Source: Streptomyces thinghirensis (GTDB lineage Bacteria > Actinomycetota > Actinomycetia > Streptomycetales > Streptomycetaceae). Taken from it: 64,000 nt of DNA. The notes below the pieces were generated by a model, which was given only the letters and a program-made list of their open reading frames with translations, was not told where the DNA came from and did not search any database. Position numbers and translations under genes: made by a program. Below, piece after piece: positions 1 through 64,000 of this stretch. Location: assembly GCA_021502835.1 (NCBI GenBank), contig JAKFGP010000058.1:248001-312000 (forward strand), written 5' to 3'. Every line of letters begins with the position of its first letter. Positions within the stretch are counted from its first letter, which is position 1.

Positions 1-1
1 G

Positions 2-355
2 CTGCTCCAGACGCTGCGCTCGCACGACCAGTACAACACCACGATCTACGGTCTGGACGACCGTTACCGGGGCATCAGGAACGGCCGCCGGGTCGTCCTG
101 GTCAACCCGGAGGACGCCCGGAGGCTGGACGTCCCGGACGGTTCGTACGTCGACCTGGTCAGCGAGTGGAAGGACGGGGTGGAGCGGCGGGCGCCGGGCT
201 TCCGTGTCGTGCACTATCCGACGGCCCGGGGCTGCGCGGCGGCCTACTACCCGGAGACCAACGTCCTGGTGCCGCTGGACGCCACCGCGGACACCAGTAA
301 CACCCCGGCCAGCAAGTCCGTCGTCGTCCGTCTGGAACAATCGGCGACCGACTGA
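2..355 (+). CDS. FdhF/YdeP-type molybdopterin oxidoreductase, C-terminal end only
   Basis: This is the last 117 codons of a gene that begins outside the window; the open frame runs from base 2 to a TGA at 353-355. The residues match the C-terminal molybdopterin-dinucleotide-binding domain of FdhF/YdeP-family oxidoreductases (formate dehydrogenase alpha-like). Visible family signatures are the QYNTTIYGLDDRYRG segment, the NPEDA..L.V.DG.YVDLVSE beta-barrel stretch, and a final PTARGCAAAYYPETN followed by ADTSNTP. The family uses a bis-MGD molybdenum cofactor in the cytoplasm; the physiological substrate of the YdeP-like branch is not established. The catalytic and Fe-S parts lie upstream, so the exact reaction cannot be assigned. 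Confidence 0.85.
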   Translation: MLQTLRSHDQYNTTIYGLDDRYRGIRNGRRVVLVNPEDARRLDVPDGSYVDLVSEWKDGVERRAPGFRVVHYPTARGCAAAYYPETNVLVPLDATADTSNTPASKSVVVRLEQSATD

Positions 356-370
356 GCGTTTGCTCAGTCG
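349..370 (+). terminator. hairpin overlapping the end of the molybdoenzyme gene
   Basis: A perfect 9-bp stem (CGACTGAGC / GCTCAGTCG) with a GTTT loop spans the stop codon of the molybdopterin oxidoreductase gene. It lies before the next gene at 434, so it probably ends the upstream transcript. No U-run follows, as is usual in Streptomyces. Confidence 0.5.
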
Positions 371-433
371 AGCCGACGGCCGCACCGGCCGGCCGGCGAC
401 TCAGGCAGACGGAGTTACGAACGGAGCCGGCCC

Positions 434-922
434 ATGGGCGAGCAGCAGCAGGTGCAGTTCCCGCAGGAGGTCATCGACGAGTACGCCGCGCTCGGCGTCG
501 ACCTGCCCGCGCTCTTCTCCGCCGGGCACCTCGGGACCCGCATGGGCGTCCAGATCCTCGAGGCGTCGGCCGACCGCGTCGTCGGCACCATGCCGGTGGA
601 GGGCAACACCCAGCCGTACGGGCTGCTGCACGGCGGGGCCTCGGCGGTGCTGGCCGAGACGCTCGGGTCGGTCGGCTCGATGCTGCACGGCGGCAGCACC
701 AAGATCGCCGTCGGCGTCGACCTGAACTGCACCCACCACCGCGGGGCCCGCTCCGGCCTCGTCACCGGCGTTGCCACACCGGTGCACCGGGGCCGGTCGA
801 CCGCGACGTACGAGATCGTGATCAGCGACGAGCAGGACCGCCGCGTGTGCACCGCCCGGCTGACCTGCCTGCTGCGGGACGTGAACCCGGGCGACGGGGC
901 GCGGGCCGGCGCGACAGGCTGA
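434..922 (+). CDS. PaaI-family hotdog-fold thioesterase
   Basis: A 162-residue single-domain protein in one intact frame. The hotdog thioesterase signature is clear: a PVEGNTQPYGLLHGG segment around residues 55-70 (HGG is the PaaI/menI-type motif), then ASAVLAETLGS with the conserved acidic residue on the central helix, and a C-terminal beta sheet ending TARLTCLLRD. The family hydrolyses acyl-CoA thioesters such as hydroxyphenylacetyl-CoA or DHNA-CoA; the substrate here is unknown. The ATG at 434 is preceded by ACGGAG about 10 bases upstream. It sits 78 bases after the molybdoenzyme and is followed by a hairpin, so it is probably its own transcription unit. Confidence 0.9.
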   Translation: MGEQQQVQFPQEVIDEYAALGVDLPALFSAGHLGTRMGVQILEASADRVVGTMPVEGNTQPYGLLHGGASAVLAETLGSVGSMLHGGSTKIAVGVDLNCTHHRGARSGLVTGVATPVHRGRSTATYEIVISDEQDRRVCTARLTCLLRDVNPGDGARAGATG

Positions 923-933
923 GCGGCACGCGG

Positions 934-959
934 GCGGCCGGGGGCCCACTCCCGGCCGC
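934..959 (+). terminator. hairpin after the thioesterase gene
   Basis: A perfect 9-bp GC stem (GCGGCCGGG / CCCGGCCGC) with an 8-base loop starts 12 bases after the thioesterase stop codon. It is placed to end that transcript. Confidence 0.5.
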
Positions 960-1101
960 GCCATGCCGCCGGCGCCCGCGCAACGCTGCCGGCGGCCGCA
1001 CACAAGGCCACGTCTCCCTCCCGGCCGCGGGCCCCTGCCACCCACGGCACCCTCCCGGCCACGGCATTGCTCCCGGCCGCCCGGCGCCCTAACTTCAGGG
1101 C

Positions 1102-1565
1102 ATGGGACGGGGAAAGGCCCCCTGCCGGGGGCGGCGGCTCGGCGGTTCCGGTTCGCGCCCGGACTGCTCACCCTCACGCTGACACTGCCGACCGCCGCCC
1201 TGGCGGTCGGGTGCGGCAACTCCGACGCCGAAAGTCCCGGTTCCGGCGACACCGCCCGACCGACCGCATCCGCATCCGCATCCGCATCCGCACAAGGCAG
1301 CCTCTCCCCCGAGGAGTTGTGCACGAGCGCCGTCGGCTACTGGGCACACGAGATACTGGCCGGCAGCACCCCCTACGGCGACTACCAGTCGATGGGACTG
1401 TCCAACGCGCAGTACGACATCCTGCGGGAGGTCGTGGACGCCGCACAGGCCACGAAGCGCGACCAAGGCCCGCGAGTGGCCGAGAAGTCGATCGACCGCC
1501 AGGTACGCGACTCCTGCGCCGATCGCTACCGCGCCGGCGCCCCGAGCGACGGCCCGTGGCAGTGA
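1102..1565 (+). CDS. small lipoprotein-like exported protein, frame broken near start
   Basis: I do not recognise a named family. The likely start is the ATG at 1102 (MGRGKAP). The frame then shifts within the next 40-60 bases into the one holding a hydrophobic signal (RFRFAPGLLTLTLTLPTAA), a lipobox-like AVGC and a low-complexity [10 protein letters not shown] linker. The mature part of about 90 residues has two cysteines, near ELCTSAVGYW and DSCADRY, that could pair. Export and lipid attachment are inferred from this N-terminus. The gene ends at 1565 and overlaps the GTG start of the next gene at 1556, so the two are probably coupled. The (CATCCG)n run encoding the Ser-Ala linker is a local microsatellite. 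Confidence 0.55.
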
Positions 1566-2162
1566 GCGGCACCGGCCCCGTCGAGCCGGGCGAGGGCACC
1601 CACGACCGGGGCGGCCCGGACGCCTCCCAGGCCGTCCGCCCGGCGCCGTGGGCGGCCCGCCCGGTACTACGACCGCCACCGCCGGGCGGTCCTCACCACC
1701 GCCGCGGCCGCCATGACCCTGGCGGGCGGCGGCTATCTGTACGCCAGCCGACCGCAGCCTCCTCCCCCCTCCCCCGCCGCCACACCCTTCCCAGGCGGTC
1801 GACCTCGATTACCTGGACGCGGTGCCCGCCCCCGGCGACGACTTCAGTTTCGCGGTGCGGCTGAGCGTGCGGTCCGGCCCGCCCGTCACCGTGACACGAC
1901 TCGACCAGCCCTACGCCGGTATCTCGATGACCGCGTCACCCGCCGCGCCTTTCCAGACAAAGGCGCATTCCGCCCGCAAGATCATCGTCACTCTTCGGGT
2001 GACGGAATGCGCAAAAGCGCCGCGAACCTCGCACTCCCTTTCCTGCATGTAACGCTGCGTAATACGCGCGCAATACAAGCCCACAGTTTCATCCTGGGGA
2101 CGCACTATGCGCAGGACCTCTCCCACGCCCTCGAGGTCGCCTGCAGCAACGAATCCAGGTAA
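1556..2162 (+). CDS. membrane-anchored or Tat-signal hypothetical protein, three frame changes
   Basis: The reconstructed protein starts at the GTG at 1556 (VAVSGTGPVEPGEG). It has a cytoplasmic stretch with two arginine-rich patches, one hydrophobic segment (AVLTTAAAAMTLAGGGYLY, about residues 55-75), a proline-rich linker, and an exported domain of about 110 residues beginning near 1792 (AVDLDYLDAVPAPGDDFSF). The frame changes near 1665, 1790 and 2025, and the last part (RNLALPFLHVTLRN) closes at 2162. Streptomyces genomes often label such proteins 'Tat pathway signal sequence domain protein'. I cannot assign a function. The four-codon overlap with the upstream lipoprotein gene suggests co-expression. 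Confidence 0.5.
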
Positions 2163-2450
2163 TCACCAAAACGCCCCAGACGCCTGAACACGGGCCGCCG
2201 GTCCTGCAAGTTCTCACCATGCGGACAGGGCGAATCGGACGGAATTCCGCGGTTCTTCCCAGCCAGTACCGCTCTGCATTACCTCGTGTCATAACAAGAG
2301 CGTCACAGCATGAGTCAGACCCTCCTCCACGTTCCCCACACACGCTTAGAGTCACGGCCAGTCACCGCGCCGTCCGGATTGTCACTCCGGCCCAGCGCTC
2401 GACTCGGCCGCCTCCACGGGGAAGCGGCTGTGCCAGGGAAAGGACTGATC
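2163..2450. other. intergenic region upstream of livK
   Basis: This stretch between the hypothetical protein and livK holds no supported gene. It should contain the livK promoter and leader. I cannot pick a convincing -35/-10 pair. The only clear element is the ribosome-binding site AAAGGAC about 8 bases before the GTG at 2451. Confidence 0.5.
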
Positions 2451-3691
2451 GTGCGTCAACGTTCGCTCATCGCCATCACCGCCGCTCTGGCGGCGGGAGC
2501 ACTCACCCTCACCGCCTGCGGCTCGGCGCGACGACGACGGCGGCTCGGACTCCGGCAACGGCGGCGGCGGTGGCACCACCGTCGTCATCGGCGTCGACGC
2601 CCCGCTGACCGGCGACCTGTCCGCGCTGGGCCTCGGTATCAAGAACTCGGTGGACCTCGCGGCCAAGACCGCCAACAAGGACAAGCACGTAGAGGGCATA
2701 ACCTTCAAGGTCGAAGCCCTCGACGACCAGGGTCAGCCCTCCGTGGGCCAGCAGAACGCCAGCCAGTTCGTCGCCAACGACAAGGTCCTCGGCGTCGTCG
2801 GCCCGCTGAACTCCTCGGTCGGCGAGTCCATGCAGCAGGTCTTCGAGTCCGGCAACATGGCCCTGGTCTCCCCCGGCCAACACCGGCCCCTCGCTGACCC
2901 AGGGCCCGGACTGGCGCACCGAGAAGAAGCGCCCGTTCAAGACCTACTTCCGCACCGCGACCACCGACGCCATCCAGGGTCCGTTCGCCGCGCAGTACGT
3001 CTTCAACGACTTCAAGAAGACGAAGGCCTTCGTCATCGACGACAAGAAGACCTACGGCGCGGGCCTCGCCGGCACCTTCACCGACGAGTTCAAGAAGCTC
3101 GGCGGCAAGGTCGTCGGTACCGAGCACATCAACCCGGACACGAGGACTTCTCCGCGGTCGCCACCAAGGTCAAGAACTCGGGCGCCGACGTCGTCTACTA
3201 CGGCGGCGAATACCCGCAGGCCGGCCCGCTCAGCAAGCAGATCAAGAGCACCGGCGCCAAGATTCCGCTGGTCGGCGGTGACGGCATCTACAGCGCCGAC
3301 TTCATCAAGCTCGCCGGCGCCAGCGGTACCGGTGACCTGGCCACCTCCGTCGGCGCGCCCGTCGAGGAACTGCCCTCCGCCAAGGAATTCGTCGCCAACT
3401 ACAAGGCCGCGGGCTACAAGGAGCCCTTCGAGGCCTACGGCGGCTACTCCTACGACTCCGCCTGGGCCATCATCGAGGCCGTCAAGACGGTCGTCGAGAA
3501 GAACGACGGCAAGCTCCCCCGACGACGCCCGGGGCCAGGTCGTCGAGGCCATGCAGAACGTCTCCTTCGACGGAGTGACCGGCAAGGTCTCCTTCGACGA
3601 GTTCGGTGACGCCACCAACAAGCAGCTGACCGTGTACGCCGTCGAGAACGGCGACTGGAAGGCCGTGAAGTCCGGCACCTACACCGGCTGA
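2451..3691 (+). CDS. livK: branched-chain amino-acid ABC transporter, substrate-binding lipoprotein
   Basis: LivK-type periplasmic-binding-fold lipoprotein of about 410 residues that captures leucine, isoleucine, valine or related amino acids outside the membrane and hands them to LivHM. The GTG start is followed by a signal peptide and lipobox LTAC (cysteine at about residue 24), then a Gly/Ser/Asp linker. The Peripla_BP_6 domain opens with VVIGVDAPLTGDLSALG and contains VVGPLNSSVG, YFRTATTD, DDKKTYGAGL and YGGYSYDSAWA. Single-base frame changes lie near 2525, 2878, 3140 and 3522; the protein is otherwise complete. It is the first gene of livKHMGF and is separated from livH by a hairpin, which would let the binding protein be made in excess. 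Confidence 0.93.
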
Positions 3692-3723
3692 GTCGTCCGA
3701 CGAGACACCCGCACCACCAGCAG

Positions 3724-3759
3724 CCGCGCGGGGCGCTGTTCCACAGGCGCCCCGCGCGG
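3724..3759 (+). terminator. attenuating hairpin between livK and livH
   Basis: A perfect 13-bp stem (CCGCGCGGGGCGC / GCGCCCCGCGCGG) with a 10-base loop lies 33 bases after the livK stop and 52 bases before livH. Within a transporter operon such a hairpin commonly acts as a partial terminator or as a 3' stabiliser of the binding-protein mRNA; which one applies here is inference. Confidence 0.7.
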
Positions 3760-3811
3760 ACTCACACCCGGCCACATCGGTCGAACATCCGAACCTCTCG
3801 GAGGACATGCG

Positions 3812-4747
3812 GTGAACGAACTGCCGCAGCAGCTGGTCAACGGCCTGCTACTGGGATCCATGTACGGGCTGATCGCCATTGGCTACACGATGGTCTACGG
3901 CATCGTCCAGCTCATCAACTTCGCCCACGGCGAGATCTTCGAGGACCGGCGCCTTCGGCGCGCTCACGGTCTACATCTACATCCTGCCCGACGGCACCTC
4001 CATGCTGATCGCCCTGCCCCTGATGATCCTCGGCGCAGTGATCGTCTCGGTGACCGTCGCCATCGGGGCTGAACGTTTCGCCTACCGCCCCCTGCGCGGT
4101 GGCCCCCGCCTCGCCCCGCTCATCACCGCCATCGGCCTCTCCCTCGCCCTCCAACAGGCGATCTGGGCCTGGTACCCCCGACGCGAAGTCCGCCCGCACC
4201 TTCCCCCAGATCGAGGGCGGCCCCTTCCACATCGGCGGCGTCACCCTGCAGACCGGCAGCATCTTCCTGCTCATCGCCGCCCCCGTCAGCATGGCCTTCC
4301 CTCGGCTACTTCGTCATGAAGACCCGCACCGGACGCGGCATGCAGGCCACCGCCCAGGACCCCGACACCGCCAAGCTGATGGGCGTCAACACCGACCGCA
4401 TCATCGTGATCGCGTTCGCCCTCGGCGCCGTGTTCGCCGCCATCGGCGGAGTCGCCTACGGCCTGGAGTACGGCCACGTCGACTTCAAGATGGGCTTCAT
4501 CCTCGGCCTGAAGGCCTTCACCGCGCCGTGCTCGGCGGCATCGGCAACATCTACGGCGCCATGATCGGCGGTGTCGTCCTCGGCATCGCCGAAACCCTGG
4601 CCACCGCCTACATCGGCGACATCCCCGGCCTCGGCCAGGTTCGGCAGCCAGTCCTGGGCGGACGTCTGGGCCTTCATCCTCCTCATCCTTGTGCTGTTGT
4701 TCAGGCCACAGGGCCTGCTCGGCGAGCGCGTCGCGGACAGGGCGTGA
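3812..4747 (+). CDS. livH: branched-chain amino-acid ABC transporter permease LivH
   Basis: Integral membrane permease of about 310 residues that pairs with LivM to form the import channel. The GTG start (VNELPQQLVNGLLLG) follows GGAGG at 3799-3803. Family hallmarks are MYGLIAIGYTMVYGIVQLINFAHGE in the first helices, GRGMQATAQDP with TAKLMGVN (the EAA-like loop that docks the ATPases), VLGGIGNIYGAMIGG, and a closing LLFRPQGLLGERVADRA. Several single-base indels (near 3943, 4180, 4303, 4530 and 4640) break the frame, but every expected segment is present and in order. It stops at 4747, five bases before livM. Confidence 0.9.
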
Positions 4748-4752
4748 CACCG

Positions 4753-6576
4753 ATGACCACACAAACCACCGAGAAGACCCCGAACACCCCCGCCACCGGC
4801 GCGGCGACCGGCCTCATCGGCATCCCACCGCACCTCGGACGCGCCCTCGCCACCGGCGGCGGCCTCCTCACCATCGTCTCCACGTTCCTCGCCTGGACCT
4901 GGACCGCCGCCTTCCCCGGCGACCTCACCGTCTACGGCTACCCGGGCGGCCTCCAGGTCCTCGTCCTCATCGGCGGCGCCCTCACCACCCCTCTCCGGCC
5001 TCTCCTCCTACGGCGTCAAAGGCCTCCGCTGGCTCACCCCCGCCGGCGCCGACGCCGCACTGAGGTTCGCCGCACTCGCCACCTTCGCGACCACCTGGTA
5101 CACCGTCCTCGCCATCAGCCTCCAGCTCGGCGGCCTGGTCAACCTCGAACCCGGCGCCTACATCGCGGCGATCGTCACCCTCACAGCCCTCCTCGGCGCC
5201 CTCGCGCTCCCCTTCGAGCGCCCCGCACCCGACCCCATCGACCCCGACGAGACCGGCTGGAGCCTCGCCAAGCACCGCGCGGGCCACGGCTGGCAGACCG
5301 TCAAGGCCGCCTTCGCCGCCGGCGAGCCCGGCCCCGTACGCGCCCCGCCCTCCTACGCCGAGATCCTCATCATCGTCGCGCTCCTCGCCGTCTGCCTCAC
5401 CGTCTTCACCTACGGCATCGGCACTGAGTACGACGAACTCTTCGTCGGCTTCCTGATCACGGCCGGGTTCGGCTTCGCAGCCGCCCACAAGGCGGGCCTC
5501 ATCCGCCAGGCCACCCAGATCACCGCACGGCACCAGACCATCACCATCTGGGGCGCCTTCGTCGCCGCGGCACTGTTCCCCTTCACCCAGACCGACGACC
5601 AGTACGCCACCATCGGCGTCTACATCCTGATCTTCGCCACCGTCGCCCTGGGCTCAACATCGTCGTCGGCCTCGCCGGCCTCCTCGACCTCGGCTACGTC
5701 GCCTTCCTCGGCGTCGGCGCCTACGCCGCAGCCCTGGTCTCCGGCTCGCCCAGCTCCCCCTTCGGCGTCCACTTCCCCTTCTGGGCCGCCGTCCTGGTCG
5801 GCGCCGCCGCCTCACTGATCTTCGGCGTACTGATCGGCGCCCCGACCCTGCGGCTGCGCGGTGACTACCTCGCCATCGTGACCCTCGGCTTCGGAGAGAT
5901 CTTCCGCATCGCCGTCCTCAACATGGACGGCACCTCCGGACCCGACATCACCAACGGCTCCAACGGCATCTCGGCCGTGCCGGACCCGAAGATCCTCGGA
6001 TTCGACCTCGGCGCCCGGCACGACATCCTCGGCGTCACCATCGGCCGGTTCGCCAACTACTTCTTCCTGATGCTGATCATCACCGCCGTCGTCGTCCTGG
6101 TCTTCCGACGCAGCAGCGACTCCCGCATCGGCCGGGCCTGGGTCGCCATCCGCGAGGACGAGACCGCCGCCCTCGCCATGGGCATCAACGGCTTCCGCGT
6201 CAAACTGATCGCGTTCGCCGTCGGCGCCGCCCTCGCCGGCCTCGCCGGCACCGTCCAGGCACACGTCACCTACACCGTGACCCCCGAGCAGTACCTCTTC
6301 GCCGGTACGACACCGCCCAACTCCGCGTTCCTGCTCGCCGCGGTCGTCCTCGGCGGCATGGGCACCATCGGCGGCCCCCTCCTCGGCGCCGCACTGCTCT
6401 TCCTCATCCCCAACAAGCTCCAGTTCCTCGGCGACTACCAGCTCCTCGCCTTCGGACTCGCGCTCGTCCTGCTCATGCGGTTCCGACCCGAAGGCCTCAT
6501 CCCCAACCGGCGCCGCCAACTGGAATTCCACGACAAGGCTGAAGCGCCCGCAGTCCTCGGCAAGACAGGGGCCTGA
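4753..6576 (+). CDS. livM: branched-chain amino-acid ABC transporter permease LivM, N-terminally extended
   Basis: Second membrane permease of the Liv importer. The C-terminal two-thirds is canonical LivM: GLNIVVGLAGLLDLGYVAF, GAPTLRLRGDYLAIVTLGFGE, the docking loop AWVAIREDETAALAMGIN, VVLGGMGTIGGPLLGA and LMRFRPEGLIPNRRR. At about 607 residues it is roughly twice the length of E. coli-type permeases, because about 290 residues of additional membrane segments and a loop precede the core. Frame changes lie near 4988 and 5652. It follows livH by 5 bases and precedes livG by 5 bases, so the operon is tight. The ATG at 4753 is the only start compatible with that spacing. Confidence 0.9.
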
Positions 6577-6581
6577 CCACC

Positions 6582-7501
<920 letters not shown>

Positions 7502-7505
<4 letters not shown>

Positions 7506-8226
7506 CCGCACTGCTCGAGGTCGAGGACCTCCGCGTCGCCTACGGCAAGATCGAAGCCGTCAAAGGCATCTCCTTCAAAGTCGACGCCGGCGAAGTCGTC
7601 ACCCTCATCGGCACCAACGGCGCCGGCAAAACCACCACCCTGCGCACCCTCTCCGGCCTCCTCAAGCCGGTCGGCGGACAGATCAAGTTCGGCGGCAAGT
7701 CGCTCAAGAAGGTCCCCGCACACCAGGTCGTCTCCCTGGGGCTCGCCCACTCCCCGAGGGCCGGCACATCTTCCCCCGCATGACCATCGAGGACAACCTC
7801 CGCCTCGGCGCCTTCCTCCGCAACGACAAACCAGGCATCGAGAAGGACATCCAGCGCGCCTACGACCTCTTCCCCATCCTCGGCGAACGCCGGAAGCAGG
7901 CCGCGGGCACCCTCTCCGGCGGCGAACAGCAAATGCTCGCCATGGGCCGCGCCCTGATGTCCCAGCCCAAACTGCTCATGCTCGACGAACCCTCCATGGG
8001 CCTCTCACCGATCATGATGCAGAAGATCATGACGACGGTCGCCGAGCTGAAATCCCAGGGCACCACCATCCTGCTCGTCGAGCAGAACGCCCAGGCCGCC
8101 CTCTCCCTCGCCGACCACGGCCACGTCATGGAAGTCGGCAACATCGTCCTGTCCGGCAGCGGACAGGACCTCCTCCACGACGAATCGGTCCGCAAGGCCT
8201 ACCTCGGCGAGGACTGGAGCCGGTAG
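7502..8226 (+). CDS. livF: branched-chain amino-acid ABC transporter ATP-binding protein LivF
   Basis: Second ATPase of the Liv importer, about 241 residues. Walker A is GTNGAGKTT (residues 37-45), the signature is LSGGEQQMLAMGRAL, Walker B is LLMLDEPSMGLSP, and the switch histidine is replaced by the LVEQN typical of LivF. One frame change near 7753 sits in a C run: adding one C restores HSPEGRHIFPRMT. It starts inside the livG stop (ATGA) and ends 9 bases before a terminator hairpin, so it closes the operon. Confidence 0.93.
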
Positions 8227-8235
8227 CCCCACGAC

Positions 8236-8269
8236 GAGGCCCGCGCCCCCCAGTGGGGACGCGGGCCTC
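8236..8269. terminator. bidirectional terminator between livF and the ANTAR regulator
   Basis: A perfect 10-bp outer stem (GAGGCCCGCG / CGCGGGCCTC), extended inside by C-run/G-run pairing (CCCCC AGT GGGG), lies between two convergent genes. It can serve livF on the plus strand and the response regulator gene on the minus strand. Confidence 0.8.
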
Positions 8270-8286
8270 GCGCACGCTCCGGGGCC

Positions 8287-8943
8287 TCAGCCCTTGGACG
8301 CCTTCTTCTCCTCGGCGTCCTGAATGACCGCCTCGGCCACCTGCTGCATCGACATCCGCCGGTCCATCGACGTCTTCTGAATCCACCGGAACGCCGCCGG
8401 CTCCGTCAGGCCGTACTCCGTCTGCAACACCGACTTCGCCCGGTCCACCAGCTTCCGGGTCTCGAGCCGCAGACTGAGGTCCGCGACCTCCTTCTCCAGC
8501 GCCTTCAGCTCCGTGAACCGCGAGACGGCCATCTCGATCGCCGGAACGACGTCACTCTTGCTGAACGGCTTCACCAGATACGCCATCGCACCGGCGTCCC
8601 GGGCACGCTCCACCGGGTCGCGCTGCGAGAACGCGGTCAGCATCAGCACCGGCGCGATGCTCTCCTCGGCGATCTTCTCGGCCGCGGAGATACCGTCCAG
8701 CTTGGGCATCTTCACATCGAGGATCACCAGGTCGGGCCTGTGCTCCCGGGCCAGCTCCACGGCCTGCTCACCGTCACCGGCCTCACCGACGACGGAGTAC
8801 CCCTCCTCCTCCAGCATCTCTTTGAGATCCAGCCGGATCAGGGCCTCGTCCTCGGCGATGACAACACGGGTCGTCAGCGGAGGCACGTGCGACTGGTCGT
8901 CTTCGGGCACGTCTACGGGCTGGGGCGACTCGGGGGCGGTCAC
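8287..8943 (-). CDS. pdtaR: response regulator with RNA-binding ANTAR domain (PdtaR type)
   Basis: A 218-residue two-domain regulator in one frame. Residues 25-140 are a CheY receiver: acidic pocket EDEA, phosphoacceptor Asp76 in LVILDVKMP, Thr in MLTAF, and Lys in VKPFSKSD. Residues about 150-210 form an ANTAR domain (LETRKLVDRAKSVLQ, then EPAAFRWIQKTSMDRRMSMQQVA). ANTAR proteins bind paired hexaloops in RNA to prevent termination; mycobacterial PdtaR pairs with the kinase PdtaS. No kinase gene is adjacent here. The GTG at 8943 is chosen because GAGGAG lies 6-8 bases upstream on this strand. It is convergent with livF and shares its terminator. The specific symbol rests on domain order and local synteny rather than a search. 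Confidence 0.88.
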   Translation of the reverse strand: MTAPESPQPVDVPEDDQSHVPPLTTRVVIAEDEALIRLDLKEMLEEEGYSVVGEAGDGEQAVELAREHRPDLVILDVKMPKLDGISAAEKIAEESIAPVLMLTAFSQRDPVERARDAGAMAYLVKPFSKSDVVPAIEMAVSRFTELKALEKEVADLSLRLETRKLVDRAKSVLQTEYGLTEPAAFRWIQKTSMDRRMSMQQVAEAVIQDAEEKKASKG

Positions 8944-9044
8944 GTGGGGCTCCTCGTTCGGGGCAGGGGCACTGCTGACAAGAGCCTACCTAGCTGCGGT
9001 AAGGTGGACGCGCGGAGGGTGAGGGGAAACCTTCGATTCCGCGG

Positions 9045-9119
9045 GCCCCGGTAGCCCAATTGGCAGCAGGCAATGGATTCAAAACCCATACAGTGTCGGT
9101 TCGAGTCCGACCCGGGGCA
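9045..9119 (+). tRNA. tRNA-Leu, anticodon CAA, short variable arm
   Basis: The acceptor stem GCCCCGG / CCGGGGC, D-arm GCC...GGC with an AATTGGCAGCA loop, anticodon loop TTCAAAA with anticodon CAA, and T-arm GTCGG TTCGAGT CCGAC fold as a tRNA; the 3' CCA is not encoded. The variable loop is only about 5 bases, unlike class II leucine tRNAs, so the amino-acid identity rests on the anticodon. The base of the anticodon stem is an A-C mismatch (ATGGA / CCCAT), and the D-loop looks one base long; both could be sequencing errors. Its own terminator follows at 9151. Confidence 0.88.
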
Positions 9120-9150
9120 CTTTTCCTTGTTTTCCAAGGTTGCCGTCACC

Positions 9151-9188
9151 AAGTGGATGTCCACGTTCTCGTGAACATCCACTTTTTA
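9151..9188 (+). terminator. rho-independent terminator for the tRNA gene
   Basis: A 10-bp stem (AAGTGGATGT / ACATCCACTT) with a 14-base loop is followed directly by TTTTTA. This is a textbook terminator, uncommon in its U-run for Streptomyces, 31 bases after the tRNA. Confidence 0.85.
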
Positions 9189-9225
9189 CTGTGTGTCGCT
9201 GCGGCCATCGCCACAGGATGGCCGC

Positions 9226-10002
9226 ATGTACGACACCAGCACACGCAAGCGGGCACTGGCACTGGTGGCACAAGGACGGAGCCTGAACTCCGTCAGCAAA
9301 GAGACCGGCATATCTCGCGCCGCCATCCGCTCGTGGCAGACGCGCATCGAGCCTCTGCCACGTATGCGGCAGACCTCCTGCTCGCTGTGCGGTCCGACGG
9401 CCGATCCGCCTGAAGACAGAGCGGCATACTCCTACCTACTCGGCCTCTATCTCGGCGATGGCTGCATCAGTCCCGGCATGCGCTCGGGCTACTTCCTCCG
9501 GATCGCGTGCGCCAATGCGTGGCCCGGCCTCATCAATGCGTGCGCTACCGCCATCGAAGCCGTCAATCCCAGTGGGAAGGCGTACCGAGTCCGAGCCGTC
9601 GGATACACCTCTGTGGTCGGCTACAGCGGCCACTGGCCCTGCTTCTTCCCCCAACACGGCCCCGGAAAGAAGCACGACCGCCGGATTGTTCTCGCCCCTT
9701 GGCAACAGGCAATCGTCAACGCTCACCCCTGGGACTTCATCCGGGGCCTTGTCCACTCCGACGGCTGCCGTATCACCAACTGGACGACCCGACTCGTCGG
9801 CGGTGAGCGCAAGCGTTACGAATACCCTCGGTACCTCTTCGCCAACACGTCGACCGACATCGTCAGTCTCTTCACCACCGCCCTCGACCGCGTTGGCGTG
9901 GAGTGGAAGTCACTCAATCAAAGCCGCACGGCCGTCAACATCTCCGTAGCCCGCAAAGCCTCCGTAGCCCTCATGGACGCCCACGTCGGACCCAAGTACT
10001 GA
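9226..10002 (+). CDS. free-standing HTH plus LAGLIDADG homing-endonuclease-like protein
   Basis: A 258-residue protein in one intact frame. Residues about 5-40 form a resolvase/transposase-like helix-turn-helix (KRALALVAQG, SLNSVSKETGISRAAIRSW). A short CSLC segment follows (52-55). Then come two LAGLIDADG-type helices, LLGLYLGDG (71-79) and FIRGLVHSDG (171-180), each ending in the Asp-Gly that places the metal-binding acid. This spacing is that of a single-chain two-motif enzyme. Family members cut long DNA sites or act as maturases or regulators; I see no intron or intein around it. The ATG at 9226 gives a normal HTH N-terminus; an in-frame ATG further upstream, at 9193, lies next to the tRNA terminator. 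Convergent with pyk. Confidence 0.75.
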   Translation: MYDTSTRKRALALVAQGRSLNSVSKETGISRAAIRSWQTRIEPLPRMRQTSCSLCGPTADPPEDRAAYSYLLGLYLGDGCISPGMRSGYFLRIACANAWPGLINACATAIEAVNPSGKAYRVRAVGYTSVVGYSGHWPCFFPQHGPGKKHDRRIVLAPWQQAIVNAHPWDFIRGLVHSDGCRITNWTTRLVGGERKRYEYPRYLFANTSTDIVSLFTTALDRVGVEWKSLNQSRTAVNISVARKASVALMDAHVGPKY

Positions 10003-10014
10003 CGACCAACCGGC

Positions 10015-11453
10015 CTACCGGGGACTGTCGTCCTCCCGATGTGGTGCACCCGGACCAGATTGGTCGTGCCCGACACCCCGGGTGGCGAGCCGGCCGTGAT
10101 GACCACGACGTCGCCCTTCTCGCAGCGCCCGTAGCGGGTGAGGAGTTCGTCCACCTGGTCGACCATCGCGTCCGTGGAGTCCACGTGGGGGCCGAGGAAG
10201 GTCTCCACGCCCCAGGTCAGGCTGAGCTGTGAGCGTGTCGCCGGCTCGGGGGTGAAGGCGAGCAGCGGGATGGGTGAGCGGTAGCGGGAGAGGCGGCGGA
10301 CGGTGTCGCCGGACTGGGTGAAGGCGACCAGGTACCTCGCGCCGAGGAAGTCGCCGATCTCCGCCGCCGCGCGGGCGACGGCGCCGCCCTGGGTGCGGGG
10401 CTTGTTGCGCTCGGTCAGCGGGGGCAGGCCCTTGGCGAGGATGTCCTCCTCGGCCGCCTCGACGATCTTGGCCATCGTGCGCACCGTGTCGGTCGCGTGT
10501 TTGCCGACGCTCGTCTCGCCGGACAGCATGACGGCGTCCGTGCCGTCGATGACGGCGTTGGCGACGTCGGAGGCCTCGGCGCGGGTGGGCCGGGCGTTGT
10601 CGATCATGGAGTCGAGCATCTGGGTGGCGACGATGACGGGCTTGGCGTTGCGCTTGGCGAGTTTGATGGCGCGCTTTTGGACGATGGGGACCTGTTCGAG
10701 GGGCATTTCGACGCCGAGGTCGCCGCGGGCGACCATGATGCCGTCGAAGGCGGCGACGATGTCCTCGATGTTCTCGACGGCCTGCGGTTTCTCGACCTTG
10801 GCGATGACGGGGAGGCGGCGGCCCTCCTCGTCCATGATGCGGTGGACGTCGAGGACGTCGCGTCCGCTGCGGACGAAGGAGAGGGGCGATGACGTCGAAG
10901 CCGTTGCGCAGTGCCCAGCGCAGGTCGTCCTCGTCCTTCTTGGAGAGGGGCGGGGGACGGACACGGCGACGCCGGGGGAGGTTGAGCCCTTGTGGTCGGA
11001 GACCATGCCGCCCTCGATCACCGTCGTACGCACCCTGGGGCCGTCGACCTCGGTGACCTCCAGGCAGACCTTGCCGTCGTCGACGAGGACGCGTTCGCCG
11101 GGGGTGACGTCGGCGGCGAGGCCGGCGTAGGTGGTGCCGCAGGTGTGGCGGTCGCCGTGGACGCCTTCTTCGACGGTGATGGTGAAGGTGTCGCCGCGTT
11201 CAAGGAGTACGGGGCCTTCGGCGAAGTGGCCGAGCCGGATCTTCGGGCCCTGAAGGTCGGCGAGGGTGCCGACGCTGCGGCCGGTTTCGTCGGACGCCTT
11301 TCGGACTCGGTGGTAGCGCTCTTCGTGTTCGGCGTGGGTGCCGTGGCTGAAGTTGAAGCGGGCGATGTCCATGCCGGCATCGACCAGGTCCTTGATCTGG
11401 TCGTATGTGTCGGTGGCTGGCCCAAGAGTGCAGACGATTTTTGCTCGGCGCAT
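10015..11453 (-). CDS. pyk: pyruvate kinase
   Basis: Glycolytic enzyme that converts phosphoenolpyruvate and ADP to pyruvate and ATP in the cytoplasm; about 478 residues as reconstructed. It opens MRRAKIVCTLGPATDTYDQI and shows ARFNFSHGTH, the barrel motif VIAKVEKPQAVENI (active-site Lys), the metal and PEP-binding MVARGDLGVEMPLEQVP, and CATQMLDSM-like IVATQMLDSMI. The C-terminal regulatory domain ends TTNLVRVHHIG. Indels near 10890 and 10955 shift the frame out and back. A missing G near 10036 hides the true end: adding it gives EDDSPR and a TAG at 10015-10017, just clear of the convergent HTH/LAGLIDADG gene. Confidence 0.94.
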
Positions 11454-11591
11454 GGGTCGAGCCTATGACTTACCGACCGGTAGCGAATTGGCCACGCATG
11501 ACCACTCAACAACCTTTGAGTAAAGGGTTATTGACAAGTGTTGAATTGTGCGCCGAGCCGCTCCTATGAGCATTCGAATCGGCTCTCACCC

Positions 11592-11620
11592 TTGACAGGC
11601 GCCATGTTCAGGACAGAATC
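11592..11620 (+). promoter_or_regulatory. possible promoter for the 5'-nucleotidase gene
   Basis: A TTGACA at 11592-11597 is followed, after 17-18 bases, by AGAATC/GAATCT, a weak fit to the Streptomyces -10. It lies about 45 bases before the ATG at 11665. A second TTGACA at 11531 has no good -10 partner. The 11454-11664 gap also has to hold the divergent pyk promoter, which I could not locate. Confidence 0.35.
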
Positions 11621-11664
11621 TACGCGTCGCCAATGATGTTCACGGGTCACCGAGGAGAGTCAGC

Positions 11665-13479
11665 CATGCCGTTGAACCGCCGGAAGTTCCTGAGCAGGTC
11701 CGCCGTGACGGGGGCGGGTGTCGCGCTGGCCGGCGCGGCGGCGGCTCCGGCGGCCGGGGCGGTCCCCCGCGCACCGGGGCCGCGGGAAGCCGAAGCGGTA
11801 CGCGCTGACGGTGCTGGGCACCACCGACCTGCACGGGCACGTCTTCAACTGGGACTACTTCAAGGACGCCGAGTACGCGGACGCGGCGGGCAACGCCCAG
11901 GGCCTGGCCCGTGTCTCCACGCTGGTGAACCAGGTGCGTGAGGAGAAGGGCCGCCGCAACACGCTGCTGCTGGACGCGGGCGACACCATCCAGGGCACCC
12001 CGCTGACGTACTACTACGCGAAGGTCGACCCGATCACCGCCGAGGGCGGCCCGGTGCATCCGATGGCGCAGGCGATGAACGCGATCGGGTACGACGCGGT
12101 GGCGCTCGGCAATCACGAGTTCAACTACGGCATCGAGACGCTGCGGAAGTTCGAGGAGCAGTGCGATTTTCCGCTGCTCGGGGCGAACGCGGTGGACGCG
12201 AAAAACACTGAAGCCGGCGTTCCCGCCGTACTTCATGAAGACGTTCCGGGTGAAGGGCGCGCCGCCGGTGAAGGTGGCGGTGCTGGGGCTGACTAACCCG
12301 GGCATCGCGATCTGGGACAAGGCGTACGTGCAGGGGAAGCTGGCTTTCCCCGGTCTTGGAGGAGCAGGCGGCGAAGTGGGTGCCGAAGCTGCGTTCGATG
12401 GGTGCGGACGTGGTGGTGGTGTCGGCCCATTCCGGGTCGTCGGGCACGTCGTCCTACGGTGATCAGATCCCGTACGTCGAGAACGCGGCGGCCAATGTGG
12501 CCAGGCAGGTGCCGGGCATCGACGCGATCCTCGTGGGGCACGCGCACACGGAGATCGCGGAGCTGAAGGTCGTGAACGAGGAGACGGGGAAGACGGTCGT
12601 GCTGTCGGAGCCGCTGTGCTACGCCGAGCGGCTCACCCTCTTCGACTTCGAGCTGGTCTTCGAGCGGGGCCGCTGGCACGTGGAGTCGGTCAGGGCGTCG
12701 CTGCGGAACTCGAACACCGTCGAGGACGACCCCCCGGATCACGAAGCTGCTCACGGACGAGCACGCGAAGGTCGTGGCGTACGTCAACCAGGTGGTCGGC
12801 ACGGCCACCGGAGACACTGACGACGGTGGAGGCGCGCTACAAGGACGCGCCGATCATCGACCCTGATCACCAAGGTCCAGGAGGACGTGGTCAGGGAGGC
12901 GCTGGCGGGTACGGAGTACGCGTCGCTGCCGGTGCTGGCGCAGGCCTCGCCTTTCTCACGGACGTCCGAGATCCCGGCCGGGGACGTGACGATCCGGGAC
13001 CTGTCGAGCCTGTACGTGTACGACAACACCCTGGTGGCCAAGCTGATGACGGGAGCCCAGTTGCGGGCGTACCTGGAGTACTCGGCGGAGTACTACGTCC
13101 GGACGGCGGCCGGCGCGCCGGTGGACGTGGACAAGCTGACCAACGCGGGCGGCCGCCCGGATTACAACTACGACTACGTGTCGGGGCTGACGTACGAGAT
13201 CGACATCGCACAGGCTGCCGGGTCGCGTATCAAGAACCTGGCCCACGCCGGGGCTCCGCTGGACGACGCGCGGCAGTTCGTGCTGGCGGTGAACAACTAC
13301 CGGGCCAACGGCGGTGGCGCGTTCCCCGCACGTGGCGTCGGCCAGGGAGCTGTGGGCGGAGTCGACGGAGATCCGTACGCGGATCGCCGAGTGGGCGACG
13401 GCGAAGGGGTGTGCTGGACCCGAAGGACTTCGCGTCCGTCGGCTGGTCGTTGACGCGGGACGGTGTGCCGGTGTTCTGA
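11665..13479 (+). CDS. Tat-exported bifunctional metallophosphatase/5'-nucleotidase
   Basis: Secreted two-domain enzyme of about 600 residues that dephosphorylates nucleotides outside the cell. The ATG at 11665 follows GAGGAG by 8 bases. The N-terminus (PLNRRKFLSRSAVTGAGVA) is a twin-arginine signal. The metallophosphatase domain shows all metal motifs: TDLHGH, DAGDTIQGTP, GNHEFNYG, SAHSG and GHAHTE. The C-terminal 5'-nucleotidase domain contains the substrate-stacking YDNTLVAKLMTGAQLR and YRANGGGAFP regions. At least seven indels break the frame (for example near 11775, 12210, 12350, 12735, 12815, 12865 and 13330), yet the order of motifs is complete. Phosphate scavenging is the likely role. 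Confidence 0.88.
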
Positions 13480-14913
13480 GTCCGTTCTGGTCGGGGCAGC
13501 CTCCAGATTCCGTCCGCCAGTGGGGTGAGCGTCCGGTGCCGGCGCGCGGCCGGGATCCGGGGCTGTCCGTGTTCGAGGCCGAAGGTGGTGAAGGCGGTGC
13601 GGCCGGGCAGCGGGTAGGGCTCCTGTCCGGTCAGGTCGTTGAGGATGGTCGCGCTGCGCCAGGCGGCGAGGCCGAGGTCGGGGGCGCCGACTCCGTGGGT
13701 GTGTGTTTCGGCGTTCTGGACGTAGACCCGGCCGGTGACGGAGGGGTCGAGGACGAGGCGGAAGCGTTCGTCGACGCGGGGGCGTTCGTGGCTGTCGCGC
13801 CGCATGTGGGGGTCGAGTCCGGCGAGGACGCGGCCGAGGGGGCGTTCTCGGTAGCCGGTGGCGAGGACGACGGCGCCGGTGGTGAGGCGGGTGCGGGTCT
13901 GCTGCTGGGCGTGTTCGAGGTGCAGTTCGACTTTGGTGGTGGCGATGCGGCCGGCGGTGCGGACGTGGACGCCGGGGGTGAGGACGGTGTCGGGCCAGCC
14001 GCCGTCGAGGGTGCGCCGGTAGAGCTCGTCGTGGATGGCGGCGGTGGTGTCGGCGTCGATGCCCTTGTGGAGTTGCCATTGGGAGGCGACGAGCCGGTCG
14101 CGGACGGTTCGGCCAGGCCGTGGAAGTAGCGGGTGTAGTCGGGGGTGAAGTGCTCCAGGCCGAGTTTGGAGTACTCCATGGGCGCGAAGGCCTCGGTGCG
14201 GCCGAGCCAGTGCAGTCTTTTCGCGGCCGGGGGCCGGTGGCGGAGCAGGTCGAGGAAGATCTCCGCGCCGGACTGGCCGGTGCCGATGACGGTGATGTGT
14301 TCGGCGGCGAGGAGTGTCTCGCGGTGGTCGAGGTAGTCGGCGGCATGGACGACGGGGACGCCGGGGGCGTCGACGAGGGGTCTGAGCGGGTCGGGGACGT
14401 AGGGCTCGGTGCCGACGCCGAGGACGACGTTGCGGGTGTGTGCGGCCGAGGGCCTCGGCCTCTCCGTCGGCGTCGAGTTGGGTGTAGTCGACTTCGAAGA
14501 GGTCGCGTTCGGGGTTCCAGCGGACGGCGTCGACCTGGTGGTGGAAGTGGAGGGTGGGGAGGTTTTCGGCGACCCAGCGGCAGTACGCGTCGTATTCGGC
14601 GCGCTGGATGTGGAAGCGTTCGGCGAAGTAGAAGGGGAAGAGGCGTTCTCGGGCCCGGAGGTGGTTGAGGAAGGTCCAGGGGCTGGCCGGGTCGGCGAGG
14701 GGTGACCAGGTCGGCGAGAAAGGGCACTTGGACGCGTGCGCCTCCGATGAGCAGGCCGGGGGTGCCAGTGGAACGCGGGGCGCTGGTCGTAGAAGACGGT
14801 GTCGAGGCCGGTGAGGGGTCGGCGAGCGCGGCGAGGGAGAGGTTGAAGGGGCCGATGCCGATGCCGACGAGGTCGCGGAGGGCGTCGGGCGCGGGGTGCG
14901 GGGTGGTGTTCAT
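13480..14913 (-). CDS. lysine/ornithine N-hydroxylase (SidA/IucD/PvdA family monooxygenase)
   Basis: Flavin monooxygenase that puts a hydroxyl on the terminal amine of lysine, ornithine or a diamine, the first step toward hydroxamate metal chelators. The start ATG at 14913 overlaps the stop of the upstream decarboxylase (ATGA). Visible motifs: FAD-binding GIGIGPFNLSLAAL, the substrate/FAD loop GLLIGGARVQVPFLADLVT, NADPH-binding GTGQSGAEIFLDLL, and ATGYRERPLG near the C-terminus. Frame changes lie near 14810, 14690, 14450 and 14070. The 3' end is unresolved: no minus-strand stop exists in any frame between 13480 and 13600, so either the gene overlaps the nucleotidase or an error hides the stop. 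It forms an operon with the decarboxylase. Confidence 0.82.
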
Positions 14914-16294
14914 CGCGGGGCGGGTCCTTCCGGGGGTTTTCCACACGGGTCACGAGGGTCAGGAGGGCGGCCAGGTCGTCGGGCCGGGTGTGGGGGTTGA
15001 GCAGGGTCGCCTTGAGCCAGAGCCGGCCGTCGGCGCGGGCGCGGCCGAGGACGGCGCCGCCGGTGGTGAGCAGGGCGCGGCGTACGGCGGCGACGGCTTC
15101 GTCGGTGGCGTGGGCGGGTCGGAACAGCACGGTGCTGATGGTGGGCGGGGCGTGCAGTTCGAAGTCGGGGTGGTCGTGGACGAGGGTGGCGAACCGTTCG
15201 GCGAGAAGGCAGACGTCGTCGACGAGTGCGCCGATGCCGCCGCGTCCGAGGGTTTTGAGGGTGACGGCGATTTTGAGGATGTCGGGGCGGCGGCTGGTGC
15301 GCGGGGAGCGGCCGAGGAGGTCGGGGAGTCCGGCGTCGGTGTCGTCGCCGGCGTTGGGAGGTAGTGCGCGCGGTGGTGGAGCGCGGCGAGGTCGGCGGCG
15401 TCCGCGACGACGGTGAGGAGGCCGGCGGCGATCGGCTGCCAGCCGAGTTTGTGCAGGTCGAGGGCGACGGTGTGGGCGGCGTCCAGTCCGGCCAGTTTGG
15501 GTCGGTGGCGGTCGCTGAAGAGGAGGCCTGCGCCGTAGGCGGCGTCCACGTGCAGGCGGGCGTCGTGGGCGGCGCAGCGGTCGGCGATTTCGGGCAGGGG
15601 GTCGATGAGTCCTGCGTCGGTGGTGCCGGCGGTGGCGACGACGAGGTGCGGTCCGGGGACCTGGGTGAGGGCTTCGTCGAGGGCGGCGGGGTCGAGGGTG
15701 CCGGCGGGGGCGGGGACGACGACGGGTTCGGGCAGGCCAAGGAGCCAGGCGGCGCGGGGCACCGAGTGGTGGGCGTTGGCTCCGTGGATGAGCCGCAGGC
15801 CCGCGCCGTGTGCTTCGCGGGCGAGCAGGACGGCGAGTTGGTTGGACTCGGTGCCGCCGGTGGTGACGAGGGCGTCGGCGGCGCCGGTCTCCCGGGCCAG
15901 GGTGCGGGTGACGAGGGTTTCCAGCGCGGAGGCGGCGGGTGCCTGGTCCCAGGAGTCGAGGGACGGGTTGAGGACGCTAGCGGCGAGGTCGGCGGCTGCG
16001 GCGACGGCGAGGGGCGGGCCGTGCAGGTGGGCGGCGCACAGCGGGTGGGCGGGGTCGGCGGCGCCCTCGGCCAGGGCGGTGACCAGGACGCGGAGTGCCT
16101 CGGGTTCGCCGAGGTCGGGCAGGATCTCGCCGGTCGCGTCCGCCACCCGGGCGGCGACGGTGTCCGGGCCGCCCGCGGGCAGTGGTCCTCCGCGGGTGGC
16201 GGCGCCGGTGCGCAGCGCGTCGAGCACGGTGTCGAGCAGGGGCCGCAGGGCGTCGGGGGCCGTGCGGGCCCGAGGCGAGGGGCGGCAGGGCCAT
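14910..16294 (-). CDS. PLP-dependent group II amino-acid decarboxylase (diaminobutyrate/lysine type)
   Basis: Cytoplasmic pyridoxal-phosphate enzyme that removes CO2 from a basic amino acid; about 460 residues. Motifs: NPSLDSWDQAPAA, TTGGTESNQLA (PLP phosphate region), HHSVPRAAWLLG, VDAAYGAG, and the Schiff-base lysine in LDLHKLGWQP. It resembles DesA and L-2,4-diaminobutyrate decarboxylases. The ATG at 16294 follows GGAGGAC; a frame change within the first 15 codons separates it from the long open frame starting LDALRTGAA. Further changes lie near 15360 and 14940. Its stop overlaps the start of the N-hydroxylase, so a decarboxylate-then-hydroxylate order (as DesA-DesB for cadaverine) is inferred. 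No siderophore synthetase is next to it. Confidence 0.85.
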
Positions 16295-16333
16295 GGCTGT
16301 CCTCCGGGCGTGGGGACGAGGGAGTTCCAGCTT

Positions 16334-16353
16334 GTACGCGGATGTGCGCGTAC
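16334..16353. promoter_or_regulatory. inverted repeat upstream of the decarboxylase/N-hydroxylase operon
   Basis: A perfect 7-bp inverted repeat, GTACGCG-GATGTG-CGCGTAC, lies 40-60 bases before the decarboxylase ATG and after the pepN stop. The position suits an operator. It does not match the DmdR/IdeR iron-box consensus as I know it (TTAGGTTAGGCTAACCTAA), so iron control is not supported by sequence. Confidence 0.4.
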
Positions 16354-16372
16354 GCCCGGACAGCAGCCAAGA

Positions 16373-18927
16373 TCACAACCCGAAGGGGTATCCGCGGCCG
16401 GTCCCCGGGGTCGGGGGGCCGGCCGCGTCCGTCAGTGCGTCCGCTTCCCGTACTCGCAGGGCGCGGGCCAGGTCGTCGAGTTGGTCGGCGAGCTTGCGGC
16501 GCAGGGCGGGGATCGGGTCGGCGTCGGTCAGGCAGTCCTGGCCGAGGCGCAGGTTGTCGTCGTCGACGGCGTGGACGGGGAAGGCCCAGCGGCCGGCGGC
16601 GTCGGCGATGGCGGGGCCGCGGCGGGCGGCGACGGCGACCGCCTCGGCGTAGTAGCGCGGTACGTAGTCCCGTACGAGGTCGGCCTGTTCGGGCTGCCAG
16701 AAGCCCTGGGCGGTGGCGGTGAAGAGGTAGTTGGAGAGGTCGTCGGTGGCGAACATGGCTTCCCAGGCGCGGCTCTTGGCCTCGGGGTCGGGCAGCGCGG
16801 CGCGGCAGCGGGCGGCGCCTTCCTGGCCGGTGGCGCTCGGGTCGCGTTCGAGTTCGGCGGTGATGGCCCTCTCGTCGGTGGCGCCGAGGACGGAGAGGCG
16901 GGTGAGGATGCGCCAGCGCAGTTCGGGGTCGAGTTCGGGGCCGCCGGGGACGGTGCCGTCGGCGAGCCAGGCGGCGATGGTGTCGGGGTGGGCGGCGGTG
17001 GCGATGCGGTGGCGTACGGCGATGAGGCGCAGGCCGGGGTGGTCGCCGTCCTCGGTGCGGCGGATGAGGTCGCGGCACAGGTCGGTGAGGGTGGCGAGGG
17101 CGGCGGGCCGCTGTTCGGGGGTGACGTAGCGGTCGGCGGCCTGGGCGGAGGCGAAGGCGAGGACGCCGTCGACGAGGGCGAGGTCGGTCTCAATACGGGA
17201 GGTGGGTGCGGGCGATGTCCAGGTAGGCGCGGGCGGGGAGTTCGCCGTCGCGGACGGCGTCGCGCAGGGCGTTCCAGACGACGGCGCGGGTGAGCGGGTC
17301 GGGCAGGCCGGACAGGCCGGTGCGCAGGGCTTCGAAGGACTCGGTGTCGAAGCGGATCTTGGCGTAGCTCAGGTCGCCGTCGTTGAGGACGACGAGGGCG
17401 GGGCGCTTGCCGATGGGCCGGGGTTCGGCCCGGGGCACGTCGAGGTCGAGGCGTTCGCGCAGGTGAGCCGGCCCTCGTCGGTGAGGTCCTGGTCGTAGAG
17501 GCCGACGGCGATGCGGTGGGGCCGGGTGCCGGTGCGGTCGACCGTGAGTGCGCGGCTGCCGTTGTCGCCGGTGACGCGCGGGGCGAGGGTGTCGACGCCG
17601 GTGGTGCGCAGCCAGGCGTCGGCCCAGGCGTGGACGTCGCGGTCGGTGGCGGCGGCGAGGAGTCGATGGAAGTCGGCGAGGGTGGCGTTGGCGAACTTGT
17701 GCCGCTCGAAGTGGATGTTGATGCCGGCGAGGAAGTCCTCTCGCCGAGCCAGGTGACGAGTTGCCGCAGGGCGGAGGCGCCCTTGGCGTAGGAGATGCCG
17801 TCGAAGTTGAGGAGGGCGGAGGCGGTGTCCTCGACGTTCTCGGGGGCGACGGGGTGGGTGGTGGGGCGCTGGTCGGCGTCGTAGCCCCAGGGCTTGCGGG
17901 TGACGCCGAAGTCGGTCCAGGTCTCGGTGAAGCGGGTGGCCTCGGCGGTGGTCTGGTAGCCCATGTACTCGGCGAAGGACTCGTTCAGCCAGATGTCGTC
18001 CCACCACCGGAGGGTGACGAGGTCGCCGAACCATATGTGGGCCATCTCGTGGGCGATGACCATGGCGCGGGTCTGCCGCTGGGTGTCGGTGACGGCGGAC
18101 CGGAAGACGAACTCGTCGCGGAAGGTGACCAGGCCCGGGGTTCTCCATGGCGCCGGCGTTGAACTCGGGGACGAACGCCTGGTCGTAGGAGTCGAAGGGG
18201 TAGGGCTCGGTGAACTCTCGTGGTACCGGTCGAAGCAGCCGCGGGTGACTTCGAACAGTTCTTCGGCGTCGGCGTCCAGGTGGGGGGCGAGGGAGCGGCG
18301 GCAGTGGATGCCGAAGGGCAGGCCGCGGTGTTCGGTGCGCACGGAGTGCCAGGGGCCGGCGGCGACGGCGACGAGGTAGGTGGAGACCGGCGGTGTGGTG
18401 GCGGCCTTCCAGTGGCCTTCGCCGGTGTGCTCGGTGACGCCGTTGGAGAGGACGGTCCAGTCCTGGGGTGCCGTGACGGTCAGGTCGAAGACGGCCTTGA
18501 GGTCGGGCTGGTCGAAGGCGGCGAAGACGCGCTGGACGTCGTCCAGGAACAGCTGCGTGTAGACGTAGGTCTCGCCGTCGGCGGGGTCGGTGAAGCGGTG
18601 CATGCCCTCGCCGGTGCTGGAGTAGCGCATGGCCGCCTCGACGCGCAGCTCGTGCTCGCCGGGGGTGAGGTTCTTCAGCGCCAGCCGGTTCTCGTCGAGG
18701 GTGTCCGGGTCGAGGGGTGTCCGTCCAGGGTGGCGGTGCGCAGCTCGGCGGGCTTGGACCTCGACGAAGGTGTCCGTGGTGTCCGTGTCGTCGCGGACGG
18801 TGAACCGGATGACGGTGCGGGAGTCGAAGGTCTCGTCCCCACGGGTCAGATCGAGGTCGATCGCGTAGTGGTGGACGTCGAGGAGCCGGGCACGGGTCTG
18901 CGCTTCGTCGCGCGTCAGTACGGACAT
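16373..18927 (-). CDS. pepN: aminopeptidase N (M1 zinc metallopeptidase)
   Basis: Cytoplasmic exopeptidase of about 850 residues that removes N-terminal residues from peptides. It begins SVLTRDEAQTRARLLDVHHY and has the M1 N-terminal beta domain, the substrate motif GAMENPGLVTFRDE, and the zinc site HEMAHIWFGDLVT with the distal glutamate in WLNESFAEYMG. The C-terminal ERAP1-like helical domain runs to AAGPPTPGTGRGYPFGL at the TGA at 16373. Frame changes lie near 18710, 18225, 18140, 17735, 17460 and 17190. The start at 18927 was chosen because the homologous MSVLTRDEA begins there; an in-frame ATG three codons earlier is possible. Confidence 0.92.
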
Positions 18928-19060
18928 GCACGACATGCTGCCTGATGCCGTCGGCAGCGCACAGAGGCGGATGGGTACGCGGATTATGTCCGGTCCGTAC
19001 GAGGCCGCCGCGCCCCCGGCGTGCGTCCCCCCGTGGGCGAGGGGCGCGAGGAGGCGGGGC

Positions 19061-19427
19061 TCAGCCGGAGGCCGGGGCCGTGCCGTTGCCGTTCTCGTTG
19101 CCGTTGCCGTTTGCTCTCCGCGATGCGCTCGTGGTGGTGGATCACCTCGGCGATGATGAAGTTCAGAACTTCTCGGCGAACGCAGGGTCCAGTTTGGCGC
19201 TCTCGGCGAGGGCCTGCAGCCGGGCGATCTGCTTCGCCTCACGCGCCGGATCGGCGGGCGGCAGCTGGTGCCCGGCTTTGAGGTGGCCGACCTGCTGGGT
19301 GCACTTGAAGCGCTCGGCGAGCATGGACGACGGCCGCGTCGATGTTGTCGATGCTGTCCCGCAGCCGGGCCAGTTCCTCGCGGACGGCGGGGTCGACGGC
19401 ACCGGTACCGGTGTGGCTGGTGGTCAT
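19061..19427 (-). CDS. chorismate mutase, AroQ class
   Basis: Small helical enzyme of about 120 residues that turns chorismate into prephenate for phenylalanine and tyrosine synthesis. The AroQ signature is clear: LARLRDSIDNIDAAVVHMLAERF, then TQQVGHLKA with the catalytic lysine region, and AKLDPAFAEKFLNFIIAEVI. Frame changes near 19325, 19160 and 19110 break it. The corrected frame ends in a Gly/Asn-rich tail (ANGNGNENGNG, APASG) at the stop 19061-19063. The tail is encoded by GTTGCC-type repeats on the plus strand. It is separate from the trp genes 22 kb away but uses the same precursor. Confidence 0.85.
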
Positions 19428-19471
19428 GGGCGCCAACCCTACGGGCGGGCCCCGGGCCGTCGCAGTCCGTC

Positions 19472-19942
19472 TCAGGCCCCGAGAACGCCGCCGGGGCCGC
19501 CCGCCCCGATCCGCTTGTGGAAGTACACGTCCTCGTGTCCGCCGGGCACACCCTCGACGCGGCCCCGCTCCCGGAAACCGAGTCTCGGGTAGAAGCCGGG
19601 CGCCTGGAAGGTGTACGTGGACACGATCATGTCGGTGCAGCCGCGCCGGACGGCCTCCTCCTCCGCCGCCCGCATCAGCCGGCTCCCCAGCCGGACTGCC
19701 GCTGCTCCTCGCACACCCACAGCATGTCCACGGAGGCGAGGGTGGACCAGGTCAGGCGGTGAGCCCGCCGACCAGGGCGCCCGACTCGTCGGTGACGCGC
19801 ACGGTGAGGGGTTCGGTCCGCGCGCCGCCGGCGGCGCGGTGTTGAAGGCGGTCAGCTCGTCGTCGAGCCGCTGTTCCAGGTCGTCGTCCGCGCCGCCCAC
19901 GCGCAGGGAGGCGGCGGCGACGGAGTGCTGTTCGCTGGTCAC
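19472..19942 (-). CDS. GNAT-family N-acetyltransferase
   Basis: Protein of about 156 residues with the acetyl-CoA-binding core GSRLMRAAEEEAVRRGC (motif A) and the motif B region YTFQAPGFYPRLGFRERG, followed by GHEDVYFHKRI. It should acetylate an amine; the acceptor is unknown. The GTG at 19942 gives the start VTSEQHSVAAASL. Frame changes near 19830, 19760 and 19690 shift the middle, where the predicted protein reads VRVTDESGALVGGL and STLASVDMLWVCEEQR. Confidence 0.82.
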   Translation of the reverse strand: MTSEQHSVAAASLRVGGADDDLEQRLDDELTAFNTAPPAARGPNPSPCASPTSRAPWSAGSPPDLVHPRLRGHAVGVRGAAAVRLGSRLMRAAEEEAVRRGCTDMIVSTYTFQAPGFYPRLGFRERGRVEGVPGGHEDVYFHKRIGAGGPGGVLGA

Positions 19943-20082
19943 GGTTCCGGATTGTGCCGTGGGCCGGAGCGCGGGGCGAACGGTTATGTGCCGGGCGCCG
20001 CGGGTGGCGGTGCGGCGCTGCCCGTACGGCGGTCCTCCTCGTACAGTGGGAGAAGGGGTTCAGGCGTCTTGGGGGTTCAGGC

Positions 20083-20983
20083 GTGGCGAACGGCGGACCG
20101 GTCGAGCACGGTTACCCGCACCTGGAGACGGTGCGGGCCGCCGTCACCGCGCTCTACAAGCGGCTGTCCTACGACACCGTGCGGACGTTCTCGGCCAGCG
20201 TGGCCCCGGCCGACGTGGCGTTCTGCGACACCGACGACCTGTACCTGGGCACCCAGCGGGTGGCCCGCGAACTGGTGCGTCACTACCGTCTCCCCGACGC
20301 CCGGGTGATCGTCTCCTTCCGGGAGATGACGCACGCGGCGAGCGTGGAAGCTGGCGGCGGGGCCGGAGTACTTCATCGAGCTGAACGACCGCTTCCGTAC
20401 GCATCGCCGGGACATCGGGGGCAGCCCTCGCGCACGAGGTGATGCAGCGTGTATCTGCACCGCTCGACCTGTCCTTCCCCGGCACCCGGGACAGCGAGAT
20501 CCTCACGACACCGCGACGGCGTACCTGGGCGCCGGCTGGCTGCTGCTGGACGCCTACCGGGAGGACTCGGGGTCCTCGCAGAAGCTCGGGTATCTGACGC
20601 CGGAGGAGTTCGGCTACGTCCTGGCCAAGCGGGCGCTGGTCTTCGGTGAGGACCCGTCGGTGTGGTTCACGAGTCCGCAGGCCTACACGGCGTACGTCAA
20701 GGGCATGGCCAGGGCCCGCCGGGACGAGCAGCAGCCGCCGCTCACCGCGGCCGGCTGGGCGGGCCGCCGCCGCTACGCCCGGGACCGCCGCCACGCGCAG
20801 GACCCGCATGCCGTCCCCGTCCCTCCGGCGGAGGGCCCGTACTCCTTCATGCCGGGCGGGCGCGAGCCGCTGCGGGTGTCGTTCCCCTGTCCGACCTGTC
20901 ATCAGCGGATCAGGTGCCGGTGCGAGGGCGGGGTGCGGGCGCGGTGCGGGCTGTGCCGGACGGTGCTGGAGTGCGACACGTAG
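20083..20983 (+). CDS. uncharacterised HExxH metallopeptidase-like protein with C-terminal zinc ribbon
   Basis: Protein of about 300 residues, not recognised as a named family. Near residue 110 it contains AHEVMHVYLHR (HExxHxxxH), and about 12 residues on a D-S-E-I-L-TDTAT helix that could supply the third ligand; this is a gluzincin/metzincin-like layout. The C-terminus holds CPTCHQ and CGLC about 20 residues apart, a likely zinc ribbon. No signal peptide or membrane helix is seen, so it is probably cytoplasmic. The GTG at 20083 starts VANGGPVEHGYPHLETV. Frame changes lie near 20350, 20420, 20440, 20500 and 20920. It is followed 52 bases later by the SIMPL gene. Confidence 0.6.
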
Positions 20984-21034
20984 ACCGGGACGTGGACCGG
21001 CACATGGGCCGGCGAACGGTGCTTCAATGCGCGC

Positions 21035-21677
21035 ATGACGGAGACGATCAGGGAGCCCTGGGGGCTCAGTGTGTTCGGTGCGGGCAGTGTGCGGGTCGAA
21101 CCGCAGCTGGTGCGGGTGAAGCTGGCGGTGGACGTGCTGGAGCCCTCGCCGGACGGGGCCTTCCAGGAGGCGGGGACTGCCGTGACACGGCTGCGCGAGG
21201 TGCTGCGCCGGCACGGGATACCGGACACCTCCGTCTCGGGCTCCCGGCTCACGCTCAGCTCGGAGTACAACGGCTACGGCGGTGAGCGGACGTTCGCCGG
21301 CTACCGCTGCCAGGCCTCGTACTCCGTGGAGACCGGGGCGCTGGACGATGCCTCCAGCGGCTGATCGTGGACGCGGCCGGGGCGGGCGCACACCGCATCG
21401 ACAGCGTCGAGTTCGACGCGCACGACAAGCCGGCGATGCGCGACGAGGCCCGCCGCAGGGCCGTGGCCGCCGCGCGGCGCAAGGCCGACGTGTACACGGA
21501 GGAGGCGGGTGTGCGGCTGGGTCCGGTGGTGCACATCCAGGGACGTGGACGCCGAGTCCCTCGTCCGGAAATGCCGCGGCCACGGCGGCGGGGGCGGCGG
21601 CTCGGCCGGGGACCTGGCGCCGGGGATGGTGGAGGTGTCTGGCGGGTGTGGTGCTGGGATCCGCGCTGAGCCGCTGA
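21035..21677 (+). CDS. SIMPL-domain (DUF541) protein
   Basis: Protein of about 213 residues with the SIMPL/DUF541 pattern: a first strand GLSVFGAGSVRVEPQLVRVKLAV, the helix TRLREVLRRHGIPDTSVSGS, Y(R)CQASYSVE, then IDSVEFDAHDKPAMRDEARRRAVAAARRKAD. Family members occur in outer-membrane, periplasmic or cytoplasmic forms with an oligomeric assembly; the function is poorly known. No signal peptide is visible here. Frame changes near 21352, 21545 and 21640 break it; the corrected protein ends GVVLGSALSR at 21677. The start ATG is at 21035, downstream of a divergence-free gap after the metallopeptidase-like gene, so the two may be co-transcribed. Confidence 0.75.
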
Positions 21678-21692
21678 GCCGCCGGCCCTGTC

Positions 21693-22417
21693 TCAGGCAG
21701 GCCGTACGATGCCCTGCGCGCGTGCGGCCACCAGCCGCCAGGGAACTCGCCCACCAGTTGGTCGTAGCAGCTCGGCGTCGGTCACCTTCTTCGGGTCGCG
21801 GCCCGCGTGGAAGAACCCGGCGTTGTCGACGACACGTTTGCCCGGCACCGCCAGTTCGTCGAGCTTGCGCAGGTACTCGAACTGGCGGTTGCCCGTCGCC
21901 GAAGCCGACGAACTGCCAGAACAGCGGCAGCGGCGCCGCCTTGCACAGGTACCGCTCCGCGGCGAGCCGGTTGATCGGGCCGCCGTCGGTCTGGAAGACG
22001 ACCAGGGCGGGGTGGTGGGCGCCGCTGTCGAGGTAGTGGTCGATCACGGCGTCCATGGCCAGGTGGTAGCTGGTCTTGCCCATGTGCCCGAGGCCGGCCA
22101 CGATCCGCTCGACGCGGCCTTGGTGGTTTGCTAGCGCGATCTCGGTGACGGCGTCGGCGTCCGTGGAGAAGAACACCACCGGCACGGTGCCGTCGTCGTC
22201 GAGGTGCGCGGACAGTCCGAGCACCCGGTCGGCGAGCGCCTGCACGCTGCCGTCCCCAGCAGTACGGCTTCATCGACCCGGGTAGTCGACGACGGGGTAG
22301 ACCGCCGCCCGTGTCCCCTCCAGCCCGTGCTTGGTCAGCGACACCCCCGGCGCTCTTGCACGGATCGACCAGCGCCGGCGCGATCTCCCGCACCTTGGTG
22401 AGACTGATCGCGGCCAT
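21693..22417 (-). CDS. von Willebrand A-domain protein of the TerF/tellurium-resistance type
   Basis: Cytoplasmic VWA-like protein of about 240 residues. It opens AAISLTKVREIAPALVD, a TerD-like start, then VVDYPGSMKPYCWGDGSVQ where the D-x-G-S region substitutes for the DxSxS MIDAS loop. It continues LSAHLDDDGTVPVVFFSTDA, GHMGKTSYHLAMDAVIDHY and VVFQTDGGP (the second metal site), ending GEFPGWLVAARAQGIVRPA. GGGGGAG lies 5 bases before the ATG at 22417. Frame changes lie near 22350, 22260, 21900 and 21755. Related proteins sit with ter genes involved in stress response; no other ter gene is seen here, so a tellurite role is not claimed. Confidence 0.75.
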
Positions 22418-22567
22418 GCGGACTCCCCCGTCACCCCGTACGTACGGCATCTGGCTGCCGAGGTTACGGCACGGCGCACCCGCCTCTCAGCTCGTCCACA
22501 GGCATTCGCTATTTTGTTCGCCGCCGACCCCACCGGCTCACCGTCCGTCCGCCCCGAGGGGCCGGCC

Positions 22568-23483
22568 GTGGATTCCAGTCCACCGTCACCACCTGCTCAC
22601 CGCCATCCGCGGTGGAGTGCCACGTCCGCTGCACCCGCTGTGGGCGCTTCATCTGCCCGGACTGCATGCGCGGGGCGTCCGTGGGCCACCACTGCCCCGA
22701 GTGTGTGAAAGAGGGGGCGCGGTCGGTCCGGCAGGCCCGGACGATCGCCGGCGGGCGGGTGTCGACGACGCCCGTGGTGACGTACGTCTGTTCGCTCTCA
22801 ACGTCCTCGCGTATCTGGCGGAGGTGGTGCGGCCAGAGATCGTGGACCGGTTCGCCATGGTCGGCGCTGCGGCTGGTCGGCCCCGACGGCAGCTACTACG
22901 CCGGCGAGGGCTCCCCACATCGTCTTCGGGCCGCTGCGGGTGGAGGGTGTCGCCGGGGAGCGAGTGGGAGCGGATGCTCACCGGTGCTTTCCTCCACGTC
23001 TCGCCGTTCGAGGGGACGTTCAGGATCCTGCACATCACGATGAACATGATCGCGCTGTGGCAGCTGGGGCGGGTGGTGGAACTGATGCTCGGCCGGGTCC
23101 GTTTCGCCGTCCTGTATCTGCTGTCGGCGCTCGGTGGTTCCGTCCTGCGGCTGGTGTTCGACGACCCCTGGCAGTCCTCGGTCGGCGCGTCGAGGCGCGG
23201 TCTTCGGCGTGGCGGCCGCGTACTACGTTCTGCACCGCCGGCTGGGCGCGGACATGGCGTCGGTCAACCGTTTCATGGGGTTGCTGCTGCTGTGGCTGGT
23301 GGTGTCCGCCGGGCTCACCTCCTGGCAGGGCCATCTCGGCGGACTGCTGGTGGGCAGCGCGCTGGCCCTGGCGTACGCGTACGCTCCCCGGGGCGGGCGC
23401 CGGGTGGCGGTGCAGGTGGGCGCGTGCGCGGGGCTGGTGGTGCTGCTGGCGGTGACGGCGGCGGTCAGGGTGTCCGGAACTGA
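22568..23483 (+). CDS. rhomboid-family intramembrane serine protease with N-terminal zinc finger
   Basis: Membrane protease of about 300 residues. A short N-terminal domain has paired cysteines (CTRCGRFICPDCM, then CPEC), a B-box-like zinc finger common in actinobacterial rhomboids. The rhomboid core shows EWERMLTGAFLHVSPFEG, HITMNMIALWQLGRVVE (HxxxN), the nucleophile serine in SSVGASGAVFG, and the catalytic histidine in GHLGGLLVGSALA, so the Ser-His dyad is intact. Six or seven transmembrane segments are expected. Frame changes are dense (near 22590, 22780, 22880, 22915, 23195 and 23470). The start is the GTG at 22568 and the TGA at 23481-23483 is the likely end, 18 bases before the chitosanase gene. 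Confidence 0.82.
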
Positions 23484-23501
23484 CAGGCGGAGGTCTTCCC
23501 T

Positions 23502-24422
23502 ATGGAGGGTATTCCCCGATGGAAACGTGCCGGTGTGCTGCTCCTCGCGCGCCGTTCCCGTGATCGCCACGGGGGTGTACTTCGTGATGCCGACGGACTC
23601 GGCCGACGCCCCGGTGACGCCGCCCGTGGCCACCACCCAGTCGTCCCGCGAGGACGCCAGAGCCGGGCGGAGGAGGAGCGGGAGGCGGACGACGCGCTGA
23701 TCGCCGACCTGCCGCCGGGGCTCGCCGCCCCGCGAAGAAGGAGCTAGCCCAGCAGTTGGTGTCCAGCGCCGAGAACTCGACGACCAAGTGGCGCACCTCC
23801 TACGGCACGATCGAGGACCTGGGCGACGGATGCGGCTACACGGCGGGCATCATCGGCTTCTGCACGAGCCATACGACCTGCTCCCACGCTGGTCGAGCGC
23901 TACACGAAGTCCCACCCGGACAACGGCCTGGCGGAGTACCTGCCCGCCCTGCGCGAGGTCGACGGCAGCGACTCCACGAGGGCCTCGACCCCGGCTTCAC
24001 GGCCGCCTGGCGGGCGGGAGGCGGAGCTCCCAGCGTTCCGTGCGGCCCGGGAGGAGGAGCGCGACCGCGTCTACTTCGAACCGGCGGTCCGCCTGGCCAA
24101 GCTGGACGGTCTCGGCACGCTGGGGCAGTTCGTCTACTTCGACGCGATGGTCTTCCACGGCCCCGACACGGACGCCGAGGGCTTCTACGGGCTGCGTGAG
24201 CGAGCCATGCGCAGGGCGAGGACGCCGGGGCAGGGCGGCGCCGAAGGCCTACCTGGAGACCTTCCTGGACGTCCGCAGGGGACGCCATGCGGGCGAAAGC
24301 GTCCGGGCATCGACACCTCCCGCGTGGACACGGCGCAGCGCCGCTTCCAGGAGGCCGGGGACATGAAGCTGGACACGCCGCTGGTGTGGGAGATGTACAG
24401 GGACACGTACCGGCTTCCGTAG
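23502..24422 (+). CDS. csn: secreted chitosanase, glycoside hydrolase family 46
   Basis: Extracellular enzyme of about 305 residues that cuts beta-1,4 bonds in chitosan. GGAGG lies 11 bases before the ATG at 23502. An N-terminal basic stretch and hydrophobic segment (AGVLLLAVAVPVIATGVYF) serve as signal or anchor, followed by an acidic/Pro linker. The GH46 core has the catalytic glutamate in SSAENSTTKW and the catalytic aspartate in EDLGDGCGYTAGIIGFC, then LPALREVDGS, RVYFEPAVRLAKLDGLGTLG and ARTPQG-like motifs, ending PLVWEMYRDTYRLP. The GDG(C)GYT motif has Cys where GH46 enzymes have Arg; one base change (TGC from CGC) would explain it. Several indels break the frame. A strong terminator follows. 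Confidence 0.88.
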
Positions 24423-24447
24423 CGACTGCCGTAGGGGCGCATGCGAC

Positions 24448-24487
24448 GGCGCCTGCCCTTTGTCCGGTCGGGGACGGGGCAGGCGCC
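24448..24487. terminator. terminator between csn and gltD
   Basis: A perfect 11-bp stem (GGCGCCTGCCC / GGGCAGGCGCC) with an 18-base loop lies between two convergent genes, 25 bases after the chitosanase stop and about 50 bases from the gltD stop. It can work in both directions. Confidence 0.8.
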
Positions 24488-24538
24488 ATCAGTGTTCCGC
24501 ACGCCTTTGTGCAGGACGTTCTTCGATTGTTCCGTCCG

Positions 24539-25999
24539 TCAGACCGCGAGGGCGCGGTCGGTCGGGGGCGGATCGAGGCCGGCAGTTCGCTGGCTCCGGT
24601 CAGGAAGCTGTCGGCGCCGCGGGCAGCCGAGCGGCCCTCCGCGATCGCCCCAGACGATGAGCGACTGGCCGCGGCCGGCGTCACCGGCGACGAACACACC
24701 CGGCACGTTGGTCTGGAAGTCGGCGTCCGGGCGATGTTACCGCGTTCGTCGAGCTCCAGGCCGAACTGGTCGACCAGTCCGTTCTCCCGGTCGGTGCCGG
24801 TGAAGCCCATGGCGAGGTGACCAACTGGGCCGGGATCTTGCGCTCGGTGCCCGGCTTCAGGGTGAGCTTGCCGTCGATGAACTCGACCTCGCTCATGTGC
24901 AGCCACTGGACGTTGCCGTCCTGCGTCGCCCTCGAAGTGGGTGGTGGAGACGGCGTAGACCCGCTCGCCGCCCTCCTCGTGGGCCGAGGTGACCTTGTAG
25001 AGCATCGGGAAGGTCGGCCACGGCTGGCGCACCGCGTCCCGCTCCTCACCCGGCCGGGGCATGATCTCCAGCTGGGTGACGGAGGCCGCACCCTGGCGGT
25101 GGGCGGGTACCCACGCAGTCGACACCGGTGTCGCCGCCGCCGATGACGACGACGTGCTTGCCCTCGGCCGTGATCGGCGGGGCGACGTAGTCACCCTCCT
25201 GGACCTTGTTGGCCAGGGGCAGGTACTCCATGGCCTGGTAGATGCCCTTGAGTTCGCGGCCGGGGGCCGGCGAGGTCGCGGGCGGTGGTGGCGCCGGCGG
25301 CGGTGACCACGGCGTCGTAGCGCTTCTTGAGGTCGGTGGCCTGGGGTCGCGGCCGATCTCGACGCCGGTGCGGAAGCGGGTGCCCTCCGCGCGCATCTGC
25401 TCGATACGGCGGTTGATGTGCCGCTTCTCCATCTTGAACTCGGGGATGCCGTACCGGAGGAGACCTCCGATGCGGTCCGCGCGCTCGTAGACGGCGACCG
25501 TGTGGCCGGCCCGGGTCAGCTGCTGGGCGGCGGCGAGACCCGCCGGGCCCGAGCCGATGACGGCGACGGTCTTGCCGGACAGGCGCTCGGGGGATCTGCG
25601 GGGCGACGTCCCCGGTCTCCACGCCTTGTCGATGATCGAGACCTCGACGTTCTTGATGGTGACCGGCGGCTGGTTGATGCCGAGCACGCACGCGGACTCG
25701 CACGGAGCCGGGCACAGGCGGCCGGTGAACTCCGGGAAGTTGTTGGTGGCGTGCAGGCGCTCCTGCGCGGGCCGACCAGTCCTCGCGGTAGGCGTAGTCG
25801 TTCCACTCGGGGATCAGGTTCCCGAGCAGGCGCCGTTGTAGCAGAACGGGATGCCGCAGTCCATGCACCGGCTGGCCTGCTTGCTGATGATCGGCAGCAG
25901 GGAGCCGGGGGACGTAGACCTCGTTCCAGTCACTTGACGCGCTCCTCGACGGGGCGGGTCTTGGCGACCTCGCGTCCGTGGTTCGGGAAGCCCTTGAGA

Positions 26000-26007
<8 letters not shown>
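24539..26007 (-). CDS. gltD: glutamate synthase (NADPH) small subunit
   Basis: FAD/NADPH subunit of GOGAT, about 486 residues, which supplies electrons to GltB for converting 2-oxoglutarate and glutamine to two glutamates. The N-terminal cysteine cluster ([17 protein letters not shown] and [12 protein letters not shown]) binds 4Fe-4S; the FAD site is [17 protein letters not shown] and the NADPH site [16 protein letters not shown]. The end is hidden by a missing C near 24557: restoring it gives [10 protein letters not shown] and TGA at 24539-24541. Other frame changes lie near 25932, 25855, 25780, 25605, 25345, 25265, 25110, 24930 and 24820. Its ATG at 26007 overlaps the gltB stop by eight bases, so translation is coupled. 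Confidence 0.93.
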
Positions 26008-30609
<4,602 letters not shown>

Positions 30610-30979
30610 CGGCTCTCCGTCGTCGTCATCTGGCATGTGCAAGTGCCGAGGGACGACGTTGGCCCTCTGCTTGAGTGCAAAATTTCGTGCAGGTTACATG
30701 ATGGAGCGGTTCTCGGGAACCGGGATAATCCGTTCCAACATGCGGACACCGAGGGGGTTCGCGGCGGGGTGCCGCACCCGGCGGTGGAAGCTATGGAGAC
30801 CGCAGCGGACAGATCGATGTCCGTCGGCCCGAGGCACGGAGGGAGCTTCGTCGCTCACTTCGCCGATGCGCGGCGGGCCTCATTGCCCACAGCGCTTACG
30901 GCTCATGCCCGGGGATCACACACTCGAAACCAGCGAGTAACGGCTACTTATGCGGTCCGACGCATGAGTTCGAGCCGGG
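30610..30979. other. gltB upstream region
   Basis: This stretch has no supported gene. It should hold the gltB promoter and leader, since gltB reads leftward from 30609 and the VIT1-like gene ends at 30980. It is less GC-rich than the flanking genes, with an AAAATTT patch at about 30680. A candidate GlnR half-site is listed separately. Confidence 0.5.
30682..30697 (-). promoter_or_regulatory. candidate GlnR half-site upstream of gltB
   Basis: On the minus strand the sequence GTAAC-CTGCAC-GAAAT matches nine of ten positions of the actinobacterial GlnR a/b-box unit (GTnAC-n6-GAAAC). It lies 73-88 bases before the gltB ATG. A clear second unit at the usual spacing is not seen, so the site may be weak or accidental. 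Nitrogen control of gltBD makes it plausible. Confidence 0.4.
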
Positions 30980-31712
30980 CTATCCTACGGCCGTTCCGAA
31001 CAGGCTGCCCAGGACGTACGTCACACCGGCCGCCGCACCACCGAGGGCGAGCTGCCGCAGCCCGCTGTACCACCAGCTGCGCGCCGTCACCTTGGCCACC
31101 ACCGCGCCACACAGGAACAGCCCGGCCAGCGCGAGCACCACCAGGGGCCACAGCGCACTGGCGCCGAGCAGGAACGGCAGAACGGGGGAGCAGGGCGCCC
31201 AGCGCGAACGAACCGAACGACGACACGGCCGCGACCGACGGCGAGGGCAGGTCGCCGGGGTCGATGCCCAGCTCCTCACGGGCGTGTATCTCCAGGGCCT
31301 GCTCCGGGTCACGGGACGGCTGCCGGGCCACCTCGCGCGCGAGGCCCGGCTCCACGCCCCGCGCCTCGTAGAGCGCGGCCAGCTCGGCCTCCTCGTCCGC
31401 CGGGTGCTTCCTCAGCTCACGGCGCTCCACGTCCAGCTCGGCCTCGACGAGCTCGCGCTGCGAGGCGACGGAGGTGTATTCGCCGGCGGCCATGGAGAAG
31501 GCGCCGGCGGCGAGCTCGGCGAGCCCGCTGATCACCACGGTCTGCTGACTCGCCGTGCCGCCCGCGACACCGGTCATCAGGGCGAGGTTGGAGACCAGTC
31601 CGTCCATCGCGCCGAAGACGGCGGGGCGCAGCCAGCCGCCGTTCACGTCGCGGTGGGTGTGGTTGTCGCGGTGCGCCTCGTGCAGCGGCGCCTCGGTCTC
31701 GATGATGGCCAT
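30980..31712 (-). CDS. VIT1/CCC1-family membrane transporter
   Basis: Integral membrane protein of about 243 residues related to yeast CCC1 and plant VIT1 iron/manganese transporters. The start AIIETEAPLHEAHRDNHTHRD is cytoplasmic. TM1 carries the family motif FGAMDGLVSNLALMTGVAGG (Asp and Met line the metal path), and TM2 has GLAELAAGAFSMAAGEY. A charged cytoplasmic domain of about 90 residues (VEAELDVERRELRKHPADEE) follows, then three more hydrophobic segments ending VTYVLGSLFGTAVG. One frame change lies near 31185. It would move divalent metal out of the cytoplasm; the exact metal is not shown by sequence. It diverges from the ADP-ribosylglycohydrolase cluster. Confidence 0.88.
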
Positions 31713-31941
31713 GAGAGTTCCCCCGGGGAAGCTAGTTTGGACCTGGTCTACTTCTCGACAACAACCAATCTACGCCGATCATTTCCGCCTCGCCAGCAGG
31801 AAGGCTGGGCTTACCTGCGGTTTACCCTTGCGCGCTCATCCGTGATCTTGACCGCACAAATGTCGACCGGGTGACGCTGAGCCCTGCGAGGCTGCGCAGC
31901 ACACCCACCGGGGACAGATGCGCAAAGGGAGGAGCGGCCGC
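31713..31941. other. divergent promoter region between the VIT1-like gene and the ARH cluster
   Basis: No gene is supported here. The region is relatively AT-rich near 31740-31790 and must contain promoters for both divergent units. A TTGACC near 31849 has no convincing -10 partner. The GGAGGAG at 31929-31935 is the ribosome-binding site of the first hydrolase gene. Confidence 0.4.
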
Positions 31942-33365
31942 ATGGCATCCACCGCCTGCATTCCCCGGTCCCCGCGCCCGGTGACGCCGTCGGACTCCGC
32001 GAACGGGCCCGGGGCGCGCTGCTGGACTGGCCGTCGGCGACGCCCTCGGGGCGCCGGCCGAGAACATGAAGCCCTCCGAGATCCGCGCCCGCTGGGGCCG
32101 CATCACGGGATACGTGGCCAGGAAGCCGGCCGGCACCGACGACACCGAGTACGCGATCTTCTCGGGCCTGCTGCTGGCCCGGTACGGCTCCGCGCTCACC
32201 CCCGCCCATGTCGAGACGGCCTGGCACGAGTGGATCGCGGACTGGGAGGAGGGCCCCCTTCCCGGGGCGCGGGCTTCAGCGAACGCGGCACCCTGGAGAA
32301 CCTGCGCCGGGGCCTCGCCGCCCCCATCTCCGCGCAGCACCGCCACGCCTGGAGCGACGGACTGGCCATGCGGGCCGCGCCCTACGGCGTCTTCGCGGCG
32401 GGCCGTCCCGCCGAGGCGGCCCGGCTGGTGGCGATCGACGGCTCGGTCAGCCACGAGGGCGAGGGCATCTACGGCGGCCAGGCGGTGGCGGCGGGAGTCG
32501 CGGCGGCGATGGCGGGGGCACCGACCGTCGCGGTCGTCGCCTCCGCCCTGGCGGTCGTACCGGACGACTCCTGGACGGCCCGCTGCCTGCGCCGCGCGAT
32601 GACGGCGGCCCACCGCGGCGAACGCGCCGTCCGGTCCGCGGTGGTCATCGGCGGCTACCCCTGGACCGACCTGGCGCCCGAGGCGGTCGCCCTCGCCTTC
32701 GGCGCGTACGCGGCGGCCGACGGCGACTTCACGGACGCGGTGCTGACGGCCGTCAGCATGGGCCGCGACGCCGACACCACGGCAGCGGTGGCCGGCGCCC
32801 TGGCCGGCGCGACCCGGGGGCCGCCGCCATCCCCGCCGAGTGGGCATCGGCCATCGGCCCGGCCCCCGGCAGCTGCCTGCCGGCGATGGCCGGACACCAC
32901 GTCCTGGAGGTGGCGGACCTGCTGACGCGGGGGGCGGAGAAGGGGCAGCGCGGTGCGGAGGTGGCGCAGCGCGGTGCGGAGAAGGCAGCGCGGTGCGGAG
33001 GCAGCCCAGCGCGGTGCGGAGGCAGCACAGCGCGGTGCGGAGGTGGCGCAGCGCGGTGCGGAGGTGGCGCAGCGCGGTGCGGAGGCGGGGACGCGGAGGA
33101 CGGAACCGGCGACGCGGAGTGGGGGGGACGGGGGTGCCGAGCGCGGGACCGGCGACGCGGGGTGCGGAGACGAAGGCACCGAGCCCAGAACCCGCAACCC
33201 GAAGCGCCGACACGAAGACGCCGAGCCCAGAACCCGCAACCCGAAGCGCCGACACGAAGGCACCGAGGCCAGAACCCGCAACCCGAAGCGCCGACACGAA
33301 GACGCCGAGCCCAAGAACCCGCAACGCGGACGGACCGCGACGCGCCCACGGGGGTGGCGCCGTGA
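31942..33365 (+). CDS. ADP-ribosylglycohydrolase-family protein 1, with repetitive C-terminal tail
   Basis: First of four consecutive ARH/DraG-fold genes. Family enzymes use two metal ions to remove ADP-ribose from proteins or nucleic acids. Three metal motifs are intact: GLAVGDALGAPAE, TDDTEYAIF, and SMGRDADTTAAVAGALAGA (Asp-x-Asp-Thr). The fold ends near residue 330 (MAGHHVLEVADLL). After it comes a tail of about 140 residues from 21-bp then 42-bp tandem repeats, open in more than one frame. GGAGGAG precedes the ATG at 31942. Frame changes lie near 32025, 32265, 32815 and 32985. The TGA at 33363-33365 would overlap the next GTG (GTGA), but the tail frame is not certain. Confidence 0.78.
32934..33090 (+). 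repeat. 21-bp tandem repeat, about seven units, inside ARH gene 1
   Basis: The core CAGCGCGGTGCGGA recurs at 32946, 32967, 32986, 33007, 33028, 33049 and 33070. Spacing is 21 bases except one 19-base step, which may be a two-base error. In one frame this encodes the heptad AQRGAEV/AQRGAEA, which would form an amphipathic, partly charged helix. Confidence 0.85.
33172..33333 (+). repeat. 42-bp tandem repeat, nearly four units, at the end of ARH gene 1
   Basis: Units begin at 33172, 33214, 33256 and 33298 with a regular 42-base period. They alternate between GAAGGCACCGAG and GAAGACGCCGAG openings, so the higher-order unit is 84 bases. One frame reads EDAEPRTRNPKRRH; another reads RAQNPQPEAPTRRR. 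All three frames are open across the block, and the true one cannot be chosen from this sequence. Confidence 0.85.
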
Positions 33366-34670
33366 GCAGGGCACGTCCCGGCGGTGAGGAACCCGCCACC
33401 ACGGCGTACGTCGCACCGCCCGGCGCGCCGGGAGGACCCCGCGCCCACCGGGAGCGGGCACCAGGCCGGGTCCCGAGCACGCCGCCCCGCCCCGCACCGC
33501 GCCGTGGGCCGAAGCCACCGCGCCCGGGGCCGCCGCCCCGCCCCGCCCGGCACCGCGACCCGACCGCATCGAGGGTCTCCTCCTCGGGCTCGCCGCGGGA
33601 GACGCCGCCGGCTGGCCCGCCGCCCGGCACCGGGCCGCCCGGATGCCGAGTGGACGCGCCGCCTCACCCGCGAGCTGGACACCTTCGCCGAGCAGAACGC
33701 GACCACCACCCTCCCCGTGCCCATCGCCCTGAACCAGCCCCCCGAGCCGCTACGCCTCGGCCCGTCCGACGACGCCGAGTGGGCGGCGTTCGCGGCGGAG
33801 GCGGTGCTGCGGGCCGGGGACGACAGCGCGCTCGGGGACCTGAGCCGGGAGCGCCGGATGCGGGCGGCGATCGACCTGACCTGGAACGCCGTCGCCGGTG
33901 AAGTGGCGCGGCGACGGAACGCGCCCCGGAGGCCGAGTCGGCGGTACTGCCGCTGCGGGCCCGCATCTCGGTACGGGCCGGGCTCGGCAACCTCGCCACC
34001 GGCCTGCGCCCGCCCGCCACCGGCCACGACAACCCGCACTACTTCGACGACGCCGCCTGCGTCCGGCCTGCGTCCTCGCCGTCGCCCACCCCGGCGACCC
34101 GCGACCCGCCGCCGACCTCGCCGAGTTCGACGCCCGCTACACCCAGGACGGCGACGGCGTGCACGGCGCATCGGGCCATGGCGGCGGCCGTGGCGTGCGC
34201 CCTCGACGGCGCGGACGTGCGCGCATGCCGTGGACGCCGCGCTCGCCGAGCTGCCCGGAGAGACGGAGATCGGCCGCAACGCCCGCCAGGCACTGGCCCT
34301 GGCGGCGGACGCCGAGAGCACCTTCGCGCTCGTCCCGCTGCTGGAGCACCAGATCGTCGACCACGTCTACAGCTAGCGGCATCGCCGCCGCCGAGACGGT
34401 CCCGGTCGCCCTCGCCCTGGCCACCGCCGCCCGGGGCCGCATCGCGGAGGCCGTACCGGCGGCGGCCTGTCTGCTCGAGGGTCGCGGACTCCGCTCCGCG
34501 CTGGCCGGCGCCCCTCACCGGCGCGCTGAGCGGCGGCACGTCGATCCCCGCGTCCTGGCGGGGAGACCGCTGCCGCACCCTCCCCGGCTGCGTACTCGCC
34601 CCGTCTCACCGGCACCGACCTGGTCGAACTCGCCGGACTCCTGCATCGCTACGCAACCGTCCCCACGTGA
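33362..34670 (+). CDS. ADP-ribosylglycohydrolase-family protein 2, motif-degenerate
   Basis: Second ARH-fold protein, about 435 residues. The GTG at 33362 gives a Pro/Arg-rich N-terminus (VSRARPGGEEPATTAYVAP) before the fold. Motif I is LLLGLAAGDAAGW (GDAAG rather than GDxLG), motif II is PSDDAEWAAF, and the third motif reads SRVADSAPALAGAL, where Val replaces the first metal-binding Asp of DxDS/T. It may therefore bind one metal poorly or act as a partner. The middle contains DDAACVRACVLAVAHPGD and ELPGETEIGRNARQAL. Frame changes lie near 33595, 33640, 33915, 34225, 34372, 34480 and 34510. An inserted G at about 34375 makes a false TAG. Confidence 0.7.
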
Positions 34671-34712
34671 AGGACGCGAAGGACGGAAAGGACAAGAAGG
34701 GCGACACACGAC

Positions 34713-35922
34713 ATGAGGACACCTCGGCACAGCGGACAACGGCACAGCGGACAACGGCACGCCGACCCTGGAGGAGCGCATCACCGGCGCCCTCGTCGGC
34801 GCGGCCGTCGGCGACGCGCTCGGCGGCCCGGTCGAGGGCTACCTCCCGAGCAGATCCTCGAACGCCATGGCGGCCGAGTCCACGGCGTCGTCGGCCCCTG
34901 GAACGGCGACGCCTGGCGCACCGCCCGCCCCATCGCCCCGTACCACAAGGGCGACGGCCACGTCACCGACGACACCCCTGATGACCCACGCGCTGGTCGG
35001 GTGTACGGCACGGTCCGCGACCACCTCGACGCCTACTCGGTCGCCGAGCACCTGGTTCCGGACCTGATGACGAACCCGCGCTGGATCCCGGAGCTGGAGG
35101 CCGAGGCGCTCCGCTCAGCGGGTCTTCCTGGCGGAGAAGTGGCTCGCCGCCGCCAGGATCCACTACGGCCACGTGGACCCCGCGAGGCGGGCACCGGCAA
35201 CATCGTCAACTCGGTGCCGCGATGTACATGGCCCCGGTCGGCCTGGTCAACGCGGCCCACCCGGCGGGCGCCTACGCCGAGGCGCTGGACGTCGCCGGCG
35301 CACACCAGTCGTCGTACGGCCTGAGGCGGCCGGTGTCCTCGCGCGGCGGTGGCCGCGGTGCGCGTGGGGCGACGCCGGACTCGGTGGTGTCGGCCTGTCT
35401 GTCCCTGGCGAAGGACGGCACCCGGGCGGCGATCGAGGCGGTCTGCGAAGTGGCCTCCCGGTACTCGGACTTCGAGTCGGCGCTGCGCCGCTGCGGGAGG
35501 CGGTGGCGCCCTACGACACGGTGGGCCCCGACTACCGCGCGCCCTCACTGGCCGCACGCCGCCCAGCCCGTCCCGCGTGCACGCGATCGAGGAACTGCCC
35601 GTCGCCCCCGGCATGTTGCTGGTCTCCGGCGGCGACTACCGGCACGCGGTCCTCGGCGCGGTGAACTACGGCCGGGACTGCGACTCCATCGCCACGATGG
35701 GGGCGCGCTGGCCGGTGCGCTGGGTTCACCGGTCCCGGAGGACTGGGCGAAGACGGTCGCGGAGGCGAGCCGTCTGGACCCTGTGGGAACCGGCCGCGAC
35801 GCCACCGCGGCCCGGAGGTGTTCGAGCGCGACGTGGCGCGACGCCGCCTCCACGAGCGGGCGTTCACCGCGATCGGAGGCGCGGGATGCTCCGACCGACC
35901 TGGGTCCAGCCCGAGGACCTGA
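34713..35922 (+). CDS. ADP-ribosylglycohydrolase-family protein 3
   Basis: Third ARH-fold protein, about 400 residues, with all metal motifs: GALVGAAVGDALGGPVEGY, HVTDDTLMTHAL, and NYGRDCDSIATMGGALAGAL. Other conserved parts are GPWNGDAWR, REAGTGNIVNCGAAM (Gly/Asn loop) and LLVSGGDYRHAVLGA. The ATG at 34713 is followed by a direct 15-base repeat (GGCACAGCGGACAAC twice) that encodes a polar leader. Frame changes lie near 34765, 34845, 34975, 35125, 35215, 35320, 35490, 35570, 35700 and 35790. The end is probably the TGA at 35920-35922, which would overlap gene 4 by about 37 bases. It is the best candidate for a fully active hydrolase. Confidence 0.75.
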
Positions 35923-37235
35923 TCGGCCACGAGCTTCGCCAGGCGGCGCAGGACGGCCGCGACCCGTCGGCGATCGCGGCTCGCTGGAGAGCGGCGGGCG
36001 GCCGCGAGGCCCCGGCCCGAGCGGGCACGTCCGCCCAGCCGGCCTCCTCCGCCTCCGCCTGCTGGCGGAAGACCTGCTGGACGAACTGTCCGGCCTGCCG
36101 AGCCCGCTGGCGGACCAGGAACCGACCGAACTGGACCGGATCAAGGCCCTGTCCCCGACTGGCCCGCCCCCCGACCCGAAGCCGTGTCCCCCGACCGTCT
36201 GGAAGCGGCCTGGCTCGGCCGAGCCGCCGGCTGCCTCCTCGGCAAGCCCGTCGAGAAGCTCCCCCTGACCGGCATCCGCCTGCTCGCCGAGGCCGCCGGC
36301 AACTGGCCCCCGACCACCTACTTCACCGCCCGGGCCTCCCCGCGGACCTCACCGCGACGTACCCCTGGAACCGCCGCTCCGCGCCGACCTCCTCGCCGAG
36401 AACATCGACGGCATGCCCGAGGACGACGACCTCAACTACCCCTGCTGGGCCTCCTGCTCCTCCAACGCCACGGCAGGACCTTCACCACCGCCGACGTCGC
36501 CCGCGTCTGGCTCGACGAGCCGCCCGCAGGCCGCACCTTCACCGCCGAACGCCTCGCCTACCGCAATCTCCTCACCGGCATCGAACCCCCGCACACCGCC
36601 CGCCACCGCAACCCCTTCCGCGAGTGGATCGGCGCCCTGATCCGCGCCGACGTGCACGGCTGGACCAACCCCGGCGACCCGGCCGCCGCCGCCGGGCAGG
36701 CGCACCGCGACGCGACCTCACCCACACCGCCAACGGCGTCTACGCGGCGATGTTCGCGGCGGCCGTCATCGCCACCGCCGCCACCGGCACCCACGACGTC
36801 CACGCCTGTCTGCGCACCGGCCTCACGGTCGTACCGCCCGGCTCCCGCCTCGCCGAAGCCGTCCGCCACGGCGTCCAACTCGCCGAAACCCACGCCGACT
36901 TCGACGGCGTCGTGGACGCGCTCCACGCCCGCCACTCCCCACCCACCACTGGGTCCACGCCGTCCCCAACACCGCCCTGCTCGCGGCCGCCCTCACCCAC
37001 GCGGACGGCGACTTCACCGGATCGGTCTCCCGTGCCGTGTCGGGAGGCTGGGACACCGACTCAACGGCGCCACCGCCGGCAGCGTCGCCGGTCTCCTCGC
37101 CGGTTTTCCCGCCGCCCTGCCCGAGCACTGGACGGCCCCGCTGAAGAACCGCCTGGCCACCTCGGTGGGCGACTTCGACGGCACCGGCTTCGACACCCTC
37201 GCCCACCACCCCACAGGGAGGCCACCCGCCCATGA
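35886..37235 (+). CDS. ADP-ribosylglycohydrolase-family protein 4, N-terminally extended
   Basis: Fourth ARH-fold protein, about 450 residues. GGAGG lies before the ATG at 35886 (LRPTWVQPEDLIGHELRQA). About 100 residues precede the fold and are rich in Arg, Ala and Leu, perhaps a binding helix bundle. Motif I is altered to WLGRAAGCLLGKPVEKL (no Asp), motif II is MPEDDDLNYPLLGL, and motif III is GGWDTDSNGATAGSVAGLLAG, with both Asp present. It shows TANGVYAAMFAAAVIATA and RHSPTHHWVHAVPNTALLAAAL. Frame changes are near 36040, 36165, 36340, 36400, 36455, 36720, 36955 and 37065. The TGA at 37233-37235 overlaps the next ATG. Confidence 0.72.
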   Translation: MLRPTWVQPEDLIGHELRQAAQDGRDPSAIAARWRAAGGREAPARAGTSAQPASSASACWRKTCWTNCPACRARWRTRNRPNWTGSRPCPRLARPPTRSRVPRPSGSGLARPSRRLPPRQARREAPPDRHPPARRGRRQLAPDHLLHRPGLPADLTATYPWNRRSAPTSSPRTSTACPRTTTSTTPAGPPAPPTPRQDLHHRRRRPRLARRAARRPHLHRRTPRLPQSPHRHRTPAHRPPPQPLPRVDRRPDPRRRARLDQPRRPGRRRRAGAPRRDLTHTANGVYAAMFAAAVIATAATGTHDVHACLRTGLTVVPPGSRLAEAVRHGVQLAETHADFDGVVDALHARHSPPTTGSTPSPTPPCSRPPSPTRTATSPDRSPVPCREAGTPTQRRHRRQRRRSPRRFSRRPARALDGPAEEPPGHLGGRLRRHRLRHPRPPPHREATRP

Positions 37236-38458
37236 CCGCGCCCCCGCCCGTCGTGCCCCCGCCCCCGCCCTCGTCCACGCCCCGCTGACCGGCCTGCGCG
37301 TCCTCGACCTCGCCACCCTTCGCGGGCCCGCTCGCGGCCACCATGCTCGGCGACTTCGGTGCCGAGGTCGTCAAGGTGGAGCACCCCCGACCGGCCCGAC
37401 CCTCCCGGGGGCCACGGCCCGTCCAAGGACGGCATCGGCCTGTGGTGGAAGCTGCTGGGCCGCAACAAGCGCACGATCACCCTGGACCTGTCCAAGCCCG
37501 CCGGCCGCACCACCCTGCTGCGCCTCACGCCACCGCGGACGTCGTCATCGAGAACTTCCGCCCCGGCACCCTGGAGAAGTGGGACCTGGGCTGGGACGAG
37601 CTGTCCGCCGTCAACCCGCGCCTGGTCCTCACCCGGGTCACCGGCTTCGGCCAGTTCGGCCCGTACGCGCGCCGCCCCGGCTTTCGGCACGCTCGCCGAG
37701 GCCAGAGCGGCTTCGCCGCGATGACCGGCGAACCGGACGCGCCCCCGACGCTGCCGCCGTTCGGCCTCGCGGACTCGATCGCCGCCCTGGCGACGTCGTA
37801 CGCCGTGATGACCGCGCTCGCCGCGCGGGACCGCACCGGCGAGGGACAGGTCGTCGACATGGCGATCATCGAGCCGATCCCTGACCGTGCTGGGCCCGCA
37901 GCCGACCTGGTACGACCAGCTCGGCCACGTCCAGCCGCGCACCGGCAACCGCTCCCAGAACAACGCCCCGCGCAACACCTACCGCACCGCCGACGGCACC
38001 TGGGTCGCCGTCTCCACCTCGGCCCAGTCGGTCGCCGAGCGCGTGATGCGCCTGGTGGGCCGCCCGGAGCTGATCGACGAGCCCTGGTTCGGGTCCGGCG
38101 CCGAGCGGGCCCGGCACTCCGACGTGCTCGACGCGGCGGTCGGCGACTGGATCGCCCGGCACAGCCGCGCCGACGTCCTCGCCGCCTTCGAGAAGGCCGA
38201 GGCCGCGGTCGCCCCGATCCAGGACGTGCGGGACGTGATGGCCGACCCGCAGTACCAGGCCCTCGACACGGTCACCACCGTCGACGATCCCGAGCTGGGT
38301 CCACTGCGTATGCAGAACGTCCTCTTCCGGCTCTCCGCGACCCCGGCGCGATCCGCTGGGCGGGCCGCCCGCACGGCGCGGACACCGAGGAGGTGCTGAC
38401 CGAGCTGGGCCTGACCCCGGCGGACGTGAAGGAGCTGCGCGAGGAGGGCGTCGTATGA
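37232..38458 (+). CDS. CaiB/BaiF family (class III) CoA-transferase
   Basis: Cytoplasmic enzyme of about 405 residues that moves CoA between a carboxylic acid and an acyl-CoA. It has the class III pattern: [65 protein letters not shown] (region just before the catalytic Asp), LTRVTGFGQFGPYARRPGFG, FGLADSIAAL and DRTGEGQVVDMAI. The C-terminus reads LGLTPADVKELREEGVV. The N-terminus has a Pro run (about 12 prolines). Frame changes lie near 37265, 37318, 37395, 37525, 37690 and 38345. It begins inside the stop of ARH gene 4 and its own stop overlaps the next start (ATGA), so it belongs to the same operon. Confidence 0.88.
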
Positions 38459-39275
38459 CCACACCCCCACTGACCTGGCTGTACGCCCCGGGGGACCGGC
38501 CCCGGGTGGTCGCCAAGGCGCTGGCCGCCGGTGCCGACGTCGTGGTGGTCGACCTGGAGGACGCGGTCGCCCCGGACCGCAAGGAGTACGCCCGCGAGGC
38601 CACCGCCGAGCTGCTCACCGAGCCACAGCCGGTGCCGGTCCACGTCCGCGTCAACGCCCTGGACGGGCCGTTCGCCGCGGCGGACCTGGCGGCGCTGGCC
38701 GCGCTGCCGGGACTGGCCGGGCTGCGCCTGCCCAAGGTGACGTCCCCGGAGCAGATCACCGGCGTCGCGGCGGCGACCGGCGGGCCACCCCTGTACGCGC
38801 TCCTGGAGACGGCCCTGGCCGTGGAGCGGGCGTACCGGATCGCAGCGGCCCACCCGTCTGCGCGGCATCGCCTCGGCGAGGCCGACCTCCGGGCCGACCT
38901 GGGCGTACGCGGTGACGCGGGCCTGGACTGGTCCTGCTCGCGCGTGGTCGTGGCCGCGCGGGCGGCGGGGCTGGCGCCGCCGTCGCAGACGGTGCACCCG
39001 GACACCCGGGACCTGGAGGGTCTGGCCGCTTCCTGCGCCCACGGCCGGGCCCTGGGCTTTCTCGGCCGGGCCGCGATCCACCCCGCCAGCTGCCGATCAT
39101 CGAGCGGGCGTACCTGCCGACCGAACGGGAGCTGGAGGAGGCGGAGACGATCGTCAAGGCGGCCACCGCGCAGCCGGGCGCGCTGGCGCTGCCGGACGGG
39201 CGGTTCGTCGACGCGGCGGTGGTGGCGACGGCCCAGCGGACCCTGTCGCTGGCCCGGCGGCCCGTCCTGTCCTGA
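38455..39275 (+). CDS. CitE/HpcH family acyl-CoA lyase
   Basis: TIM-barrel lyase of about 273 residues related to citrate lyase beta, malyl-CoA and citramalyl-CoA lyases, which split a 3-hydroxyacyl-CoA with a magnesium ion. Motifs: LYAPGDRPRVVAKALAAGAD, VVVVDLEDAVAPDRKE (the DLEDAV hallmark), VHVRVNALDG, LRLPKVTSPEQI, LLETALAVERAYRIAA and GRAAIHPAQLPII. Arg, Glu and Asp positions typical of the active site are present. A frame change near 39090 interrupts the last third. It starts in the CoA-transferase stop and ends 20 bases before a strong terminator. Working after a CoA-transferase would suit activation then cleavage of a dicarboxylic or hydroxy acid; the substrate is unknown. Confidence 0.85.
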
Positions 39276-39294
39276 CATGGGCGTCCCGATACAG

Positions 39295-39330
39295 GCCGAG
39301 GGCGCCCGGAGAGTTCCGGGCGCCCTCGGC
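39295..39330. terminator. strong bidirectional terminator after the ARH/CoA operon
   Basis: A perfect 16-bp stem (GCCGAGGGCGCCCGGA / TCCGGGCGCCCTCGGC) with a GAGT tetraloop lies between the convergent CitE-like gene and lgt. It is the strongest hairpin I found in the window. Confidence 0.9.
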
Positions 39331-39349
39331 GACGTGCGGCGGCGGCCCG

Positions 39350-40370
39350 TCAGCCCTTCTTGGCCGAGTCGGCCCCGTCCTTCACGTCCCTCACGCTCTT
39401 CTCGTCCTCCACGGCACCGTCGTCACCGGCGTCCTTGTCGCCCCCGGCGCCCTCGGAATCCTCGGAGCCCTTGGAGTCCCCAGATGCCTTGGCGCCGGCG
39501 TCCGTGTCCCCCTTCGCGCCGTCTCCGGCGTCACCGTCCGAGGACTCCGCCGCGCCCGGCTCGACCACGGCCTTCCCGGGCCCGGCCGCATCCGCGCCGA
39601 GAGCACCATGTACACCACGGCCAGCAGGAACACGAAGAGCGCGGTCCAGTTGTTCAGCCGCAGACCCAGGATGTGGTGGGCGTCGTCGACGCGCATGTAC
39701 TCGATCCAGAACCGGCCCGCGCAGTACGCGGCGACGTACAGCGCGAACGCCCGCCCGTGGCCCAGGTTGAAGCGGCGGTCGGCCCAGATGACGAGCAGGG
39801 CCACGCCGATGCACCACATCGACTCGTACAGGAACGTCGGGTGGTACGTGCCGGGCACCCGTCCGTCGGCCGACGAGGTGATCTCCACGGCCCACGGCAG
39901 GTCGGTGGCCTTGCCGTACAGCTCCTGGTTGAACCAGTTGCCCCAGCGGCCGATGGCCTGGGCGAGGGCGATGCCGGGGGCGACGGCGTCGGCGTAGGCG
40001 GGCATCGGGACGCCCCGGCGGCGGGCGCCGATCCACGCGCCCACCGCGCCGAACGCGATCGCGCCCCAGATGCCGAGGCCGCCCTCCCAGATCTTGAAGG
40101 CGTCGACCCAGTCACGGCCCTCGCTGAAGTACAGCTGGTAGTCCAGTGATCACGTGGTAGAGCCGGCCGCCGATCAGGCCGAAGGGAACGGCCCAGACCG
40201 CGATGTCGGCCACCGTGCCGGGCCGCCCGCCTCGGGCGACCCAGCGCTTGTTGCCGAGCCAGACGGGCAACGAAGACGCCGATGATGATGCAGAACGCGT
40301 AGCCGCGCAGCTGGATGGGACCGAGGTGCAGCACCCCGCTGGACGGGCTGGGAATGAAGGCAAGTTCCAT
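39350..40370 (-). CDS. lgt: prolipoprotein diacylglyceryl transferase with acidic C-terminal tail
   Basis: Integral membrane enzyme that attaches diacylglycerol from phosphatidylglycerol to the lipobox cysteine of prolipoproteins. It opens MELAFIPSPSSGVLHLG and has the family helices LRGYAFCIIIGVFVAVWL, RGGRPGTVADIAVWAVPFGLIGGRLYHVIT, the signature AQAIGRWGNWFNQELYG with the catalytic-site arginine and asparagine, and PTFLYESMW. The catalytic core of about 260 residues is followed by a tail of about 80 residues rich in Asp, Glu, Gly, Ala and Ser, ending VKDGADSAKKG. Frame changes lie near 40270, 40145 and 39600. It is downstream of the DsbA-like gene and may depend on its own promoter past the hairpin at 40448. 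Confidence 0.93.
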
Positions 40371-40447
40371 GGCAGGGTCGACGCTACCGTGTCGGACGGT
40401 ACCCGCGACGGGCAGCCCGGCTACGGGTCCGTAACGGGCGGACGGAA

Positions 40448-40477
40448 GAGCACCGCGCGGACACCGCGCGGGTGCTC
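40448..40477. terminator. hairpin between the DsbA-like gene and lgt
   Basis: GAGCACCGCGCGG pairs with CCGCGCGGGTGCTC through a 13-bp stem with one bulged G and a short ACA-type loop. It starts 18 bases after the DsbA-like stop on the minus strand, so it likely ends that transcript and separates it from lgt. Confidence 0.65.
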
Positions 40478-40494
40478 CGCCGCCCGCCGCCGCG

Positions 40495-41267
40495 TTACTT
40501 GTTGGCGTCCTGCACCAGCTGCTTCAGCTTCGCCGGTGTCATGGGGCGGTCCTGGTAGATGTTCTTGCCGTCCAGCAGCACGGTCGGCGTGCCGCTGAAG
40601 CCGCCGGTGCGGAAGGCCTCGTTGGACTTCTCCACCCAGCTGTTGTGCTTGCCGCCCCTCGACGCACTCCTGGAAGAGCGCGGTGTCGAGGCCGTCGACC
40701 TTGCCCGCCAGGTCGATCAGCTTGTTCTCGTCGGCGAACGCGTCGTCGGTCTCCGCCGGCTGGTTGGTGAACAGCACGTCGTGGTACGGCGTGAACTTGC
40801 CGCGTCCTGGGCGCAGGCGGCGGCGTTGGCCGACTTGCGGGAGCCGGTGCCGCCCATGTTCCCGTCGATGATCGTCGCCAGGTGGTACTCGACCTTGAGC
40901 TGCCCCGCTTCGGTGAGCTCGTGGATCGTGTCGCGGTACGCCAGCTCGAAGGCCTTGCAGGCCGGGCAGCGGAAGTCCTCCCAGATGACGAGCGTCGACT
41001 TGGCGCTCTCCTCGCCGACGGGGATCGCGAGGCTGTCCTTGCCCTGCGCGCCCGAGGGCGCCACGATCGGGCCGGCCGACTCGCTGCCGTCGTCCTTGCC
41101 CGCGTTGGCGGCGACCACGCCGATCACCGCCGCGAGGCCCAGGACGCAGACCACGCTCGCCCCGACGATCAGCGCGCGCCGGCGCTTGTCCTTGGACTTC
41201 TGCTTCTCGCGCTCGGCCGCCAGCTTCTGACGGGCGGTGCGCTTTCCTCTCGGTTCTTCTCGCTCAC
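40495..41267 (-). CDS. membrane-anchored DsbA-like thiol oxidoreductase
   Basis: Exported thioredoxin-fold protein of about 258 residues. A very basic cytoplasmic N-terminus (SEKNREGKRTARQKLAAERE) precedes one transmembrane helix (ALIVGASVVCVLGLAAVIGVV), then a Gly/Ser linker and a DsbA_4/thioredoxin-4 domain with the active site FRCPACKAF (CPAC). The fold continues YRDTIHELTEAGQLKVEYH, NAAACAQDAGKF and GTPTVLLDGK (cis-proline region). It should make or exchange disulfides outside the membrane. The GTG at 41267 starts SEKNREGK. Frame changes are near 41250, 40800 and 40660. A terminator separates it from trpA. Confidence 0.88.
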
Positions 41268-41281
41268 ACCCCGCAGAACGA

Positions 41282-41310
41282 ACCGGGGAGGCGCAGCGCG
41301 CCTCCCCGGT
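41282..41310. terminator. terminator after trpA
   Basis: A perfect 12-bp stem (ACCGGGGAGGCG / CGCCTCCCCGGT) with a five-base loop lies 44 bases after the trpA stop on the minus strand. It likely ends the trpC-trpM-trpB-trpA transcript. Confidence 0.8.
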
Positions 41311-41353
41311 CCCAGGTCCACCCGTACGAGGGACCCGCGTCACGTGCCTGTCG

Positions 41354-42171
41354 TCACGCCTGTCCGCGCACGCCCTTCGCCAGGTCGGCGGCGAGCGTGC
41401 GGACACCCTCCAGGCCGGCCGCGTCGTCGGGGGCGTCGAGCATGCGCTTGACGAACGCCGAGCCGACGATCACGCCGTCGGCGAAGCCGGCCACCTCGGC
41501 GGCCTGCGCGGCGTTGGAGACGCCGAGCCCGACGCAGACGGGGATGCCGGTGGTGGCGCGGGTGCGTCGTACCAGGTCCTCGGCCTGCGCGCCGACCGAC
41601 TCGCGGGTGCCGGTGACGCCCATGAGGGAGGCGGCGTAGACGAAGCCGCTGCCGGCCGCGGTGATCTCGGCGAGCCGCGCGTCCTTGCTGCTGGGCGCGA
41701 CGACGAAGACGGTGGCGAGTCCGTGCTTGTCGGCGTGCTCCCGCCACAGCGCCGACTCCTGGACGGGCAGGTCGGGCAGGATGCACCCGGCGCCGCCCGC
41801 CTCGGCCAGCTCGGCGGTGAAGCGCTCGACGCCGTAGCGGTCGATGGGATTCCAGTACGTCATGACGAGGATCGGCTTGCCGGTGGCCGCGTGTGCCTCC
41901 CGGACGGTGCGCATCACGTCGGCGATGCGCACGCCAGCCGCGCAGGGCGATGTCGTCGGCGGTCTGGATGACCGGGCCGTCGAGGACGGGGTCGCTAGTG
42001 CGGCAGGCCCACCTCGACGACGTCGGCGCCGCCGTCCAGCGCGGCCTTGATCGCCGCGATGCCGCCGTCCACGGTGGGGAACCCGGCCGGGAGGTAGGCG
42101 ATGAGGGCGGAGCGGCCCTCGGCCTTCGCGGCGGCGAGCGTGTCGTTCAGCAGCTGCACGTTCCCGCTCAC
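41354..42171 (-). CDS. trpA: tryptophan synthase alpha chain
   Basis: TIM-barrel subunit of about 271 residues that splits indole-3-glycerol phosphate and channels indole to TrpB. Catalytic Glu53 ([13 protein letters not shown]) and Asp64 (VLDGPVIQ) are present, as are the [15 protein letters not shown] loop and the phosphate site [25 protein letters not shown]. One frame change lies near 41940. The GTG at 42171 overlaps the trpB stop (GTGA), so the two chains are made in step. Confidence 0.95.
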
Positions 42172-43453
42172 TTGGCGTCCCCCTCGATCTCGGCGGTGCC
42201 GGCCTCGTCGGCAGCGACCTCGGCGTCGGTGTCGTAGAGCCCGAAGTAGCGGGCGGCGGTGTCCATGTCCTTGTCGCCGCGGCCGGACAGGTTGACGACG
42301 ATCAGCCCGTCCTTGCCCAGCTCCTTGCCGACCTCGATGGCGCCGGCCAGCGCGTGGGCGCTCTCGATGGCCGGGATGATGCCCTCGGTGCGCGACAGCA
42401 GGCGCAGCGCCTGCATGGCGGCGTCGTCGGTGACCGCGCGGTACTCGCCGCGGCCGGAGTCCCTTGAGGTAGCTGTGCTCGGGACCGATGCCGGGGTAGT
42501 CGAGCCCCGCCGAGATCGAGTACGGCTCGGTGATCTGGCCCTCGTCGTCCTGGAGGACGTAGGACCGGGAGCCGTGCAGGATGCCGGGCTCGCCCGCGGA
42601 CAGGGTGGCCGCGTGCTCGCCGCTCTCGATGCCGTGCCCGGCGGGCTCGCAGCCGATGAGGCGGACGTCCGCGTCGGGGATGAAGGCGTGGAAGAGGCCG
42701 ATGGCGTTGGAGCCGCCGCCGACGCAGGCGATCGCCGCGTCGGGGAGGCGTCCGGCCTGTTCCAGGAGCTGGCGGCGGGCCTCGACGCCGATCACGCGGT
42801 GGAAGTCAGCGCACCATCGCCGGGAAGGGGTGGGGTCCGGCGACGGTGCCGAACAGATAGTGGGTGCGGTCGACGTTGGCGACCCAGTCGCGGAAGGCCT
42901 CGTTGATCGCGTCCTTGAGCGTGCGGCTGCCGGACTTCACGGCGATGACCTCGGCGCCGAGCATGCGCATGCGGGCCACGTTGAGGGCCTGGCGGCGGGT
43001 GTCGATCTCGCCCATGTAGATGGTGCAGTCGAGCCCGAAGAGGGCGCAGGCCGTCGCCGTCGCCACGCCGTGCTGGCCGGCGCCGGTCTCCGCGATGACG
43101 CGGGTCTTGCCCATGCGCTTGGTCAGCAGGGCCTGCCCGAGCACGTTGTTGATCTTGTGGGAGCCGGTGTGGTTGAGGTCCTCGCGCTTGAGGAAGACAC
43201 GGGCGCCGCCCGCTTCCGCGGCGAAACGGGGCACCTCGGTGAGCGAGGACGGGCGGCCCGTGTAGTGGACCAGCAGGTCGTCGAGCTCACGGGCGAACTC
43301 GGGGTCCGACTTGGCCTTGTCGTACTCGACGGCCACCTCGTCGACCGCCGCGACGAGGGCCTCGGGGATGAACTTGCCGCCGTACGCCCCGAAGTAGCCT
43401 TCGGGACTGGGGTTTTGACCCTCGGGGTCGGGGATGAAGAAGTTGCTGGGCAT
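42168..43453 (-). CDS. trpB: tryptophan synthase beta chain
   Basis: PLP enzyme of about 428 residues that joins indole and serine to make tryptophan. It opens [21 protein letters not shown] and shows the Schiff-base Lys100 in [30 protein letters not shown], the PLP phosphate loop [10 protein letters not shown], and [16 protein letters not shown]. Frame changes near 42805 and 42465 break the gene but leave no gap in the protein. The short C-terminal extension ([21 protein letters not shown]) is acidic. It lies between trpM and trpA. Confidence 0.95.
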
Positions 43454-43509
43454 GCGTGAACCTCACGGTGAGTGTCTGGTTTGGGCACATTCGCCGTGGG
43501 GCGGGGGAG

Positions 43510-43733
43510 TCAGGCCGCTGCGGGCCGTCTGTGGTAGCTCGCGCAGTTCCCCGCGCCCCTGACGGGGCGCTGAGGCCATCGCATGCCGTTCACCTGGCCG
43601 GGCTCGTCCCCGATGACGTACCGCACCCGGCGGCCGTGCACCCGGCGGGCGGGCGCGCGGCAGCCTCGGGGCCGGCAGCCGCGCGCGAGGCGGGCGTACG
43701 GGTCCCGGGCGGCCGGGGTGAGCGGGAGGGTCA
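43510..43733 (-). CDS. trpM: TrpM-like small protein of the trp cluster
   Basis: A 74-codon gene between trpC and trpB, the place of trpM (earlier trpX) in S. coelicolor. The protein begins MTLPLTPAARDPYARLARG and is rich in Arg and Pro with RGCRAPARRVHGRRVRYVIGD, and closes SYHRRPAAA. No catalytic motif is visible. In S. coelicolor TrpM is reported to affect tryptophan biosynthesis and development; whether it acts by binding an enzyme or metabolite is not visible here. The ATG at 43733 is preferred; a TTG three codons upstream is possible. It follows the trpC stop by 23 bases. Confidence 0.72.
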
Positions 43734-43756
43734 TCGGGAGCAAGCCTACCGGGGTG

Positions 43757-44566
43757 TCAGCCGCGCCCGTGCCGCAGTGCCGGGTGTTCGCCGGCGGCCA
43801 CCAGGTCGGAGACGGCCGTCTTCGGGTCGCGGCCGGTGACCAGGGACTCGCCGACCAGGACGGCGTCGGCGCCCTCGTTGGCGTAGGCGATGAGGTCGTG
43901 CGGGCCGCGGACGCCGGACTCGGCGACCTTGACGATGTGCGCCGGGATCTCCGGGGCGACCCGCTCGAACGTGCCGCGGTCGACCTCCAGCGTCTTCAGG
44001 TTGCGCGCGTTGACGCCGATGATCTTGGCGCCGGCGTCCACCGCACGCTCGACCTCGTCCTCGTCGTGCACCTCGACGAGCGGGGTGAGTCCGATGGACT
44101 CGGCGCGCTCGATCAGCGACTCCAGGGCCGGCTGCTCGAGGGCCGCGACGATCAGCAGCACGAGGTCGGCGCCGTGCGCGCGGGCCTCCCACAGCTGGTA
44201 CGAGGTGACGATGAAGTCCTTGCGCAGCACGGGGATGTCCACGCGCGCGCGGACCGAGTCCAGGTCGGCCAGCGAGCCGCCGAAGCGGCGCTCCTCGGTG
44301 AGGACGGGATGACGGCGGCGCCGCCCGCCTCGTAGTCCGCGGCGAGTCCGGCGGGGTCGGCGATGGCGGCCAGCGCGCCCTTGGACGGGCTGGAGCGCTT
44401 GACCTCGCAGATGACCTTGACGCCGTCGCCGCGCAGGGCGGACACGCCGTCCTTGGCGGGGCGAGCCTTGGCCGCGCGCTCCTTGAGCTCGTCGAGGCTG
44501 ACGCGCGCCTGCCGCTCCGCGAGGTCGGCCACGGACTCCGTCGATGATCTCGTCGAGCACACTCAC
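43757..44566 (-). CDS. trpC: indole-3-glycerol phosphate synthase
   Basis: TIM-barrel enzyme of about 269 residues that closes the indole ring from CdRP. Motifs: [16 protein letters not shown] (first catalytic Lys), [38 protein letters not shown] (second Lys), [32 protein letters not shown] and VLVGESLV. Frame changes lie near 44540 and 44310. The GTG at 44566 starts [11 protein letters not shown]. About 115 bases separate it from the DUF2752 gene, enough for its own promoter, and it leads the trpC-M-B-A group. Confidence 0.94.
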
Positions 44567-44682
44567 GCGAGCGGCCCCTTTCAGACGGCGAAATGTGTGG
44601 TCACTGTGATGGTATCCGGAGCAGGACGACGGGCCCGCATCCGGTTGACGCCGGTCCCACTACCCGGACGTTCGCCAAGTGA

Positions 44683-45141
44683 TCAAGGGAGGAGCCAGCC
44701 ACCGAACGGCAGGTTCCGGACAACCGTGAAGACCAGCAGCAACGCCCCCAGCGTCCACAGGTGGACCGGGCCGAGGTCGACCCGCAGGGGCCGGCCGCGG
44801 GCCACGCGGATCACCCAGACGGTCCACAGCACGGCGAAGCCCAGATAGCCGAGGACGGCCGGCGCGTTGGCCTGCAGCGCGGTCAGCACGTCCCCGTGGA
44901 CGAACGCGTGGGCGCTGCGCAGGCCGCCGCAGCCGGGACAGTGAATGCCGGTGAAGCGCAGCAGGGGGCAGACGGGGTAGTGGCCGGGTTCGTTGGGGTC
45001 GACGCTCCCCACGTACGCGAACGCGCCGACGACGGCCGCGAGCACGCCGACGGGAACGGACAGGCCCAGGAGGGAGGGCGCGCCCCGCGTCGCGGTCCTG
45101 TTCTGCGTCGGCTTCCCGGTCTCGGCGTCCACGCACCGCAT
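44683..45141 (-). CDS. DUF2752 membrane protein
   Basis: Small membrane protein of about 152 residues with the DUF2752 signature: a periplasmic CPLLRFTGIHCPGCGGLRSAHAF segment (C-x9-CPGCG) between hydrophobic helices (LSVPVGVLAAVVGAFAYVG, then APAVLGYLGFAVLWTVWVI and LWTLGALLLVFTVVRNL). The paired cysteines might bind metal or form a disulfide; the family has no known function. The ATG at 45141 follows a G-rich stretch. An in-frame GTG 10-15 codons upstream is an alternative. It sits between the HGxxPAAW gene and trpC, on the same strand. Confidence 0.82.
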   Translation of the reverse strand: MRCVDAETGKPTQNRTATRGAPSLLGLSVPVGVLAAVVGAFAYVGSVDPNEPGHYPVCPLLRFTGIHCPGCGGLRSAHAFVHGDVLTALQANAPAVLGYLGFAVLWTVWVIRVARGRPLRVDLGPVHLWTLGALLLVFTVVRNLPFGGWLLP

Positions 45142-45236
45142 TTCTGCCCCCGCCGGCTGCAGGCGCACAGGGGCGGTTCCGGCACCCTCGTGCCGGTCCG
45201 CCCCTCGGGAGGTGCCGTTGACCGCCGTGCCCGGTC

Positions 45237-45488
45237 TCAGCCCTTGGCGCCGGCCGGCTCGCGCTCGCCGGCGACCTGGTGCACGGGGTGGTTCTGCTTC
45301 GGCTGGCCGAGGCCCATCATGCGCATGATGCCGCCCACGGCACCGCCGAGGAGCACGACCACCATGCTGGCCCAGAAGCCCAGCGGCTGGGCCGCCACCA
45401 TGAACACGCCCGCGATGCAGAAACCGATGAAGGCGATGATGACACCCGTCCAGGCGGCCGGGGTGTGACCGTGGCTGCTGCCCGACAT
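45237..45488 (-). CDS. HGxxPAAW-family small membrane protein
   Basis: An 83-residue protein with the named N-terminal motif SHGHTPAAWTG, two transmembrane helices (VIIAFIGFCIAGVFMVAA and ASMVVVLLGGAVGGIM), and a hydrophilic tail. The family is confined to actinobacteria and usually lies in the trp region; its function is unknown. The ATG at 45488 has GAGGAGC 5-11 bases upstream, a strong ribosome-binding site. The whole gene is in one frame. Confidence 0.88.
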   Translation of the reverse strand: MSGSSHGHTPAAWTGVIIAFIGFCIAGVFMVAAQPLGFWASMVVVLLGGAVGGIMRMMGLGQPKQNHPVHQVAGEREPAGAKG

Positions 45489-45668
45489 TGCTTGCTCCTC
45501 GTTGCTGTTGTGCCAAGTCTGAGCAGGACGCTCGTGCCCATTGTCCCGCACGGGCGCGCGCGGTGTGAGCGGGGGTACTCCCCAGCGCAACGCGCGCCGT
45601 GACGGCCGTCGGGCCCGGAGCGCGTGTCACGCCGGCGGGTGCTCGTGTGCGCGCGGGTGAACCGCGGG

Positions 45669-46293
45669 TCAGGCGCCGGTCGGGTCCTCGCCGCGGTCGA
45701 GGGCCTTCCAGAGGTCCTCGGGGCGGTCCGGGTCGACGGTCTGCGGCTTGCGGCGCGGGCGCGGGGTGCCGTCGCGCTCGTAGCGGCCGGACATCGCGGG
45801 CCACAGGCGGCCGTAGCGCAGGGCGAGCAGCCCGGCCCAGCAGCAGCGCGCCGCCCACGGCCGCGACGTACGGCCAGGCGGTGTGGGAGAGGGCGTCCAC
45901 GGTGGCCGAGGTGTCGCCGGCGGCCTTCGCGGCCTGGTCGTCCAGGGCGGAGCTGTCGGAGGCGCCGGCCAGGGCCGCGGCGACGGTGCCCGCGCCGCTC
46001 AGCGCGAGCAGGGCGGCGACGGCGAACCGGCCCGCGCGGCGGACGGCGAAGACGGCGACGAGCGCGGCGAGGCCCACTATGGCGAGCGCCGCGGGTACGC
46101 CCGTGACGTCGCTGCCCTTGGCGGTCAGGGGATCGCGCCGCCGGTACCGTCGTTGGGCCTCCGCCCACTCCTGCCGGGTGGCGAGCAGGGCGACGGCCGC
46201 GCCGAGCGCGCCGCACAGCAGGCGGCGCGAGCTCCGGCGGCCGGCCCGGGCGGGTCCTGCGGCTGGGGTACGGGGGTGAGGAACGGCTGTCAC
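45669..46293 (-). CDS. trp-region conserved membrane protein (TIGR02234 type)
   Basis: Membrane protein of about 207 residues that matches the trp-operon-associated TIGR02234 family in layout: LLCGALGAAVALLATRQEWAEA as TM1 with the conserved RQEW, SDVTGVPAALAIVGLAALVAV, GRFAVAALLALSGAGTVAAAL, and a final helix near AWPYVAAVGGALLLAGLLALR. A charged C-terminus (MSGRYERDGTPRPRRKPQ) follows. The function is unknown. The GTG at 46293 is used and the stop is TGA at 45669-45671. One frame change lies near 45835. It follows trpE by 101 bases and probably shares its transcript. Confidence 0.8.
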
Positions 46294-46394
46294 GTACTCA
46301 CTATCTGAACCCCGGGCGAACCGTCACCCGGGTTCGGATTGGCGGGCGTGAGATCCGCCCCACCGCCCCGGCCTGTGCGGCTGCCGGATCGCCC

Positions 46395-47913
46395 CTACCG
46401 CCCCAGCCGGTTGGCCGTGTGCACCGCCCGCAGCACCGCCGCCGCCTTGTTGCGGCACTCGGTGTCCTCGGCGACCGGGTCGGGTCGGCGACGACACCGG
46501 CGCCGGCCTGCACGTAGGCGGTGCCGTCGCGCAGCAGCGCGGTGCGGATGGCGATGGCGGTGTCGAGTCGCCCGCGAAGTCGAGGTAGCCGACGCAGCCG
46601 CCGTACAGGCCGCGCCGGGACGGTTCGAGTTCGTCGATGATCTGCAGGGCGCGCGGCTTGGGCGCGCCGGAGGGGTGCCGGCCGGGAAGCAGGCGGTGAG
46701 GACGTCGAAGGCGGTGCGGTCCGGGGCGACGCGGCCGGTGACCGTCGAGACGATGTGCATGACGTGCGAGTACCGCTCGACGGACATGAAGTCGACGACC
46801 TCGACGGAGCCGGGTTCTGCAGACCCGTCCCAGGTCGTTGCGGCCGAGGTCGACGAGCACATGAGGTGCTCGGCGCGCTCCTTGGGGTCGGCGAGCGAGC
46901 TCGTCGGCGAGGGCCTGGTCCTCCTGCGGGGTGGCGCCGCGGGGCGGGTGCCGGCGATGGGGTGGACCATGGCCCGCCCGTCCTCGACCTTGACCAGGGC
47001 CTCCGGGGACGATCCGACGACGTCGAAGCCGTCGAGGCGGAGCAGGTTACGTATGCGGGGACGGGTTGGTGGCCCGCAGCACCCGGTACACGTCCAGCGC
47101 GCTCGCCGTGCACGGCGTCTCGAAGCGCTGGGAGGCACGACCTGGAAGGCCTCGCCCGCGCGGATGCGCTCCTTGATGTCCTCGACGGCCTCCTGGAAGT
47201 CGGGGCCGCCCCACAGAGCGGTGTACTCGGGCAGCTCGGACGGCGGCAGCGCGGCGGGGCGCAGCCACCGCGCGCGTGAGGTCGGCCTCCATGGCGGCCA
47301 GGCGGGCCACCGCGTCGGCGTAGGCTTCGTCGATGCCCGTTTCGAGGTCGTTGTGGTTGATCGCGTTGGCGATCAGCAGGACCGAGCCCTCCCAGTGGTC
47401 CATGACGGCGAGGTCGCTGGTGAGCAGCATGGTCAGCTCGGGGAGCTTCAGGTCGTCGCGCTCCCCGGGACCGACCTTCTCCAGGCGGCGCACGATGTCG
47501 TAGCCGAGGTAGCCGACCATGCCGCCGGTGAAGGGCGGCAGGCCCAGGTCGTGGGCGAGGTCGCGCGGGGTGTGCAGGGCCTCGACGGTGGCGCGCAGGG
47601 TCGCGAGCGGGTCGCCGTCGGTGGGGACGCCGACGGGCGAGGGTGCCCTGCCAGTGGGCCTGTCCGTCCTTCTCGGTGAGGGTGGCGGCGCTGCGGACGC
47701 CGATGAAGGAGTACCGGGACCATTGGAAGGCCGCCCGGCCGTTCTCCGCGGACTCCAGCAGGAAGGTGCCGGGGCGTTCGGCGGCGAGCTTGCGGTAAGA
47801 GCGCTACCGGGGGTGTCGCCGTCGGCGAGGAGTTTGCGGCTGACCGGGATCACCCGGCGGTCGGCGGCCAGCTTCCGGAAGGTGTCGAGGTCCATGACGT
47901 CCATGTCGTCCAT
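46395..47913 (-). CDS. trpE: anthranilate synthase component I
   Basis: Chorismate-using enzyme of about 505 residues that makes anthranilate with ammonia from a glutaminase partner. Motifs: [23 protein letters not shown] with the feedback-site [96 protein letters not shown] and GYLDFAGD. Frame changes are numerous (near 47800, 47650, 47270, 47140, 47065, 46900, 46820, 46680, 46570 and 46490). The start is the ATG at 47913, with two more in-frame ATGs just downstream. Only 11 bases separate it from the hisI stop, so no leader-peptide attenuator fits. No glutaminase gene (trpG) is in the window. Confidence 0.92.
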
Positions 47914-47924
47914 GTCGGCAGACC

Positions 47925-48333
47925 CTACTGATCCGCGCCGGGCGCGCCGGAGTCCGTGCGGGCGTCGAGGAGCACGTCGGCGTCGAAGCAGGTGCGGGCG
48001 CCGGTGTGGCAGGCGGCGCCGACCTGGTCGACCTTGACCAGGACGGTGTCGGCGTCGCCAGTCCAGGGCGACGGACTTCACCCCACGAAGTGCCCGAGGT
48101 GTCGCCCTTGACCCAGTACTCCTGACGGCTGCGCGACCAGTAGGTGCAGCGTCCCGTCGTCAGGGTGCGGTGCAGTGCCTCGTCGTCCATCCAGCCGAGC
48201 ATCAGCACCTCCCCGGTGTCGTACTGCTGGGCGATGGCGGGCAGGAGGCCGTCGGCGCCGCGCTTGAGGCGGTCGGCGATCTTCGGGGCAGAGCGGGCTG
48301 GGCCGCCGGGGGAGCTGCTGGTCGTGCGCCCAT
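47925..48333 (-). CDS. hisI: phosphoribosyl-AMP cyclohydrolase
   Basis: Zinc enzyme of about 135 residues that opens the adenine ring of PR-AMP, the third step of histidine synthesis. Motifs: [64 protein letters not shown] and the metal-binding cysteines in [13 protein letters not shown] frame change near 48325 separates the ATG at 48333 from the body; others lie near 48090 and 48055. The stop TAG at 47925 lies 11 bases before trpE, which ties a his gene directly to a trp gene. Confidence 0.92.
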
Positions 48334-48409
48334 TGTACCGCGCGCGGGACGGACACGCCCCGGGCCTGTCCACTGGGCGGACCCGGCCGGCCGCCGTGGC
48401 CGGACCGCA

Positions 48410-49047
48410 CTGTCGACTTTCGCCAAGCGTGAACGACTTCTGCTCGCGGACCTGTTGGAGACGGCGGGTCCGGACGCCCCGACCCTGTGCGTGACGGCTG
48501 GCGGACTCAGTGACCTCGCCGCGCGGCGGTAGTGCGCGAGCGCCGGCCGGACGCCGCCGGGGGCACCCTGATCAAGCAGCTGGCGTCCCGGCTCGACCGG
48601 GTGATGGAGGAGTACGGCGCGAAGCCGTACGAGGAGCTGCTCCAGCTGATCCGCACGGCCCGCCCGCTTCTCCCCTTCCAGCTCAAGCAGGTCGACGAGG
48701 CGGCGAACACGGTGGAGTTCTACTACTCACACCGAGGACGTGCGCCGTGCCCAGCCGGACTGGTCGCCGCGCGAGCTGGACCCGGTCTTCCAGGACGGCC
48801 TGTGGTCACGCCTGGAGCGCACCGCCCGCCTGATGGGCCGCGGCATCCGACGGGCCTGGTGCTGCACCCGCCCGAACGGCCAGACGACGGTCTGCCCACC
48901 GGGGGTACGCCGGTGGTGACCGCGACCGGCGGAGCCGTCGAGCTGCTGCTGTTCGCCTACGGACGGCAGAGCGCCGCGAAGGTGGAGCTGGAGGGCGAGA
49001 AGGAAGCGATCGCGAGGCTGCACGAAACGAAGCAACTGGGGATCTGA
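48410..49047 (+). CDS. TIGR03085-family metal-binding protein
   Basis: Protein of about 210 residues of the DinB/mycothiol-maleylpyruvate-isomerase-like superfamily, TIGR03085 branch. The start reads [20 protein letters not shown]; the codon before it is CTG at 48410, where relatives usually have GTG, so the exact start is unsure. It continues [49 protein letters not shown] and [17 protein letters not shown]. The function is unknown; the fold often binds metal through three histidines. Frame changes lie near 48500, 48665, 48725, 48850 and 48900. It points away from hisI and toward the convergent MFS gene. Confidence 0.78.
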
Positions 49048-49074
49048 GGCGGCCGGGGACGGCCTCTGGAGCAG

Positions 49075-50427
49075 TCAGCCCGGGGAGGCCGACGCGGGCG
49101 GCAGCCCGGGGAAGGCAGCCCGACCGCTACCCCGGCAGTTCGGCCCCGCCGTACGCCCGGCGCGCACAGGGCGACGACCCCGCCGAGCGCGCAGACACCG
49201 GCGCTGACGGCGAAGACCGGGCCGGTGCCCGAGACGCCTATGGCGGCGGCGGACAGCGGCATGCTCATGCGGCGCGATGCCCAGGCTGACGATTCCGCCG
49301 ACCGCGGTGACGCGTCCCAGGTAGGCGGGGTCGGCCTGGGTCTGCAGCAGGGCCCCCGCACATGGCGCCGCTGAGCCCCGTGAGCAGCCCGACGACCACC
49401 GCGGTGCCGACGGCCACGGGCAGGCCGGGGGCCTGCGCCAGGGCGCCGATCGCGGCCGCGCCGGGGATGATGGCACCGGCGGCGACAGGCACACCCGGCG
49501 CGCGGCGGCGGCGCCCCGCACGGTCGAGCAGCAGGGCGGCGACTCCGGCCCCCGTGCCGAACCCGGCGAGCACCCAGCCCATCCCGGACGCGCCCCAGCC
49601 GCGTTCGTCCGCGAGCAGGGTCAGGCCGACGTTGAGGGGGCCGACGAAGCCGAGGTCTCCGAGAGCGATGGCCACCATCAGCGGGCCGAGGACGCGCGGT
49701 GCCGGCGGATGTAGCGGAGCCCGCCCACCAGGTCCCGCCACGCGGTGGCCTCCCCCGCGGCGGGTGCGCCGGTCGCGTCGTCGGGCGGCAGCTCGCGCAT
49801 CCGTACGGAGATCAGCAGCGGCACCGACACGGCGATCAGCAACCCCGCGAGCGCGAAGGCCGCCGCGCCGCCGCCGACCGCCACGCCGAGCCCAAGCCGA
49901 GCGGTGCGCCCACGACGGCGGCGAAGCGCACGGCGAGGCCGCGCATGCCCTGGACGCGGGCGAGCTGGTCCTTGCCGGTGATGCGGGCCGGGAGCGCCCC
50001 GACGGCGGGCAGGAAGAGGGCGTCGACCGTGCCGAAGACGACCGCGAGCAGGGCGAGGAGCCACAGCCCCGGGTCGGTCACGAAGAGCGCACGGCGACCG
50101 CCAGCACCGTGGCGCACCGTACGGCGTCGCTGCCGATGACGACCTTGCGCGGCCCGAACCGGTCGGCGACCACCCCGCCGCCGAGCATGAGCAGCGCACG
50201 GGGCACCGCGCTGACGGCGGTGACGAGGCCGGCCTGCGCGGGGCGAGTGCCGTTCTGCACGGCGGCCCAGGACAGCGCGAGGTAGAAGACCATGTCACCG
50301 ACCATGGAGGCGGCGTAGGCGGCGACCCAGCGCAGGACGTTGGCGTCGCGGTGGGCGGGTGCGGTGGCGGTGGCGGTGGCGGTCGGGGTATGCCCGTGTC
50401 CGGCACGGACGTGGTCCCCTCAGACAC
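49075..50427 (-). CDS. major facilitator superfamily transporter
   Basis: Membrane efflux-type transporter of about 450 residues with roughly ten to twelve helices. It begins VSEGTTSVPDTGIP, then a low-complexity Pro/Thr/Ala stretch, then LRWVAAYAASMVGDMVFYLA (TM1), the MFS loop ADRFGPRKVVIGSDAVR between TM2 and TM3, and later GWVLAGFGTGAGVAALLLDRAGRRRR. The corrected end is GLPPASASPG at 49075. The GTG at 50427 overlaps the stop of the ArsR gene by eight bases, so regulator and pump are coupled. The substrate is unknown. Frame changes lie near 50380, 50085, 49895, 49700, 49360, 49270 and 49150. Confidence 0.83.
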
Positions 50428-51001
50428 GGAACGGGAACCCGTACACGTGCAGCGCCACGTTCTCGCGCCCTTCGGTGTCGCCTGCCGCGTCGGCCGCGCG
50501 CCCTTCTCGTCGTACTTCTTGGCCAGGGCGAGCAGTTCCTCGCCCAGTTCGGCCAGTTCGGCGGGGGTCAGCCGCAGCAGGGACTCGTTGTCGGGGGCGG
50601 CGGAGTTCCACTCGGGACCCCGGGTGGGGCGCTCGTCCAGGTAGCGGCGGTACATGACGGCCCGCTGTTCGTGGAAGAGCCGGGTGGCCGCGAGGTGGGC
50701 GGCCGCCCGCTCGGGGACGTCGCGGAAGTTCTCGTCGCGGATGCTCACGCCGTCCGAGGCGGGCTGCCACCAGCGCTCCCGACCGTCCGCGCTCTGCGGC
50801 TCGGCCTCCTCGACCAGTCCGTGCTCGGCGAGTTTGCGCAGGTGGTAGCTGACCAGGGAGACGGCCTCGTCGACCTGATCGGCGAGCTGCGAGGCAGGTC
50901 GCCGTGCGCGCCACGCACAGGCCGCGGTACAGCTGCATGCGCAGGGGATGCGCCAGGGCTTTGAGGGTGCCCAGGTCGGTGATGGGGCGGTTCTCCCTCA
51001 C
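50420..51001 (-). CDS. ArsR-family transcriptional regulator
   Basis: Protein of about 193 residues with an N-terminal winged helix (LKALAHPLRMQLYRGL, then ATASQLADQVDEAVSLVSYHLRKLAEHGLVEE, the recognition helix) and a long C-terminal helical domain (RDVPERAAAHLAATRLFHEQR, LTPAELAELGEELLALAKKYDE). No metal-binding cysteine pair is seen in the DNA-binding helix, so it is probably not a metal sensor. The GTG at 51001 gives VRENRPITDLGTL. A frame change lies near 50895. Overlap with the MFS gene suggests that it controls that pump. Confidence 0.85.
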   Translation of the reverse strand: MRENRPITDLGTLKALAHPLRMQLYRGLCVARTATCLAARRSGRRGRLPGQLPPAQTRRARTGRGGRAAERGRSGALVAARLGRREHPRRELPRRPRAGGRPPRGHPALPRTAGRHVPPLPGRAPHPGSRVELRRPRQRVPAAADPRRTGRTGRGTARPGQEVRREGRAADAAGDTEGRENVALHVYGFPFRV

Positions 51002-51068
51002 GGGTCATGGCACCACCGTACCAGGAAGGGAGAAGGTTGCGCAATAAATTTTGCGCAACTTTCCCTTC

Positions 51069-51220
51069 CTAAAGCGTCGAACCTCGCTTCTGACGCCTGA
51101 CCTGCACACCTTCGATGAGTGCGTCGTGCGCGAGCCGCCCGACGGCGACACCGCGCTCCTGGCCTCCGCGCGCAGCTCGGCCAGCTCTTCCTCGGTGAAC
51201 TCGATCGTGATCCCAGGCAT
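51069..51220 (-). CDS. small ribbon-helix-helix-like protein (antitoxin-like), no toxin seen
   Basis: A protein of about 50 residues: PGITIEFTEEELAELRAEAR, then (after a frame change near 51162) ERGVAVGRLAHDALIEGVQV. A short beta strand followed by two helices fits the RHH/Arc fold of CopG- or VapB-type antitoxins. No toxin gene adjoins it: the flanks are the ArsR gene and hisF, both unrelated. It may be an orphan antitoxin or a small DNA-binding protein. Confidence 0.6.
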
Positions 51221-51287
51221 ATGAGCACGTTAGCCAACGTGGAACCGTGATCACTACCGCGCTCACTACCCAGGGCGACATCTCGAA

Positions 51288-52041
51288 CTAGCGAACGGCG
51301 TGCCCCGCCCCCCGCAGCGTCTCCTTCACCTCTCCGATTCGCAGGTCGCCGGAGTGGAAGACGGACGCCGCCAGGACCGCGTCCGCGCCCGCCTCGACGG
51401 CCGGGGAAAGTCGGCGAGGCGGCCCGCGCCGCCGGAGGCGATGACCGGGACGGTCACGTGCTTGCGGACCGCCGCGATCACTTCCAGGTCGTAGCCGTCC
51501 TTCGTGCCGTCCGCGTCCATCGAGTTCAGCAGGATCTCCCCCGCGCCCAGCTCGGCGGCGCGGTGCGCCCACCCACCGCGTCGATGCCGGTGCCGCGCCG
51601 GCCGCCGTGGGTGGTCACCTCGAACGTGCCCGCCTCGGTGCGGCGCGCGTCGACCGACAGGACGAGGACCTGACGGCCGAAGCGCTCGGCGATCTCGCGG
51701 ATCAGGTCGGGGCGGGCGATGGCGGCCGTGTTCACGCCCACCTTGTCCGCACCGGCCCGCAGCAGCTTGTCGACGTCGTCGGCGGTGCGCACGCCGCCGC
51801 CGACGGTCAGCGGGATGAACACCTGCTCGGCGGTGCGGCGCACCACGTCGTACGTCGTCTCGCGGTCGCCCGACGAGGCGGTGATGTCCAGGAACGTCAG
51901 CTCGTCGGCGCCCTCGGTGTCGTACACCTTGGCCATCTCGACGGGGTCACCCGCGTCGCGCAGGTTCTGGAAGTTGACGCCCTTGACGACCCGGCCGTTG
52001 TCCACGTCCAGGCAGGGGGATGACTCGGACCGCCAGGGTCT
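51288..52041 (-). CDS. hisF: imidazole glycerol phosphate synthase, cyclase subunit
   Basis: TIM-barrel subunit of about 251 residues that uses ammonia from HisH to make IGP and AICAR. Motifs: [22 protein letters not shown] with catalytic Asp, [45 protein letters not shown] with the second Asp, [20 protein letters not shown] and [13 protein letters not shown]. The initiator is hidden: restoring one T after 52040 gives ATG ACC CTG GCG, overlapping the ridA stop as ATGA. Other frame changes lie near 52015, 51565 and 51410. It pairs with HisH, whose gene lies about 1.1 kb upstream with priA and ridA between. Confidence 0.94.
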
Positions 52042-52441
52042 GAATCCACGGCTCTTCTATACGCTTCCACTTCGACTGACCACCAGGACCCGCGAGTCGA
52101 TGAAGCCCTGCACGACCAGCAGGGTCGACCGGGCGTACGGAGTCGAACAGCTCCTTGTGGGCCCGGCCCACCGCATCGACATCGCGCGAATGTGCCAGGC
52201 ACACACGGGTCCGGATCACGGACTCGATGCCGAGCCCGAACTCACCGATCGCCTCGACCGCGGAGGCGAAGGCGACCTTGGTCTGTTCGTACGGGTCGCC
52301 CTCGCCGTACAGCATGTCGCCCTTGAAGGCGGTGGTGCCCGCCACGATGACACGATCACCCGCCGCCACGGCCCGTGCGAAACCGAAGGACTCTTCCCAG
52401 GGACTTCCGCTCTGCACGCGCCGTACGGCTTCGGATGTCAT
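52038..52441 (-). CDS. RidA/YjgF-family protein embedded in the his operon
   Basis: Protein of about 134 residues of the Rid superfamily, which clears reactive imines/enamines. It has [75 protein letters not shown] and ends [21 protein letters not shown]. The catalytic Arg of RidA (in TRVCL-type RTRVCL) is present. Both ends are coupled: its ATG overlaps the priA stop (ATGA at 52438-52441) and its stop overlaps the restored hisF ATG. A frame change near 52125 interrupts the C-terminal part. Location between priA and hisF suggests a role tied to histidine/tryptophan synthesis, but that is inference. Confidence 0.85.
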
Positions 52442-53166
52442 GACGACACAGCCTCCAAGGCTTCTTCCAGGGTGAACGCCTTCGCGTACAGGGCTTTCCC
52501 GACGATGGCCCCCTCGACACCGGCCGGGACGAGACCGGCGATCGCGCGGAGGTCGTCCAGGGGACGACACGCCGCCCGACGCCACGACCGGGCGGTCGGT
52601 CGCCGCGCAGACGTTCTTCAGGAGCTCCAGGTTGGGGCCCTGGAGGGTGCCGTCCTTGGCGATGTCGGTGACGACGTACCGGGCGCAGCCCTCCTCGTCG
52701 AGGCGGGCCAGCGTCTCGTAGAGGTCGCCGCCGTCCCGGGTCCAGCCCCGGCCCCGGAGCGTGGTGCCCTCGTACGTCCAGACCGACCGCGATCTTGTCG
52801 CCGTGCTCGGCGATGACCTCGGCGACCCACTCGGGGGTCTCCAGGGCGGCCGTGCCGAGGTTCACGCGCCTGCAGCCGGTGGCGAGCGCGGCGGCGAGGG
52901 TGTCGTCGTCGCGGATGCCGCCGGACAGCTCCACCTTGATGTCCATGGCCTTCGCGACCTCGGCGATCAGCTCGCGGTTGTCCCCGGTGCCGAACGCGGC
53001 GTCCAGGTCGACGAGGTGCAGCCACTCGGCACCGGAGCGCTGCCAGGCGAGGGCGGCCTCCAGCCGGGGAGCCGTAGGAGGTCTCGGTGCCGGACTCGCC
53101 GTGCACGAGGCGGACGGCCTGGCCGTCGCGGACGTCGACGGCGGGGAGGAGTTCGAGCTTGCTCAT
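52438..53166 (-). CDS. priA: bifunctional phosphoribosyl isomerase PriA (HisA/TrpF)
   Basis: TIM-barrel isomerase of about 241 residues. In actinobacteria PriA isomerises both ProFAR (histidine) and PRA (tryptophan), replacing a separate TrpF. Asp11 and Arg19 in [18 protein letters not shown] match the residues used in S. coelicolor PriA; further motifs are [45 protein letters not shown] and [15 protein letters not shown]. The absence of trpF from the trp genes in this window agrees with dual use. Frame changes lie near 53070, 52780, 52570 and 52545. It follows the hisH stop by 2 bases and overlaps ridA. Confidence 0.93.
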
Positions 53167-53168
53167 CT

Positions 53169-53818
53169 CTACAGGGTCTCGATCCAGTTGGTGAGGAGCT
53201 GGGCCCCGGCGTCGCCGGACTTCTCGGGGTGGAACTGGGTGGCCCACAGGGCGCCGTTCTCCATGGCCGCCACGAACGGCTTGCCGTGCGTGGACCAGGT
53301 GACCTTGGAGCGGCGATCAGCGGGTTGTGCGACTCCTGGGTCCAGTCGTGGACGGCGTAGGAGTGCACGAAGTAGAAGCGGGCGTCCGCGTCCAGACCGG
53401 CGAAGAGCTGGGAGTCGGCCGGGGCGTCGACCGTGTTCCAGCCCATGTGCGGCACGATGTCGGCCTGGGGCGGTCCGACCGTGCCGGGCCACTCGTCCAG
53501 TCCCTCGGCCTCCACGTCGTGCTCGATGCCGCGCGCGAACAGGATCTGCATGCCGACGCAGATGCCCATCACCGGGCGCCCGCCGGACAGCCGGCGGTCG
53601 ACGACCTGGTCGCCGCGGGCGGCCTTCAGGCCGTCCATGCAGGCGGCGAAGGCGCCGACACCCGGCACCAGCAGGCCGTCGGCGTTCATGGCCTTGTCGT
53701 AGTCACCGGTGATCTCGACGTCGGCTCCCGCGCGCGCGAGGGCACGCTCGGCGGAGCGGACGTTGCCGAAGCCGTAGTCGAAGACGACGACCCGCTTGGC
53801 GGTGGCGGTCAATTCCAC
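53169..53818 (-). CDS. hisH: imidazole glycerol phosphate synthase, glutaminase subunit
   Basis: Class I glutamine amidotransferase of about 216 residues that supplies ammonia to HisF. The triad is visible: nucleophile cysteine in [10 protein letters not shown], and His and Glu in [10 protein letters not shown]. It opens [22 protein letters not shown] and ends [10 protein letters not shown] frame change near 53315 lies within PLIAAPLVTWSTHG. The GTG at 53818 overlaps the end of the small membrane gene upstream by ten bases. Confidence 0.94.
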
Positions 53819-53972
53819 ACCTCAGCCTCAGCACACCTGCGAAGAGGCACATCGCGGCGCCGATGGAGAGCAGCACGATCAGGCCCTTGGGCATCTGCTG
53901 CTTCGCGAAGGAGTAGATGCCGCCGAGGAAGAAGAGGCCGACGACGATCAGTGCGGTGGACGTACCGTTCAT
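53809..53972 (-). CDS. 54-residue membrane protein between hisB and hisH
   Basis: Small protein with two hydrophobic segments (TALIVVGLFFLGGIYSFA and GLIVLLSIGAAMCLFAGVL) joined by KQQMPK, ending LRLEVWN after a one-base correction near 53825. The ATG at 53972 lies 3 bases from the hisB stop and the end overlaps hisH, so it is translated as part of the his operon. I know of no assigned function; similar small proteins appear at this place in other Streptomyces as I recall. Confidence 0.7.
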
Positions 53973-53975
53973 GGG

Positions 53976-54566
53976 TTACAGCGCGCCCTTCGTGGAAGGC
54001 AGGATGCCGACGGCGCGCGGGTCGCGCTCCGAGGCGTAGCGCAGGGCCCGGGCCAGCGCCTTGAACTGGCACTCCACGATGTGGTGCGCGTTGCGCCCGT
54101 ACGGCACGTGCACGTGCAGGGCGATCTGCGCCTGGGCGACGAAGGACTCCAGGATGTGCCGGGTCATCGTCGTGTCGTACTCGCCGATCATCGGCGCCAT
54201 CTTCTCGGGCTCGGTGTGCACGAGGTAGGGGCGGCCGGACAGGTCGACGGTGACCTGGGCGAGGGACTCGTCCAGCGGGACCGTGCAGTTACCGAAGCGG
54301 TAGATGCCCACGCTTGTCGCCGAGGGCCTGCTTGAAGGCGGCGCCCAGCGCGAGGGCGGTGTCCTCGATGGTGTGGTGGGAGTCGATGTGCAGGTCGCCG
54401 TCGGTCTTCACGGTCAGGTCGAACAGACCGTGCCGCCCGAGCTGGTCGAGCATGTGGTCGTAGAAGCCGACGCCGGTGGCGATGTCGGTCTTGCCGGTGC
54501 CGTCGAGGTCGATCTCGACGAGGACCGAGGTCTCCTTGGTGGTGCGCTCCACGCGCCCGACGCGGC

Positions 54567-54570
<4 letters not shown>
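53976..54570 (-). CDS. hisB: imidazoleglycerol-phosphate dehydratase
   Basis: Manganese enzyme of about 197 residues, dehydratase only (no phosphatase domain). Metal motifs: [32 protein letters not shown], and [20 protein letters not shown]. One frame change near 54313 separates the two halves (RGIYRFGN is the joining region). The ATG at 54570 overlaps the hisC stop (ATGA). Confidence 0.94.
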
Positions 54571-57007
<2,437 letters not shown>

Positions 57008-57217
57008 GGAACCAATTCTCTCAGACCCGCGTCGGACACCGTCCGCGCGTATCAATGGCTGATACAGAACGCGACGGGCCGTCACGGCCACGGCGGGGCA
57101 TCGGCGACCCGCCGTCAGTTCGTGGTCACTTTGAGTGTTCGGGGAGTCACCCAGTGGGCATGAACGGTTGTACGAAGAGTGAGCGACCGACGAGTAGTTG
57201 GGGAGGAGTGAAGCGCC

Positions 57218-58812
57218 GTGACCGAGGGGGCCGGCCACCGTGACGGAGAGCTGCCGGACGACCTGACCGCCGCCGAGGCAGGCATGTGGCAGGCCTTCCG
57301 CAACGGCAGCGTGTACGACCTGAGCAGCGGGGACGCGCTCGTCGACGACCCGCACGGCGGGCAGCCGTGGGGACCGGAGCGGACGGTGCGGGCCCGCATC
57401 GTGTGCTGGCTGCTGCTCGACGGTCCGCCCGCGCTGGCGGGCCGGGTGTCCTCGCTGCAGCTCGTGGGCGTGCGGATCAGCGACACGATGGATCTCGCGG
57501 GCGGCACGGTGGTGCCCTACGTCGAGTTGCGGGGCTGCCGCTTCGAGCGGGAGGTCCTGCTGCCGGAGAGCCGTCTCACGACCTTACGGCTGGTGGACCG
57601 CTACGTGCCCCGGCTGGAGGCGGCCCGGCTGCACACCGAGGGTGACCTGCACCTGCCGCGCTCCCGCTTCCCCGGCGGAATCCGCCTCACCGACGCGCGG
57701 ATAGGCACCGACCTGCTGCTCAACCAGGCCGTCGTGCACCGCGACCGCAGTGGCCGTTCCATCGCCGCGGACGGCATGACCGTCGGGCAGGACCTCCAGG
57801 CCGAGATGCTGGAGTCGTACGGCGAGGTGAGTCTGCGCAGCGCCCAGGTCGGCGTGTCGCTGAGCCTGCGCGGCGCCCGGCTCCTCAACCCGTACACGCG
57901 GCACGCGCTGAACGCCCCGCAGCTGACCGTGGAGCGCACGCTGTACCTGACCCCGGCCGGGCTCGGCAGCCCGCTGCTGCGGGGCACGACTCCGGCGCAG
58001 GGGACGCGGATCCAGCGGTTCGAGTGCGAGGGCGGGGTGCGGCTGGACGACGGGCGGTTCGGCGACGCCGTCGACTTCGAGCACGCCCGGTTCACGTTCA
58101 CCGACGACCAGGAGCTGTCGCTGCGCCGCGTGCAGACGCCCGAGCTGCGGTTCCTGGGCCAGCGCCCGGCGCGCGGCCGGGTCGTGCTGTCGGGGGCGCG
58201 GGTGGTCAACCTGATGGACCGGGCGGACAGCTGGCCGGGCCCGGGCCGGCTGCACATGGGCGGCTTCACCTACGAGAACCTGGTGCCGCGGGCCTGTTCC
58301 CGCTGGAGAAGCGGCTGCGGTGGGGTGGGCGCCGCGACCGCCGAGTACAACCCGGAGCCGTACGAGCGCCTCGCCGCCGTGCTGCGGGCAGGCGGTGAGG
58401 ACGAGGACGCCCGCGAGGTGCTGCTCGCCAAGCACCGCCGGCGCCGCGAGAGCCTGCCGATCGCCGCGAAGCTGGTCGGATACGCGCAGGACTGGACGGT
58501 CGCCTACGGTTACCGGCCGGGCCGGGCGGCGGTGTGGATGGCGGTGCTGTGGGCGGCCGGCTCGGTCGCCTCGCACGCGCCGACCTGCCACCGCTGAAGA
58601 GCGGCGAGCATCCGGACTGGAACCCGCCCTCTTCGCCCTCGACCTGCTACCGCCGGTCATCGAGCTCGGCCAGGTCGGCTACTGGCAGCTCCACGACGGC
58701 TGGCAGTGGCTGTCGACGGCCCTGATCCTGCTGGGCTGGATCCCGGCGACGACGGTCGCGGCGGGAGCGACGCGACTGCTCCGGCGGAACCGACCGCCTG
58801 GGGGCGCCGCGG
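57218..58812 (+). CDS. pentapeptide-repeat-like membrane protein ('membrane-associated oxidoreductase')
   Basis: Protein of about 530 residues. The GTG at 57218 follows GGGGAGGAG. Residues about 75-350 are a right-handed repeat region of short strands ([57 protein letters not shown]), a pentapeptide-like solenoid. The C-terminal third has two hydrophobic segments ([19 protein letters not shown] and [19 protein letters not shown]). Actinobacterial homologues are often labelled oxidoreductase, but I see no cofactor motif. Codon 123 (57584-57586) is TTA, so translation may need bldA tRNA. Frame changes near 58290, 58580 and 58625. The stop is not resolved; the next start is at 58813. Confidence 0.68.
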
Positions 58813-59917
58813 ATGGGAACACAAACGGCCGAAGGCGGAGCCGAGCCGCACAACCATCACGAACCGTCGGCCGTCGTACTGGCCATGCTGCGCGTGTTCC
58901 TCCGGACGGCGGCCCGGGCCCGCTCCCGGACGTCACGGCCCGCCCAAGACGACGACGTGCTCCTCGACGCCCCCGACGACCGCCTCGCCCCCGCCCTGGT
59001 CGCGGCGGCCCAGGGCGAGTACGCGCCCGCGCCGGCCTCCTCGCCGAAACCCGTGAGAACGCCGACTGGGAGCACCGCGACCGCTACGCGACCCGGCTGG
59101 CCGCCTTCGCCCGCTCACGCGCCGAATGGCTCGAGAACTGGCGCGCCACCGCCCCGGACGACCCCGACGCCCTGCTGGTCGCGGCCCGCCTGGCGGTGGA
59201 CCGTCACCGGGACCCGCCGGCCCGCGCCGAACTGCTGCGCCAGATCACCCCCCTGTCACCGCCGCCGCCGAGGCCGCCGGACGCGACCCGGTGCCGTGGC
59301 GGACCGCACTGGACGCGGCACGGGGCGCACGCGCCGGACACGCCGAGTTCGAGCGGCTGTGGGCGCAGGCGGTCCGCCGCCCCCCGCACCACTACGGCTG
59401 CCACGTCGCCGCCCTGGAGTACCTGGCTGCCGCCTCGCCCGCCGCCCACCGTGAGTGCCTGGACTTCGCCGAGACGGCGGCGCAGGACGCGCCCGAGGAC
59501 GCGCTCGTACGGGCGCTGCCGGTACGAGCGGCCTTCACCTGTCTGACCACGGACGACGACGGCGACGCGGCCGGCGTGCACCGGGCCCGCCTCGACGCGG
59601 CGGCGGACCGCGCGATCGCCCTCTCGGCGGCCCACCCGGCGGCCGACCCGTGGCCGGCGGAGCTGCGGAACCTCTACGTACGTGCTGGTACGCCTGGAGC
59701 GGCACCAGGACGCGGCGGAACAACTGCGTCTGACCGGCCCGTACGTCACGTCCTTCCCCTGGGCCCGGGACACGGACGACCCCTCGGCCGCTTCCTCCAG
59801 GTGCGCGCGGACGTCCGCGCGGCGGTGGCCTCCGGGTCCGGACGACAGGTTCAGGTCATCCACGAAGTGGCACGGCGGTCGCGTCCGCCCCGGCGACCAC
59901 AGAGCTTCTGCGTCTGA
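58813..59917 (+). CDS. TPR-like helical repeat protein
   Basis: Protein of about 360 residues made of Ala/Arg/Leu-rich helices. After GTQTAEGGAEPHNHHEPS it reads LAPALVAAAQGEYAPARRLL, RYATRLAAFARSRAEWLENW, DALLVAARLAVDRHRDP, CHVAALEYLAAASPAAHREC and LVRLERHQDAAEQLRLTG. The 34-residue-type periodicity suggests tetratricopeptide repeats and a scaffold role; no enzyme motif is seen. Frame changes lie near 59030, 59260, 59680 and 59800. The TGA at 59915-59917 is one possible end and would overlap the next gene. Confidence 0.6.
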
Positions 59918-60652
59918 CCACCGTCCGGCTTCCCCTCTTCCCCCTGAACTCGGTTCTGTCCCGGGCTGGCGCTCCCGCTCAACATCTTCGAGGAGCGCTA
60001 TCGCGCCATGATGCGCGAGTTGCTGAAGACCCCCGAGGACGAACCGGCGCCGGTTCGCCCGTCGTGGCGATCCGTGACGACTGCGAGGTCGCCCAGACCG
60101 AGCCCGGCCTGACCCGACCCGACGACGACGCTGGAGCGCGGGCCGTGCGGCCGGGTTCGGCACCGACCCGGTCGAGGCGTTCCACAAGGTCGTGCATCGC
60201 GGACGCGGCGACGGTCCGCGAACGCGCCGACGGCACCTTCGAGGTGCTGGCGACCGGCACGAACCGGGTCCGGCTGCTCTCGGTGGACGCCTCAGGCCCC
60301 TTCCTGACGGCCGAGCTGGAGCCGCTGGCCGAGGAGCCCGGCGACGAGGCGGGGGCGCTGGCCGAGGGGTGCTGCGGTCCTTCCGGCAGTACCAGAAGCG
60401 GCTGGCGGGGGCACGCGAGCGGTCGCTGACGACCGGCGCCGAACTGCCGGACGAGCCGGGCGTGGTCTCCTACCTGGTGGCCGCCGCGATGATGCTGGAC
60501 ACACCGACCAAGCAGCGTCTGCTCCAGGCCCCGGACACGGCGTCCCGCCTCCGGACGAGCTGAAACTCCTTCGCGCCGAGACGGCCATCATCCGTACGCT
60601 GCCGTCCTCGCCCGCGTCGGACCTGACGCGCGGCCCGACGAGTCTCAACTGA
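59914..60652 (+). CDS. stand-alone LON substrate-binding-domain protein
   Basis: Protein of about 245 residues consisting only of the Lon N-terminal (PUA-like) domain, without the ATPase or protease. It begins TTVRLPLFPLNSVLFPGLALPLNIFEERYRAMMRE, the classic LON opening, followed by IADAATVRERADGTFEVLATGTNRVRLL and a helical part (DEPGVVSYLVAAAMMLDTPTKQRLL), ending LTRGPTSLN. Such proteins may bind unfolded peptides; function is not established. The codon at the expected start is CTG at 59914. Frame changes are near 59960, 60050, 60110, 60150, 60190, 60370 and 60550. Confidence 0.78.
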
Positions 60653-60665
60653 GGTACCGGCCCGC

Positions 60666-61167
60666 ATGGCGAAGAAGTCGAAGAAGCAGCAGCAGTCCGG
60701 TGGCACCCCGGCGACGGTGGCGCTCGCGGCGGCCGGCGCGACGTGCGCGGTCCACGCGTACGACCACGACCCCGCCCACCCGTCCTACGGCGAGGAGGCG
60801 GCCGAGGCGATGGGCGTCTCGCCGGAGCGGGTCTTCAAGACGCTGGTGGCGGACGTCGACGGCGCGCTGACGGTCGCCGTGGTCCCGGTGGCGGGCCAGC
60901 TGGACCTGAAGGCGCTGGCGGCCGCGGTCGGCGGCAAGCGGGCGGCGATGGCCGACCCGGCCCTGGCCGAGCGCACCACGGGCTATGTCCGGGGTGGGAT
61001 CTCGCCCCTGGGCCAGCGCAAGAGGCTCCCGACGGTTCTGGACGCGTCCGCCTCGGGGCATGCCACGATCTGCGTCCCGGCGGCCGCCGCGGCCTGAGGT
61101 GGAACTCGCTCCCGAGGACCCGGCCAAGCTCACGGACGCGGTCCTCGCCCCGATCGGCCGCGCGTAG
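60666..61167 (+). CDS. ybaK: YbaK/EbsC-family aminoacyl-tRNA deacylase (Cys-tRNA(Pro) type)
   Basis: Trans-editing enzyme of about 166 residues that hydrolyses mischarged Cys-tRNA(Pro). After AKKSKKQQQSGGTPATVAL it shows the YbaK fold: HAYDHDPAHPSYGEEAAEAMG, RVFKTLVADVDGALTVAVVP with the essential Lys in FKTL, GKRAAMADPALAERTTGYVRGGISPLGQRKRLPTVLD, and LEVELAPEDPAKLTDAV. A frame change near 61090 joins the last 27 residues. It follows the LON-domain gene by 13 bases, so they may be co-transcribed. Confidence 0.9.
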
Positions 61168-61207
61168 CCCTCGACGGGCGCCCGGTTCTCGGCTGATCAG
61201 ACAGGAC

Positions 61208-61282
61208 ATGTCGAAGAGAACCCGCAAACGCAGGTGGCGCGTCAAGAAGCGCAAGGCCAACCACGGCCGCCGCCCCGCCTCA
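61208..61282 (+). CDS. possible ribosomal protein bL37 (24 residues), stop codon not intact
   Basis: The ATG at 61208 opens a very basic peptide: MSKRTRKRRWRVKKRKANHG then RRPA. This matches the short actinobacterial bL37 pattern (KR-x-RK-x-R...KANHGKRPN) known from mycobacterial ribosomes, which is 24 residues long. Codon 25 here is TCA (61280-61282) where a TGA would be expected; with it the gene ends at exactly 24 codons, just before the convergent DUF2567 stop at 61294. As given, the frame runs on to 61798 through the opposite-strand gene, which is not believable as coding. Confidence 0.5.
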
Positions 61283-61293
61283 GCCGGGGGAGG

Positions 61294-61998
61294 CTACGCC
61301 GACTTCTCCCCGTACGGCCCCGCCGGTAACGCTGAGGCGCGGGCCGGGGTCGGGCCCGGGTCCCGGGCCCGAACAGACCCGTCAGTCCCAGGTGAACCAC
61401 CAGCGCAGCCACCGACCACGCCAGCAAGGCTCCCCTGGCCCCCAGCTTCAGCGGCGCGGAGAACGTCACCCCCTTGCCGACGTCCTTCGCGTGGGGCGAT
61501 CACGTCCTGCGCGGGCTCCCAGCCACACGCCGACCCGCCACGCCAGCAGCGACCCGAGCAGCCCGCCGACGCCCAGCGCCACCACCAGCGGCACACCGCC
61601 GCGCCGCCGCAGCAGGAAGACGACGACCGCGCTGAGTGCTCCGAACGCCAGCGCGAGCAGGGTGAACGTGCCGTCGACGGCGACCGCGTGCTCGCTCGGA
61701 CTCTTGAGGTAGACGACCCACTCGTCGCCGACCAGATCCCCGACCAGCGGCACGCTCGGTGCCAGCTTCCACCACAGCACGCCCAGCAGCACGCCTGAGA
61801 TCGCCACCGCCACCACGGTCACGGCGGCCGACGCACTTCCGTCAACATCCCGGGACCGTCCTGTTCGCCGTGGTGGTCGTAGCCGTGGCGGCCGGACGCG
61901 GCGCTCACCGCGTGCGCGCCGACGGGCGGAGGCACCGGCCCGCCCTGGTACGACGAGCGATCGTTCGGGGGCGGTGGCGGAGTCAGAGGTGCGGTCAC
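61294..61998 (-). CDS. DUF2567 membrane protein
   Basis: Membrane protein of about 235 residues. The GTG at 61998 starts VTAPLTPPPPPNDRSS, a Pro-rich cytoplasmic leader of about 50 residues. It is followed by TVVAVAISGVLLGVLWWKLAP (TM1), an exported loop LVGDEWVVYLKSPSEHAVAVDG, then FTLLALAFGALSAVVVFLLRRR, PLVVALGVGGLLGSLLAWRVGVWLG and ALLAWSVAALVVHLGLTGLFG. The corrected C-terminus is GPYGEKSA. The family is actinobacterial with unknown function. Frame changes are near 61830, 61510, 61480 and 61370. It overlaps the ABC permease stop by four bases (GTGA). Confidence 0.75.
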
Positions 61999-62950
61999 CC
62001 CGCCATCGTGCGAAACCCGCCTGTGCGGCGCGTCACCGACGGCGGCCCGGCGGTACGCCCAGGTGGCGACGGCCAGCGAGATCACCCCGACCACGGCGCA
62101 CACCGCGAGGTCACCGAGGACGAAGGCCCAGTCGGGCCGGTCGCCGAACGTACGCGCGAAGGCCTCTACTCCGTACGTGGAGGGCAGCAGGTCCCGCGCC
62201 AGGCGCACCGCCTCCGGCATCCGCTCGGCGGGCAGCACGCCCAGCAGCAGCGCCGCCGACATGCCCAGCTGGCCGAGCAGCGTGGCGAACTCCGGCCGGG
62301 GCGCGAGCAGGCCCAGCGCCGCGCCCAGCCCGGCGAGCGCGGCGCCGGCCAGCGGGATAACGGCCACCAGCACCCACAGATGCGTCATCGGCAGTCCGAA
62401 CAGCAGGCACCCGACCACCGCCGTCACCACGGTCCCCGGCACGGTGAAGGACGCGTACGCGCCCGCCGCGCCCAGCACCACCCGCGGCCGGCGGCACCGG
62501 CAGCGTCGCGTAGTGGTCGAGGCCGCCGCTCGCGCGCAGCTGGCCGAAGTACTGGGCGAGGAGGTTCAGCGCGACGAAGGCCACGACGAGCACCGCCGAC
62601 CCGGCGACCACGGCCTGCGCCTCACCGCCGCCGTCCACGACCCCGCGCATCAGGATCGTGATGCCGATCGACTGGAAGGTGGCCACGAACAGCAGCGGGA
62701 TGCGCGCGACCCGCGCCCGGGACAGCTGGGCCCGGTACACGGCCACCAGGGAGGGCCACAGCCGTGCCTTGGGGCCGAGCTCGGCCGCGCCGACGGGGCC
62801 CTGCTCCTCGACGGCCAGGGCACCGCCCGGCAGGACATCGGCGGGTACGACACTCACGTCGCGCTGCTCCCCTTCGGTCGGGTCGTTCGAAGCGGTCGTC
62901 CTGACGGGTACGGACGCGGCGGCCGGTGTGCTCACCGTTCGGGTGCTCAA
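61995..62950 (-). CDS. ABC-2 type transporter permease
   Basis: Membrane subunit of about 318 residues with six predicted helices: ARIPLLFVATFQSIGITILM, QAVVAGSAVLVVAFVALNLL, VVLGAAGAYASFTVPGTVVTAVVGCLLFG, HLWVLVAVIPLAGAALAGLGAALG, LLGQLGMSAALLLGVL and VLGDLAVCAVVGVISLAVATWAY. The motif DLLPSTYGVEAFARTF fits drug/nodulation-type ABC-2 exporters. The TTG at 62950 overlaps the stop of the ATPase gene (TTGA). It works with that ATPase as an exporter of unknown substrate. Frame changes near 62485 and 62020. Confidence 0.82.
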
Positions 62951-63967
62951 GCCCTCACCAGTCCCCTGTCGCGCGGCGCCGCCCAGCGCCGGGTACACGT
63001 CCTCCAGGCTGGGCGTGGCGAGGGTGAAGTCGTCCAGGGCGGCGAAGGCGGCGCCGCCGGTGACGGTGGCGACGACCGCGCGGGCCTCCTCGGGGGCGAG
63101 CCGCAGCGTCCAGCGGCGCCCCGACTCGGTGGCGCGGTCGCGCAGGGCGGCGACCTCCGGGACGTTGAGCGGTGCCGTCTCGCGCCACACCAGGTCGACG
63201 CGGACCTCTCCGGCGACCTTCTCCTTGAGCCCGGAGGGCGTGTCGCAGGCGATCACCCGCCCCCGGTCGAGGACGGCGACCCGGTCCAGCACGGTCTCGG
63301 CCTCGATGACGTTGTGGGTGACCAGCAGGACGGTGGTGCCGTGCTCGGCGCGCCGCCGGTCGACGGCCGCCCACACCGCGCGCCGGGGCCACCGGGTCCA
63401 TGCCGGTGGTCGGCTCGTCCAGGACGAGCAGCGAGCGCTCCCCCACCAGCACGGCGGCGAAGCAGGCCAGCCGGCGCTGCCCGCCGGAGAGCTTCTTGAT
63501 CGGGCGGGCGGCGAGCGGGGTCAGGCCCAGCTCGTCGAGGACGGCGTCCCGCTCGGCGCGCGCCTGCCGCACCTCCAGGCCGCGCAGCCGTGCGGTGGTC
63601 TCGGCGGCGAGCGACACGGTCAGCTCGTCCAGGGCACCGGACTCCTGCCCGAGGTAGGCGAGGATCCGCGCGGCCCGCTCCGGGTGGCGCACGATGTCGT
63701 GCCCGAGGATCTCCACGCTGCCGCGGTCGGGCCGCATCAGCCCGGTGAGCTGGCGTACGAGGGTGGACTTGCCGGCGCCGTTCGGCCCGAGCAGTCCGAA
63801 GATCTCACCGCGGCGGATCTCCAGGGTCACGTCGTCGGTGGCCCGCACCTCGGGGTGGCGGGAACGCCGCGCCTGCCGCGTACCGCCGGATAGGTCTTGG
63901 TCAGTCCGCGCACCACGCACACGGCATCGCCACCGGGTCGAAGTGCCTGTGCCGCGCGCGTACTCAC
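62947..63967 (-). CDS. ABC-2 type transporter ATP-binding protein
   Basis: ATPase of about 338 residues. The GTG at 63967 starts VSTRAAQALRPGGDAVCVVRG. Walker A is GLLGPNGAGKSTL, the Q-loop AYLGQESGALDELTV, the signature LSGGQRRLACFAAVLVGE, Walker B LLVLDEPTTGMDP, and the H-loop LLVTHN. The domain is followed by the CcmA/DrrA-type C-terminal region ending PSLEDVYPALGGAA. Frame changes lie near 63875, 63385 and 62965. It forms an operon with the permease and DUF2567 genes through 4-base overlaps. Confidence 0.9.
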
Positions 63968-64000
63968 AAGGGACGAGACTACGGGGTCCGTCCCTCCGCC

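What the first reader, a model, noticed from the sequence alone, without database searches (positions are those of the whole stretch)
31942..39275. Four tandem ADP-ribosylglycohydrolase-fold genes coupled to a CoA-transferase and a CitE-like lyase
Seen: four consecutive plus-strand genes (31942-33365, 33362-34670, 34713-35922, 35886-37235) each carry GDxLG-like, DD-containing and DxDS/T-like motifs of the ARH/DraG family, then a CaiB/BaiF CoA-transferase and a CitE/HpcH lyase. All junctions except that between hydrolases 2 and 3 overlap, and a 16-bp terminator closes the unit. Known: ARH enzymes remove ADP-ribose; CoA-transferase plus CitE activates and cleaves small acids. No ADP-ribosyltransferase, macrodomain or toxin is near. 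Inference: the set may be a hydrolase complex of diverged paralogues working on an N- or O-glycoside whose acid product is handled as a CoA ester, rather than only reversing protein ADP-ribosylation. This is the best candidate for an undescribed system in the window.
Basis: partly seen in the sequence, partly recalled or inferred. Interest (0 to 1): 0.78.

Follow-up and report, generated by a model that had tools for sequence, protein, structure and literature searches.

The report
Streptomyces operon for eating ribose conjugates
Four neighbouring Streptomyces genes usually labelled as erasers of the protein tag ADP-ribose look instead like parts of a widespread sugar-eating gene set that takes in, and splits ribose off, a still unknown molecule.

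Summary
The six genes are real and recur together, but in this window all are broken by small indels, as are the flanking VIT, lgt, dsbA, trpA and trpB: I read an error-prone assembly. One motif claim fails: hydrolase 2 lacks the first Asp of DxDS in 95 of 95 relatives read. In Streptomyces the set is usually longer: 35 of 49 fetched loci have a ribokinase between hydrolase 4 and the CoA-transferase, missing here. In 16 of 16 Jiangella-family loci it is the tail of one co-directional run: LacI, two permeases, solute-binding protein, ARH1-4, ribokinase, (amylase-like protein), CoA-transferase, CitE. Some Streptosporangiaceae and Streptomyces have it too; Micromonospora has it without ARH1-ARH2. 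This is the anatomy of carbohydrate uptake, not of ADP-ribosylation reversal. Best reading: ARH-fold enzymes act as ribosidases on an imported ribose conjugate; ribokinase takes the ribose, CoA-transferase plus CitE-like lyase an acid aglycone. The substrate is unknown and nothing has been assayed; the CoA genes are absent from eight Nonomuraea clusters. By recalled position the S. coelicolor counterparts are SCO2028-2031, in print as uncharacterised DraG/ARH homologues. Nine searches of the held papers found no description of this operon.

The parts
31942..32996 (+). ARH1 (ADP-ribosylglycohydrolase fold); 4 frameshifts against L011
   Evidence: orthologue L011:5749-6810 is PF03747 at 204 bits; metal motifs intact in relatives
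32927..33325 (.). two tandem-repeat arrays (21-bp x 7.7 at 32927-33085; 42-bp x 3.7 at 33170-33325) between the ARH1 and ARH2 domains
33423..34674 (+). ARH2, ARH fold; in relatives the first Asp of the third metal motif is lost; 10 frameshifts against L011
34713..35922 (+). ARH3; metal motifs intact in relatives; 15 frameshifts against L011
35886..37235 (+). ARH4, about 100-aa N-terminal extension plus ARH domain; DD and DTDS intact in relatives, GC[LV]LG instead of GDxLG; 9 frameshifts
37232..38458 (+). CaiB/BaiF CoA-transferase (family III); 5 frameshifts
   Evidence: aligned part 37273-38455
38455..39275 (+). CitE/HpcH-like acyl-CoA lyase; 1 frameshift against L011
39295..39330 (.). perfect inverted repeat, 16-nt arms, 4-nt loop, between convergent CitE and lgt

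Best explanation
This is the enzyme part of a carbohydrate-uptake operon for a ribose-bearing conjugate. In the full form a LacI regulator and a CUT1-type ABC importer bring the conjugate in. ARH-fold enzymes (ARH1, ARH3, ARH4 with complete or near-complete metal motifs; ARH2 a diverged partner of ARH1) split off ribose. Ribokinase phosphorylates the ribose. The released acid is loaded on CoA by the CaiB-type transferase and cleaved by the CitE-like lyase to acetyl-CoA plus an oxo product. In this window the importer, regulator and ribokinase are not at the locus. Shown: gene content, order, recurrence, ribokinase class, motif state. Inferred: that the ARH enzymes act on a riboside, that ARH2 is non-catalytic, and the whole CoA step. 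Unknown: the substrate.
For: One-strand run LacI-PermA-PermB-SBP-ARH1-2-3-4-RbsK-(GHF)-CaiB in 16 of 16 Jiangella-family loci (CitE in 15, GHF in 12) and LacI to ARH4 in 7 of 7 f19 loci, of which 4 have RbsK and 3 CaiB-CitE; in named genomes 45 of 80 PermA loci have ARH beside it; in Streptomyces L096, L136, L153, L167. The kinase passes the D-ribokinase equivalog cut-off of 299.65 bits in 3 of 4 tested (314.7, 307.7, 303.9; side-locus L039 274.7). The regulator's best NCBIfam match is RbsR (175.5 bits, below its cut-off of 531). SBP_bac_1 and BPD_transp_1 domains. GHF models as an amylase-like barrel at low confidence. ARH2 and ARH3 are kept or lost together: 73 both, 2 ARH2 only, 0 ARH3 only, 26 neither of 101 Streptomyces. 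Mismatches to the nearest relative fall on third codon positions in ARH3, CaiB and CitE (26 of 34, 10 of 15, 17 of 23), which suggests selection. Streptomyces L171 keeps importer and ribokinase together between VIT and lgt.
Against: Eight Nonomuraea clusters end after RbsK, and L056 and L059 have neither RbsK, CaiB nor CitE next to the ARH genes, so neither step is universal. L171 keeps importer and ribokinase with no ARH at all, so those two may serve free ribose. Ribokinase is absent from 10 VIT-side Streptomyces loci with CaiB (one of them, L019, with an N gap nearby) and from this window. The PermA orthologue tracks ARH2 only weakly in Streptomyces: 54 of 75 ARH2+ against 13 of 26 ARH2- genomes, p = 0.054. 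No shared operator-like dyad upstream of PermA and ARH1. CaiB and CitE miss every curated equivalog cut-off listed. The ARH1 fragment shows no third-position bias (1 of 6). No assay exists.
Confidence: 0.57

Rival explanations
1. The four proteins remove ADP-ribose from macromolecules, as in their published listing among DraG/ARH homologues of Streptomyces.
For: Single-sequence PDB matches of ARH1 and ARH3 are DraG, MJ1187 and relatives and their metal motifs are intact. S. coelicolor DraG-like proteins including SCO2028-2030 were read in print as a sign of a lively ADP-ribosylation metabolism (PMC5087735, passages).
Against: Transporter, LacI and ribokinase in the same run; no ADP-ribosyltransferase seen among the neighbours that I annotated (no dedicated search was run); SCO2028 and SCO2030 showed no detectable activity on U-alpha-ADPr (PMC13036486, passages; that one linkage only); the DraG equivalog cut-off is not reached (81.7 and 48.0 against 337.05).
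Confidence: 0.1
2. The set salvages a nucleotide-sugar or nucleoside-like metabolite (ADP-ribose, NAD fragments, ADP-glucose, modified nucleosides), like E. coli yegTUV.
For: yegT-yegU-yegV is transporter + ARH + sugar kinase, and its regulator is reported to sense ADP-glucose (PMC10819704, passages). A staphylococcal triplet of ARH, nucleobase-type permease and ribokinase is in print (PMC3637587, passages).
Against: The importer here has CUT1-type sugar-transporter domains (class name recalled); an amylase-like protein and CoA genes do not fit. In the tree YegU falls on a long branch outside ARH1, ARH2 and ARH4 (placement unsure).
Confidence: 0.2
3. CaiB-CitE is a separate acid-catabolism module that travels with the ARH operon without sharing its substrate.
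For: Missing in eight Nonomuraea clusters and in L056, L058 and L059; placed upstream of LacI in L062.
Against: Next to the ARH/RbsK run in Streptomyces, Jiangella, Microbispora, Micromonospora and Oerskovia, and next to ARH3-ARH4-GHF in Tessaracoccus.
Confidence: 0.2
4. The window genes are decaying pseudogenes, so the locus is dead in this strain.
For: 44 frameshifts in six genes against 11 in five flanking genes, by hand 6.3 against 2.6 per kb of coding; ARH1 fragment without third-position bias (1 of 6).
Against: trpA, trpB and lgt carry frameshifts too; third-position bias in ARH3, CaiB and CitE; the nearest relative has open ARH3, CaiB and CitE frames.
Confidence: 0.06

Closest known systems
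S. coelicolor DraG/ARH homologues SCO2028-2031 (PMC9411070, PMC5087735, PMC13036486; passages only)
   Same: Presumably the orthologous locus (that these tags lie beside gltB and trp and equal ARH1-4 is recalled, not tested); four consecutive tags of the same family
   Different: In the passages read they are uncharacterised ADP-ribosyl hydrolase homologues; ribokinase, CoA-transferase, CitE and a transporter are not mentioned there
E. coli yegTUV (PMC10819704 passages)
   Same: Transporter + ARH-family protein + sugar kinase in one operon
   Different: One ARH, a predicted nucleoside:H+ symporter, GntR-type regulator, no CoA genes
Staphylococcal ARH-permease-ribokinase triplet, SERP2216-2218 (PMC3637587 passages)
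   Same: ARH next to ribokinase and an importer
   Different: One ARH, cytosine/purine-type permease, no CoA genes in the passage
Bacteroides thetaiotaomicron ribose utilisation (rus) locus (recalled only; the paper was not held)
   Same: As recalled: ribokinases, importer and an ARH-family protein in a ribose-scavenging locus
   Different: As recalled: SusC/D-type uptake and a nucleoside hydrolase; no CoA genes
Itaconate/citramalate route with a RipC/Ccl lyase (pathway recalled)
   Same: CoA-transferase next to a RipC/Ccl-like lyase (CitE best NCBIfam match RipC_Ccl, 150.2 bits)
   Different: No hydratase seen beside it here; the RipC_Ccl cut-off of 375 is not reached

Membership tests
PF03747 ADP-ribosylglycohydrolase family | curated Pfam score (26.2 bits) | tested here: met
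   L011 ARH1-3: 204, 119, 168 bits; L026 ARH1-4: 179, 97, 168, 173 bits. Orthologues tested, not the broken window frames
PF03747 family (ARH1, ARH3, ARH4) | Asp motifs DD and DxDS/T (metal-ligand role recalled) | tested here: met
   Both Asp of DxD in 97 of 97, 107 of 107 and 102 of 102 aligned rows; DD in at least 97 of 98, 108 of 108 and 103 of 103
PF03747 family (ARH2) | both Asp of DxDS/T | tested here: not met
   first Asp is V/L/Q/T/N/K/A in 95 of 95; the Glu of GDxLGxxxE is kept in 3 of 95
DraG equivalog TIGR02662 | curated score 337.05 | tested here: not met
   ARH1 81.7, ARH3 48.0; ARH2 and ARH4 not listed
ADP-ribosylarginine hydrolase Tri1 NF041672 | curated score 490 | tested here: not met
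   ARH1 49.5, ARH2 22.3, ARH3 47.2; ARH4 not listed
D-ribokinase TIGR02152 (relatives' clusters) | curated score 299.65 | tested here: met
   L014 314.7, L026 307.7, L102 303.9; the side-locus kinase of L039, 274.7, does not reach it
Ribose repressor RbsR NF007743 (L026 LacI protein) | curated score 531 | tested here: not met
   175.5 bits, its best match
RipC/Ccl lyase NF038242 | curated score 375 | tested here: not met
   150.2
CaiB equivalogs and subfamilies of NCBIfam | curated scores 413-750 | tested here: not met
   best 245.6 against 750; seven families listed, none reached
Ribosidase | release of ribose from a riboside | not testable with these tools
   needs an assay
ADP-ribosyl hydrolase | release of ADP-ribose from a modified target | not testable with these tools
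   one negative in print on U-alpha-ADPr for SCO2028 and SCO2030 (passages)

The most novel reading that the evidence does not exclude
ARH-fold proteins form an unrecognised group of metal-dependent glycoside hydrolases in Actinomycetes: three active ribosidases and one re-purposed partner take apart a ribosylated hydroxy-acid that is imported by an ABC system, fed to ribokinase and finished by a CoA-transferase/CitE route. Half of the supposed ADP-ribosylation erasers of S. coelicolor would then be sugar enzymes.
Probability: 0.3. Interest if true: 0.82.

Novelty: new variant of a known kind. Interest (0 to 1): 0.62.

Why it matters
Streptomyces holds many ARH homologues but few known transferases, which is called surprising in print (PMC5087735, passages). 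If four of the eight DraG/ARH homologues listed for S. coelicolor (PMC9411070, passage) belong to a sugar-uptake operon, that mismatch partly dissolves and the reading of these genes as ADP-ribosylation enzymes needs correction. It would also give the ARH fold a catabolic role, point to an unknown ribose-bearing nutrient shared by large-genome actinomycetes and one 1.3-Mb, 45% GC genome, and make the question directly testable through the solute-binding protein.

Tried and rejected
Window's own genome: not held. A protein search failed on the machine; I went on with alignment searches.

Regulon link: 47 VIT-ARH1 intergenic stretches were compared with 20 stretches upstream of PermA for shared dyads; the best shared one is in 6 of 47 and 2 of 20, so none stands out.

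Co-occurrence of PermA (313 bits or more) with ARH2 in Streptomyces is weak: 54 of 75 against 13 of 26, p = 0.054; with ARH3 53 of 73 against 14 of 28, p = 0.037. By coordinates five of the 54 lie within 4 kb of ARH2 (G647, G670, G680, G691, G704). I do not claim that the unlinked copy is the dedicated importer.

GHF structure: mean pLDDT 52; its amylase-like Foldseek hits are a hint only. ARH2 model: pTM 0.85, TM-score about 0.6 to ARH3, DraG and MJ1187, which confirms the fold, not catalysis.

Four-way complex: no tool for joint prediction. The tree has ARH1-ARH2 as sisters (99/95) and ARH3 and ARH4 as separate lineages, against one recent four-fold duplication; the tool warns of long branches. 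Pseudogene reading: held unlikely.

A protein search with ARH3 scored 7998 candidates, 7020 at 1e-40; all 120 listed carry only the family name, 'hypothetical protein' or no name, so it added prevalence, not function.

Rows dropped or soft: one search left out nine named loci as the same genomes as unnamed ones, and matches of 600 bases or less; 35 of 80 loci have no ARH. One search's sets were typed from the listings; G001, G011 and G679 count as ARH2+ on single weak hits (127-137 bits; the last two may be ARH1). In one search some of the 63 also rest on weak or partial matches (e.g. G404, G152, G213). One search's 49 loci come from 48 genomes and were chosen on ARH hits. One reference (GHF of L027) was cut in the wrong frame and matched only itself; L027's GHF rests.

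One search also added L171 and three Nonomuraea loci; confidence went from 0.58 to 0.57 for L171.
Full report
Check of the observation. The window is Streptomyces-like, GC 72%; the species is not known to me. Its own assembly is not held; the nearest held genome G001 (locus L019) shares 45% of sampled 31-letter words and is 93-97% identical over the three long aligned blocks, with two N gaps in the cluster. A frameshift-tolerant alignment to intact L011 proteins finds all six genes in order at 77-86% aligned identity, with 4, 10, 15, 9, 5 and 1 frameshifts; VIT, lgt, dsbA, trpA and part of trpB have 1, 3, 3, 2 and 2. Mismatches to L019 fall on third codon positions in ARH3 (26 of 34), CaiB (10 of 15), CitE (17 of 23), TrpA (28 of 32), VIT (14 of 18) and lgt (14 of 23), but not in the ARH1 fragment (1 of 6) or dsbA (3 of 8). 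I read this as functional genes in a poor assembly. Two tandem arrays lie between the ARH1 and ARH2 domains, so ARH1 does not reach 33365. The inverted repeat behind CitE is exact.

What the proteins are. ARH1-4 orthologues are PF03747 members. ARH1 and ARH3 find DraG and MJ1187 in the PDB; single-sequence searches with ARH2 and ARH4 find nothing, their profiles find ARH-fold entries at E about 1e-5. The ARH2 model has the ARH fold (pTM 0.85). Over relatives, ARH1, ARH3 and ARH4 keep DD and DxD with one exception at most per column; ARH4 has Cys for the Asp of GDxLG in 103 of 104; ARH2 lacks the first Asp of DxDS in 95 of 95. CaiB is CoA_transf_3 (418 bits) and CitE HpcH_HpaI (127 bits); neither reaches a curated NCBIfam cut-off. 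In the five PDB alignments of L026 CaiB shown, the query has Glu in a column where 4ed9 and YfdE have Asp, 10uh and 9fn0_B Glu and 9br7 Ser; that this is the catalytic column is recalled.

Recurrence. Of 101 Streptomyces genomes, 75 have an ARH2 match at 1e-30, 72 of them above 400 bits, and 73 have ARH3; 73 have both, 2 ARH2 only, 26 neither. Across 394 class genomes 63 match ARH2, 30 of them Streptomyces and 33 of four other families, a few on weak or partial matches; across 198 phylum genomes 7, all Streptomyces. Of 49 Streptomyces loci fetched on ARH hits, 45 have all six genes and 35 also ribokinase: 34 read VIT'-ARH1-ARH2-ARH3-ARH4-RbsK-CaiB-CitE-lgt', 9 the same without RbsK, and one (L096) carries LacI and the ABC genes too. 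The window is of the type without RbsK: references for RbsK, PermA, PermB, SBP, LacI and GHF give no match at 1e-5 in its 64 kb. One genome (G013) has ARH1 and ARH2-ARH3 in two places (L022, L020).

The full run. In all 16 f21 loci the order is LacI-PermA-PermB-SBP-ARH1-ARH2-ARH3-ARH4-RbsK-(GHF)-CaiB, with GHF in 12 and CitE in 15; in the stretch of L049 CaiB is the last gene seen. In seven f19 loci LacI to ARH4 is complete, with RbsK in 4 and CaiB-CitE in 3. Of 80 named loci found through PermA, 45 have ARH genes beside it; within the fetched stretches 34 of these 45 show RbsK, 27 CaiB and 18 CitE. Micromonospora, Asanoa, Oerskovia and Tessaracoccus have ARH3-ARH4, GHF and CaiB but no ARH1-ARH2 in the stretch; Tessaracoccus has no RbsK there. 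Streptomyces L136 and L153 have LacI and the importer between VIT and ARH1. Eight Nonomuraea loci have unrelated genes after RbsK. L029, L052, L054 and L055 have LacI-SBP-PermA-PermB divergent from ARH1-ARH2 only. L171 has importer and RbsK between VIT and lgt with no ARH. So ARH1-ARH2 and ARH3-ARH4 behave as two modules; the tree places ARH1 and ARH2 as sisters and ARH3 and ARH4 as separate lineages.

Function. Three cluster ribokinases reach the curated D-ribokinase cut-off. The LacI protein's best match is RbsR, under its cut-off. SBP and permeases have sugar-ABC domains (the class name CUT1 is recalled). GHF has an FGE domain and a low-confidence amylase-like barrel. A Jiangella side locus joins ARH1-ARH2, an ARH4-like protein and two kinases with a further ARH-family protein (47.5 bits), a second ABC set whose best matches are ribose, arabinose and allose systems under their cut-offs, and an amylase-domain protein. 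Together these say carbohydrate uptake, with ribose as the most likely sugar released. The acid step is inferred from CaiB plus CitE; no hydratase was seen, so a 3-hydroxy-acid aglycone such as malate, citramalate or 3-hydroxy-3-methylglutarate is my guess.

Literature. Nine searches of the held library gave no account of this operon; subscription papers and preprints are not held. SCO2028-2031 are listed as uncharacterised DraG/ARH homologues (PMC9411070), SCO2028-2030 as DraG-like hydrolases (PMC5087735); SCO2028 and SCO2030 showed no detectable activity on U-alpha-ADPr (PMC13036486). All were read as passages only. That these are the orthologues rests on recalled locus position.

Limits. 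No assay; substrate unknown; the transporter link in Streptomyces is weak; no operator found; ribokinase and CaiB-CitE are each missing in some lineages; co-transcription was not tested.

Noticed in passing
window 25191-43459: The ORF list shows gltB in pieces over several frames, and lgt, dsbA, trpA and trpB have indels against L011: the region looks like an error-prone assembly
   Followed up: partly
window 32927-33085 and 33170-33325: Two tandem arrays (21-bp and 42/84-bp units) between the ARH1 and ARH2 domains; natural or assembly-made is unclear
   Followed up: partly
window 31712-31942 and the VIT-ARH1 gap of relatives: By eye, recurring blocks (AAGGCTnnGCTAACCTGC; ATGTCGACCGGGTGA) in the gap shared with the divergent VIT gene; the first resembles an IdeR/DmdR iron box (recalled)
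   Followed up: partly
L022 and L020 (G013): Cluster split: ARH1 stays beside VIT, ARH2-ARH3 lie elsewhere in the chromosome
   Followed up: no
L171 (Streptomyces sp. WMMB 322), 9851-14199: Importer and ribokinase remain between VIT and lgt with no ARH, CaiB or CitE: a stripped form of the operon
   Followed up: partly
L027:2648-5638: Ribokinase and the FGE-bearing GHF protein form one 996-aa open frame
   Followed up: no
L039:10577-18522: A 651-aa ARH-family protein with (by eye) a signal peptide near a second sugar ABC transporter and an amylase-domain protein
   Followed up: partly
transporter-only Streptomyces loci, e.g. L147, L168, L176: PermA-PermB-SBP stands apart from ARH genes in many Streptomyces; PermA is also in 13 of 26 genomes without ARH2; its cargo there is unexplained
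   Followed up: partly
L063 (G405): A 1.3-Mb, 45% GC actinomycete keeps LacI-ABC-ARH3-ARH1-ARH2-CaiB-CitE, a large investment for so small a genome
   Followed up: no
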